Assembly (NCBI RefSeq): GCF_023278565.1
Contig: NC_064678.1
Span: 2,356,001 to 2,420,000 of the forward strand
DNA: 64,000 bases
Source: Colletotrichum lupini
Lineage: Eukaryota; Ascomycota; Sordariomycetes; Glomerellales; Glomerellaceae
Reading direction: 5' to 3'
Notes under the pieces: model-generated
Databases searched by the model: none
Seen by the model: the letters and a program-made list of their open reading frames with translations, nothing else
Told to the model about the DNA's origin: nothing
Shown: positions 1 to 64,000 of the stretch, piece by piece
Layout of the letters: each line of letters starts with the position of its first letter
How positions within the stretch are numbered: the stretch's first letter is position 1
Program-made: the position numbers and the translations under genes

Positions 1-124
1 AGGCGTGCCCCCCCCCCCCCCCCATGTCTCTTTTTTTTTTCCTGTACTCTACTGCACAGTATACGCCAGACCAGTTCCACTTGATCTCACACCTCCCCCC
101 TTTCTCTTTCGTGGCCGTTTCCTC

Positions 125-391
125 ATGGACGACCAAAACCTGTCTAACCCCTCCGGGCATGATCACCAACTACAACGGCAGCCGTATTCCCACAGCGTCG
201 CAGTGGCACCCAAGAACCGCCTAGGTCCCCCCGCTGCCCCTCCCCCCAGTACACCCTCCACTGAAGTCATGTTTAGATTGGATCCTAGTAACGCAGATGA
301 TCGCCGGGCTTCCGATGTGATGTGGAATCATTTCGCCAAGGAAGTCTCTCAGCTGCTGAACCCCTGGACCGCAAATGTTCATAACCTGTAG
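125..391 (+). CDS. unrecognised short open frame, doubtful
   Basis: An 88-codon frame opens at the ATG at 125. The product begins MDDQNLSNPSGHDHQLQRQP and contains a proline-rich stretch (PPAAPPPSTP) followed by a more ordinary segment ending WTANVHNL. The composition is more protein-like than most short frames nearby, and it could be a first exon of a longer gene. I see no family motif, no clear donor site deciding the matter and no neighbour that supports it. It may equally be chance. Treat it as a candidate only. Confidence 0.18.
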   Translation: MDDQNLSNPSGHDHQLQRQPYSHSVAVAPKNRLGPPAAPPPSTPSTEVMFRLDPSNADDRRASDVMWNHFAKEVSQLLNPWTANVHNL

Positions 392-1346
392 GGGACTCGG
401 GAGAGCGAAGAATTGCCATGTCCCTGGGGTTAGTATGCTTGGTTTCCAACATCCGTCCGTAGTGTATGAACACAATCATTTTTTCCTCTCGTCATGTGGA
501 GACAGCAACGGTCTCTTTCGCCCGTATGATACGCACGTACTTTCAATCTTCTCATTTTATTTTCTCTTGGTCAAGGCCCTGAAAACATCTCCCCTTGACC
601 AAATCTTTCTTAATCATATCGCTGTGGTTCAAATGAAGTAAACAGACCGGGTTGCACTTTTGATGACACTGGTGATGATGCATGCCGAGAATGTAATCAA
701 TGACGACAACGTCAAGGAGGAGAAGCGATGCGAGATCTGCAGTCGTAGAACGAAGAGGAACGGCCGCCATTTTTTTTTTGTTCCATTCAAATGCACGCTG
801 TGTCGGGCTACGGGTGTCGACTTAGCCGAACGATCCAACGTCTTTTTCTTGTGGTTGCAAACGGCCCGTATGGCTGGGTCTAGTCTTCCTGGTACGTTCT
901 GGATATGGGTCGCCGCGGACCAGGCCCTCACCCTACTGGTGACCGTCGTGGTTCTCTCTGGGCGGTAGTCTGAAACGGTCAACGGTGACTTGGTAGCTGC
1001 GCCGGCGCTTCGGACGACAACGCCTCTCACCTTCCCTAGGCTCACGATTGGTCGAGCTGAGATGGAGGACTCGGCATCGTCCATGCGTGCTCACACAGCC
1101 CGTGTGGTTAATCACGAAGTGGGTGTCACTGAGGCAAGACACCGGAATACTTTCGGATACTGCGCTTGGAGAACGACTGGCTGGTTTTCCCTGCTTGTTG
1201 TTGTTGGCCAAGTTTGCTTCGATCGTTCGCCCTAGGTATCCGTAGATCTGGTACGCGCCTGCTGGTGCCTTGATCAACCAGGTTTGAAGACGACTGGTCC
1301 CTCGTGTACCGGCCGGCTTCCTTCTTTTGGCTTCAGGTTCTCTTCC

Positions 1347-1374
1347 TTTTTTTTTTTTCTTTTTTTTTTTTTTT
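1347..1374. repeat. poly(T) tract
   Basis: Twelve T, one C, then fifteen T. It is a simple homopolymer with no adjacent element that I can define. Confidence 0.9.
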
Positions 1375-4167
1375 ACCACGCAGTCCGTACACATGGCCAT
1401 GATTCGCTTGGTCGCGAGGCGAGCTGAGATTCTGATACATATTACGTAGATCTTAAGAGACGCAATAAAGTGACAGGCCCCAGGGTTGAATAGGGCGAGT
1501 GTGCGAGGCTGGCTGGGTGGCTGTCCCCGCTATGTTGAACTTTTCTGGGTCAAAAGAGCCGCAGATCCTATTTGATCCCATCAGCACGGCCTTGGTGCCA
1601 ATTCGCTGCCAGGTTGCTGCCATCCGCTGGTGGTACTCCGTACCAGGGATCGCCAACGGGACACAAACATTCCGAGGGCGGGCGACCAGGGTCCAGCGAA
1701 GATCACGGTGCACCGTGGCACCTCGTTTTCCGCCCTCCCCTCTTCTCCTGTGCTTGTCGCTCGCCCCTATTGATGGACAACCGAATGCCTCGCCAATTCC
1801 TCAACAGTTGGTGGGAGCGCGCGCGGGTGCGTGCGTGCGATGCGAATGCGTGGGTAGACGACGACAATGATAACGACCACCGGTGGCGATGCAGAAGGCA
1901 ATAGACATTAGACGAAAATACTCCTTGGGCCTCGGCAGCAGATGTGAAGATGTGCGAACTATCTGTCAGAGTGCTTTTTGATTGATTTGATAGACGTCGC
2001 TGTCGCGCTGCCTTGGCCACGTCTGTGCTCCTTCTCCTCTGGATATTTTCGGTTACAATTCGTCATTCCTCAAGATGATGTACGGGATATGGTCGCGGGA
2101 AGCGGGAAGAGGGGTCTCTTCACCTCGTCCTTGCGTCGTTTGAAGAATTGTCATGGCAAAGCCACAAGAGCAATGGTAAGTTGGGTCGGGTTGAGTTAAC
2201 CATCTCGAGTCGAGTCTGTGTCTTTGACGTCGTCTGGTGTCCGGATTTAGGGATCGGCCTCGAGGAAGAGAGGCGGTGGTGGGGGCTAGACGGAAATGGA
2301 AGGGAAAGATGGGAAAGATACATTGGCCGAGGTCACTTTGTTACTTTCCATTCCTCCCGTCTACTCTCCGTCTCCGTCTCCTTCTCTTTTTCTCTCCTGC
2401 CTTCCTAACGCCGTCTTCGTCGAGTCTCGCCTTCCCTGTACAGCCAAGATAGATACATCAGGTAGGTAGGAAGGTAGGTGCAGGGCATCTCGGGGAAACA
2501 TTTGTGAGGAAGGCACTCCGTACGAATTCGCATTGTCCATGGGTCTTGGCTGCCTACCTTACGTATGGACCGATGACGGGAACAAAGTTTCAAGATTCGT
2601 ATATTTTCATACTCTAACTTGCAAACAGGGGATACCGAGCTCATGTTTTCGTTACGTCTTGGACTTTTCTCCTCCTCTTCTGGACGAATACTTGGGGAAC
2701 TGTGGTGAGATTGGCCGACATGTTTATTTGACTTTTCAGTGAGCAAGGGATTGAGAATGAGGGAGGGTTCTCGGCCGTGTTCTTACTATGTAGGTATCCC
2801 CCACCCCCCACTGGCTTACCCTCCAATTACATGCGGCTAAATCTTCACGTCGATTCCGCATCTGGTATTGCATCAGATTGATTGACCGAATCATCCTGTC
2901 TTGGCACATGGTCCGTTGCCCGAAAATGTCCTACAAACTCCGTACCTACTGCGGTAGATAAACGCGTGCGTCTACTCCATACAAGGTTTTGCTGAGGAAC
3001 GAAGCCATCATGAGATTGGAGCACAAACGCCCATCTGCCCACGAATATGCAACGGACGTGTACCTGTCTGTTAAGTAGACAATACTTTCTCAACTCATTC
3101 GACACTCGAGACTTATTTGTGTGAATGCATGAAGGTACACGAAAGATTCCTTATCCACCATGCGATGCAATGTACGACGGGCGCACCATGTCGCGCCGTC
3201 CGTCTTCCGCCTTCTCCCTCGCTTTTCTTTGTCCCCGCCGCTCATCGCTCTTCCCATCTGCCCCGTTCTGCTGCCATAATCCTCGTCATGATCGACACTG
3301 GTAAAGCCCACCCGCTCATCTGCAGCAGAACATCCCCGATCTCGTGTTTGGCTGCGAGCGTTGACCCTGACCGAACGCTCTGTCCTCCGCCTCACCTGTA
3401 CCTCTTGTCCCTGTCTAGCGCCCTTGATAGCTACCTGAGCCTCTGCCATCCTTACCTGTCCGCAATTGGAGCATCTCAGCCATCCGATGTCTGCTGAACC
3501 CAGATGTGAGTTTGCACGCTCACTAATCACCCACCAACTCTTTCATTAACCCGTAAGCCTGTCTACCTTGGTATGTTTACCCTGTGTGCCTGGGTCCTGC
3601 GGTTTTCCTTGCGCCTCGCGCCATACAGTCACTATGATTGAGCCATATATGTATATGCACCCACGTTGCACAAACTTTGATCGAGGGCCCATATCAGCCG
3701 AACGAGCGGTGGCGGGGAATAATTGTTTAAAAAAAAAACCGATGGAAAGTCTGGCCCTGGACGTTTGAGGTTCCCACTCATCGTCGCTGACGTGGCTGCC
3801 AACCAACGTGGGAGACCCCTCTCGTTTCGCCCAGGCACTGCCGACTTGATCAGGACCGCTTGAGTGCTTCGGTAGGTATCCATACCCAGTTGGTGTACCT
3901 GGGCTAGACAAAAATTGAAAGTTGTAACCATGTTGCTATTCCCTCATGTCACGATGCATTTTGTAGCTGTAGATGTGTTTTCGTGACTTTTTGATTATTG
4001 GTGATGTATACACCTTTTACGACAGTATAGCTAAATTCAATGGGCGTGAGATTCTATTCCTGAATCTCTACCGTCCTGCCGCCGTCCCATGCCAGACCTT
4101 TTTGATTTCTCAGGTCTCCCAATTGCGCCATCCCCTCGCTAGGGTTTGAATATCAGGTATCAAAGCT

Positions 4168-4193
4168 AAAAAAAAAAAAAAAAAAAAAAAAAA
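4168..4193. repeat. 26-base poly(A) tract
   Basis: An uninterrupted run of 26 A lies about 150 bp past the stop codon of the minus-strand flbD gene. Next to it (about 4111-4160, read on the minus strand) is a stretch resembling a degenerate tRNA A-box (TGGCGCAATTGGG), but no tRNA fold or B-box of good quality is present. It could be a retroposed tail or simple slippage expansion. Confidence 0.9.
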
Positions 4194-4346
4194 CCAGGGC
4201 ACAAGTTTTACGTCCCATTCCCAGACGTACCGCCCATTAGACGTGGTTCGCGATTCCAGAACCCATGTACTCTTTAGTGATACATTATGGCATACATGAG
4301 GATTGTATCCCTTGGGGTACAAAAAACAGTCGAATTCGTTGTTTCC

Positions 4347-5249
4347 TCAGCCCAGAAGCGCGGAAACATCCATTCTGGAGTCCTTGTCCGCAGATGAAGG
4401 AGATGGCGGCGGCAGGGCTTGCTGAACCGTACTCCTCACAGGCGAGTTGGGTGCTGTGAGGAGGTGGGATGGGAGAGAAGGCAGGCGCATGTGGCCAGCT
4501 TCTTTTCTATCAGTTGGAGCATTGATGAGGCTACCAAAGGAAGGCAGCGAGCGAGGGGCCGAGTTCTCGTCCATGCGGAGCGGAGCCAGTTGGACAGATG
4601 GCGATGTACCCCGCGAGAGGCATTGGGGGGAAGTGGTGTAGCTTGAGGCAGCATCGGACATGGTGGACGTCTCTCCGTCAAGGCCGTCTGTGCCAGGCGA
4701 AGAGGTAGAGTTGGGCGACGGAAGCGGCGACTCGAATTGGTAGTAAGGGTGGCTGTGGGTGTAAAAGGCGGGAGAGACAGGCGACGACATGCCGTGTCTC
4801 GTGTGAGGGTAGGAGGCGGCATGAGAATTAATGGTGAGAGTGGGTCGGAAACCAGAGTGACCATATCTGCGGTCGTCGTAGCCGGAGGTGCTGCCTTGGT
4901 TGGCCCTGCGACGATCGTGACGCTTTCTGCGGTTCTGGCTTCCATTCCACCAGTTCTTGACGGCATTGTCACTGCGGCCGTGGAGCCGTCTTGCAATCTC
5001 TGCCCACCTCTTGCCGATCTCGTTGACGAGAACCTCGATTTGAGCACCCTCCTCGGGAGTGATGGGCTCGTGATTCAAGGTGGGCTTCAGGTTTTGATGG
5101 AATCGTTCTCTGCATTGCTTCGGTGTCCTTGTTCCCAGGGCTTGAGCAATGCGCACCCAGTTCAATGGGCCCTGGTCGTTGACAAGTTGCATGAGATAGG
5201 CGTCTTCCTGTTGGGACCAAGGCCCTCTCCTTTGAGAAGCGAGAGACAT
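4347..5249 (-). CDS. flbD: R2R3 Myb transcription factor FlbD / RCA-1
   Basis: A 300-residue product from one uninterrupted frame. Two Myb repeats sit at the N-terminus. R2 (about residues 8-56) starts RGPWSQQEDAYL and contains GPLNWVRIAQ and PKQCRERFHQNLKP. R3 (about 57-110) contains GKRWAEIARRLHGRSDNAVK and ends NWWNGSQNRRKR. These blocks match the FlbD/RCA-1 family closely, including the KQCRER and NAVKNWWN recognition helices. The rest is Ser/Pro-rich and low in structure, as usual for the family, ending MDVSALLG. In Aspergillus nidulans FlbD acts in the nucleus upstream of the conidiation regulator brlA, and Neurospora RCA-1 is the homologue. The start at 5249 places the first Myb tryptophan at the usual distance from the N-terminus. 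The upstream side is an unusually long intergenic region, which fits a gene under developmental control, although no operator could be defined. Confidence 0.93.
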   Translation of the reverse strand: MSLASQRRGPWSQQEDAYLMQLVNDQGPLNWVRIAQALGTRTPKQCRERFHQNLKPTLNHEPITPEEGAQIEVLVNEIGKRWAEIARRLHGRSDNAVKNWWNGSQNRRKRHDRRRANQGSTSGYDDRRYGHSGFRPTLTINSHAASYPHTRHGMSSPVSPAFYTHSHPYYQFESPLPSPNSTSSPGTDGLDGETSTMSDAASSYTTSPQCLSRGTSPSVQLAPLRMDENSAPRSLPSFGSLINAPTDRKEAGHMRLPSLPSHLLTAPNSPVRSTVQQALPPPSPSSADKDSRMDVSALLG

Positions 5250-5344
5250 TTTTGGCTGTGGGAAAGTTTGCGAGGTAGTGGCTGAAGTGTTGATTTGTGA
5301 GTATCGGTATCAACAGAGCACAAGGGAATCCGACGATAATGTAT

Positions 5345-5378
5345 CAGTGTGCGTGTGTGTGTATGTGTATGGATATGG
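5345..5378. repeat. GT-rich microsatellite in the flbD leader region
   Basis: An imperfect (GT)n tract begins about 95 bp upstream of the flbD start codon. On the flbD strand it reads as a CA-rich stretch, so it may lie in the 5' untranslated leader or core promoter. Confidence 0.75.
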
Positions 5379-6024
5379 GAGGAGAAGAAGTACAGTTGTA
5401 AAGTGGTAGTTGAAGGCTAATGGCAAGTTGATGCTGGAAGTGAAGAGGCTGAATGAGGTCTTGGATGAGCGTGGGATGTCTGCGTATATATGTTGTTGAG
5501 CAGGTGGAAGCAGCGTGGTGGAGAAACCGAGCCAAAAGCAGAAGCGTTCAGGTTGGAAAGGCTGTGCGTTCAGAAGGAGGTGTGTAGGTAGGTAGGCACG
5601 AATACTGCGTATGTGACCGACTACAAGAATAAAATTGGAGGGCCTGGGGGACGACGACGAAAGAATAAGAAAGGATAAGGTTTGGGTCGAACCTGGTTAG
5701 AGGGTGGGAGAATAAGAACGGGGGTGTCGTAGATGAAAGGAACTTGCCCCAGTCCAGACGAGTAGATCAAAATCAGGATCAGGATCAGAGCAGACGCAGA
5801 CGCAGAAGCAGAAGAGACGGGTGATGGGTGATGATGGTAAGTGGAGCGACGGTTCGTGAAAATCCCCCGGCACACGCCCCATGTCCCACGCTCACACTCA
5901 TTGCACGCCCACGCCTACACCCACGCCTACCTTACTTAGCCCACGCCCACCTAGTCCGGATTGGAAGCCAGCCCATGTCCGCGAGAGAAGGTACTTCGTA
6001 CCATGGGCAAGTGCCAACGTCACC

Positions 6025-6054
6025 GGCAGCGGCAGCGGCAGCGGTAGCGGCAGC
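6025..6054. repeat. 6-bp tandem repeat (GGCAGC)n
   Basis: Five imperfect copies of a GGCAGC/GGTAGC unit, a simple microsatellite in the long intergenic region upstream of flbD. Confidence 0.85.
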
Positions 6055-6302
6055 AAGCGGTACTCGGTGGCCCATGGGACAGCTCCGGGAGGCAGAGGTC
6101 CAGAATGTAGAAGAGCACGACCAGAAGAAGCTGGGAAAGGGCGAGCCGCCTTCCCTGTCTAAGCTTGGGAGTCAGAGGACGGACTTTTGGGGTGAACCTA
6201 ACAAAAGGGAGCTACAAAGCTAGAAAAGGCATGCGAGGTTCTCGTGCAAAGTACATCTTCCTCTAAGATCGGGAACTGGAGGTGCGGGGATGGGTGAGGG
6301 CA

Positions 6303-6330
6303 TGGGCGTGGGCGTGGGCGTGGGCGTGGG
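6303..6330. repeat. 6-bp tandem repeat (GGGCGT)n
   Basis: More than four copies of GGGCGT. A C-rich counterpart (CCCACGCC words) occurs about 370 bp to the left at 5908-5950. The two could pair as an inverted repeat in a transcript, but the pairing is between simple repeats and may mean nothing. Confidence 0.85.
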
Positions 6331-7632
6331 CTGGCAACCGCAAGAGATGTGAGAACGAAGAGAAAGAGAAGGAGAAGAAGGAAAGAGACGGAGAGTGCCA
6401 GAGCCAGTGCCAATGCTCAGGTCGACATTAGCTGTATCCGTCGTCGTAGTGTAGTTATCGTTGTCGCTGTCGTCGCCTTTGAGCAATGGAAGAGACAAGT
6501 ACATTTCTTGCGGTACCTCGAGGTCTGGTACGGAGTATGGAAGCCTTGGTAGGAGAAAGGCCTAGATCCAGGCCCGAGTCGCTCTCTCCAGCCAGTGAGG
6601 TGAGTGGGAAGAAAAACTGGTAGCGTGGGAGATCACCTCAAATCGCGGTACGGAACGGGGCCGCTTGTCACTTGCTTCGTACTCATCCAACAGGGTGAGC
6701 CATCCGTCCTCGACATACCTTACCTACGCACTCAGTATAGGTAGGATTCGGAGGTACCTCACACCACCACCACCATCACTAGGAAGGTAGGTATCACCAA
6801 CGAGCCTCAACTGCCCGTTTCCTCCTCTTTCCCTCTTGCCTTTCTTTCTGTTTACTTTCCTCCCCGGCTCGAGATAACTTCAAGTGGTGTCTTCTCGAGC
6901 CCAAGCTATCATTCCGCATCACTTCACAATCGTGGTATGAACTTGACCCTATTATTGGTCCAAAGGTCACTCGACACTATCTGTTTACTGCACATGGATG
7001 ACAGAGTATGACCGCGGGAGGGAACCTATGAACCACGGCCGAAGCTGGTGCCACGACCAGACCCAGGCGACGGGAAAGACTTCTTTCAATTGACAAGCCT
7101 GACTTGCGGCTATCTCCTTTCGAAACACACGCCCTTGGCCCTTGTACTGCTTGTCGTACCGCCCTAGTCCCTGTCGACCATCCCTATCCCGGCTCCAGCT
7201 TCGCTGCTGGTGATAACCCTTGTTCTTCTTGTGGGATCGGGGCCTGTCCCTGGCTCTCGAAGCGGCCCCGGCTCAAGCCACAGTCCAGAACTAAGCCAAC
7301 GCCATGGACCCAGCGGGACAGGATGCTCTGTGATCTGATGCCAGGATGATGCTAGGATATGACCAGGCTGTGGCCCGCTATTGGAACCGGCCGCTGCTGA
7401 ATGGACGGATGAGGCATAGTAAGAACGACGAGGGTTCCCGATCGTGGAGGTCCAACTGTTTCTTACCTATCCAAGAGGTACCCAAAAAACGGCACATGCA
7501 GGCGCATTCGGAGCGGGCTAGGCACAGCTGATTCGTCTCCCCGACTCGTTCCTAGCTTCTAGCTCTAGCATTGGTGGCATCTGGTCAACGGATAATCATG
7601 GTTGCTCATACCGTAATCTCAGAGGTCCTCAT

Positions 7633-7662
7633 CTGCCCTCACCTGCCCTCACCTGCCCTCAC
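7633..7662. repeat. 10-bp tandem repeat, three copies
   Basis: CTGCCCTCAC occurs three times head to tail without mismatch, followed directly by CTTACCTTAC words. It is a short minisatellite in intergenic DNA. Confidence 0.9.
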
Positions 7663-9767
7663 CTTACCTTACACCATCTCGCCTGTGTGTGCTTGGACTA
7701 AGACTGACCATTGAGGGGCAATCTGGGCGGGTCCGAGTTGAGAGATTGGTGTCCGACGAACTTTGCCAGGCGCATTCGGATAACCTCAACTGCTCAGGGA
7801 TCGTCGTCGGCTCGGTGGTCCTGCTTCATTCATCTGACGGAATGTCACGTATGTGTCTGACACTGTTCACTTGCCTTCGTTGGAGAGACGAAGGTCAACG
7901 CACCTTGACACTGCTCTTGAGGTGGGCACAGACGACGGAAGCACGAGCGATACGTCCAGGAGGCTGACATCTGTTCATCTTGAACTGATCCTTTGATTCA
8001 TGATTAGACTTTTCCCTGCAAGCGTGTCCTCTCTTTTTTTCCCCTCAGTCTTAATTTTCTCAAATTGTGGAATCGTCGGACTCGACTTGCTTTCAACTGA
8101 TGGATTCGATTGACTTGGTTGTCGAGCTGCATATCTCACAATGATCCAGCTCAACAAGCCGACCGAGTGCGAGTCGCACGATGCACAGACTCTGCATGTA
8201 CGGTTGGTCAAGGTTGCGGCGGCGCGCACTGGTGCAGAATCTGTGAGCTTTCTGGAGTTGCAATGTCTGTACCCAGCTTGCTTGCGTTGCGCGATGCGGA
8301 TGCGAGTCGACACGGTACTCTGCGCAGTATGAAGCATACCTGTCCCACGCCGACGCCGCAGACGTTCTTCGGCGAACCCTGCTCGGTACCCCTATGGACT
8401 TTTGCCGCTCCCGTTCACGTTCCTGACCCAGTCCGCCTTCGGTCTTACCAAGGAACGATAGACGGATGGACTGGCCGAGATGAGATCGGAGTGTATCAGG
8501 CCCGGCCTCGCTGGAAACGGCTGCATTACGCTGCCCACACAAGATCGTACTCATGAGTGTAAATTTTGACGGAAACAACAGCCATGCCATTAATACACTC
8601 ATCGTCTGCCCATTCATCGTCTCGGGAGGCCCGTCTTGCCTGTGTTCAGCTGGCCGGGATGGGTAATCTGTGGAATGCGACCAGTTGGTGGGCGGACCGG
8701 CGATCAGGCCGGGTATGGTGTAAGAGGTGGCAACGATGAGGGGCCAACCCTATTGGTGGGGGATGCGTGAGCCTAAGGACAAGAGGTATGGTAGGACACA
8801 CCCGATATTCACGTCGTCAATCTGTCTCTCGGTCTGCATCATGGCCGTTGACTGGCGTGCCGTACGCTGGCCAGTGTGCGTTTGAATGCATCAACAACTT
8901 TCTAGAATCAAGCGTAAGCAGATTTGCAATTCAGGGAGGCCAAAGGACGGGTCTGACCGTGATGAGGAACGTCGGTGGAGGGATGGAATGGATACCTCGG
9001 GACGAAAGACCGGTTTTGGTGGGGCTGGGTGGTTGATCGAAACAATCCGATCTCTAATAGCTCTCTGGTGCCCTGTAAGGGTTACTGCCATGCTCTGCCC
9101 ATCAAGCGTCAACTTTGGCATCTATTTACCTACTTGAAGTCTGTGGACAGGCACCGTAGCGAAAACAATACCGCAAATGCAGTATCAGAAGAACAAGATA
9201 GAAAAATCGGGGGCCGGTGCCGCTGTATGCCCCGAAGATGGGCCCCAAAAAGAGGCGAAAGCGGGCCAGGTACTGTTGCAAAGGTTGACGTCCAGGTGGG
9301 TTATCGGCGTCGTATACCCGTAGGTAGGTATCCGTACGTAAAGTAAACTACGGGTACGAAAAGTCGTGGTTGAGTTCCATGTCTGGGCCAGTCGTGCGTG
9401 GATGGAGAGGAGTGACGGGAGTGCATGAATCAGACGTCGGGGCGGGTTTTGGTCTGTCGCGGGCTGGCAGGTCTCATCCGGCACCTTATTGGCCTGGTAG
9501 TTTTTGTCAGGAGCGCGAATAGGGATGGCGTGCCGCTACAATGGGCATGGCGCCGTTGCACAATTGCAAATGATTCTTTGCTCTTCTCGGACGACACCAC
9601 AGGGGAGCCTTTCCGGGTGGTAGAGCACGAGTTATTGATAGGGGTGAGGGTGAGGGTGTGCGTATGTGAGTGTGTGTAAGAGACACAGAGAGACATAGAG
9701 ACAGAAACAGAGATACCTAGGTTGAGGGAACGGTCCGACCAAAGGGACACCAAAGCGTTCGGCCAGA

Positions 9768-9806
9768 CGTCAACGTCAATGTCAAACGTCAACGTCAACA
9801 TCAACC
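9768..9806. repeat. 6-bp tandem repeat (CGTCAA)n
   Basis: An imperfect run of CGTCAA/TGTCAA/CATCAA units in intergenic DNA. Confidence 0.75.
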
Positions 9807-10190
9807 GGCCAGGCACTTCAGGGTCGCCAAGTGAGCCAAGCTTCACGGTTTGTGCTACGAAGCTACGAGGTAGGTACTTGTCAAGGAGAGCGGATAGGGC
9901 AGGTATCGGTCTCTAGCTCTGAGACTCTTTGAATTACGTCTTGGTCTCCCGTCCGTCCCTAGGCCTGCGTGCCTGGCCTGTCCTGACCTCTGATGCCGCG
10001 GCTTAGGTAAGTAAGCTCATAATGATGTGTAAATGTTCGATACGTATCCGTGTCCGCACAGGAATTGTGCACCTACCTTAAGGTACATTACGTTTCGACT
10101 CGTACCGACCTTAGGGTATCAGGAGATAGGTACTTTACCTACCTTCCCATAGGTTGTGAAATGTACGTTGCGACTCACTTTGTGCCCGCC

Positions 10191-10220
10191 TCGAGAGTCG
10201 AGAGTCGAGAGTCGGGAGTC
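10191..10220. repeat. 7-bp tandem repeat (TCGAGAG)n
   Basis: About four copies of a TCGAGAG unit, the last with GGGAG. It is a simple minisatellite of normal composition. Confidence 0.85.
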
Positions 10221-11700
10221 AAGACCCAGGACCCCAGAACCCTTCCTTCCCCCGCATCCGCCAGTGTTCAACTTGTCCCGAGTCGAGATGGGCACGTACC
10301 CCTGTTTCGAACACTGCGCTACATATCTCTTCAAAACGGGCGTATCCGTACGGATTCAGCGCTAGTAGTGCGCCGGACTGGATTTGCCTTGTTTGCCTAT
10401 CGCGCCGGAAAGAGCATCGTCGAATATTGTGTCCATCAGAGTCCCTCGGAGCATCGAGATGGCACTTAGTGTGCACGGCAATTGCAACGCTGTTTTCAGG
10501 CGGCGGTCACGGATGCATCATCGCGTCGTCTTGTCGGAGATTGACCTCATGGCCCAGCTGCGTATCGCTGTTCCCAGAGCAGAGCCACAGCACAGCAGTC
10601 GATGAATCGTCTCCATGATCAGACACGGTGGCACGGCAGGATTTGATATACGGATCATGGGATCTCGACCATCTCCAGTCTCTGCTTCTGCAGCAGGCTT
10701 TGCACCTCTGTGTCATGACTACTACTTGTGGTCAACAAAGGCACGGGACACGATCTACTGGACAGCCAGACCAACGCAAACCGGCACTCAAAGACGGCCC
10801 AGAACTGCAAAGTGGTGGTGGCAGTAACCTGAGGTAGGTAAACGTCTTGGGGCAAGACGGTTACTAAGCTAAAGTATCCCTATCCGCAGGTCGCACCTAG
10901 ACCGTGGAGTAGGTAGGTAATGCCTTAGCTTAGGAACTCCCATCAGAAAGACGCTGAGAGAACCAAGGTTGAAAGTGGAAAGGACAGTTTCTGACCCCAC
11001 CCGCATTGCCCATGGACCGATGTTGCCTGCATCATGAAGTACCTTGTGTACTAGACTCCAGACGGCGAAGGCGATGACTACGCACAGTTCATTGCTCTGT
11101 CTCCGGGAATAGTAGCTTCAATGCCCCGGCTTCAGCGCGACAGGACCCCGCTCACTCTCAGCCACGCTTGCTACGGCAGATATCCAGCCCTTATTCAAAG
11201 TGAATGGGCCGCGAGGGCTCGACCAGGTCAATAGAACGAACAAGAGACGAGATATACGGGAGATCCTCACAACGTGTGCTAGCCATCGACCGTAGCACAT
11301 AAGCTTCGAACCAAACACCAGACCCTTGTCCTTTAAGCCAAGCTTTGCCTAGGCAAGGGGACCAGCGGCTGTCAGGGGCGGAGCGTATTGTCCGCGTCAC
11401 TGGTCAGAGTGTGAACGGACTATTAGGCACAGGCAACCAGTCAGTCACCTTTGACTTGGTTCTGAAATGGGTAGGATGGCTGTATCTGTCATTTTGCGCC
11501 CATGTGTTGCTGTTGGCTTCATTCCAGAGAACAAGGCTGAGGCTCAGGCCATCGGTCGTGCTTCATCCACATGCGAGGTATAACGCCAAGGTATGTAGCA
11601 ACGGTGATGTTCCGTTGATGATGGGATGAGCCATGTCAAATCATGACAAGCTTCCGGAGGGGTCGAGACGAGAGGTAAACCGTAAAAGAGGGAAGAAATG

Positions 11701-11716
11701 GACGCGTCTGCCGTCT
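11701..11716. repeat. left copy of 16-bp direct repeat flanking AT-rich island
   Basis: GACGCGTCTGCCGTCT sits exactly where the composition changes from normal to AT-rich. The identical 16 bases recur at 13090-13105 at the other edge. The pair looks like a target-site duplication made when the island inserted. Confidence 0.8.
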
Positions 11717-13089
11717 AAGTACCTTATTATCAAAAAAAGTTAATTATTTTTAAGTTATAAGTATAAGAATATAGTTTTAATAAAATAGTATAATACTTAT
11801 TTAATACTTAAATTAAGGTATTTTTTAAGCTTATTATAAAAAAAGATAACTATATTACTAACTACTTATTATTAAAGTTTATAAATAATATTATAGCTTT
11901 AACTATAATAGCTTTATTTATAATAAATAAAAAGTCTAATTATAAATCCCTTAAAAGCTTTTATTTAAGAGCTATAAAAGTTTTTAAATTAAGTTAAAAT
12001 ACTTATTAAAATATTAATAACTAAACTAATTTTATAATAATAGCCTTGATAAAAAACCAAAGGACAAATTAAAAAATAATATTAAAATCCTTATTAACGT
12101 TAAGTATAATTTATAAATCTAGCACGTATAGCTTTAACGAGGTAATGCGGGATATTCTTATAAAGAATATAAAAAGTGAATATTCATATAGAAGCAAGAA
12201 TATATGAATATAGGGGATATAAGCGTATATAAAAGAGGTTTTTATAGTAAAGAGAGTAATATAGTTGAATTACTATATGAGAAGTTGCTTACTTAACGAA
12301 AGGTCTAGGTAGGTAAATATACGCCTATATATAGGCATAAAAACCTCCTACTAGAATATTCCATTGCTTATTAATTATGATATAATTAATAAGCGTATAC
12401 GTAAGTGAATGCGTAATCGTAGTACGTAATTCCGCCTCGAGTAAATTCCAGATTATTCAGTTACCTTCCAGTACTTTCCATTGCTCACGTAAGCTTATAT
12501 AAGCAGTATTGCTTACATAATCAATACCTATAATAATCTACAGAAATCGTAGATTAATATGGTATATAGTTTGCTTACGTAATATTGATAATAAGGCGAA
12601 TAATAAGGTAAACAAAGTTACCTTCGTAACAATAAAACGTAGTAATATAATTATAAAATATTATTAATATATTTTATATTAAAAAGGGTATTATTAATAC
12701 TAATAAAATAAATAGGGTTATATTAATATAATACCTTAGTTTCTTTTTATAGTTTAAAGATTATTATTTTAAATAATATTAAAAGTTTATTAAAAAGCTT
12801 TTTTAAATATTTTAATATTTTAATATATTTATTACTATTTTTATAATAATAAAACTCTTAGTACTTATATATAAGTATAGGTTACTTATTTTTAAATAAT
12901 AATATTAGCTTATTAATAAGTTATTAAAACTATAATTCTAGCGATTTTTTAATAAGGGAGAGGGTAAAATAGAGAAAAGGATAGGTAAGAAAAGGGTTAA
13001 GGTTAAATAGTGCGGAATTCGAGGGTAGGGTAGCGTCTATATGTACTGCGGCAATCCTCTAGTAATGCAAAACGATGGAGTTAAACAGT
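11717..13089. mobile_element. AT-rich, probably RIP-mutated insertion of unknown class
   Basis: A 1373-bp island almost free of CpA and very rich in TpA, set in normal-composition DNA and bounded by perfect 16-bp direct repeats. No frame of useful length survives. The middle (about 12120-12640) is less degraded and has several short palindromes and GCTTAC(G/A)TAA words, with a TATA-like TATAAAAGAGG at about 12227. The last 80 bp (about 13010-13089) have normal composition. No terminal inverted repeat, LTR pair or poly(A) tail is visible. A 16-bp duplication is too long for the usual LTR or cut-and-paste elements and would fit target-primed (non-LTR) insertion. A foreign insertion seems likely, but the class is open. 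Confidence 0.6.
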
Positions 13090-13105
13090 GACGCGTCTGC
13101 CGTCT
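13090..13105. repeat. right copy of 16-bp direct repeat flanking AT-rich island
   Basis: Identical to 11701-11716 and placed at the right edge of the AT-rich island. It is interpreted as the second half of a target-site duplication. Confidence 0.8.
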
Positions 13106-16100
13106 GTTTGGCTCCTTAGCCCTGACCTGAGGTCCAGGTCGTGAAACCTGGAATCAGACAGGGATGTTCATTGCCAGCAGAAACGGGTGGAGAGGTACAT
13201 CTGGCCTTAGGCACGACGGCCGATTACACAGATGACAGTGCCTCACCGATGGACGGTGCTGGGGCGCGCATTCGCATTCGCCGCAAGCTTCCAATAGCCG
13301 CCCTGGCGCTTCTACCACAAAACGTCACGGACTCACAACGCCCACATGATGGTTTGGATGGAGCGAAAAGCAGCACAAGCAAATGCATACCTGCCCATAC
13401 AAGAATGCACACGCCCGTTTTCCACGGCAAGATACGCTGAGCTTGAGGTATCAGCAAACCCTAAAGCTCTGCTGCGTTTCCGGGGTCCAGGGAGCGATAG
13501 GGCCGAAGAGTTACGGACGATGCGGAGATGGGATGCTCATTGCTGGCAGCCCAGGCTGTGCCCCAAGCTGCCGAGGCTCAAGAGGAAATCGAATGCAAAC
13601 ACAAGAAGCAAGAAAAGCAACGAGAGACGAAGAAAAGGAAATGAATAATGCAAATAGGATTTGAAATCGAGGTACATATGCAAGGCGCAACTGCAATTGC
13701 AGACACGGACATTACCCGGCATAAGGTACGGCGCTGCAGAGTCTACCGGTACCTGTATGGCCGTTCATGCTCCGTTGCGTAAGGTAAGGTAAGGTAAGGT
13801 AAGGTAAGGCAAGGTTAGGTAGCTTGTTGTCTTATTTGCGCAACGTCTGATAGCGCAAAGCAGTGGGATAGGTATCCAGCAAGCCAAAGTGGGAGAAGGT
13901 AGCCAAGAAAGCCAAGGACTGCATGTTTCTCCTACACCGCGCCCTGCCTCGTTCTGAATTCTCGTTTTCAGTATACAAGGTGTGTTCGTACGGACTGTGG
14001 GATCATCTGCAAGGCAAAGTCAGAACAGAACGGGGTAAGGGTTAGCCTGTGAGGCACGTGAGAGTGCCAGGGAGGGGACGAGTGAGTGTCTTGCAGCCGT
14101 GATCGTTGCGTTTTCCTATTCTGTCCATACTTGGCGAGAGTAGCATCTTGTCTTGTTGACGAAATCAAACCGGGGTAATTACGGAGTAAGGTATACTGCG
14201 TACGGAGTACTGCGCAGAGTGCTAGAGCCCAACCTCCAAGCTGCACTCTGCCTGTATGGATACTCGTATGGCAGTGCATGCAGGAGGTATCCGTACGCAT
14301 GTTCATGGGCCCAATCTGGACCAAAAGTAAGGCAGCAACGAGTGGGATTGAAAGGAGCAGCTTTCTTTTTCCATCGCCGACCGACATCTGAGAATCTTTG
14401 GCGTCGTTTCGGCATGGTGGATGCTAAGTAAAAATACACACGTCAGTGCTGAGGTGACGGTTGTCAACAAGCCTGGTGATGTTGGGTGGGTAAGTAGAAA
14501 GTCACGAAGGCAGTGGAGGATGAGTTTGCTACCTAGGTAGGTAAGGCAAGGTAGTGTAAGGTGGGCGAGTACGTATCCCCCGACCCCATCCAGCTGCAAG
14601 AACCACCTGCCGAATGTGGCCGGCAATGCGAGATCTGGAGAGACCCAAGGGTCTGATTGGCTACCCAGGCGACAAGTAGGCATATGGTCAGGTACCCTGC
14701 CTTGGGAACGTGCGCCAACATCAACGGCACGCCGCAACAGCCAAGGTGAGATACTTGGTACCTAAGCAACCGGGGGATTCCTTGCCTTTCTTTGCCTTCC
14801 ATTCTCTCCACAGGCGGAGCAGGGATTAGATACAGAGCAAGACGGCTGGCCTTCGCAACGAAAGGAGGTCGGCACCGGGGTCTGCAGCCCTGGGTCCTGG
14901 GCTGGGTCCGTCCTATTTCCTCCTCTGCCGGGTTTATCACAGGTGCCTTGCAGAAGAACACTGCCAAATTCAAGACCTACCTACCTACCTATCTATCCTT
15001 GATCTTGCGGCTCTCCGCTCAGGCCAGGATACGGTAGAGCGGGTGCGGACGCGGATGCGGAAACGGAGGCAGATGATACTAGTACTCTCTGTACATGGTC
15101 TGCAGAATCTCATTTCTCCATTCTACCTTAGTTGGGTGACTGTCCGTAGAGTCTACGGAACAGGGACGATGCTTCGGGCACTCCCAAAGTAACCAAGGTA
15201 TTGACGAGTACCTGGCAGAGTTTGGGCGTCAGTAAGCACCGGAACTCTCCGTCACTTCATTTCGTCCCCTCTTACTCGGTCCGGGTACAAATGCGAACTC
15301 GCCGTGTCGGGCTCAAGGTGCCAACACCAGAAGTTGGTGAAGAAAAGACACTGTTTCTGAGTTGCCGATGCAAAAGTAAGTACCTCGCTCCGTACTGCGT
15401 ACATAGTAGAGTAGTGCAGCAACGGTCATTCCTTCCTCATAGCACCTCTGATCTTATTGACCAGGGGTTGGCGTGTGGGTGGCAGGTGCCATGGTGCCTC
15501 GAGCGTTTTGGTTGGCGTCCAAGGAAAGAAAGACAAGAAGGTCCTTGTGCGGATCGCCGGGAGGCTTACACACCTTCCTTCCTGTTGGGACCAACCAAAA
15601 GTCAGAGCCATCCTGCTGGGACCGCCCGGAAAGAACCAACGGCGGCTTCTTCCCCCACCAATTCAGGCGCCCAGGGCATATTAGGTAAGGTGCCCTCATT
15701 GCCTTCCTGAGCATACCTAGATACCTTACCTAGGTAGGTACGTAAGGTACAAATATACGTACAGTTCGGAGTGCCTACCTTACCTCACCTTATCTTACCT
15801 AACGTAAGGCAGGTATAACCACTGGCACCAGGCATACCTTATCTCGTGAACTCTCTCGGCTTATCCAAAGTAGTGAGGTAACCTGGGGCAGGGGCCATAC
15901 GGTAATGTACGCATATCTGCCTAGTGAGGTAATACAGCATCTGCAGGACAGCGCCGTCCGGAGCGTTGAACCAGAATTTGGGGACTGCACCACCATAAAC
16001 GTATCGCGTCACAAACAACGAGTAATGAGGCACTCTACAGTGCTTATCCAGCTTTTCTGATACCACTTCACTCGTCACCCGTTCCCTTCGCCATCTTCCC

Positions 16101-19100
16101 GATCAAGGGCTAAGGATGAGGAAGTAACATCACGTCTATACATGGTAATCGAGCCTGCCATTATTTCGCCCAAGTATGGATCGTCGGTTCCACCCGTGCC
16201 ACCTCTGGACGCCTCACTGCCCGAGCATGCAGCTTCCTCGATAGTGTCACGTGCCCAAGGGCGGTGGTACCAGATATAGAGGAGCAGGGGTGCCGACGAG
16301 ATACGAAATCCCATTCCGTCAATGTTTCTTTCCTGGCGCGGCAATATGCCATCCGGAGATAGCGTCACTCGCCCATTCACCACCTTACCCTCATCGTCGA
16401 TGCTGTGGGGTCAAGATGCCCACACTAGGTTATGTCTCTACCTTTACTTTTTTACTTTTCATTGTCCTCGTCAACGACTTTACTAGGCCCGGCCGGGACC
16501 AAATATCCAAGCCCAGCCTGGACCCGAGGATCACTGCTTGCTGCCGATGAGAAAGATCCCAAAGACGACAGCCCGTCACCCTACGGACGTACTTCACGAC
16601 GCGTCTGGTTACGGCTCCTCCCATCTTGTCGGGCCACTACTAGACTGCTAGGAAAGCTGCCGCATGCGGACACAACATCTCCAAGCCTTCGAAACGCTGC
16701 CATGGTCCCCCTTCTGGTCTGCGCCCGTTGTTGGTAACTGCCAGGCGTACTGTAAACAGTCATCCACATCATTGAGACCTCGACGCATGCGGAAGCACTG
16801 GGGACACCCCGACGAATATCAACACTTGGGACTTCGCCCGGCGCGGTCTAGCCGGCCCCCAGCAACGGCCTACAAAGGATTCTCCAGACCACGAGGCACC
16901 GAGCTCCTCCTCTGCCACAACGCCTAGTCCTACCGCAAGGCGGCTGTAGGGTAGCCAGACCCCAGTCCAAATCATTCAAGCCCCAGTTCAATCCTAACCA
17001 AAGGATTGGGACCACGGCTGGCATGGGTCTTGGGGCCGCGGGATGGTCCATGATTCACATAGCATGCAGCTATTCGCATTCTTTGCACGGTCTCTACGAA
17101 GACGGATATTGACGCGAATACACGCCATCGCCAGAGAGAGCCCACTTTAGGCACCTTGGGTGAGACGTGCATGAATGGCGTCTCGTACTTGAGTACTCTT
17201 TGTGTCTTCCTTCTGAACCAGGGCCGGTGTGAACGAGACCAACTGACGAGGGAACCCGATCACAGATGACAGAGAAGAAGAAGCAAATACAAGCGTCAAA
17301 TCGTAAATCGCGGCAGACGAAAAGAAATGGAAACCATTACAAGGTAGTGCTTGACAAACGAGCGATACATAGCTTGTTTGTCCGCATTTATGGGTGCACC
17401 CCTATGGCATTGCGACGGACCTATGGCTACCTCACCGCACTCGCGGTTACGTCCGTCGACAGGCCTGGTCTCCGCAACGGGATGCTAGGGGGTGGCATGG
17501 CTTGCGTGCGTAACTATGAATCCAGAACCACACTGGCGACAAACAGCACACCCCCATTCCACGAGAAATTGTCATACCATGGTACCCGACGGTGTGACCC
17601 CGCTACTGGGTCGCCGCTAACTCTGGTACAGGTAGTGAAGTTGCTTGCCGGCATGCTTGGGCTGGACGCCGTGGCTGTCTGCCCAACTCCTCGTTCCCAT
17701 TCCTCTGGGACCTAGGTCTGTTTAGTTCGAGGGGTGTTCAACGGCGAAGGGATGATGGAGCCGTCATCCACCACCTCCTCCATTCATATCAATATTGTCG
17801 GATACTATCAACTTTGCTTGGATATAATCCCTGGCTTCTGGCTCCTGCGATTATCCAGCCGCATCGTATCTGTCGCATATTGGCAAATTGACGGATCGAA
17901 TACCGTTCTTCTGTCGAATGACTGACACTGCTGCGTGAGGAGGGGTTAGATGATGAGAAACTATTGCACTTGCGAGGTTGATAGCCCGATCATGCAGGAT
18001 ACGTGTCGGCGAGATTTACAACAGAACGAGCCCTTGGGATATCGGATGTCTGAGTTACCTAGCATGGGATGGCAGCTTTCACGCCCATGGCCACGGCAAA
18101 ACGAAGCATCGGGACGGATTAGCCAGATCGCTTCAACTGCCGACTGGCTCGCTGCATTGGAAGGATGAACAACTCTGCCCCCGCCGATGCTGGAGGGTGC
18201 TCCGGGACAATTGTGCCCAAAGTGGTATCTCGTCCGACGCCATAATCGGCGGCGCTGGACCCGGCCGGAGCCAGCAGCATATTCTTTGACAAGCCCTATG
18301 CCGTAGGCGCTGATTGTGGCTTGCGTACCTCGTCCGTGTTAGCTGCGCCCGAGGGCTTGGGACACCGGCGACTAGGTGTCCTGGGGCGGTGGCAGCCGCT
18401 GCACCAAGGAGTAGGCTACGTTGAAACCTGCAAGCAAAGACCGTTGGCATCCTTTCCAGCTGTACGGTTCTCGACGTTAGGTGTGCTGTAGCGTGCTGAC
18501 GGCAATGGACTGGCGAGCGGACGGACCGACACTACGGGACCGAAGGCGCAAGTGGCATACAAATGAACAGCAAGTGCGTTCTCTGCCCGGATACGCATGC
18601 TGCAGGTGTTGAAGATGATGCCAACGGTTGGCTGTCGTTTGTCACGCATGCGGGATAATTTGCCCATATCCCTTTGGCCGTCAGCACCTCCGCCAACCCA
18701 TCCACGACGCTAACCGCCACGACATTTCAGGATGGCATGTTCTGGCACGGACGAAGAAGGCAAGAATTTGGCAAACGCGGCTTTGGGACGATGGATAGAA
18801 GAAGCCTTTGACGAGTGAGGGTATCCGCAAGGCATGGAGGAGACGCATGCTGATCCACGTCAGGCATTCGTATTCCTCTCTCTCGCAGAACTATCAGCCC
18901 CCTACTCTCTGGCCTTCTCGGACTCGGCAGCTTTAACTCCAGCTCCAACATTCAGCATTCAGCTGTAGAGACCATCGTCTCATACATATGCCATGCATAC
19001 GGCGGTAGCATGGTGTCGTCGATTCAATAGTTGTAGTCAACTCGCTGTTCTGGGATGATACTAGCATGCCCTGCAATGGTGTACATTTGGTAGCTCCACA

Positions 19101-22100
19101 TCCTCTCCAACAACTAGGTTCCCTCTCCTTCTCCTCTCCCGGGGGCCTTTGGTATGGATCGTGTAATTGGTGAGGTGTGCTTGGTGAGGAAAGAAAACAA
19201 AAACTCCGTACGGATACAGGCTAGCAACCCCCCATGCTAGCCAGACTAGGCCACAAATGGACATCACAAGCGAATTTTTGGCGATTTGGCATTTTCCTCA
19301 TATGCTGCCCCTTCCCTGTTGCTGTAGGTATCCCTATCCTTTTTCTTTTTTCCTCCAAATTCCCCCTTCACAGCAGACCCACCTCTACAATTTCATCCCT
19401 GGCCCTCTCCCCCCCCCCCATCCCTGGGGCCTCTCAATGATCTCCAGCCAGGACATGCCGAGTACATAGCTACTCCGTAGACACGGAAATCTCACAGCAA
19501 AAGCAGGAAAGAATCATTAGCTCTTAACCGACCCGTCGGTTTCATGAAACAAGCATCCCCACCTTCAGCTGCACCTCACCTGCATCTATTCCCAGCTGAC
19601 CCCGGCTAGTCGTCGATTCTTGACCATCGCAGGGTGAGAGGCCACAGGTCGACCGTACGGATACACCTCAGTCTAAGGTAGGTAAGGTATCCGCAAGAAT
19701 ACAACAATGGAACTCACCATTGTCATGCAGGGCATATCAGCGCCGACATGTAAAGAAGCTCCGGCCGGTTTCCCATCAGCTCTGTCTGAACTTGTGCATT
19801 TGATTCCTCATCGCTCTCCCCATACCCTGACCATGTCACCGTCACTCGCGTCCCGACCGGCTCCCTGCCGCCTGTCCATTGTCCTTCTCGTCCTCGCCTC
19901 AGCTTCTCACTTGTTTCCTTGATCCCCGTCCCCGTATCTGCGCTTCTAACCCCATCTCCCAAACTCCAGCTTCTGCCCAGTGCCATTTATCCAGCCATCC
20001 AATCAGTGTTCCCAGCCCTTGTTGCATTTTCAGAGCGAGAATGTTTAGTGCTTAACATGCATCCATCCCCCCTTTCCACCCCACGCAACGATATTGAAGC
20101 TCGAGCATCAAATCGTATACTTACGTTTACTCACAGTCCGCTCGTCATTCCACTCCAGCAGGGATTTGGGTAGCCAATGGCAGGGGCTGGAGCTCTTTCC
20201 GCTCAGGTGAAGACAATGCCTGACAGCCTACTTCTTCCGACTACCTATGCGGACTGCACAGTCAGCCATCTTCCCCGTCGCGAGGTAAGCTCTCATAGAG
20301 GAGTCTCAGTCGTCGGAGTGACCTTGTGCAGAGCAGATTCCGGCTACAGCTCATGGCCACAGCAGAATCATCCGTGCAGTGTTGTTTACACGGCGGTCCA
20401 ACATCTACTATCTCGTATAGCATGAGAGCGATTCTCTCCGTGGTGAGCAGCCCTTTGGCGAAAGACCACATCGATTTTTTCACTGTTCGATTGACTCCCC
20501 ATGGACAACCACGAGAGCTATAGTAAGGATTCGAAAAGTCGAAATGGCCCATCATCTCCGTATCTACCTCAGTATACCCTCTCGCACGAACTTCTACTGC
20601 ACAAGATAATCACTATATTACTGACCATTTTCCTGAGGTCCTTGACACATCCCACCTCTCTGACTCGGCGACGGCCCACTAGATGAACCAAAAATGCATC
20701 TTCACCATGGCTTCAATGTTGTTGGCGTGATCAGGACCAAGCTTTCATGGGTCCGGCGCCAGTAGCACTGCTACTCGGTGCAAGTGTTAACAGACGAATG
20801 TCCGAGCGAGGTCTTGTTATTTAGTTCCACGGCAGCGGTACCAGCACAACGGTTCCTGGCAACGGTCCGTTACGTCTGGAGGATTAGCCAGCCAGCCACA
20901 TCTCTGTCGTAATGGCTTGACCAACGATGGCAATTCTAGCCAAATCCACGGATACCTAGGCCGCCCTTTGGCCAGCAACATGCGTCGGACTATTGACAAG
21001 CGACGGGTAACCGGCGTGCCACTGAATTTGTTACCGTCGCGAATAACGTGGCCATAATTTGTCCAACGCCTCATGCCCCCTTTGCCCTGGCCTCAAGCCA
21101 GCCACAAGATGTGAACCAGTGGTCCCATATCCTAGCTCTTTCGTGGAACTGGAATGCAGACTTCTAGGTGATCTACCATCATGCTTGATTGACTTGGTCT
21201 AATGCCGTCTTCCGTTTTGATGAGACATTGAAGACGGTCGACAACTGCGAATCGTGGACGGGAAGGACTCGCTGGTACCCTGTGCTAGTTTACCTCGACC
21301 ACGGTGAATCCCATGTGCCAACTTTCCTCCGGAAATGATGCTTTCTGTTGCGCTTGTTACTGTTTCTGCTGCTTCTGCTGTTGATTTCGTTGTTATGGTG
21401 ATTATTATCAAAGAGTGCCGTCGTGATGTCCGAAGGCCAAGAGTACATGAGGAAGGAAGATATAGAATTTTCGACCATGTTCACACAGACAGGGATCACA
21501 TCAACGTCAGTCGAACGTGGCTCTTGGTACCGTAGCGGCCTCAAGATGTCACGGCGTACCACGTAGATCTAGCTAGGTGGGTTCGAGCGGTCGTGTATAT
21601 CCTCCAGGCCCATGACTCCTGTCTCGCACAAGCCCATCTTACTCGTCGATTGGCACCATCGTCCCGAACCCCTTAACGGTTTTGTTCTCCATTAGATGGG
21701 AATTCATTGGCCGAATATGTCGTGAGAGTTCACGCGTCACTGTCTTCAGGGATAAGATGGGGTAATCAAATGGGAGGGCCAGTGGGCTGATGGAAGGATG
21801 TAGATCTTTTCTCGCACATTATTTCAGACTAATCTTGCTTGCTCAAATTACCGACACCTCATGGTCTTGGCTGATGGGAGATGAAAACGCACATGGTTTT
21901 ATTCATCGAGTCTTTGGACCACTTCGCCACGCCCACTGTTTCTACAAGGAGTATGACCTTTTTCTCAATACCGCTGTCCCTTTCTCTCCTCGCCTCAAAT
22001 GTTGTCGACTGGATGGCTATCAGGCTATGATCCTTATCCCCATGTTGTTGGGGGAAAAGATCTGGCTCCAAAACCACAGGTCCCTTGCTGCAATCCTAGT

Positions 22101-23206
22101 TTCCACGTTTGTGGCGTTCGTCCTCCTCCCCGGTGCCCCTAAGTAGGAATGGGCATGGTTCGATAGCGGTGCGACAATCGTCTCCGGACACGCACACACA
22201 CACAGCTCATGGGGAAGCTACTTCAGTTAAGCCTAGGTCGAGAGTTATTACTGGTTCCATGCTGACGCCCCATCTCCATTCTGAAGCCTCTCATAGTTCG
22301 TATATGGAGAGAGAAACATTGTCGTCCTCGGCTTGCCATTGGTTGCTTTACGGAACGCTGGGCATTCTCATGGTTGACGAAGCGAGTCAACGGTGTTCTT
22401 GCCGCCTACTTAGCTTCCCTGTCCACCGGTGTTCCCATGGCACAAATGTTACCACAAGTCCACAATGGGTGCGTTGGCTACACCTGCTTGGTGAAAGTTT
22501 CCACATTCTCTTGATATCCGATCCGAGAAAGAATAAGTGGCGCTGACTCTATGCTGAATCCCAGCCTTGACCTCTGTTATTCCAAACCAGCCTGGCCTTC
22601 TCATGTCGCCGTCTCTATTGGACGTTGCTTTAAGTCCCTGCAGACGCAGCCCGTGGAGGTAGGTATAAGGATGTCGTTGATAAAAGAGCATCAAAGTTTT
22701 GACGTTGATTCGAATGGTCTGATGGCTGGCTGGAGCTTGTAATGTAAAAGCAATGAATTCCAATCAAAACATGGATCGCGGGGGCCTCACATCTCACGTG
22801 GACGAGGAAAGAGGCCCAGGGTATTATTATGTACATCATAGCCTGCTCCGAGGTAAACCCTCCTCCAAACGCCGGCTCCATCCCGCAACCAACACTGAGC
22901 TTGCCTCAGTAACGTCAAAGCAGTGAAAGATATGCTCAGTTCATCGAGCAGTATTGCTCTGGACTGGTGTCTATGCAAATCAATGGCATACCCTCCGCCT
23001 GAAACTCCCGCCCCTAATGTCTAAACCTGGCCAGCACCTTGGCCAGCCTGCAAGTCCCTAGTGGTGCATCCAGAATAAAAGTCGAAGAAGATTGCCCCAA
23101 AACGAACATGATTTCGGCAAGTATAAGTACCGGGCGCGAGCTCTTCGTCCCAGCACATGAATGCGTAATCAAAGTTGCCATGCCCCTGAAAGAAATGCTG
23201 GAGCCT
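13106..23206. other. gene-poor region between the AT-rich island and OGT
   Basis: About 10 kb of normal-composition DNA without a recognisable gene. Open frames are short and unrelated to known families, and many overlap on opposite strands. Scattered TACC/GGTA runs (for example 14534-14560, 14975-14995 and 15720-15815) and CTCCGTAC/GTACGGAG words are frequent. The 3' untranslated region of the minus-strand OGT-like gene must occupy the right edge. Intron-rich unknown genes or long non-coding RNAs could be present and would need transcript data. Confidence 0.5.
13781..13820. repeat. 5-bp tandem repeat (AAGGT)n
   Basis: At least five perfect AAGGT units followed by imperfect copies (AAGGC, AAGGTT). 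It is the longest uninterrupted run of the GGTA/TACC-type words dispersed through this region. Confidence 0.9.
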
Positions 23207-26200
23207 CTACAAGTAGATGTCTCCGTCCTCTCCTGCCACCCATCGTCGCCACGCCTCGTCGTAGGCCTTCTCTAGATCAACCACCCATCGTCTGGTATCG
23301 AAAAGCGCACAGGTCCATTTGCTGTCCCACAGTGTTTTGCGCAAGGTTGCCAACCGACCCCTGCCTTCACCATAGCCACCACGACCGACTCGATAGGACA
23401 GGCCATTAGCTAGTCTGATGGCAAAGAGCTCGTAGTCTTCTTCACTGCCGGCGATGAGGTCTTTTGCTGCCTCAACACCCACGGGACCTCTAGGCAGCGC
23501 GCCCTTCAAAATTGATGCCGCCATACGCGAACACATCTTGTAGGGGTATCGTGGTAGTGTGAGAAGAGGTGTACTAGACCACAATACATCTGCGGCCGTG
23601 GTGTGCGCGTTACACTCGGGAGTGTCGAGGAACAAATCGCAGACGCGAGCTCGGGATATATGCTGGTTCTTCGGTGCCACATCCGTGAAGATGATTCGGC
23701 TAGCAACTTCTTCCCCGGCCCAATCCTTCGCCGTCCTCCTTAGATTTGTTTCTCCCAGTTCGGGGAATCGCAAGAGCCATAGGATGGCCTTGGGAGCCTG
23801 TGCTAGGATGCGTAGCCACGTCCGAAATGTTGTAGGGTCGATCTTGAAAAGGAGTTAGCTACTGGTCTCGGTATTGATGCATGAATACGCGGAATATGAC
23901 GAACCTTGTATAGTTGATTGAAGTTTCCCATGATAACGGTATCATCGGGCAGGTTGGGAAACAACTCTTTCCGCATGCTCCACCGTCGGCGCTGCTCATC
24001 TTCCCATGAAACCTTATGTTCATCGGGGTCGCTCGACTGCGCATGGTCACAGCAAAAAAAAGTGTCTCTGCAGAACACGATGTTCTCCGAGTAGATCCAG
24101 TCTCCCTCGCCTTCTTCAGTTTTGTCCTCAAAAATGTCTGTGACAGAGAGGTTACCACGCCAAGGGCGTAGTGTCTCCGGCGGAATTGCTGTGGCGTCTG
24201 CAAGCAGATAGTCACACCACTCGGCACCCAAGCTGCCGGCGAAGCCCATGAAGGACATTTGGATCGGAACAGGTCTCGCCGCAAAAATTTCGTTGCGGGC
24301 GCCTCTAGTATAGCCATTCAGGTTGACAAGGATGTGAATATTGTCTTGAACGATTTGCTCAACTAGCTTGTCCGAAGTCCATGTGCTGGCATCTCGGAAC
24401 ACAGGCGCTTCACGTTCAATCTGCAGCCGATGAACAGATTTATCACTTGCTGTCGTGGCATAGCAGAATGCTTTTACGCGGGTGGGATCGTGAAAACCGA
24501 AAACGGATTGCATACTATTAAGATGTCAGTATAAACTGCGGCAAGGTAATATTGAATCAAATCGTGCCGTCTTACAGGTGAGCCAAGGGATGATTATTGA
24601 AGTCTGAAGAAACATAGCCGACATTCAGATGAGGCGATGGAGGCGCAGGCGGGGGGTAGACGGTCTTTGGAAGCCAAGGGGAGCGAAGTGTAGAACAGGA
24701 GATCCTGAACGCGTTGCGTTGCGATATCATGCGAATGTCCTTCGCAGTCAAGGGACAGGTGAAGGTATGGAATGGGAGGACTGTTGGAGCGGACGGTACA
24801 GCGAGGGTAGACGGCAGTTGAGGGCGCATGTACTCCGAGGTCGACTTCATTGAACCCTGAACAAACTTGTCGCAATACCATCGCCGCATCGCTGCCCGTG
24901 CTCCACGCTCAACGAGCCTCAGCAGACGCGATCCCTCCCACGGGCTCTTGGACCAGCTAAGTAGCTTTGTCGAGAAGTCGGTGTGGGCGTCATTCGACTC
25001 CCCGTCGGCCGAATAAAGCTGTGCAATCAATGCTGCAATATCGGTATTCTGTAGAACGCCAACGCCCCAAGTTAACGCGTCAGCGAGTTGGCGAGACACG
25101 ATGTCGATAACCTTCTTCGTGAGGCCGGATCCTTGGTCTTCCTTCCTGGCATCGAAAAACATGCCATCGTTGTCGACATGCCAGCGATCATACGTGCCCC
25201 CCTGTAGGAGTGCGCCGCCCCTGCCTCTCCAGTCGCAAACCGAGTTCAAGGCTGTAGACAACCCGCATACTGCTTCTGCAAATTCTGGATTGGAATGAAC
25301 AGCCCTTTTGTAGTATGTTATCGCATCACTGATACGCCCTCGATCCTTGACGGCATTTGCAAGATTTGTTAGGGCGATATCAAAATTTCCATCGCACTGG
25401 ACAGCCTGCTCATACATCTGGATCGCAAGATCCAGCTGACCAATGTCCTTGAGAAGGCTGCCGAGATTGGTGTGCAGGTGAACGTGCTTTGGATCCAGTG
25501 TAAGCCCGTAGTTGTAGTACGCAAGAGCCAAAGCGAGTCCACTGCCAGGGGTAATGCCAGGAATACTGGGCAATGATGACAAAGTCCGACTCGACGTCGC
25601 TGCCATAGGCTGCTGTACACTGGCAAGTAGAATGCCTACATTGTTTGCAGTTGATGGGCTCTCTTGAAGTGACAATGAAAGATAGTAAAGAGACAGAATG
25701 TCACCAACCCCGGCTGACTTCCTCACTAGTCCCGCAGCCTGCGAGCTAGAGGACATGGCATCCTGGAATATCTTGGCGAGAGAAAGTAGCGAGTTGCTAG
25801 TAGTTTGAATTGCCGCTCGCCTTGGGCCGCCTTCAGGCACGAAACGTAGTCCAGGGAGATCGCCGTTGTTAGAAAATACCAGCTTTGCCGTGCGCCTCGC
25901 CTGTTCAGGTGGCAGTAACAAGGGGCGAGACGGCGTCGCCTTGTCGATGACGTGGTGATTGCTGCCGTTTGGTGCCAGAACCTGCTGGATCTGTCGGACC
26001 AACGTCTGAACAGATGATGTTCTTCTTCCTGCGCTGATCAAGACAGCTTCCTCAAAGGCTTCAGACGCCCCTGCGATATCCTTCAGACTGTACAGCATTG
26101 TCCCTTTGGCATGGACTAATGCGAGGATGCGACCATTTTCGGTACCTGGAATAGCATAACCGCTCGAACCAAAGCCAGGCTGGGTTCGGCTTTCGTCGAA

Positions 26201-28186
26201 AAGGCTAGCCGCCAAGCTGGAAGCGGCATCTCTTTGGGCGGCGGTAGTGTCATAGCCAGTCTCTCCTGTTGATCCCTTTGGTAGCCTGAGAGACTTTTGA
26301 ACAAAATCGATGACATCAACCGCGGCGACGCTTTTCTTTTTATACAGCAGACCGACCAAATGTTCTACGGCTTCAAGGTATTGCGGTCGAGTTTTGATCG
26401 CCTTCAACCAGCATTTCTCCGCCTCATCTTGTCTGTTCAGGCAGTACAAAGTCGCCGCCTGATTCGACACTGCTTCAACATGACTATATGAAGAGTTAGT
26501 AAGGGTAAGTTCGTAATCCCATAACAATGAAAGCCAGACGCAAGACAAAGATGGTGGGATGAAGACTTACTTCGGCTCTAGTGAAGTGATTCGGGTAAAC
26601 CATTCTAAGGCTTCCTCGAAGTGTTCCAGGCCGTAGTGCAAGCAGCCTCCCAGTAGAACACCATCGATCCATTTCCACTCGGAATGCTCACATAGACGGG
26701 TGAGAAGCTCTAGGGAACTTTTGGCATTCGCAAGAGGTGAGCCTCTCGAGATCTGATTCGGATACGAAGATCCGCTGGAGTTCGTGACCGGGAAATTGCC
26801 ATGCCGGAAATCCGTAACCCCGTCCCAGCCAGCATGCTGCGTTGTGAGTGGCGATTTGACTCCCAAGGGACCGAATAGCATGCTGTCTTGGTTGTTTCTG
26901 TGGCTTGCGTTGGCCATCATAGCGGCATCTCCCGGGAAAAAGAGGTCCGGGGCCAAGGTGACGATGGGCTGTTTAGGTGGCTTGGGATATACCACCATTC
27001 TCGAGGTAGTGCTCAGAGCTGAGCCAGGCCTCAACTGCTGAGTTTTGCGCCCGTGATGCAAGAGTGCGAGTAAGTCGACATAACTTCGGTGCGCTTGAGC
27101 CAGCGCCTTTTCTCTGAATGCGGAAGAATGTGTCTTGTTCATAGAATCAACAGTGCTGATAGCTTGGTGCGGTTCTAGCGTAAGAGCCTCTAAATGAGTT
27201 TGCGCAGGTTGCAAAAAGCCAGACCCGTATGCTGAGAGGTGAGCGTAAGGATCCTGTGGAGTGAAGTGGGCAGACGGTCCTATAATCTGATTCTGCACCT
27301 TGGAGTAACGATGGTCGTAAATCGATGGTGACGGAGACGGGGTATGGTGCATCGGCGGGCCGACATAACTCTGCTCTTGCTGATGCGTCGGAAACCACGA
27401 GTTGGCTACATGTAGTAGTCCCGGGATACTGGCTCCGGTGTTCCCAGAAGGGAGGGTCCCGGGGAAGTATGAGTTGGTATTGAACAGCGAAGGCCGCGAA
27501 TGAAGCTGAGGAGTAGAGCCAAACAGCGCAGCCGTGTCCGGAGTGTTGAACCCGTATTGCGAAGAGGCCAGAGAGACGGTAGAGTGCATCGACTGGTGGG
27601 TCAAGTCCTGTGCAAGTGGCCATAGTTGATATGATGGAGGCGTTATGTTCAAACTACCGCCTGCCTGATCACGGACAGGTAAAGAATTGCGGATCTGGTC
27701 GGTGGTCTGATGAGGGCGGTTCGTATTATACGCCATTTGAACCGCCGGGAGCGCCATCTGCTTCAGGGGCGGAGGCCTCGAGGCGTATTGAGAACCATCG
27801 TAGCCAGCTTCAATAGTGCCATTCGGCGTTTTACGTCGCAACTGATGTTCCGGTCCGTCAAGAAAATGCGATTGGCCTGCGGCCGTCGTGCGGCGCTGTA
27901 TCGGTTGATTTGGGTGTGAAGAAGTCCGAATTGGAAAGGATCGTGGCGTCTTGCCGTCAGGGAAAAGAGCATTCGCCGAGCCGGCTGGCGGGCAGCGTAA
28001 GTTCTGATTGAACGTATACGTGCTGAAGTGAGGAAGCAGATGGTAGTTATGTTGTTGCGGTGGGTAGTCTTCTGGCTGGCGGTGCTGGAGGTGGTGCTGC
28101 TGTTGTTGTGGCTGCTGGAAGGGCGGGAGGGGATCGAAGTCTGGCGCCTGTGGCACCGTATGGTGCATCTGAACTAGAGGCAACAT
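23207..28186 (-). CDS. O-GlcNAc transferase-like protein (TPR + GT41)
   Basis: Four exons: 28186-26571, 26483-24576, 24514-23905 and 23842-23207. The introns are 87, 61 and 62 bp, with donors GTAAGT, GTAAGA and GTTCGT and AG acceptors. The spliced frame is 4770 bp, giving 1589 residues. Residues 1 to about 490 are low complexity, rich in Gln, His and Pro. Tetratricopeptide repeats follow (for example the segment around HTNLGSLLKDIGQLDLAIQM). The GT41 catalytic region starts with GYVSSDFNNHPLAHL across the exon 2/3 junction. Then come GFAGSLGAEWCDYLLAD, NFNQLYK at the exon 3/4 junction (the lysine that binds UDP in human OGT) and DTPECNAHTTAADVLW. Human OGT uses these motifs to bind UDP-GlcNAc and transfer GlcNAc to Ser/Thr of nuclear and cytosolic proteins. 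The fungal protein is much longer at its N-terminus and its substrate is not established here. The start at 28186 is the first Met of the frame; a nearby internal Met is possible. Confidence 0.92.
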
Positions 28187-30797
28187 GGGTTATGTGATGA
28201 AGACGACGAGGCGCTTCTGGGTATCATGGAGCGGAGCACGGAACGAGCGAGCTCAGCACGAAGGAGAGTGCTGCGAGTTCCAGGCTGGATATATCGATCC
28301 GGGAACCAGTTGTCATTGCCTGCTGGCTAAAGCATGGCTGACAGGCCGGCTGACGGGCATGGCCTCCGGGACGCCTCGAGCGAACGGCTGTGCCAATGCC
28401 CGATAGCAATGCCACCTGCCCTGCGGCCTTTCCAAGCCTAGGGACCTGGCTCTCTTGTGGTTCAAGTTCGATGAAGCGCGACGGAGGGCAATGTCGAGAA
28501 AGTATCGTTTTTCCCCCTCCGACAGAGGTTCGTCGTTACGTCGTAAAGTTAGCGCCGGGTTCGTCGGTCGGGGCAATGCGAGGCTGGGGGGCCTAATAGA
28601 GGAATGGTAACGTTAGAGACGTTCGGCCTGACCGGCAAGTTCAGCGACAAAGATCGCAGGAGGAGGGGTTGAAGCGGTCGATCGAGTGATCCTCTATTGG
28701 CGAGAAGAATACGAAAGCAACGTGGAGCGAGATACAATGCGACTATTGCGAGGTCTGCAGCGGCAGTAATAGTAGTAGCAGTAACGATAACTGTGGCGGT
28801 AGCCGCGACGGGAGCAGGAATGACAGCTATAGCTTGCAGCCGTGGCCGTGGCTACAGGTTTGGTTGTGGTCGGAAGATGCAATGCGATTCAGCCCGGTTT
28901 AGCCCCAGTTGGGTGGTGGTGGTGGTGGTGGTAGTGGTAGCCGTAGCACGGCAGCCGTTGGGAGAAGAAAGAAGCGCAGGTCAAATAGGTATGGCGATCA
29001 TCCAGGCGGACCACTCAGGCAGTCACAGCAGTCACAGCAGTGTGATAAGAAGTCAGAAGTTGGAGGCCAGACTATTGGAATGGGTATCAGCCCGATATAG
29101 CGAGTTAAGCTGAAGGCTGCCCTGTGGCCTAGATTTAATCGATTCGTCTCGAGGATCTGTCAAGAAGTCTCCAGTATCCCTCCCAGCTTATGGCCTCCAG
29201 CCTGACGCGGAGGTACGTATCCGAGAGCAGAGCATACCTTACAGCGTCAGGGAAAGGTCAGCGCACTATCCCCGTACGAGTACTAGACACTAATCTGCAA
29301 AGTATTGTGTATGCGCAGACCATGGGCATGGGGTGCCTAGTATTGGGGGTTTGGCTGCTCAAAGTCGGATGTCGTGACTGGGGTGGGTGTGATGAGGTGA
29401 GGAAAGGTACCTTGAGGCTTGACGCATGGTAGGTGACGGGGCGGGCGGGGTGGGGGGTCACAACTGGGGCGTGCTCCGTACTTCTCAAAAGCGGTCAGAC
29501 GAGGTGAGCAACGAAGGAGATACGGATACAAGACAGCAGGCAGCGGCTGGCAGCATCTCATAGGGATTTGGAACAATGGGATGCAAAGATGGAGGGGATG
29601 GTAAATGTCTCGGGGGACGGCGGTATTGTAATCCCCAGCCGTAGTCGAGAAAGGCGATTATACACCTCACGGTACAGGTGCGGATACAAAAGTATGTTTC
29701 GCAATTACCTGTTAAAGCACAAAACGGGAATGCCGTAACAAAACTTGGCAGTAAAGCGCGCGGCCGCTTGGGGAGGGTTGCTTAAGCAGAGAAGTTAACA
29801 AGGTGACACCAGGCCCTCCCCCGACTTGAAAATGCTCTTGGCCGAGGGCGCGGTGGGAGTGAAAGTCCTCGAACAAATGAGCAAGATATGCCTTCTCATA
29901 CGGGTGCCGTCAGCCGCGGACAAAATACTCATTATCTGTTGGACGTAAAGTAATGAGAAACGGCGGGCAACAACACCTAGTAAATCCAACAACGGAAGCA
30001 ACCCGACCTTTTATCAATCTTAAACGCCGGCCGGTGAGGTGACAAGCCTGGATCCATGCATTAGTGCCAAACACGTTGGTTTCGCCGCACTGCCCAGGAC
30101 AATGCTAATTTTACCAACCATACGTAACAAATTCACAATACCGGATAAAATAATCCTCCTTCCTCACTCAACTTCCTCTACGCATCTTGCGCAAGAACCA
30201 AAGGTCCCCTCATCCATGATTTAATGACCTAATTGCACAGTCTGAATCGTTTAAGCATCAGGTCACGTATTTAGGATATAGTCACAGGACACAACTAAGC
30301 ACACAGACATTCAGGTCCACCACCGAAGCCTGCAAGCCACCGAACGTCATTTGTATCTACCTTACAGGTGTCAGACCACACATGTGACCGGTTCTTCGAG
30401 GTCGCGTACTCTCCCGAACCATTCCCAAATGCTGCAATTACATCATTGTTGACCATGCCAGTCGGCGTGCGGAGTGCAATACATTGTTATGGACATGACC
30501 CTGCTGCTGAGAGGCTCCAACCTGTCTTGAGACCAGAAACTAGATATGCCATGGCACATCCGGAACTCTGAGCAGAAATGCCCACACCAATTCGCAGACC
30601 CTGACATCACAGCGCAATGGGGTAATTCGCGGTGAGCAAAATAGCAACAACCATCTTTGGAAACTTTGTCATTTGGTCATTTGGCAATTCTTTTTTTCTT
30701 TGCCCAAGGTTCTCCCTTTTGGGTAGTTCCCTTAATGCAGAACCATTCCTAAACTCCAGAAGTCATGCGAGAGTGTCCGTCCAGCTATTGACCTCCT
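28187..30797. promoter_or_regulatory. OGT upstream region and RPL12 3' flank
   Basis: About 2.6 kb between two minus-strand genes. It must hold the OGT promoter and leader on its left and the RPL12 3' untranslated region on its right. It contains a (GGT)n run at 28911-28940, GTAGCAGTAA-type short repeats at about 28760-28800, and a CTCCGTAC word at 29474-29481. I recognise no gene in it. Confidence 0.5.
28911..28940. repeat. (GGT)n microsatellite
   Basis: About eight GGT triplets followed by GTAGTGGTAG. It lies about 730 bp upstream of the OGT start codon, in the probable promoter or leader. Confidence 0.85.
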
Positions 30798-31620
30798 TTA
30801 TTCCTCGGGGACTGTTCATCTTGTTAGCCAGCTACTCCAACATATGACTGATCATTCTCCAAGTTTGGAACGTAAATGGTCGGATGTTTAGTACTTACTG
30901 TCAATCTCACCAGCGTCGATGGCATCGGTGATGGCCTTGGGGCTCTTGCCGTCAACCTGGCATCCAACACTGTTTGCCGTTCCAAGAATCTCCTTAACAC
31001 CTCCCTCCAATGTCTTGGAGAAAGACTTGTGGCGCATGGTTCTCGCAATCTCAATGATCTCCTCCAGGGGAACAGACTTGTTGTGCTTGATGTTCTTCTC
31101 CTTCTTGCGGTCGCGAGGGGGCTCCTTGAGGGCGCGGATAATGAGGGAAGAGGCAGTAGGAACAACGGAGACAGCGGCTTGACGGTTCTGGATGGTGAGC
31201 TTAACCGTCACGCGGAGGCCCTTCTATAATTCCAATCATGTCAGTCCTGTTCTAGCTCGCTTGCGGGGGTGTTAAAAGTTAAGGGTGGAGGAATTGTCAT
31301 ACCCAGTCGCCAGTCGCCTTCGCGATATCTTCACCAACTTTCTTGGGAGACAGACCGAGAGGACCGATCTTGGGGGCCAAGGCAGAGGAGGCACCAACCT
31401 CACCTCCGGTGGCCAGGAGGTGGCTGTATTCGCGAAATGTGTTAGAAAAACATAAAAAAAACCTCCTTCCTCGTCGCCGCAAATATTCTTAGTTATAGGG
31501 AAGGTGCGACGTACATGACCTTGACTTCGTTGGGATCGAATTTGGGAGCTGTGGTATACTATTAGTTTTCTTGTCGTCGCTTGTTCGGCCTCATGGCAGT
31601 CGAGAGGGTCACTTACGCAT
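30798..31620 (-). CDS. rpl12: 60S ribosomal protein L12 (uL11)
   Basis: Five coding exons: 31620-31617 (only ATGC), 31548-31515, 31423-31303, 31223-30899 and 30811-30798. The introns are 68, 91, 79 and 87 bp, all GT-AG. The spliced frame is 498 bp, giving 165 residues, the normal length of eukaryotic L12. The product starts [15 protein letters not shown], continues [20 protein letters not shown] and ends [13 protein letters not shown]. All of these are diagnostic of uL11, which binds the GTPase-associated centre of 25S rRNA in the large subunit and forms the base of the P-stalk. Splicing is required at both ends. The first exon carries one codon plus one base, and the last exon carries 14 bases that complete the conserved IPEE ending. 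Reading through the last intron would give a different, shorter tail (SKY). High confidence in all junctions because the protein matches the family across each. Confidence 0.96.
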
Positions 31621-32643
31621 CGTGTCTGCTCTCGGATCTGGGTCTGATGGGAAAGTTGGTGTCGAAAGATGGAGTTGAGGTCGAGTTGGACGGAGGAAAA
31701 TGTTGATTAGTTCTGTGCGCCTTCTCGCAGCCCTAGGCAAAAAAGACTAAGATACTACGCCACAATTCATGTGGCTGAGCGGAGAAAATCGGTGCACAAA
31801 AGCCTGGCCAATAACCTTTTTCGCACTCCACTATCCACGGAGGGTCTTTTCGCCAAAGAAAGCCGCAACTATCACGTGGTTTGTTCGCACCTACCCAAAG
31901 TGCCCTTGATTGATAATATTACCTGCCTAGGTACCTATCTGATCTTCTTATCAGCTCTCGCTACGGATAGACTAAGCCACATTCGCTACCTGCCCACGAC
32001 TACCTTAACTCTAGCCACACGTCGGAAACGCAACTTTGGCGAAGTCCATGCGGAGTGCGCCTCAGCGATTGCGGTACTGCCCTAGAAGTATTTGGGTACG
32101 GGTACAGGTGCCCACCTGATGTACTCCGTGGATTACCTTGCCTCCCTACCTAGGTACGCTCCCACTCCGTACCTACCTTAGTAGGGAATCAATCGTCTTG
32201 GTGGGGGCGGGGTTCTTCAGCTACCATACATCCCCACTCTGTCACGATTCACATGTACCAGGTCAAACGAAGTTGCGTCGGGTACATAGGTCTCCTGAAA
32301 TACCTTGGCTCGGGTAGAGTCTCAACATCGTTCAACTTATTGTCTCATTTGCCTTGCTCTCATGATTCAATGTGATAAATTTCACGGACCGCAAGGTGCA
32401 TTGGCCGCATTGGCCGCGTAAGTGAAATCTTACACGGAATTCTTCAGTGTTCATTGGCATTTGTCTTCATAACTACGGCAAAGTCTGAAGCCTTATATGC
32501 TAGAGACCTCCAGACTCCGAGTTGCGATTGTGCTCTACATCCCCCATCTTGTGGATTTGTCGTCTCTTGGTACGACGAAGACGACCACCCCGTCTTTGCT
32601 GGCACCGATATCCTCCTTCAGCCCATGACGATACGCAACTGAT
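31621..32643. promoter_or_regulatory. RPL12 promoter and SEC23 3' flank
   Basis: About 1 kb between two minus-strand genes, holding the RPL12 promoter and leader and the SEC23 3' untranslated region. A CTCCGTAC word and a CCTACC cluster occur at 32140-32180. I recognise no gene or operator of known function. Confidence 0.5.
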
Positions 32644-35298
<2,655 letters not shown>

Positions 35299-35350
35299 TC
35301 AAATGCTCTGCTACGGTCGATATTCAGGTGGTGCGGCTTCGGCGTGAATC

Positions 35351-35410
35351 CTGTAAAATGTGGTCAGTGGCGGATATTTGACCAGGAATAGCGGTACATT
35401 CAGTTCATAC
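35351..35410 (-). other. possible intron in the SEC23 5' leader
   Basis: Upstream of the SEC23 ATG, the minus strand has a donor-like GTATGA at 35410, a CTGAC branch-like word and a TTTTACAG acceptor ending at 35351. The 60-bp length matches the gene's other introns. It lies 59 bp before the start codon. This is a sequence-pattern inference without transcript support. Confidence 0.35.
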
Positions 35411-35697
35411 TTAGATTGCCAGCAGATGGTTTGCGAGTGCCGCGAGGGTTGCTGCGTTAAATAGAGGATAGGACGGAGAAGGTAGCTTGGTATGGCCACG
35501 GCACAGTTGACAAACAACGGCGGCTTTGAACTGTGGCCTACCGGCGGAGGCAATGTGGCAGGAACAAGCTGTAGTGGGGCTACCAAGGTACCTGCCAGTG
35601 ACCTACTAGTACTAGATCCATTGATCTCTAGCGCGGGGCTGCGGCTACGTATAAAGAGGTGCACCGCAAGGGTATATAGCCAGGACAGCTATAGAGG

Positions 35698-35833
35698 TAT
35701 ACCGAAGCATTATTTGTTTTGGTATTCTGCCTTTGCTGGCTGCTCGGGCGATTCTCGATATCGGTTACACGGTATTAATACACGGTATCAGTGGATACTC
35801 ACACTGTCTCGCTAGACTATACCGAAACATTAT
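35698..35833 (+). repeat. repeat unit, least-mutated copy, at the composition boundary
   Basis: The core unit at 35723-35818 begins TATTCTGCCTTTGCTGGCTG and ends at GTCTCGCTAGACT. It recurs in mutated form at about 36099-36140 (partial), 36175-36270 and 36537-36631. This first copy is flanked by TATACCGAAGCATTAT (35698-35713) and TATACCGAAACATTAT (35818-35833), exactly 120 bp apart with one G/A difference. It therefore looks like either a 120-bp tandem duplication or a short insertion with a 16-bp duplication. Later copies differ mostly by C-to-T and G-to-A. No coding potential. Confidence 0.7.
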
Positions 35834-36174
35834 AGTATACTAATCTATACCTAGCGAGTATAGAGCTTATGTAATTTAAAAAATTAAGAGTCTTATTAAA
35901 TTAAACGTATTAATTTTTATATTTTAAAACTAAGTAATATATTTTAATAAGGTTTTAATTATTAAAAATATTTTAAATAAGTTAAGATATTATTATATTA
36001 GCTTATTAATTAAAAAGCTTGATAATAACTTAATTACTTTTATTAATTACTTAGGTAGTTCTTTATATAAAACTTATAATATTAATTTATTTATTTTAAT
36101 ATTCTATTTTTATTAGCTACTCGGGCGGTTTTGGATATCGTTTATTTAATTTTATTTATTTTAGTTTATTTTAA

Positions 36175-36343
36175 TATTATACCTTTACTAACTACTCGGG
36201 TAGTTCTTAATATCGTATATATAGTATTAATATATAGTATTAATAAATACTCTTACTATCTCGATAGACTATTTTTTTTTAGGATTTTTTAACTTTTTAA
36301 CTTTCCCTCTTATAAAGTTCATAACTACGGATTATTAACGGCT
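36175..36343 (+). repeat. 360-bp-spaced direct repeat, first copy
   Basis: Contains a mutated boundary-repeat unit (ACTCGGGTAGTTCTTAATAT) followed by a T-rich stretch and AACTTTCCCTCTTATAAAGT. The same order of words recurs at 36537-36703. Differences between the copies are mainly C/T and G/A transitions. Confidence 0.75.
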
Positions 36344-36536
36344 ATTATTATTACTTTATAAGCCGCTTACTTAGCTAAGTTTATTACTCTTTAAGTAATA
36401 GTAGCTTATAATAATATAATATTAGAGATACTCTCGTTATTATTATTAAAAGTAATACTAACCTTCTTATTACTAATATTCGTTTTTAACTTTAACTCGT
36501 ATATATATATATATTTATTTATTTTTTTGTTTTTTT

Positions 36537-36703
36537 TATTTTACCTTTACTAGTTGCTTGGGCGATTCTTAATATCGATTATATAATATTAATACATATT
36601 ATTAATAAATACTCCCACTATCTTAATAGACTAATTTTTTTAGATTTTTTAACTTTTTAACTTTCCCTCTTATAAAGTTCATAACCACGGATCATTAACG
36701 GCG
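36537..36703 (+). repeat. 360-bp-spaced direct repeat, second copy
   Basis: Second copy of the block at 36175-36343, with GCTTGGGCGATTCTTAATAT in the matching position and the same AACTTTCCCTCTTATAAAGT downstream. It keeps slightly more C and G than the first copy. Confidence 0.75.
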
Positions 36704-36787
36704 ATATTAGGCGCTATATATATATATATATATATATTATTTCGGGTTTTTTCTAAAATTAAAAAACGCTACTTCCCTCGCTATTTC

Positions 36788-36820
<33 letters not shown>
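36788..36820. repeat. (TTA)n microsatellite
   Basis: Eleven uninterrupted TTA triplets in AT-rich DNA. Confidence 0.9.
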
Positions 36821-36822
<2 letters not shown>

Positions 36823-37012
36823 TTTAAGAGTTTTACTATTAGGGTAGTACTATTTAGCTAACTGGGTAGTACTTTACTTTAATATAGCCCGTGCGGCTAA
36901 TTAGAAACTAGGAAATTTTTAGTATACTTTTTCTGATCTACCTCTTATACTTACCGTAAGCCTAAGCTTAAAATCTTTACTTTTTAAGTACGTATTTCTA
37001 TTACTACTTAGT

Positions 37013-37202
37013 TATAATAGATTCGGGATGCGGCCGGCGATAGGACGCCGATAACTTAGCGACCGGTATACGGATTTTATTATAAAAGAACTTTTTAAAA
37101 AGCAGAGCCCTTACGAAGGACTCTATAAGCTTTAGTTTTATAATATACCTATACCTATATTATAGCCTCGCTAGTTAAGTACTTATAGCCTAATTTCTTA
37201 TA
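37013..37202 (+). repeat. 5' LTR of element A
   Basis: 190 bp, starting TATAATAGATTCGGG and ending CTAATTTCTTATA. It differs from its 3' partner by about eleven positions, all C/T or G/A transitions, with the T or A state always in this copy. TTAGT precedes it directly. Confidence 0.95.
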
Positions 37203-37559
37203 ATTCTAAAGCTTTTACCTCTACGGAGTAACTAATATAAGTAATAATAGATTATAGAAACGAACAGAACGTTAACGAAACGACGCCTAGCTGTTAGTAA
37301 AGAGCCGTTAGCGCCGACGAGCTATAGCTATCTAGAGTCGACTACTCGACCCCATTCTATCTAGGAGAACGAGCCTACTATAGGGCAAGTCCTACCTGAA
37401 TACTAGCGTTTATAGAAAAGCTAGACGAAGAAGATAATTGGGGTAGATCACCCTTATAGGCTAGTTACCCCGTTAATACCCTAAAGACCCTATTTATTAT
37501 GAACGGGGCGTTTATTAGCGACCGATCGCTGGATATACGAGGTTAAGGTGCGTATAAAA

Positions 37560-38530
37560 GCGCGGGTAGTACTAAAATAGCTAGTTTAGTAGACCTTATA
37601 GGCCTAATAATAACTTATTTCTATAAGACGATAAAAATAATAGTCGAAGATCGAAACTAAGAACGGCGTCGATACGAGGAGCTCGTTTAATAGCTTACCG
37701 AGCGGCCGGCGACGTATCTAGGTCGACGAGAATATAAAAAGCCTCCTTTTTATAACTATAAACCGATCGGAGAAGAGTTTACGAGTGCTTAGGTAGCAGA
37801 CTAGATTATTACTATAGAGGTAAGTAATAAGCTTCGCATAAAAAGCACTATAGAATAGTATATCGAATAGGCCCTATCTAAGATATCCCTATTACTATAA
37901 ACGTAATAGTATAATTACGAGAAGAGCCTCTAGGATCCCCTCTCCTAGGGCGACTTCTTAGCGTTTATTTACTAATAGTACGTAGACCCCGAGACTTAGG
38001 AACGGGAATACTATAAAAAGCTAAGGACGAAGAAGCTAAAGGAGGGCTAGACCCCTACCTAGTTCCTTACTAAGTAGTTAGCGATCTATTATAACCTAGG
38101 CATAGAAGATATAGAGAATTCGAAAGTAGAGGCATACTAGTTCTTTTTTAAACTACTATTTTAGTTATAGGACGATCTAATTTATTATAGGGTCTTAATT
38201 AAGAGAGTACGCAATATAGCTTACGAGGCTAATAGACTATAGTCGTTAAATTAATAAAAGGGTAGTAACTAGTCGTAAAAGGACGGTAAGAAGAGGCTAT
38301 ATCCGTTATTAAAATAACCGCGTCGAATATCCCCTTTTTATAAAGAAAAGAGTAGGGAGAGCTCTAAGGGGCTAGGCTCTAGGGACTTACTAGGAGTAAT
38401 ATTGTAAAAGCCGTATAATAAAAGTGCTCGCGCCGAGCTATTATAAAAGCGTCGTAATAATAATATTAAGTACTTTATATATAATAAGATAAGCTATATA
38501 TTTAGTAAGTACTAGAAAAATAAGTCGGGA
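37560..38530 (+). pseudogene. gag relic of element A with CCHC zinc knuckle
   Basis: A Gag-like frame can be followed once TAA/TAG stops are ignored, for example the segment DFLAFIYQQYVDPE and the later GIEDIENSKVEAYQ (Q read for stop). A retroviral zinc knuckle lies at 38471-38512. The spacing x2, x4, x4 of C-C-H-C is intact, but all four metal ligands now read Tyr (TGC to TAC, CAT to TAT), which is what G-to-A and C-to-T change at CpA/TpG would cause. Gag would have formed the virus-like particle and bound RNA. Boundaries are approximate. Confidence 0.8.
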
Positions 38531-38699
38531 GGTAGGGGCGACGATAAGCTGACGTACCCCCGATCGAAGCTAACGTTAGTAACTATCTAACGGGTTACTA
38601 CCGAGCCGAGAGTTATAAAGGTCGACTTATTAAAAAATAAGTAGGTATAGGCGATATACTTAATACGCTTGCGCTAAGTATTAAGAGAGTACTGATAAG

Positions 38700-41475
38700 A
38701 ATAATTACGAAGGGTAAGGTAATAGTTCTATAAGGTATTACTAAAAGGCTAGTAGAAATTAATATAGATATATGCTCCGAGATAGATATTATTAGTACTA
38801 GGCTCGTAACCTACTTAGGGTTAACCCCGGCTACTACTATAGCTCCCTCGTTAAGGGATTTCTAGGGTAAAGCCGTAAGCTAGGGGAAAGCTTACTAATT
38901 AACGCTCTTCTTTATCGACTACTATAAGTAGCTAAGGAAAATTCGGCGACTATTCGCTATAGTTAATAAGGATAAAAGAATAGTAAACCTCCTACTATCG
39001 CGACTATTAATAAGCTAAGAGGGTATTCGTATTAACATAGCGACGAATATATAGTCGTATAAGCCTATCTCGGTCGCCGAATTAGAAATAATAGCTCGCG
39101 ATATCGTTAAGAATCGCAAGAGGGCGTATATATTATATATTACTACTATAAAAAGCATCGCGGGGGTAACGGAGACTAAACTACGAGGGGGTCTACTATT
39201 AGAACTTTAATTAGAAATAGAGACGTTCGACGAGTAGTTAGTAAAAGGACCGTAGTTATATAACGGGGTAGAATACTCTATTAACCTAGTTCCGAGTACT
39301 AAACTACCGTATAGTCCTATTTATTTATTAAGCGAGAAATAACTCGATAAGCTTCGCGCGTATATTACTAAGAACCTAGCGAACGGTCGTATTATATTTT
39401 TAGTTAGTAAGGCTAGGGTACTAATCCTTTTCGTATTAAAAAAAGACGGTACGCTACGCTTCTATATAAATTATTACGGGCTAAATAGGGTAACTATAAA
39501 AAATCGATACTTATTACCGCTTATCGGCGAGCTCTTAAATAGGCTTCGCGGAGCGAAATAAATCTTAAAAATAGATATTAGGGATGCTTACTACCGTATT
39601 TAAATTAAAAAAGAAGACTAATAGAAAATAGCGTTCCGGAGCCGATACGGTTATTTCGAGTATATTATTATACCTTTCGGGCTAATAAACGTACCCGCGA
39701 CGTTCTAGGCATATATTTACCGAGCGCTCGCCGACCTACTAAATACTTACTATATAGCATATATAAACGATCTAATAATTTACTTAATAATAAAGGAGTA
39801 GCATACGGAGGATATTAAAAAGGTCCTCCGACGTTTGCGTTTATACGGGCTTTTTACTAAACTATTAAAGTGCTCGTTCTATTAAAAGAGGGTCGAGTTC
39901 TTAAGTTATGTTATTATATTAGAAAGAATCGAGATTAACTCGTTACGAGTGCGAACGATCGCTAACTAGAAGGCGCTAAAGTCTATTAGGGATATCTAAG
40001 TATTCCTAGGGTTCTATAACTTCTATTAGAAGTTTATTACTAAATACTCGGGTATCGTTATACCGATAATAGTATTACTAAAAATAAAAAAGGGGTAGAT
40101 AAGGGACTTTTAGTAGACTAAAGAAGTAGACGAGGCGTTTAATTAGCTAAAAGTCGCTTTTATTTTAGTAACTGTACTTACGTATTAGAACCTATAACGT
40201 ATTATACGAGTAGAAACCGACGCTTTAGTTAAAGCTATCGTAGTAATCTTATTGTAATAGGCTAATAGAGAATAGCGACCCGTTACTTATTAGTCGTAAA
40301 AGCTTATGGATACGGAGTAGCGATGGGCTACGGGTTAATAAGAACTGCTCGCTATAATAAAAGGGCTAGAGTACTAGGCTTACTACCTCTAGGGCCTTTT
40401 ATAAAAGTTTATAATCTTAACGGATTACTAAGTACTTAAAGAAATAATTAGCGCACCGGCGCGGGACTTTTAAAAAAGGCTCGCGAGGTAGGTATATAAA
40501 CTATTAGTATTTAACTTTAACTTAGAACACCGGCTAGGGAAAACGAACCTAGCGGACGGTCTATTTAAAAAGCTAGACTATATAGAGGGGGAAGTGCTTT
40601 ATAAGGACGTCCTCCTTACGCTAACCTAAAAGCTACGTCTTATTAGCGAACTACCGCCTAACGTCTAATAAAAGATAATTAGCTTAAAAAGATAAAATAA
40701 TATTACTAAGGTATACGTTTAAGTAGTTAAGGCCTCCCTTTATAATCCTAGCTAGATATTAGCTAGTTCTAAAAACGGGGAATCCTCTCCCCTATATTAG
40801 TAGCGTATTATAGGGCGTACTAATAAAATAGTAATAGTTACTACCATAACGACTCGAAGTAAAAAAGTAAAAGAGTTATTAGCGAACGCTCGTCGACGGT
40901 CCGGTAAGGATAAAGAGGAGTCGGATAGAGCTAGGGTTATTATACTAGAATAGTATATCCTACGCCCCGTTATAAAAGAGCTTATAAGGGGTAAAATAGC
41001 ATTCGCTTCCTATCTCTCGCTAGAGACTAAAGAGCTCGTTAGAGGACTATAAGCTAAAAATAAGTTCTATATATTATAATCGGCGAGAGTTCGTACTACG
41101 GCTAGCGAGCTAAGAATATATTCGCTTAATAAATAGGGTATACTATTTTTTAAAAAAAGACTCGTTATTTTTTAAGTAAAGTCTTTTTAAATAGAAATCC
41201 TTTACTAATACTACGACGACTATAGGGTAGGTTATATAGGAGCTACGAAAACTCTCGAGCTAATCTAAAAGAAGTTTTACTAGGAAGATATTTAACGAGA
41301 TATTTAAGAATACGTTAAGAACTATGAGTATTATTTAGGAGTTATGACCCTAAGATATAAGCCGTACGGGTAGCTATAGTTATTATTACTACCCTTATAC
41401 CTATTTTAAGAAATATTTATAGACTTTATTACGGGGCTATTACCGAGCGCTCGTAATAATAGCGCAGAGTATAAT
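38700..41475 (+). pseudogene. pol relic of element A, first part (protease, RT, RNase H, integrase start)
   Basis: Protease-like segment at about 38757-38840 (SEIDIISTRLVTYLGLTPA). Reverse transcriptase at about 39430-39910 contains KKDGTLRF, IKNRYLLPLIGELLNRL, KIDIRDAYYRI and IPFGLINVPATF. The catalytic YxDD box reads YIND at 39760-39771, with the first Asp lost by GAC to AAC. RNase H starts near VETDA (40210-40224). The zinc-binding integrase region (about 41190-41340) and first catalytic Asp (FIDFITGL, about 41415) follow. Element B is inserted at 41475, between the first and later catalytic residues of integrase. Stops are TAA/TAG at former Gln or Trp codons. Confidence 0.88.
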
Positions 41476-41665
41476 TATAAAAGATTAGGCTATAAGTACT
41501 TAACTAGCGAGGCTATAATATAAGTATAAGTATATTATAAGACTAAAGCTTATAGAGTCCTTTATAAGGGCTCTGCTTCTTAAAAAGTTCTTTTATAATA
41601 AGATCCGTATACCGGTTGCTAAGTTATTAGCGTCCTATCGCCGGCCGTATCCCGAATTTATTATA
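41476..41665 (-). repeat. 3' LTR of element B
   Basis: 190 bp on the plus strand, from TATAAAAGATTAGGC to CCCGAATTTATTATA. About fourteen transitions separate it from the 5' LTR. ATAAT precedes it. Confidence 0.95.
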
Positions 41666-41670
41666 ATTAC

Positions 41671-41680
41671 TCCCCCCTTA
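41671..41680 (-). promoter_or_regulatory. polypurine tract of element B
   Basis: TCCCCCCTTA on the plus strand, that is TAAGGGGGGA on the element strand, five bases before the 3' LTR. It is the usual primer for plus-strand DNA synthesis. The same tract occurs next to the 3' LTRs of A and C. Confidence 0.8.
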
Positions 41681-41999
41681 CGTAACTTTAGTCCCTAAAG
41701 TTATTACGTAATATCTTCCTTTAACGCTAATAATAAAGCTATTAACGTTGTTATTTATAATAGATTCCGTAAGGCGTTAATAATATCCTTTTTTACCTAA
41801 GAATAAGGTATTATTCTTATTTCCTTATTTAACGGATGCTTTATTATTATTATTTAACGATAGCGCGCCGACTAGTTACTAAGTTAGTAATATATATTCG
41901 TAGTGAAGTATTCTAACCGTTATAATATATAAGAGCCTGCCTAACCTCGTAGTTATTATTATTATTAAGCTATTGATTATAGTAAAAGATTTTTCGTCC

Positions 42000-43970
42000 G
42001 TTACGAGTTGCGTATTTACTTTTTCTTTCCTCTTTCTATTTAGCGACCGTTTTACGAATTCTTTCTTATATAACTATACTTTTCTTTTTACGATATTCTA
42101 ATTCCGTATCGTTTCTTAATTACGACTCTCTTATTATACTATTACTAAGTATCTGCCAAAATATCTACTATTTCGCGTATCTAGGATATACTTAATATAG
42201 AGTATAATCTTAAGAAGGGCTTCTACGGTCTCCGCGGCGGTGCTCTTTATATATACTACTTAGCTAGTCTATATCGTAATATTAACGAGCTTATTTATAT
42301 CGCCGGCGCTCACGTCGCTAAGTATATTATTTATTAAATTAATAAAAAGAAGTGTTCTGTTATAAGTCGTCGAGTCCTCGCTAATCCGTTACTAAAATAT
42401 TAGCTAACGATATTTCTTAGGTTCTTAAGGAGCTATATAACGCCGCCTAGTTTACTTAGAATACTTTTATAGAGTTTTATAATACCGAGGAGTAGGGTAG
42501 CCTTAACTCCTATAAGCGCGGCCGCGTTCTCTATACTTTTAGCTATGCTATTAATATATAAAAAAAGGTAGTTACTTATATCGCTAACCCGTTAGCGGGT
42601 AATAAGGTAAAGAAGGTCTACTTTAAATAGGCTACTCTTTAAGAGCTCGTTACTAACTGCGAGTATTTAAACTTATTAATCTTGATTACGGTAAGTCGTC
42701 GGCGATCGTTTAGTAAATTTTCTTTTTATTAACTTAAATTTCTCTTCTTAGGCTAGTATTTTTAATACTAATAATAAGACTAAGATTATTTCTTGCCTTA
42801 GTTACCTCTAGTTAGCTTATTTTTATAATAATAGCCGTGCGACCGCTTTATAAAGTAACCTTAACGCTCTAGCTTAGTATTATAAGGAAACTCCTAAGGG
42901 TATTATTATTACGCATATCTAGGAGTTTTTTATTTTCCTTACTTTTTGTAAACGCGTCGCTAAGTTCTTAGTAAATAAGGTACTTATTTATACCGTTATT
43001 ATATATAGCGCTACCCCTATTTCCCGTAGTCCCGAGACTCGGACTCCTATTAAAAAGCGTACTCTTATTACTAACTATATTCTTAATAATAACGACGAGC
43101 GGGACGACTTCGGGTTTAAGTTTAATAAGTCTTAGCGCGAGGATACTAAATCTAAGGAGCTCGGTAGTAATTTAGAGAATTCTCTTTCTTAGCGTTATAA
43201 TAAGCGCCGCCGCTTTAATATTAATAACTTACCGACCCCTACCCATAACGCTCTCTTTAGTATAAACGAGGGTACCCTAGCCCTTAGTCGTATTATTCTA
43301 AATCTTAATAAGGCTAGTATTACGCTCCTCCCGCTCTAGGTAAAGGCTTTACGACGGCTCGACGAGGCTATTACTCGTATTAAAGTTAAAGCCGTAGGTC
43401 GTAATAAGTAGTTCGACGTTACTAAGTTCTTTACGAATATTAATATTACTAAGGTCCCTTAGCTCGACTAAGACTACGAGAGCGTTACCTCGGATAATAT
43501 CCCCCGTCCCCGACCCGTTATTAATAATAATAGCGTTACGGCCCCTACTTTGCCTTTTATTCTACCTCTTATTATAGCTCCCGTTATGCTTCTTATTATA
43601 GCTCCCGTTATGCTTTTTATTATAGCTCCTGTTATACTTCTTATTATAGCCTCTAATAGTAACTAAGTAGCGAACGCTCTGCGAACTATTATTATTAATA
43701 TATATAATACTCTGCGCGACTTTAACCGCCTCTCTTTTACTCGTCGTAATATTAATAAAGTTAACGGCCTTACTTTAAGTAATTAGCTAAGTACGCGCAC
43801 GAAGCCTCCCCGCTTTTTACTTACCGAGCGGACTACTATTACTAACTATTAAGCTTTAGAGGTATATACTAGAGCCGCTACTATTACCGCTAGTATTATA
43901 TAGGTTACTCCCCCTACGTAGCTAGATCTTAGCGATCTCTTAGCAACGTATTACCAAGGGTTATAATACT
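42000..43970 (+). pseudogene. opposite-strand gene-like frame in element B, with a spliceosomal-type intron
   Basis: Read on the plus strand, opposite to B's gag-pol. One frame runs from about 42090 (SRIQDILNIEYN near 42175) to about 42360. A second runs from about 42370 to 42690 and includes SVTKILANDIS and NSYKRGRVLYTFSYAIN. The intron is 42691-42751 (61 bp, GTAAGT to CTTCTTAG). A third run follows from 42752 to about 43965 with no further frame change, including LKELYN-like and VKALRRLDEAI segments. In that last part I count about fifteen stops, all TAA or TAG and none TGA, as expected if CAA/CAG (Gln) were hit by RIP. The intron length is not a multiple of three, so splicing is needed to keep the frame. 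The change near 42365 has no obvious intron and sits beside an A-rich run; a -1 frameshift or an unseen intron is possible. Copies A and C keep the same frames. I do not recognise the protein. It converges with pol, which ends near 44080. Confidence 0.6.
43565..43652 (+). repeat. 24-bp minisatellite in element B
   Basis: About four 24-bp units containing TTATTATAGCTCCCGTTATG. They lie in frame within the opposite-strand gene-like region, so each unit adds eight residues. The matching block has five units in A and about six and a half in C. Confidence 0.85.
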
Positions 43971-44079
43971 ATATCTTTTTCTTAAAGATTGCGCTAAGCT
44001 AAATAAAAAGGGTTCTATAGTATATTATTAATTAACTTATTTTTAGCGACCTTTTGCCGCGAACTTAACGTTTATTATC

Positions 44080-47000
44080 CTATTTTATATATACCCTTTT
44101 TTTATAGCGTTCGAATCTATTAACTATTTCCGCTACCCCTTTAAAATACTTAATAAGCTTTTACGTATTATACTTAGTAAGCTACCTAGCTTATTTAATA
44201 AGATATCGTAAGTTTCCTCCCTCGCTTTATATCGCGACGATTTCTTTAACTTCCTAAACGTCTTACTCGTCCTCTAATTCTAAAAGATTCGCCGTTTAGT
44301 TACTAACCGTTCGGCAATTTCCCTATAGCTTAAGCTAGGAAACTAAGAAAATATTATATATTCTCCGATACTACTTTAGTAAATATACTCGGTAAGCCTA
44401 TTTCCCTACCCTTTTAGCTATTACTACTTTAATATATTTCGGCGCTAGTTTATTATTCTTAAATTGTATATTCTTCGTTAATAAGCTAACGACCTCTTTG
44501 CGATTAAACTCCTTTAGGGTATATTTTTTATTATAATAAGCTACTTAGCTCTTAGAAGCTTATACCTACGCTCGCGTAGCCTGGGCCCTAATCTCCCTAA
44601 TTTTCTAAACCCTTTTCCGAACCCCCTAGACTATAGCCTTATAATTAGGTATATATTTAACGTACCTAGGGTAGTAGCCGTATAGTACTATATACGGGGA
44701 TACCTTTATAGTAAAGTGTTAACTATTATTATATATAAACTTGGCCTCCTCTAGCTACGCTACTTACCTATTTAGCGAGCCCTCGGTATAGATCCTTAAA
44801 TACTTTTTTAATATTTAATAAGTTCGCTCTATTTAGCTATCCGTTTATAAGTAGTACGTAGTAAATAGTTAGCGACGTATTGCCCGTTCCTTAGCGAACT
44901 CTTCTTAAAATGCGCTTATAAAGAACTTATTTTTATCTGTAATAATACTTTTAGGTATACCGAACTTATATTCGACCTCTCGGTATAAAATACTTATTAT
45001 TTATATTACGTTAAGTATCTTAACGGTGGGTAAGAACTTTGCGAACTTTATTATATAATAAATAATAACTACGATACTATCGTACTTTGCGCCGTTACTA
45101 CGAGCGCTCGGTAATAGCCCCGTAATAAAGTCTATAAATATTTCTTAGAATAGGTATAAGGGTAGTGGTAGTAACTATAGCTACCTATACGGCTTATATC
45201 TTAGGGTTATAACTCCTAAATAATACTTATAGTTCTTAACGTATTCCTAGATATCTTATTAGATATCTTCTTAATAGAACTTCCTTTAGATTAGCTCGAG
45301 AGTTTTTATAGCTCCTATATAACCTATTTTATAGTCGTCGTAGTATTAGTAAAGGATCTCTATCTAAAGAGACTCTATTTAAGGAATAACGAGTCTTTTT
45401 TTAAAAAATAGTATGCCCTATTCGTTAAGTAAATATGCTCTTAGCTCGCTAGCCGTAGCGCGAACTCTCGCTAATTATAATATATAGAACTCGTCTTTAG
45501 TTTATAATCTTTTAACGAGCTCCTTAGTCTCTAGCGAGAGATAAGAAACAAATACCGTTTTGCCCCTTATAAGCTCTTTTATAACGGGGCATAGGATATA
45601 CTATTTTAGTATAATAACCTTAGCTCTATCCGACTCCTCTTTATTCTTACCGGACCGTCGACGAGCGTTTACTAATAACTCTCTTATTTTCTTACCTCGA
45701 GTCGTTATAATAGTAATTATTACTATTTTATTAGTACGCCCTATAACACGCTACTAATATAAAAGAGAGGATTCCCTATCCCTAGAGCTAGCCGATATCT
45801 AGCTAGGATCGCGAAGGGAGGCCTTAACTACTTAAATATATACTTTAGTAATATTATTTTATCTTTTTAAGCTAATTATCTTTTACCGGACGTCGGGCGG
45901 TAGTTTATTAATAAGACGTAGCTTCTAGGCTAGCGTAGGGAGGACGTCTTTATAAAGCACTTCCCCTTTTATATAATCTAGCTTTCTAAATAGACCGTCC
46001 GCTAGGTTCGTTTTCCTTAGTTAGTATTTTAAGTTAAAGTTAAATATTAATAGTTTATATACTTACCTCGCGAGCCTTTTTTAAAGGTCCCGCGCTAGTG
46101 CGCCGATTACTCCCTTAAGTACCTAGTAGTCCGTTAGGATTATAAACTTTTATAAAAGGCCCTAGAGGTAGTAAGCCTAGTACTCTAGCCCTTTTACTAT
46201 AGCGAGTAGTTCTTATTAGCCCGTAGCCTATTGCTACTCCGTATCCGTAAGCTTTTATGATTAATAAGTAACGGGTTACTATTCTCTATTAGCCTATTAT
46301 AATAAGATTATTACGATAGCTTTAACCGAAGCGTCGGTTTTTACTTATATAATATATTATAGGTTCTAGTATATAAGTACGGTTGCCGAAATAAAAGCGA
46401 CTTTTAGCTAATTAAACGCCTCGTTTACTTCCTTAGTCTATTAGAAGTCCCTTATTTACCCCTTTTTTATTTTTAGTAATGCTATTATTAGTATAACGAT
46501 GCCCGAGTATTTAGTAATGAACTTCTAATAGAAGTTATAGAACCCTAGGAATACTTAGATATCCCTAATAGACTCTAGCGCCTTTTAGTTAGCGATCGTT
46601 CGCACTCGCGACGAGTTAATCTCGATTCCTTTTAGTATAATAATATAACTTAAGAACTCGACCCTCTTTTAATAAAACGAGTACTTTAATAGTTTAGTAA
46701 AAAGCCCGTATAAACGTAGACGTTAGAGGACCTTCTTAATATCCTCTATATACTACTCCTTTGTTATTAAGTAGATTATTAGATCGTTTATATATACTAT
46801 ATAGTAAGTATTTAGTAGGTCGGCGAGCGCTTAGTAAATATACGCTTAGAACGTTGCGGGTACGTTCGTTAGCCCGAAAGGTATAATAATATACTCGAAG
46901 TAACTGTATCGGCTCCGGAACGCTATTTTCTATTAGTCTTCTTTTTTAATTCGGATACGGTAATAAGTATCCCTAATATCTATTTTTAAAATCTATTTCG

Positions 47001-47860
47001 CTCTATAAAGCTTATTTAGGAGCTTGCCAATAAGCGGTAGTAAGTATTAATTTTTTATAGTTACCTTATTTAGCCCGCGGTAGTTTACGTAGAGGCGTAG
47101 CGTGCCGTCTTTTTTTAATACAAAGAGGATCGGTGCCCTAGCCTTATTAACTAAAAGTATAATACGACCGTTCGCTAGGTTTTTAGTAATATACGCGCGA
47201 AGCTTATTAAGTTATTTCTTACTTAACGGATAAATAGGACTATACGGTAGTTTAGTACTTAGAACTAGGTTAATAGAGTGTTCTACCTTATTATATAACT
47301 GCGGTCCCTTCGCTAACTACTCGTCGAACGTTTCTATTTTTAATTAAAGTTTTAGTAATAGACCTCCTCGTAGTTTAGTCTCTATTACCCCCGCAATACT
47401 TCTTATAGTAGTAATATATAATATATATGCCCTCTCGCAATTTTTAACGATATTGCGAGCTATCGCTTCTAGTTCGGTAACTAAGATAGGCTCGTATAAC
47501 TATATATTCGTTATTATATTAATATAAATACCCTCCTAGCCTATCGATAGTCGTAATAATAAGAGGTCTACTATTCTTTTATCCCTATTGACTATGGCGA
47601 ATAGTTACTAAATCTTCCTTAGCTACTTATAATAGTTAATAAAGAAGAGCGTTAACTAGTAAGCTTTCCCCTAGCCTACGGCTTTACCTTAGAAGTCCCT
47701 TAACGAGGGAGCTATAGTAGTAGCCGGGGTTAACCCTAAGTAGGTTACGAGCCTAGTACTAATAATATCTATCTCGGAGTATATATTTATATTAACTTCT
47801 ATTAGCCTTTCGGTAATACCTCGCAGAATTATCGCCCTGCCCTTCGTAATTATTCCTATC
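44080..47860 (-). pseudogene. pol relic of element B
   Basis: Reading leftward from about 47860: protease-like segment (about 47730-47810), RT with the catalytic box as YIND at about 46780-46800, and RNase H near 46330-46370. The integrase zinc-binding and core regions cover about 44400-45420 (the core matches the parts of A on both sides of B). The chromodomain is at about 44150-44240. Because B is uninterrupted, it shows the normal colinear order of pol. Stops of the RIP type break every domain. Boundaries are approximate. Confidence 0.85.
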
Positions 47861-48029
47861 GGTACCCTCTTAATACTTAGCGTAAGCGTATTAGGTATAT
47901 CGCCTGCGCCTACTCGTTTTTTAATAAGTCGACCTCTATAACTCTTAGCTTAGTAGTAACCCGTTAGATAGTTACTAACGTTAGCTTCGATTAGGGGTAC
48001 GTCGGCTTATCGTCGCCCCTACCTCCCGA

Positions 48030-49000
48030 CTTATTCTTTTAGTACTTACTAAATATATAGCCTATCTTATTATACGTAAAGTACTTAATATTACTACTGC
48101 GACGCTTTTATAATAGCTCGGCGCGAGCACTCTTATTATATAGCTTTTATAATATTACTCCTAGCGAGTCCCTAGAGCCTGGCCCCTTAGAGCTCTCCTT
48201 GCTCTTTTTTTTATAAAAGGGGGATATTTGACGCGGTTACTCTAATAACGGATATGGCCTCTTCTTACCGTCCTTTTATAACTAGTCGCCGCCCTTTTAT
48301 TAATTTAATGACTATAGTTTATTAGCTTCGTAAGCTATATCGCGTACTTTTTTAATTAAGACCTTATAACGAATTAGGTCGTCCTATAGCTAAGATAGTA
48401 GTTTAAAAAAGAACTAGTATACCTCTACCTTCGAATTCTCTATATTTTCTATACCTAGGTTATAATAGATCGCTAACTACTTGGCGAGGAACTAGGTAGG
48501 GGTCTAGCCCTCTTTTAGCTTTTTTATCCTTAGCTCTTTATAGTATTCCCGTTCTTAAGTCTCGGGGTCTACGTACTATTAGCGAATAAACGCTAAGAAG
48601 TTGCCCTAGGAGAGGGGATCCTAGAGGCTCTTTTTGTAATTACGCTATTATGTTTATAGCGATAGGGATATCTTAAATAGGGCCTATTTAATATATTATT
48701 CTATAGTGCTTTTTATACGAAGCTTATTACCTACCTCTATAATAATAATTTAGTTTACTACTTAGGTACTTGTAGACTCTTCTCCGATCGGTTTATAGTT
48801 ATAAAAAGGAGGCTTTTTATATTCTCGTTAACCTAGACGCGTTATTGGCCGCTCGGTGAGCTATTAAACGAGCTCTTTGTATTAACGCCGTTCTTAGTTT
48901 TGATCTTCGATTATTATTTTTATCGTTTTATAAAAATAGGTTATTATTAGGCCCATAGGGTTTACTAAACTAGCTATCTTAGTATTACCCGCGCCTTTAT
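48030..49000 (-). pseudogene. gag relic of element B
   Basis: Same Gag-like frame as in element A, on the minus strand. The zinc knuckle is at about 48055-48097 with its x2, x4, x4 spacing, ligands again replaced by Tyr, and a conserved GGC (Gly) kept where A has AGC. Boundaries are approximate. Confidence 0.78.
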
Positions 49001-49351
49001 GCGCGCCTTAACTTTATACGTTTAGCGATCGGTTATTAATAAACGCCCCGTTTATAATAGATAGGGTCTTTAGGGTATTAACGGGGTAACTAACCCGTAA
49101 GGGTAATCTGCCCCGATTATCTTCTTTATTTAGCTCTTCCGTAAACGCTAGTATTTAGGTAAGACTCGCCCTATAATAAGCTCGTTTTCTTAGATAGAAT
49201 AGGGTCGAGTAGTCGACTCTAAATAGCTATAGCTCGTCGGTATTAATAGCTCTTTACTAACGGCTAGGTATCGTTTCGTTAACGTTCCGTTCGTTTCCGT
49301 AATTTATTATTACTTATACTAATTACTCCGTAGAGATAGAAGTTTTAGAAT

Positions 49352-49541
49352 TATAAGAGATTAGGCTATAAGTACTTAACTAGCGAGGCTATAATATAAG
49401 TATGGGTATATTATAAGACTAAAGCTTATAAAATCCTTCGTAAGGGCTCTGCTTTTTAAAAAGTTTTTTTATAATAAGATCTGTATACTGGTCGCTAAGT
49501 TATTAGCGTCCTATTGCCGGCCGCATCCCGAATTTATTATA
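49352..49541 (-). repeat. 5' LTR of element B
   Basis: 190 bp on the plus strand, from TATAAGAGATTAGGC to CCCGAATTTATTATA. ATAAT (49542-49546) follows and completes the target-site duplication, after which the integrase of element A resumes. Confidence 0.95.
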
Positions 49542-50560
49542 ATAATAGTATCGTAATTATTATTTATTATATAATAAAGTTCGCGAAGTTCTTACTTACT
49601 ATTAAAATACTTAACGTAGTATAAATAGTAAGTATCTTATACTGGGAGGTTGAATATAAGTTCGGTATGCCTAAAGGTATTATTACGGATAGAAATAAGC
49701 TTTTTATAAGCGCATTTTAGGAAGAGTTCGCTAAGGAACGGGCGATGCGTTACTAACTATCTACTGCGTACTACTTATAAACGGATAGCTAAACGGAGCG
49801 AACTTATTAAATATTAAAAAAGTATCTAAGGATCTATGCCGAGGGCTCGTTAAATAAGTAAGTAGCGTAGCTAGAAGAGGCCGAGTTTATATATAATAAT
49901 AGTTAATACTTTACTATAAAGGTATCCCCGTATATAGTACTATACGGCTACTACCCTAAGTACGTTAAATATGTGCTTAATTATAAGGCTATAGTTTAGG
50001 GGGTTCGGGAAAGGGTTTAGAAAATTAGGGAGATTAGGGCCTAGGCTACGCGAGCGTAGGTATAAGCCTCTAAGAGCTAAGTAGCTTATTATAATAGAAG
50101 ATATACCCTAAAGGAGTTTAATTATGGAGAGGTCGTTAGCCTATTAACGAAAAATATATGATTTAAGAATAATAAACTAGCGCCGAGATATATTAAAGTA
50201 GCGATAGCTAAAAGGGTAGGGAAATAGGCTTACTAAGTATATTTATTAGAGTAGTATTAGAGAATATATAATGTTTTCTTAGTTTCCTAGCTTAAGCTAT
50301 AAGGAAATTACTAAACGGTCGGCGACTAGATAGCAAATCTCCCAGAGTTAGAGAACGAGTAAGACGTTTAGGAAGTTAAAAAAATCGTCGCGATATAAGG
50401 CGAGGGAGGAAACTTACGATATTTCGTTAAATAGGCTAGGTAGCTTACTAAGTATAATATATAGGAGCTTATTAAGTATTTTAAAGGGGTAGCGGAAGTA
50501 GTTAATAAATTCGAACGCTATAAAAAAAGGGTATATATAAAATAGGATAATAAACGTTAA
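49542..50560 (+). pseudogene. pol relic of element A, second part (integrase core and chromodomain)
   Basis: Continuation of the integrase cut by element B. It includes ITDRNKLFISAF, then the region that in Ty3 integrases reads like HPQTDGQTER (here with stops), EEAEFIYNNS and NRRYTLKEFNYGEVV. A chromodomain at about 50400-50525 keeps the pattern FVK-W-A-G-W...Y-N-T-W-E with both Trp codons now stops, then FKGVAEVVNKFER. Chromodomains of chromoviral integrases recognise heterochromatic histone marks (established for the MAGGY class). This explains membership of the family and may explain the clustering here. Confidence 0.85.
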
Positions 50561-50659
50561 GTTCGTAACGAAAGGTCGCTAAAGATAAGTTAATTAATAA
50601 TATACTATAGAACCCTTTTTATCTAGCTTAGCGCAATTTTTTAAAAAAAGATATAGTAT

Positions 50660-52640
50660 TATAACCCTCGGTAATACGTCGCTAAGAGATTATTAAGATA
50701 TAGCTACGTAAGGAGAGTAACCTATATAATATTAGTAGTAGTAATAGTAGCTCTAGCGTATATTTCTAAAGCTTAATAGTTAGCGATAGTAGTCCGCTTA
50801 GTAAGCGAGAAGCGGGGAGGCTTTGTGCGCGTACTTAGTTAACTACTTAGAGTAAGGCCGTTAACCTTATTAATATTATGATAGGTAAGAGGGAGGTAGT
50901 TAAAGTCGCGCAGAGTATTATATATATTAATAATAATAGTTCGCAAAGCGTTTGCTACCTAGTCGCCGTTAGAAGTTATAATAAGAGGTATAATAGGAGC
51001 TATAATAAGAGGTATAACGGGAGCTATAATAAGAGGCATAACGGGAGCTATAATAGGAAGTATAACGGGAGCTATAATAAGAGGCGGAGTAAGAAGTAAA
51101 ATAGGGGCCGTAATGCTATTATTGTTAATAACGGGTCGGGGACGGGGGACGTTATCTAAGGCGACGCTCTCGTAGTCCTAGTTAAGCTAAGGGACCTTAA
51201 TAATATTAATGTTCGTAAAGAACTTAGTAATATCGAACTACTTATTATGACCCGTAGCTTTAACCTTAGTATGAGTAATAGCCTTATCGAGCCGTCGCAG
51301 AGCCTTTATTTAGAGTAGGAGGAGCGTAATACTAACTTTATTAAGATCTAAAATAATATAACTAAGGGCTAGGGTACCCTCGTCTATACTAAAAAGAGCG
51401 TTATAAGTAGGGGTCGGTAAGTTATTAACATTAAAATAGTAGCGCTTATTATAATACTAAGAAGGAGAATTTTTTAAATCGCTACCGAGCTCCTTAGATT
51501 CGGTATCCTCGCGCTAGGACTTATTAAACTTAAACCTAAAGTCGTCCCGCTCGTCGTTATTATTAGGAATATAATTAATAATAAGAGTACGCTTCTTAAT
51601 AAGAGTCCGAGTCTCGGGACCGCGGGAAATAGGGGTAGTACTATATATAGTAACGGTATAAGTAAGTACTTTATTCGCTAAGAACTTAGTAACGCGTTTA
51701 TAAAAAATAGGGAAAGTAAGAAACTCTTAAATACGTATAATAATAACGCCTTTAGGAGTCTTTTTATAGTACTAAGCTAGAGCGTCGAGGTTATTTTATA
51801 GAGTAGTTATATAGCTATCGTTACGAAAATAAGCTAGCTAGAGGCGACTAAGGTAAGAGATAATCTCAGTCTTATTATTAGTATTAAGGATACTAGCTTA
51901 AAAAGAGAAATCTAAGTTAGTAAGAAGAAAATTTGCTAAACGATCGCTAACGACTTACCGTAATTAAAATTAATAAGTTTAAATACTTATAGTTAGTAGC
52001 GAGCTCTTAAAGAATAACTTATTTAAGGTAGACTTTTTTCGCTTTATTACCCGCCGACGGGTTAGTAATATAAGCGGCTACCTTCTCCTATACGCTAGTA
52101 ATATAGCTAAAGGTATAGAGAACGCGGCTGCGCTTATAAGAGTTAAAGCTACTTTACTCCTCGGTATTACGGAACTCTATAAGGGTATTCTAAGTAAACT
52201 AGGCGGTACTATATAGCTCCTCGGGAACTTAAGAGATATCGTTAGCTAATATTTTAGTAACGGATTAGCGAGGACTCGACGACTTATAGTAGAACACTTT
52301 TTCTTATTAATTTAATAAATAATATACTTAGTAACGTAAGTACTAGCGATATAAATAAGCTTGTTAATATCGTAATATAAACTAGCTAAGTAGCGTATAT
52401 AAAGAGTACCACCGCAGAGACTACGGAAGCCCTTCTTAGGATTATACTCTATATTAAGTATATCCTAAATACGCAAAATAGTAAATATTTCGGCAAATAC
52501 TTAGCAATAGTATAGCAAGAGAGTCGTAATTAGGAAACGATACGGAATTAGAATATCGTAAAAAAAAAAGTATAGTTATATAAAAAAGAATTCGTAGAAC
52601 GGTCGCCGAATAGAAAGAGGGAAGAAAAAATAAACACGCG
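50660..52640 (-). pseudogene. opposite-strand gene-like frame in element A
   Basis: Counterpart of the plus-strand frame in element B, here on the minus strand. It contains RIQDILNIEYNPKKGF and, in the next frame, SVTKILANDISQVPEELY and NKAKKVYLK. The intron is at 51958-51898 (61 bp) with donor GTAAGT and a perfect TACTAAC branch sequence, but its last two bases read AA instead of AG, consistent with a RIP change. Stops are TAA/TAG. It converges with the end of pol. Function unknown. Confidence 0.6.
50974..51093. repeat. 24-bp minisatellite in element A, five units
   Basis: Five head-to-tail 24-bp units, each containing AGCTATAATAAGAGG or a close variant, inside the opposite-strand gene-like region. 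The sense translation (SYNKRYNG repeats) comes from the non-coding direction if the opposite-strand reading is correct. Confidence 0.9.
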
Positions 52641-52969
52641 ACTCGTAACGAACGAAAAATCTTTTATTATAATCGATAGCTTAGTAATAATAATAACCGC
52701 GAGGTTAGGCAGGCTCTTATATATTACAACGGTCGGAATACTTTACTACGAATATATACTACTAACTTAGTAACTAGTCGGCGCGCTATTACCGAATAAT
52801 AATAATAAGGCATCCGTTAGATAAGGAGACAGGAGCAATGCCTTGTTCTTAAGTAAGAAAGGATATTATTAACGCCTTACGGAATCTATTACGAATAACG
52901 ACGTTAATAGCTTTATTATTAGCGTCAAAGGAAGATATTACGTAATAACTTTGGGGACTAAAGTTACGT

Positions 52970-52980
52970 AAGGGGGGAGT
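52970..52980 (+). promoter_or_regulatory. polypurine tract of element A
   Basis: AAGGGGGGAGT just before the 3' LTR, the expected plus-strand DNA primer. Confidence 0.8.
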
Positions 52981-52983
52981 AAT

Positions 52984-53173
52984 TATAATAGATTCGGGAT
53001 GCGGCCGGCGATAGGACGCCGATAACTCAGCGACCGGTGCACGGATCTTATTATAAAAGAACTTTCTAAGAAGCAGAGCCCTTACGAAGGACTCTATAAG
53101 CTTTAGTCTTATAATACACCTATACCTATATTATAGCCTCGCTAGTTAAGTGCTCATAGCCTAATCTCTTATA
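52984..53173 (+). repeat. 3' LTR of element A
   Basis: 190 bp, TATAATAGATTCGGG to CTAATCTCTTATA. Less mutated than the 5' copy. TTAGT follows at 53174-53178. Confidence 0.95.
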
Positions 53174-53178
53174 TTAGT

Positions 53179-53508
53179 ACGTATACTTCTAATTATACTT
53201 CTACCTACTTACTTCTATTTTTACTTGACTACTTACTTACTTACTTACTTACCTACTTACTTATTTTTACTTTTACTTAATTATTTTTATTTCTAACCTC
53301 TATTACTATATCGTTATTATTATATAGTTAATTAATAATAAATTTATTATAACTTTTAATACTAAAGGTTAATTTAGTAGGCCCTCGTAATATTACTACT
53401 CTTTTTTTATATATTAAAAGCCCTCTTATAAACGGCGCGCTTATTAATTTAATTAATACCCTTATAACTACCCTCTAGGCCTTTATTTATAACTATAGTT
53501 TTATAATC
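53179..53508. other. AT-rich spacer between elements A and C
   Basis: About 330 bp of RIP-like AT-rich sequence without coding potential. It contains an (ACTT)n-type microsatellite at 53229-53264. The last five bases, TAATC (53504-53508), are the left target-site duplication of element C. Confidence 0.7.
53229..53264. repeat. (ACTT)n microsatellite
   Basis: An imperfect run of ACTT units with one ACCT variant, between the two retrotransposons. Confidence 0.85.
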
Positions 53509-53698
53509 TATAATAGATTCGGGATACGGCCGGTTATAAGACGCCGATAACTTAGTAACTAATATACGGATCGTATTATAAAAGAACTTTTTAAAAAATA
53601 GAGCCCTTATAAAGGACTTTATAAGCTTTAGTTTTATAATATATTTATATTTATATTATAGCCTCGCTAATTAAGTATTTATAGCCTAATCTTTTATA
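53509..53698 (+). repeat. 5' LTR of element C
   Basis: 190 bp, TATAATAGATTCGGG to CTAATCTTTTATA. TAATC precedes it. Confidence 0.95.
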
Positions 53699-54039
53699 AT
53701 TCTAAAGCTTTTACTTTTATAAAATAATTAATATAAATAATAATAAATTATAAAAACGAACGGAACGTTAACGAAACGACGCTTAGTTATTAATAAAGAG
53801 CTATTAGTATTAATAAGCTATAACTATTTAGAGTTAACTACTTAACCCTATTTTATTTAGAGGAACGAGCTTATTATAGGATAAGTCCTATTTAAATATT
53901 AGTATTTATAAAAGAGCTAAATAAAAAAAATAATTAGAGTAAATTACCCTTACGAGCTAGTTACCTTATTAATACTTTAAAGACCTTATTTATTATAAAC
54001 GGGGCGTTTATTAATAACTAATTACTAAATATATAAAAT

Positions 54040-55010
54040 TAAGGCGTATATAAAAGCGCGGGTAATATTAAAATAGTTAGTTTAATAAACCCTATAAGCT
54101 TAATAATAACTTATTTTTATAAGATAATAAAAATAATAATTAAAAATCGAAACTAAGAATAGTATTAATATAAAGAGCTCGTTTAATAACTTACCGAGCG
54201 GTTAGTAATACGTCTAGGTTAATAAAAATATAAAAAGCCTCCTTTTTATAACTATAAACTAATTAAAAAAAAGTCTACGAGTACTTAAATAGTAAACTAA
54301 ATTATTATTATAAAAATAAGTAATAAGCTTTATATAAAAAGTATTATAAAATAATATATTAAATAGGCCCTATTTAAAATATCCTTATTATTATAAACGT
54401 AATAGTATAATTATAAAAAGAGCCTCTAAGATCCCCTCTCTTAGAGCGACTTCTTAGCGTTTATTTATTAATAATACGTAGACCCCGAGACTTAAAAATA
54501 AGAATATTATAAAGAGCTAAGAATAAAGAGGCTAAAAGAGAACTAAACCCCTACTTAGTTCTTTGCTAAGTAATTAATAATTTATTATAACCTAGGTATA
54601 GAAAATAAAAAAAATAAAAATTAGAGGCATATTAGTTCTTTTTTAAACTACTATTTTAATTATAGAACGATCTAATTTATTATAAGGTCTTAATTAAAAA
54701 AGTACGTAATATAGCTTACGAAGCTAATAAATTATAATTATTAAATTAATAAAAGGGCGGCGACTAGTTATAAAAGGATAGTAAAAAGAGGCTATATTTA
54801 TTATTAAAATAACCGCGTTAAATATCCCCTTTTTATAAAAAAAAGAATAAGGAGAGCTCTAAGGGGCTAGGTTCTAAGGACTTACTAAGAATAATATTAT
54901 AAAAGCTATATAATAAAAGTACTTATACCGAGCTATTATAAAAGCGTCGTAATAATAATATTAAGTACTTTATATATAATAAAATAGGCTATATATTTAG
55001 TAAATATTAA
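54040..55010 (+). pseudogene. gag relic of element C
   Basis: Colinear with the gag of A but with more stops. The zinc knuckle at about 54966-55007 has all four ligands replaced by Tyr, with the conserved Gly (GGC) kept. Boundaries are approximate. Confidence 0.75.
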
Positions 55011-55199
55011 AAGAATAAGTTAGGAAGTAAGGGTAATAATAAGCTAATATATTCCTAATTAAAGCTAACGTTAGTAACTGTTTAACGGGTTATTACTAAG
55101 CTAAGAGTCATAAAAGTCGACTTATTAAAAAATAAGTAAGTATAAGTAATATACTTAATATGCTTATATTAAGTATTAAGAAAGTATTAATAAAAATAA

Positions 55200-58100
55200 A
55201 TATAAAGGGTAGGGTAATAGTTTTACGAAGTATTATTAAAAGGCTAATAAAAGTTAATATAAATATATACTCCGAGATAGATATTATTAATACTAAGCTC
55301 GTAACCTACTTAGGGTTAACCCCGGCTATTACTATAACTCCCTTATTAAGGGACTTTTAAAATAAAGCTATAGGCTAGGAAAAAGCTTACTAATTAACGC
55401 TCTTCTTTATTAACTATTATAAATAGTTGAAATTTTTTTAGTAACTATTCGCCGTAATTAATAAGGATAAAAGAATAGTAGATCTCTTATTATTATAATT
55501 ATTAATAAGCTAAGAGGGTATTTGTATTAATATAATAACGAATATATAATTATACGAGCCTATCTTAGTCACTAAACTAAAAATAATAGCTCGTTATATT
55601 ATTAAGAATTATAAAAAAGCGTATATATTATATATTACTATTATAAAAAGTATTACGGGGGTAATAAAAACTAAACTACGAGGGAGTCTATTATTAAAAC
55701 TCTAATTAGAAATAGAGATGTTTAATAAGTAATCAATAAAGGGACCGTAGTTATATAGTAGGGTAAAATACTTAATTAACCTAATTCTAAGTATTAAATT
55801 ATTATATAATCTTATTTATTCGTTAAGTAAAAAATAACTTAATAAGCTTTGCGCGTATATTATTAAAAACTTAGTAAACGGTTATATTATATTTTTAATT
55901 AGTAAAACTAGGGTACCGATCCTCTTTATATTAAAAAAGGATAGTACGCTATGCTTCTATATAAACTACTACGGCTAAATAAAATAATTATAAAAAATTA
56001 ATACTTACTATTACTTATTAGTAAGCTCTTGAATAGGCTTTATAAAGCGAAATAGATTTTAAAAATAGATATTAGGGATGCCTATTACTATATTTAAATT
56101 AAAAAAAAAACTAATAAAAAATAGCGTTCCAGAGTTAATATAGTTATTTCGAATATATTATTATACCTTTCGGGCTAATAAACGTACCCGCAACGTTCTA
56201 AGCGTATATTTACTAAGCGCTCGCTAACTTATTAAATACTTATTATATAATGTATATAAATAATTTAATAATCTATTTAATAATAAAGGAGTAGTATACG
56301 GAGGATATTAAAAAGGTCCTCTAACGTTTATAATTATACGGGGTTTTTACTAAACTATTAAAGTGCTCGTTTTATTAAAAAAGGATCGAGTTCCTAAGTT
56401 ATATTATTATACTAAAAAAATCGAAATTAACTCGTTATAAGTACGAATAATCGCTAACTAAAAAGCACTAGAGTTTACTAAGGATATTTAAGTATTCCTA
56501 GGGTTTTATAACTTTTATTAGAAGTTTATTATTAAATATTTAGGTATTATTATATTAATAATAGTATTATTAAAAATAAAAAAGGGGTAAATAAGGGACT
56601 TTTAGTAAACTAAGGAAGTAGACGAGGCGTTTAATTAACTTAAGGTCGCTTTTATTTTAATAACTATACTTATATACTAAAACCTATAATATATTATATG
56701 AGTAAAAACCGACGCTTTAATTAAAACTATTGTAGTAATCTTATTATAATAGGCTAATAAAAAATAGTAACCTATTACTTATTAATTATAAAAGCTTATA
56801 AATACGGAGTAGTAATAAGCTATAGGTTAATAAAAACTACTTATTATAATAAAAGGGCTAGAGTACTAAGCTTATTACTTCTAGGGCCTTTTATAAAAGT
56901 TTATAATTTTAATAAATTACTAAGTACTTAAAAAAGTAATCGGTATACCGGCGCGGGACCTTTAGGAAAAGCTTATAAAATAAATATATAAACTATTGAT
57001 ATTTAACTTTAACTTAGAATACTAACTAAGGAAAACGAACCTAGTGGACGGTTTATTTAAAAAGCTAGACTATATAAAAGGAGAAGTGCTTTATAAAAAC
57101 GTCGTCCCTATATTAGCTTAGAAACTATATCTTGTTAACGAACTACTACTTAACGTTTAATAAAGGATAATTAGCTTAAAAAATAGAAAAATATTACTAA
57201 AATATACGTTTAAATAGTTAAGGCCTCCCTTTATAATCTTAACTAAATATTAACTAATTTTAAAAATAGGGAATCCTCTCCCCTATATTAGTAACGTATT
57301 ATAAAGCGTATTAATAAAATAATAATAGTTATTATTATAACGATTTAAAATAAAAAAATAAAAGAGTTATTAATAAACGCTCGTTAACGGTCCGGTAAGG
57401 ATGAAAAGGAGTTAGATAGAGCTAGGGTTATTATATTAAAATAGTATATTTTATACCCTATTATAAAAAAGCTTATAAAAAGTAAAACGGTATTCGCTTC
57501 TCATTTCTTATTAAAAATTAAAGAGCTCGTTAGAAAATTATAAACTAAAAACGAGTTCTATATATTATAATTAATAAGAGTTTATATTACGGTTAGTAAG
57601 CTAAGAGTATATTTACTTAACGAATAAGGTATACTATGTTTTAAAAAAAGACTTATTATTTTTTAAATAAAGTCTTTTTAAATAGAGATCTTTTATCAAT
57701 ATTACGACGATTATAGGGTAAGTTATATAAGAGTTATAAAAACTCTTAAACTAATTTAAAAAAAGTTCTATTAAAAAAATATTTAATAAGATATTTAAAA
57801 ATACGTTAAGAATTATAAGTATTATTTAGGAGTTATAACCCTAAGATATAAGCCGTATGGGTAGCTATAGTTATTATTACTACTCTTATATTTATTTTAA
57901 AAAATATTTATAAACTTTATTATAAAATTATTACTAAGCGCTCGTAATAACGGCGTAGAGTATAATAATATCTTAGTTATTATTTATTATATAATAAAGT
58001 TTATAAAGTTCTTACTTATTATTAAGATACTTAACGTAGTATAAATAGTAAATATTTTATATTAAAAAGTTAAATATAAGTTTAGTATACTAAAAAGTAT

Positions 58101-59000
58101 TATTATAAATAAAAATAAGCTCTTTATAAGCGTATTTTAAAAAGAGTTTATTAAAAAATAGGTAATACGTTATTAATTATTTACTACGTATTATTTATAA
58201 ACGGACGGCTAAACGGAGCGGACTTATTAAATATTAAAAAAGTATTTAAAGATTTACGCTAAGAGCTTACTAAATAAATAAGTAATATAACTAAAAAAGG
58301 CCGAGTTTATATATAATAATAACTAATACTCTATTATAAAAGTATCCCCGTATATAATACTATACGGCTATTACCCTAAGTATATTAAATATATATTTAA
58401 TTATAAAGCTATAATCTAGGGGGTTTAAAAAAGGGTTTAAAAATTAAAGAGATTAGGGCCTAGGCTACGCGAGTATAAGTATAAGTTTTTAAAAACCAAG
58501 TAGCTTATTATAATAAAAAATATACCCTAAAAGAGTTTAATTATAAAAGTCGTCGGCTTATTAATAAAGAATATACGATTTAAAAATAATAAACTAGTAC
58601 TAAGATATATTAAAATAGTAATAACTAAAAGGGTAGGGAAATAGGCTTACTAAGTATATTTACTAAAGTAATATTAGAGAATATATAATATTTTCTTAGT
58701 TTCCTAGCTTAAGCTATAAAGAAATTACCAAACGGTTAGTAACTAAATAATAAATCTCCTAGAGTTAAAAAACGAGTAAGACGTTTAGGAAGTTAAAAAA
58801 ATCGTCGTAATATAAAGTAAGGGAGGAAATTTATAATATCTCGTTAAATAAGCTAAGTAGCTTACTAAGTATAATATATAAGAGCTTATTAAATATTTTA
58901 AAAAGTAATAAAAATAATTAATAAATTTGAATGTTATAAAAAAGGGTATATATAAAATAAAATAATAAACGTTAAGCTCGTAATAAAAAGTCGCTCAAAA
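55200..59000 (+). pseudogene. pol relic of element C
   Basis: Protease-like segment at about 55250-55335 (SEIDIINTKLVTYLGLTPA). RT has both catalytic Asp of the YxDD box replaced (YINN, about 56252-56263). RNase H, integrase and chromodomain (about 58820-58930) follow. A short open stretch at 55160-55360 is only a surviving part of this relic, not a gene. Confidence 0.85.
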
Positions 59001-59129
59001 TAAGTTAATTAATAATATACTATAAAACCCTTTTTATTTAGCTTAGCGTAATTTTTTTAAAAAAAATATAATATTATAACCCTTAATAATACGTTGCTAA
59101 AAAATTACTAAGATCTAGCTACGTAGGGG

Positions 59130-61080
59130 GAGTAACTTACGTAATATTAATAATAATAATAGCGGCTCTAGCGTATACTTTTAAAACTTAATAATTAGTA
59201 ATAGTAATCCGCTGAGTAAGTAAAAAGTAAAAAAGCTTTATATACGTACTTAGCTAACTACTTAAAATAAGGCTATTAACCTTATTAATATTATAATAAG
59301 TAAGAGGGAGGTAATTAAAGTCGCGCAGAGTATTATATATATTAATAATAATAGTTTATAAAACGTTCGCTATTTAGTTACCGTTAAAGGCTATAATAAG
59401 AAGTATAATAGGAGCTATAGTAAGAGGTATAATAAGACGTATAACGGGAGTTATAATAAGAGGTATAACGAGAGCTATAATAAGAAGTATAACGAGAGCT
59501 ATAATAAGAAATATAACGGGAACTATAATAAAAAGCGGAGTAAGAGGTAAAGTAGGGGGCATAATACTATTATTATTAATAATAAGTTAGGGACGGGGGA
59601 CGTTATTTAAAGTAACGCTCTCGTAGTCTTAGTTAAGCTAAGGGACCTTAATAATATTAATATTTATAAAGAACTTATTAACGTCGAACTACTTATTACG
59701 ACTTATAACTTTAACTTTAATATAAATAATAACCTTATTAAGCTATTATGAAGCTTTTATTTAGAGCGGGAAGAGTATAATACTAGCCTTATTAAGATTT
59801 AAAATAATATAACTAAGGGCTAAGGTACCCTCGTTTATATTAAAAAGAGCGTTATAAGTAAGGGTTAATAAGTTGTTAATATTAAAATAGCAGCGCTTAT
59901 TATAATATTAAAAAAAAGAATTCTCTAAGTTATTACTAAGCTTTTTAAATTTAGTATCCTCGCGCTAGGATTTATTAAACTTAAACTTAAAGTCGTCCTA
60001 CTTATTATTATTATTAAAAATATAATTAGTAATAAAAGTACGCTTTTTAATAAGAGTCCGAGTCTCGGGACTATAAGAAATAAGGGTAGCGTTATATATA
60101 ATAATAATATAAATAAGTACCTTATTTATTAAGAACTTAGTAACGCGTTTATAAAAAATAAGAAAAGTAAAAAACTCTTAAATACGTATAATAATAACGC
60201 CCTTAAGAATCTTTTTATAATACTAAGCTAGAGCGTTAAAATTATTTTATAAAGCGGTCATACGGCTATTATTATAAAAATAAGCTAGCTAGAGGTAACT
60301 AAAATAGAAAATAATCTTAATTTTATTATTAATATTAAGGATACTAGCTTAAAAAAAATTTCTAAGTTAGTAAAAAAAGAATTCGCTAAACGATTACTAA
60401 TAACTTATTATAATCGAGATTAATAAGTTTAAATACTCGTAGTTAGTAACGAGCTCTTAGAGAGTAGCCTATTTAAGATAGACCTTTTTTATCTTATTAC
60501 CCGCTAATAAGTTAGTAATATAAATAGCGACCTTTTTTTATATATTAATAATATAACTAAAAGTATGAAGAACGTAGCCGTATTTATAAAAATTAAAGCT
60601 ACCCTACTCCTTAGTATTATAAAACTTTATAAGGGTATTTTAAATAAACTAAGTAGCGCTATATAGCTCTTTAAGAACTTAAAAAACATTATTAGCTAAT
60701 ATTTCGGTAATAAATTAGCGAGGACTCGACGACTTATAGTAAAACACTTCTTTTTATTAATTTAATAAATAATATACTTAGTAACGTAAGTACCGGTAAT
60801 ATAAATAAGCTCGTTAATATCGTAATATATATTAGCTAAGTAGTATATATAAAGAGCACCGCTACGGATATTATAAAAGCCTTTCTTAGGATTATACTCT
60901 ATATTAAGTATATCCTAAATACGCAAAATAGTAAATATTTTGATAAATACTTAGTAATAATATAGTAAGAGAGTCGTAATTAAAAAACGATACGGAATTA
61001 GAATATTATAAAAAGAAAAGTATAGTTATATAAAAAAGAATTCGTAGAACGGTTACCGAATAAAAAGAGAGAAAAAAAAA
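59130..61080 (-). pseudogene. opposite-strand gene-like frame in element C
   Basis: Counterpart of the frames in A and B. The intron region (about 60350-60410) keeps TACTAAC, but the donor G is mutated (ATAAGT) and one base is missing near the acceptor. The surviving stretch at 59374-59562 on the minus strand, with its Ile/Leu-rich repeats, is the minisatellite part of this frame. RIP has made it look like a membrane segment. Confidence 0.55.
59389..59544. repeat. 24-bp minisatellite in element C, about 6.5 units
   Basis: Six full 24-bp units and one half unit (59437-59448), each containing CTATAATAAGA(A/G) or a close variant. The half unit would keep the frame (12 bp). Confidence 0.85.
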
Positions 61081-61416
61081 ATACGTAACTAATAACGAAA
61101 AAAAAATCTTTTATTATACTTAATAGCTTAGTAATAATAATAACCACGAGGTTAAGCAGGCTCTTATATATTATAATAATTAGAATACTTTACTACGAAT
61201 ATATATTACTAACTTAGTAACTAGTTAGCGCGCTATTACTAAATAATAATAATAAAATATCCGTTAAATAAGGAGATAAGAATAATACTTTATTCTTAAA
61301 TAAAAAAGGATATTATTAACGCCTTATAGAATCTATTACGAATAACAACGTTAATAGTTTTATTATTAATATTAAAAGAAGATATTACGTAATAACTTTA
61401 GGGACTAAAGTTACAT

Positions 61417-61427
61417 AAAGGGGGAGT
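61417..61427 (+). promoter_or_regulatory. polypurine tract of element C
   Basis: AAAGGGGGAGT before the 3' LTR, matching the tracts of A and B. Confidence 0.8.
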
Positions 61428-61430
61428 AAT

Positions 61431-61620
61431 TATAATAAATTTAGAATATAGTTAGTAATAGGATACTAATAACTTAGTAATTAATATACGAATCGTATTA
61501 TAAAAGAACTTTTTAAAAAGCAGAGCCCTTACGAAAGACTTTATAAGCTTTAGTCTTATAATATACCTATACCTATATTATAGCCTCGCTAGTTAAGTAC
61601 TCATAGCCTAATCTCCTATA
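61431..61620 (+). repeat. 3' LTR of element C
   Basis: 190 bp. The first half is heavily mutated (TATAATAAATTTAGAAT...), the second half less so. TAATC follows at 61621-61625. Confidence 0.95.
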
Positions 61621-61625
61621 TAATC

Positions 61626-64000
61626 GTTTGCTATAATAGTTTTAATTATATTAATAACTAGGCTACGTATTATATTTTATAATATAACTAAGACTTAGTT
61701 TATTAAACCGAAGGCGTTAGTTTTTATTTATTAAAAATATAAAAAGTTAGTTACCCTTAGTAAAGTATAGTTACTATTTATACTTAAAATAAAAAAAAAT
61801 AAACGTTTAGAATTAAAATAGGAGATTATAACTACGGCCCGTCTCTATACCCGTCGGTTTACCCTACTTATTACTAGCTTTCCTCTAACTAAACTACCCT
61901 TATTAATAACTTATTAAAATATAATATTATTAAGCCTTGCAAGATCTCTATAATAATCTATAACTATATAAACGTACTATTATACTTTAAATAAAAAAAC
62001 GTTTATAATAAGTAATAAAAGTAGTACTTTAACTACTTCGCTAATAGGACCTCTACTTAAGTGGTTTTTTATAATATTTAAACCCACAGCCTCTACTACC
62101 ACATCTTATAAAATAAAATAAACCCCCGACTTACTTAAGGCTATACTATAGACTTATTTATAATATAAGTAGATATAGAAGCGCTTTTCGTAAGTAATTA
62201 GCTTTAATAATATATATAAAATTAATAAATTTAAAATACCTCTTTTTTAAGTTATTAATACTATAAATATTAGCTCGCTATTTAACTACGCTTTTATTAT
62301 TATCTTATTAAAATATTATAAATTATACGACTTTTTTATATAATTATTCAATATAATTTAATAAGAAGTAAGAGCTTAGGTATTATATATAACTATTATT
62401 AATTATAAAAATACCCTGCGCTCGGCCCTACTCGAGGTCCTACTTACTATTTAACTCTAACTTTATATTTTTTATATTAATACGAATATAAACCTTAATA
62501 TTAAATATAAATAACTAAGTAATAGTACTATAGAAATTTAAAATAAGTTTTATATTAATAAAAATAAGGAATTTATTAAAGCGTTTATATTAGTTTATAA
62601 ATAGTAAAAAGCTATTACTATGATTACTTGATTATATAACTTATAAACTATAGTACTTAATAAGATTTTACGTATTAATAAATTATTTACTACTTGGTAG
62701 CTCGAGGTTACTAAGTTCGAGCATATACTTACGGGCTTTTACTAACTATAAATATACGTCTTTTATATAAATTTAGAAATTAATTTCAATACTACTTAAA
62801 GAAAGCTCTAAGCAGATTTTGCTAATTAGACTCTAGTTCTTATATACTTAGCTAATATATATATCCCCCTCTATTATTAATAAGCTTAGTATTTTATTAG
62901 TAAGTATAATAACTTTAGTATATATATAAACTCGTTTATTAAGACTGCTTATAAAAACCTAAAGTTTTATATTATTACTAATTACGTAGACCTTTATATT
63001 ATTTTCTAAACAATTAATAAGATATTGGTTAACAAAGAAAGGGAGTATATTAAGGCTATTATTATTATAAAGTCACGCTCTATACCTAACTACTAACTAA
63101 AATAGTAGTTAACTAACTTAACTATTATCTCCCTTTTATTAACTCTTAACCTTTTACTACCTACTTATAGGGCGAGCTTTACTTACTCTAATACGTATAA
63201 AACCTCTTAGTACTAGCTTATATAAATAGCTAGGTCTAATATAATCTATGTTTTTATATAAGTATTATCGTTACTGAGGGGGTCTTATAGGAGCTATTTA
63301 AAGTACTAATTTATTACTTTAACCCTATATACCTCCGGCCCGTTTATTATAACTATTATAATTAAACTAATATTAATATATTAGATCTTAATATTTATAT
63401 TAGCCTAGCTATTTATAGTAATTATAATATTACTTAGCTAAATTCCGTATTATTAAAAGGTACTTTACTAATCCTTAGGCGTACTTATATTAGTTATAAT
63501 AGTTATAATATTGAGCTAGCTAAGGGTACCTAGCCCGAGAGGGGTAGACTTATTAATAAGCATTTTTAGCTTACTAATTACTAACTATATACTAAGAGAG
63601 TAGGTTCTCGTTAAGGTAGTATTTTAACTAGCTAACTTCTTAACTAGTTATTTAACTAGTTATTTAAGTAGTAGTTTATATATTAATAAGTTTATTTAGT
63701 AAATTTATTTAGTAGATTTATTTAGTAAATTCACTTAGCTCAAATAGAGAGTAGCTTTAGGTAATATTAGAAGTAATAAGGATAAAAAGAATTTTTATAA
63801 GCTTTAGTATAGTAAAAGAGTAATTAATATTAACTTATTCAGCCCTTTTTTAAAACCCTCTATATTACTATTAAAGTTTAGAACCTCTATAGTTAAGGGC
63901 CGCCTTTAATTATTATAAATAACTATTATAGTTAATTATTATAGTTAACCTCTATTATCGACCTTTTTAGCCGGCGCTATTACTAAAGAGGGTAGCTTAC
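61626..64000. other. unclassified AT-rich RIP-mutated repeat, runs off the window
   Basis: AT-rich, CpA-poor sequence with no intact frame. On the plus strand at about 62550-63090 a frame can be followed if stops are ignored (for example LEVTKFEHILTGFY and FISKYNNFSIYINSF). This suggests a coding relic, perhaps of a second transposon class, but I recognise no RT, integrase or transposase motif. It does not resemble elements A-C. Short TTTATTTAGTA-type tandem words occur near 63690-63740. Confidence 0.5.

What the first reader, a model, noticed from the sequence alone, without database searches (positions are those of the whole stretch)
42000..43970. Conserved, apparently spliced gene on the opposite strand of a fungal chromovirus
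All three elements (B plus strand 42000-43970; A minus strand about 50660-52640; C minus strand about 59130-61080) carry a gene-like frame between pol and the 3' LTR, opposite to gag-pol and convergent with it. Seen directly: a 61-bp intron-like segment in A and B with GTAAGT donor (A and B), TACTAAC (A and C) and AG acceptor (B). Removing it joins two frames that otherwise disagree. After it, about 400 codons continue in one frame, where about fifteen stops are all TAA/TAG. That is the expected result of C-to-T change in CAA/CAG. Inference: before RIP this was a real protein gene travelling with the element. Antisense ORFs are known in some plant LTR elements, but I do not know of a spliced one in a fungal chromovirus.
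Basis: partly seen in the sequence, partly recalled or inferred. Interest (0 to 1): 0.82.

Follow-up and report, generated by a model that had tools for sequence, protein, structure and literature searches.

The report
Spliced antisense gene in fungal retrotransposon
A family of now-mutated jumping genes in an anthracnose fungus seems to have carried an extra three-exon gene on the strand opposite to its own replication genes, placed so that its introns can survive copying through RNA; similar extra genes are known, but no relative of this one was recognised.

Summary
Host: a Colletotrichum. The three window elements are copies of one Ty3/gypsy, probably chromovirus, family; about 102 loci of the antisense gene were scored in the genome, all with in-frame stops. 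Changes of codon register coincide with both intron-like segments (so do 7 of 2791 shifted controls). 37 of 40 scored pol copies have it beside them. dN/dS cannot be tested: copies differ almost only by transitions. No relative was found in Pfam, the PDB or (exon 3 only) 5.8 billion proteins. [quoted passage not shown] Verdict: most likely a real, spliced, now dead accessory gene; a new variant of a known kind. Expression and protein function are inferred.

The parts
41470..49543 (-). Element B, LTR retrotransposon with pol on the minus strand, inserted into element A
   Evidence: Direct LTRs 41470-41667 / 49346-49543, 92%; A's halves 37012-41471 and 49545-53180 flank it
41470..41667 (-). 3' LTR of B
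   Evidence: repeat D14
49346..49543 (-). 5' LTR of B
   Evidence: repeat D14
44329..47118 (-). pol: RVT_1, RT_RNaseH_2/RT_RNaseH, Integrase_H2C2, SH3_Tf2-1, read in two overlapping pieces with X at stops
   Evidence: Integrase_H2C2 and SH3_Tf2-1 are below the curated cut-off in B; SH3_Tf2-1 is above it in copy L007
44110..44253 (-). place of a weak chromodomain match, seen in copy L007 only (1 of 4 copies tried in that frame; none in B)
   Evidence: Chromo E 0.011, below cut-off; mapped to B by offset; B none
42015..42110 (+). pyrimidine-rich stretch, picked by eye (74% C+T against 57% in 41680-44470), possible promoter/leader of the antisense gene
   Evidence: suggestive only
42161..42361 (+). 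exon 1 of the antisense gene (67 codons); proposed start codon at its first codon (ATG in 6 of 40 copies, ATA in 33, ATT in 1)
42362..42420 (+). intron 1, 59 bp, phase 0: (A/G)TAAGT ... GCTAAC ...
42421..42690 (+). exon 2 (90 codons)
42691..42751 (+). intron 2, 61 bp, phase 0: GTAAGT ... TATTAAC ...
42752..43966 (+). exon 3 (405 codons with the terminal TAA, which is TAA in 40 of 40 copies)
43567..43650 (+). 24-bp (8-codon) tandem repeat inside exon 3, 3.5 copies in B; copy number varies between elements
50659..52488 (-). same gene in element A (introns 52287-52229 and 51958-51898)
59074..60938 (-). same gene in element C (introns 60737-60679 and 60408-60349)

Best explanation
Before RIP this was a protein-coding accessory gene of a Colletotrichum Ty3/gypsy (probably chromovirus) element: three exons and two short introns, on the strand opposite to gag-pol, starting about 0.5 kb inside the 3' LTR and ending about 0.14-0.36 kb from the last pol domain matched. 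Shown: position, orientation, exon-intron grammar, codon register, association with the element. Inferred: transcription, splicing, translation. The antisense placement explains how introns persist in an element that copies itself through RNA. The genomic RNA is the gag-pol strand, on which these segments read CT...AC and are not splice sites, so they would be reverse-transcribed intact; only the antisense mRNA is spliced. Most likely role (inferred by analogy, about 35%): a regulatory accessory protein of the element, as proposed for plant antisense ORFs and described for retroviral HBZ. Every locus scored has in-frame stops, so the gene looks dead in this genome as far as examined.
For: Intron grammar in 40 aligned copies. 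Both intron-like segments coincide with codon-register changes found from composition alone (path at penalty 5: 42165-42387, 42388-42616, 42751-43937); 7 of 2791 circular shifts do as well. RNY periodicity in all three exons. In-frame stops in B are 23 of 561 codons against 81 of 953 in B's own pol frame: the frame is at least as open as a known gene after RIP. 15 of 40 copies differ in length at the tandem repeat, each by a multiple of 12 bp; elsewhere in the three exons there is one indel, +2 in L046. 37 of 40 scored pol copies have the gene beside them, same side and strand; about 102 loci scored. A pyrimidine-rich stretch lies just upstream of the start.
Against: Codon-based strand tests do not decide: pol-trained score -0.057 per codon (bootstrap 95% -0.131 to 0.019); host-trained score +0.051 (0.001 to 0.100), but that model fails on pol (-0.009). 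The opposite strand in the same register has only 24 stops of 561 in B. At stricter penalties (8, 12) the register path keeps exon 3 only, and at penalty 5 the exon 2 block ends 74 bases before the donor. In exon 3, 14 of 18 stop columns are stops in all 40 copies, so ancestral sense codons are mostly not visible. Copies come from a nearly uniform source: no selection test. The repeat unit is itself a multiple of 3, so its length changes are weak evidence. No homologue found. No RNA data. Segments of the same strict grammar also occur at 44208 within pol (14 of 40 copies) and at 43824 on the minus strand (10 of 40), while the new intron 1 has the strict form in only 3 of 40.
Confidence: 0.82

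Rival explanations
1. The coding strand is the sense strand (gag-pol strand): an extra sense ORF, env-like or otherwise, whose codon register is mirrored on the antisense strand.
For: RNY structure is strand-symmetric; the in-register minus frame has 20 stop columns of 404 in exon 3 against 17; the pol-trained strand score leans slightly, not significantly, to the minus strand.
Against: At both register changes the splice signals read GTAAGT-CTAAC-YAG only on the plus strand; in B's 41680-44470 the one minus-strand segment of the lax grammar lies inside exon 3. Start codon and pyrimidine-rich stretch fit the plus strand. No Pfam match at E <= 1 in the three minus-strand frames of 41680-43970.
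Confidence: 0.08
2. A spliced non-coding antisense RNA that regulates the element (dsRNA or interference); the codon-like periodicity is a relic of an older captured gene.
For: Antisense non-coding transcripts are described for several retroelements (passages of PMC7264820), and antisense transposon-derived lncRNAs are reported for Blumeria hordei (PMC10648671, title and start of abstract in a search listing only).
Against: About 560 codons in register with phase-0 introns are more than such an RNA needs; stop density about half that of pol.
Confidence: 0.06
3. Chance: RIP makes AT-rich period-like DNA and frequent GTAAGT/CTAAC look-alikes.
For: In B two further intron-like segments exist in the same 2.8 kb on the plus strand and one on the minus strand; TAA/TAG-only stops are a RIP effect.
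Against: RNY periodicity reached by 0 of 1000 shuffles in exon 3; both register changes matched by intron-like segments in only 7 of 2791 shifts.
Confidence: 0.04

Closest known systems
brtn of Boty-like elements (Botrytis cinerea, also reported for Sclerotinia), Zhao et al. 2011
   Same: Fungal Ty3/gypsy element, a Boty-like gag-pol described with a CHROMO domain; extra gene between pol and 3' LTR, antisense (PMC7264820: section 5 and passages; passages of PMC4227169, and PMC8365987)
   Different: No similarity detected: exon 3 readings found no protein at E <= 0.1 in a database that holds fungal proteins. The BRTN sequence itself was not in hand, so this is not a direct test. Whether brtn has introns was not stated in what I saw; the original paper is not held.
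[quoted passage not shown]
   Same: Place, orientation, presence in most copies of a family, no clear homologues; [quoted passage not shown]
   Different: Plants; Retand is a non-chromovirus lineage; no TRP28 (PF04195) match here; introns are not mentioned in either paper (term 'intron' 0 times)
HTLV-1 HBZ
   Same: Antisense gene with spliced and unspliced RNA and a nuclear protein (passage of PMC10186651); antisense promoter in the 3' LTR (passage of PMC7264820)
   Different: Retrovirus; no sequence relation claimed or tested; analogy only

Membership tests
Ty3/gypsy chromovirus | RT, then RNase H, then integrase in pol | tested here: met
   RVT_1, RT_RNaseH_2 and RT_RNaseH above cut-off, then Integrase_H2C2 and SH3_Tf2-1, both below cut-off in B; the integrase catalytic core gave no match
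Ty3/gypsy chromovirus | chromodomain at the end of integrase | tested here: inconclusive
   Chromo E 0.011, below cut-off, in 1 of 4 copies tried in the pol frame, directly after SH3_Tf2-1; none in B
Antisense aORF-3R (extra gene between pol and 3' LTR) | opposite strand, between pol and 3' LTR | tested here: met
   the strand rests on the splice signals
Antisense aORF-3R (extra gene between pol and 3' LTR) | present in most copies of the family | tested here: met
   37 of the 40 pol copies scored, of 132 candidates
Antisense aORF-3R (extra gene between pol and 3' LTR) | transcribed from its own or an LTR antisense promoter | not testable with these tools
   no RNA data
brtn (Boty) | sequence homology to BRTN | tested here: inconclusive
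   no hit for exon 3; BRTN not compared directly; exons 1 and 2 were not searched in the protein database
Retand TRP28 proteins | PF04195 domain | tested here: not met
   no such Pfam match; RIP damage weakens the test
env-like gene | sense orientation | tested here: not met
   splice signals place the gene on the antisense strand; sense frames of the region have no Pfam match
env-like gene | membrane protein | not tested
   not computed

The most novel reading that the evidence does not exclude
An RNA-copied element captured (or evolved) an intron-containing gene on its antisense strand and amplified it to about 100 copies with both introns kept. The orientation itself protects the introns, and the protein belongs to a family with no described member.
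Probability: 0.4. Interest if true: 0.62.

Novelty: new variant of a known kind. Interest (0 to 1): 0.46.

Why it matters
If expressed relatives confirm it, this is an intron-bearing accessory gene kept through an RNA life cycle because of its orientation. It would extend antisense accessory genes from plant Gypsy elements, Boty and retroviruses such as HTLV-1 to a Colletotrichum family, and offers a way to ask how such genes are acquired and whether they control transposition. It also shows that RIP-degraded elements can hide genes.

Tried and rejected
Stop counting as proof of the strand: rejected. At the 4 variable stop columns of exon 3 the other codons seen were CGA 38, CAA 5 and CAG 1; at the 2 variable ones of 42364-42690 they were CAG 5 and CAA 2, so the CAA/CAG idea is partly borne out. 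Codon-usage model from RIP-treated host genes: it did not recover the pol frame reliably, so it was not used. Strand score: undecided. Codon-position test of substitutions in place of dN/dS: in 40 copies only 2 shared transversion columns in exon 3 and 1 in 42364-42690; 18 more divergent copies differ from B by at most 1.7% transversions against 17-21% transitions; rejected as uninformative. Rows dropped: L029 and L043 before the 40-copy counts (large insertion or truncation in the aligned part); L029, L043, L046, winA and winC left out of protein alignment A1. Homology: P0003 (0 of 6578 candidates); A1 of 37 exon 3 readings (0 of 7993 scored at E 0.1); Pfam (one chance-level match, DUF7632 E 0.048, in 1 of 37); PDB (0). 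In one search the third query (from L012) was misplaced and is not counted. One search compared 40 pol places with 47 of the 114 rows (recounted), so the three without a partner were not followed up. Structure prediction was not run: an orphan, RIP-mutated reading without alignment depth would mean little, and it would need stops read as a residue.

Literature searches: (listings; few of the listed papers were opened). In what I saw, brtn is the only fungal case of such a gene; I noticed no report for Colletotrichum. The C. truncatum repeat paper PMC6180176 was searched for six terms, 0 matches.

Full report
What was checked. The window lies in a 63.4-Mb, 12-contig genome. Its host is a Colletotrichum: the OGT-like ORF at 24572-26563 has Colletotrichum proteins as its best named hits, for example 92% identity over 84% of the query to C. 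fioriniae. The elements show RIP indices (TA/AT 1.59-1.87, (CA+TG)/(AC+GT) 0.08-0.16) against 0.74-0.75 and 1.11-1.22 in the gene-rich part. The AT-rich block from about 37 kb on holds three copies of one element of about 8.1 kb: A, split at 41471/49545 by the insertion of B (41470-49543), and C (53509-61620).

The element. In B, pol is on the minus strand: RT_RNaseH_2 (E 3.5e-15), RT_RNaseH, RVT_1, and below cut-off Integrase_H2C2 and SH3_Tf2-1, with the start of RVT_1 upstream, also below cut-off. In one of four further copies tried in the same frame, SH3_Tf2-1 passes its cut-off and a weak chromodomain follows it (E 0.011, below cut-off). So it is a Ty3/gypsy element, probably a chromovirus; the chromodomain is not proven, and gag was not identified.

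The antisense gene. Aligning 42 copies (winB, winA, winC and 39 loci) and counting over 40 showed a second segment of the same grammar, 42362-42420. Its donor is ATAAGT in B, GTAAGT in 5 of 40 copies and ATAAGT in 35; GCTAAC at 42403-42408 is in 34 of 40; the acceptor is TTAG in 23 and TTAA in 17. Both segments are in phase 0. They separate three codon-register blocks: 42161-42361 (67 codons, ATG at its first codon in 6 of 40 copies), 42421-42690 (90 codons) and 42752-43966 (405 codons with the terminal TAA, present in 40 of 40). In A the gene runs 52488-50659 and in C 60938-59074, on the minus strand.

Is it more than chance? RNY codon structure against dinucleotide-preserving shuffles: reached in exon 1 by 5, exon 2 by 19 and exon 3 by 0 of 1000. 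A register path trained on the inside of exon 3 alone placed blocks at 42165-42387, 42388-42616 and 42751-43937 at switch penalty 5; with penalties 8 and 12 only the exon 3 block remained. Circularly shifting B's four plus-strand intron-like segments against that path explained both register changes in 7 of 2791 shifts. In-frame stops in B are 23 of 561 codons, against 81 of 953 in B's pol frame.

What does not help. Stops being TAA/TAG only is a general effect of RIP. Stop counts alone do not choose the strand: 17 of 404 stop columns in the proposed exon 3 frame, 20 of 404 in the in-register minus frame. Two codon-based strand scores were undecided or failed their control. The strand therefore rests on the splice signals, with weaker support from the proposed start codon and a pyrimidine-rich stretch before it (74% C+T at 42015-42110, picked by eye).

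Family-wide association. With the exon 3 reading as query, 102 of 150 first-look candidates were scored, giving 114 rows; 12 of these I take as second pieces of the same loci, so about 102 loci. Every row lists in-frame stops; counts are lower bounds. Of the 40 pol copies scored (of 132 candidates), 37 have the antisense gene on the expected side and strand at 879-1168 bp, 25 of them at exactly 931. Copies differ from B by 11-21% transitions but by 0-1.7% transversions over 59 comparisons. They derive from a nearly uniform source followed by RIP, which leaves no selection test within this genome. Of 40 copies, 15 differ from B in length at the 24-bp tandem repeat, by 12, 24, 48 or 60 bp; elsewhere L046 has +2 in exon 3 and C has -1 in intron 2.

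Relatives. Nothing in Pfam beyond one chance-level match, the PDB or the protein database, which does hold fungal proteins. The protein-database and PDB searches used exon 3 only. The negative result is limited by RIP damage to the query.

How it most likely works. Shown: place, orientation, exon-intron grammar, codon register, fixed association. Inferred: an mRNA starting inside or just past the 3' LTR, two splicing events, and a protein of about 560 residues. Because the genomic RNA is the other strand, on which the two segments read CT...AC, introns here are not lost in reverse transcription; this follows from the known retrotransposition cycle and from the sequence. A regulatory role is an analogy with plant aORFs and HBZ (passages seen), not a result.

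Comparison. [quoted passage not shown] A Boty-like gag-pol is described with a CHROMO domain (passage, PMC4227169). So the kind is known, also in a fungal chromovirus. New here, as far as I could see: a family in Colletotrichum with two introns and no detected relative. Whether brtn is spliced I could not see.

Noticed in passing
37012-53180: Element B is inserted in opposite orientation into element A, splitting it at 41471/49545.
   Followed up: partly
43567-43650: A 24-bp (8-codon) tandem repeat within exon 3 varies in copy number between elements: 15 of 40 copies differ from B there, by 12, 24, 48 or 60 bp.
   Followed up: yes
G000 (whole genome): 150 RT_RNaseH_2 matches scored of 264 candidates, falling mostly into several Gypsy classes by open-frame length (85, 89, 97/99, 123, 141 codons and this family's 95), all with in-frame stops listed; whether other classes carry antisense genes was not examined.
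   Followed up: no
44208-44257 (plus strand): A further GTAAGT-CTAAC-YAG-like segment on the antisense strand, within the pol region (strict form in 14 of 40 copies); probably chance, or an intron of a longer antisense transcript.
   Followed up: no
12001-13000 and 36001-37000: Two further very AT-rich stretches (about 22% GC) at or next to the gene-rich part, probably other RIP-mutated repeats.
   Followed up: no
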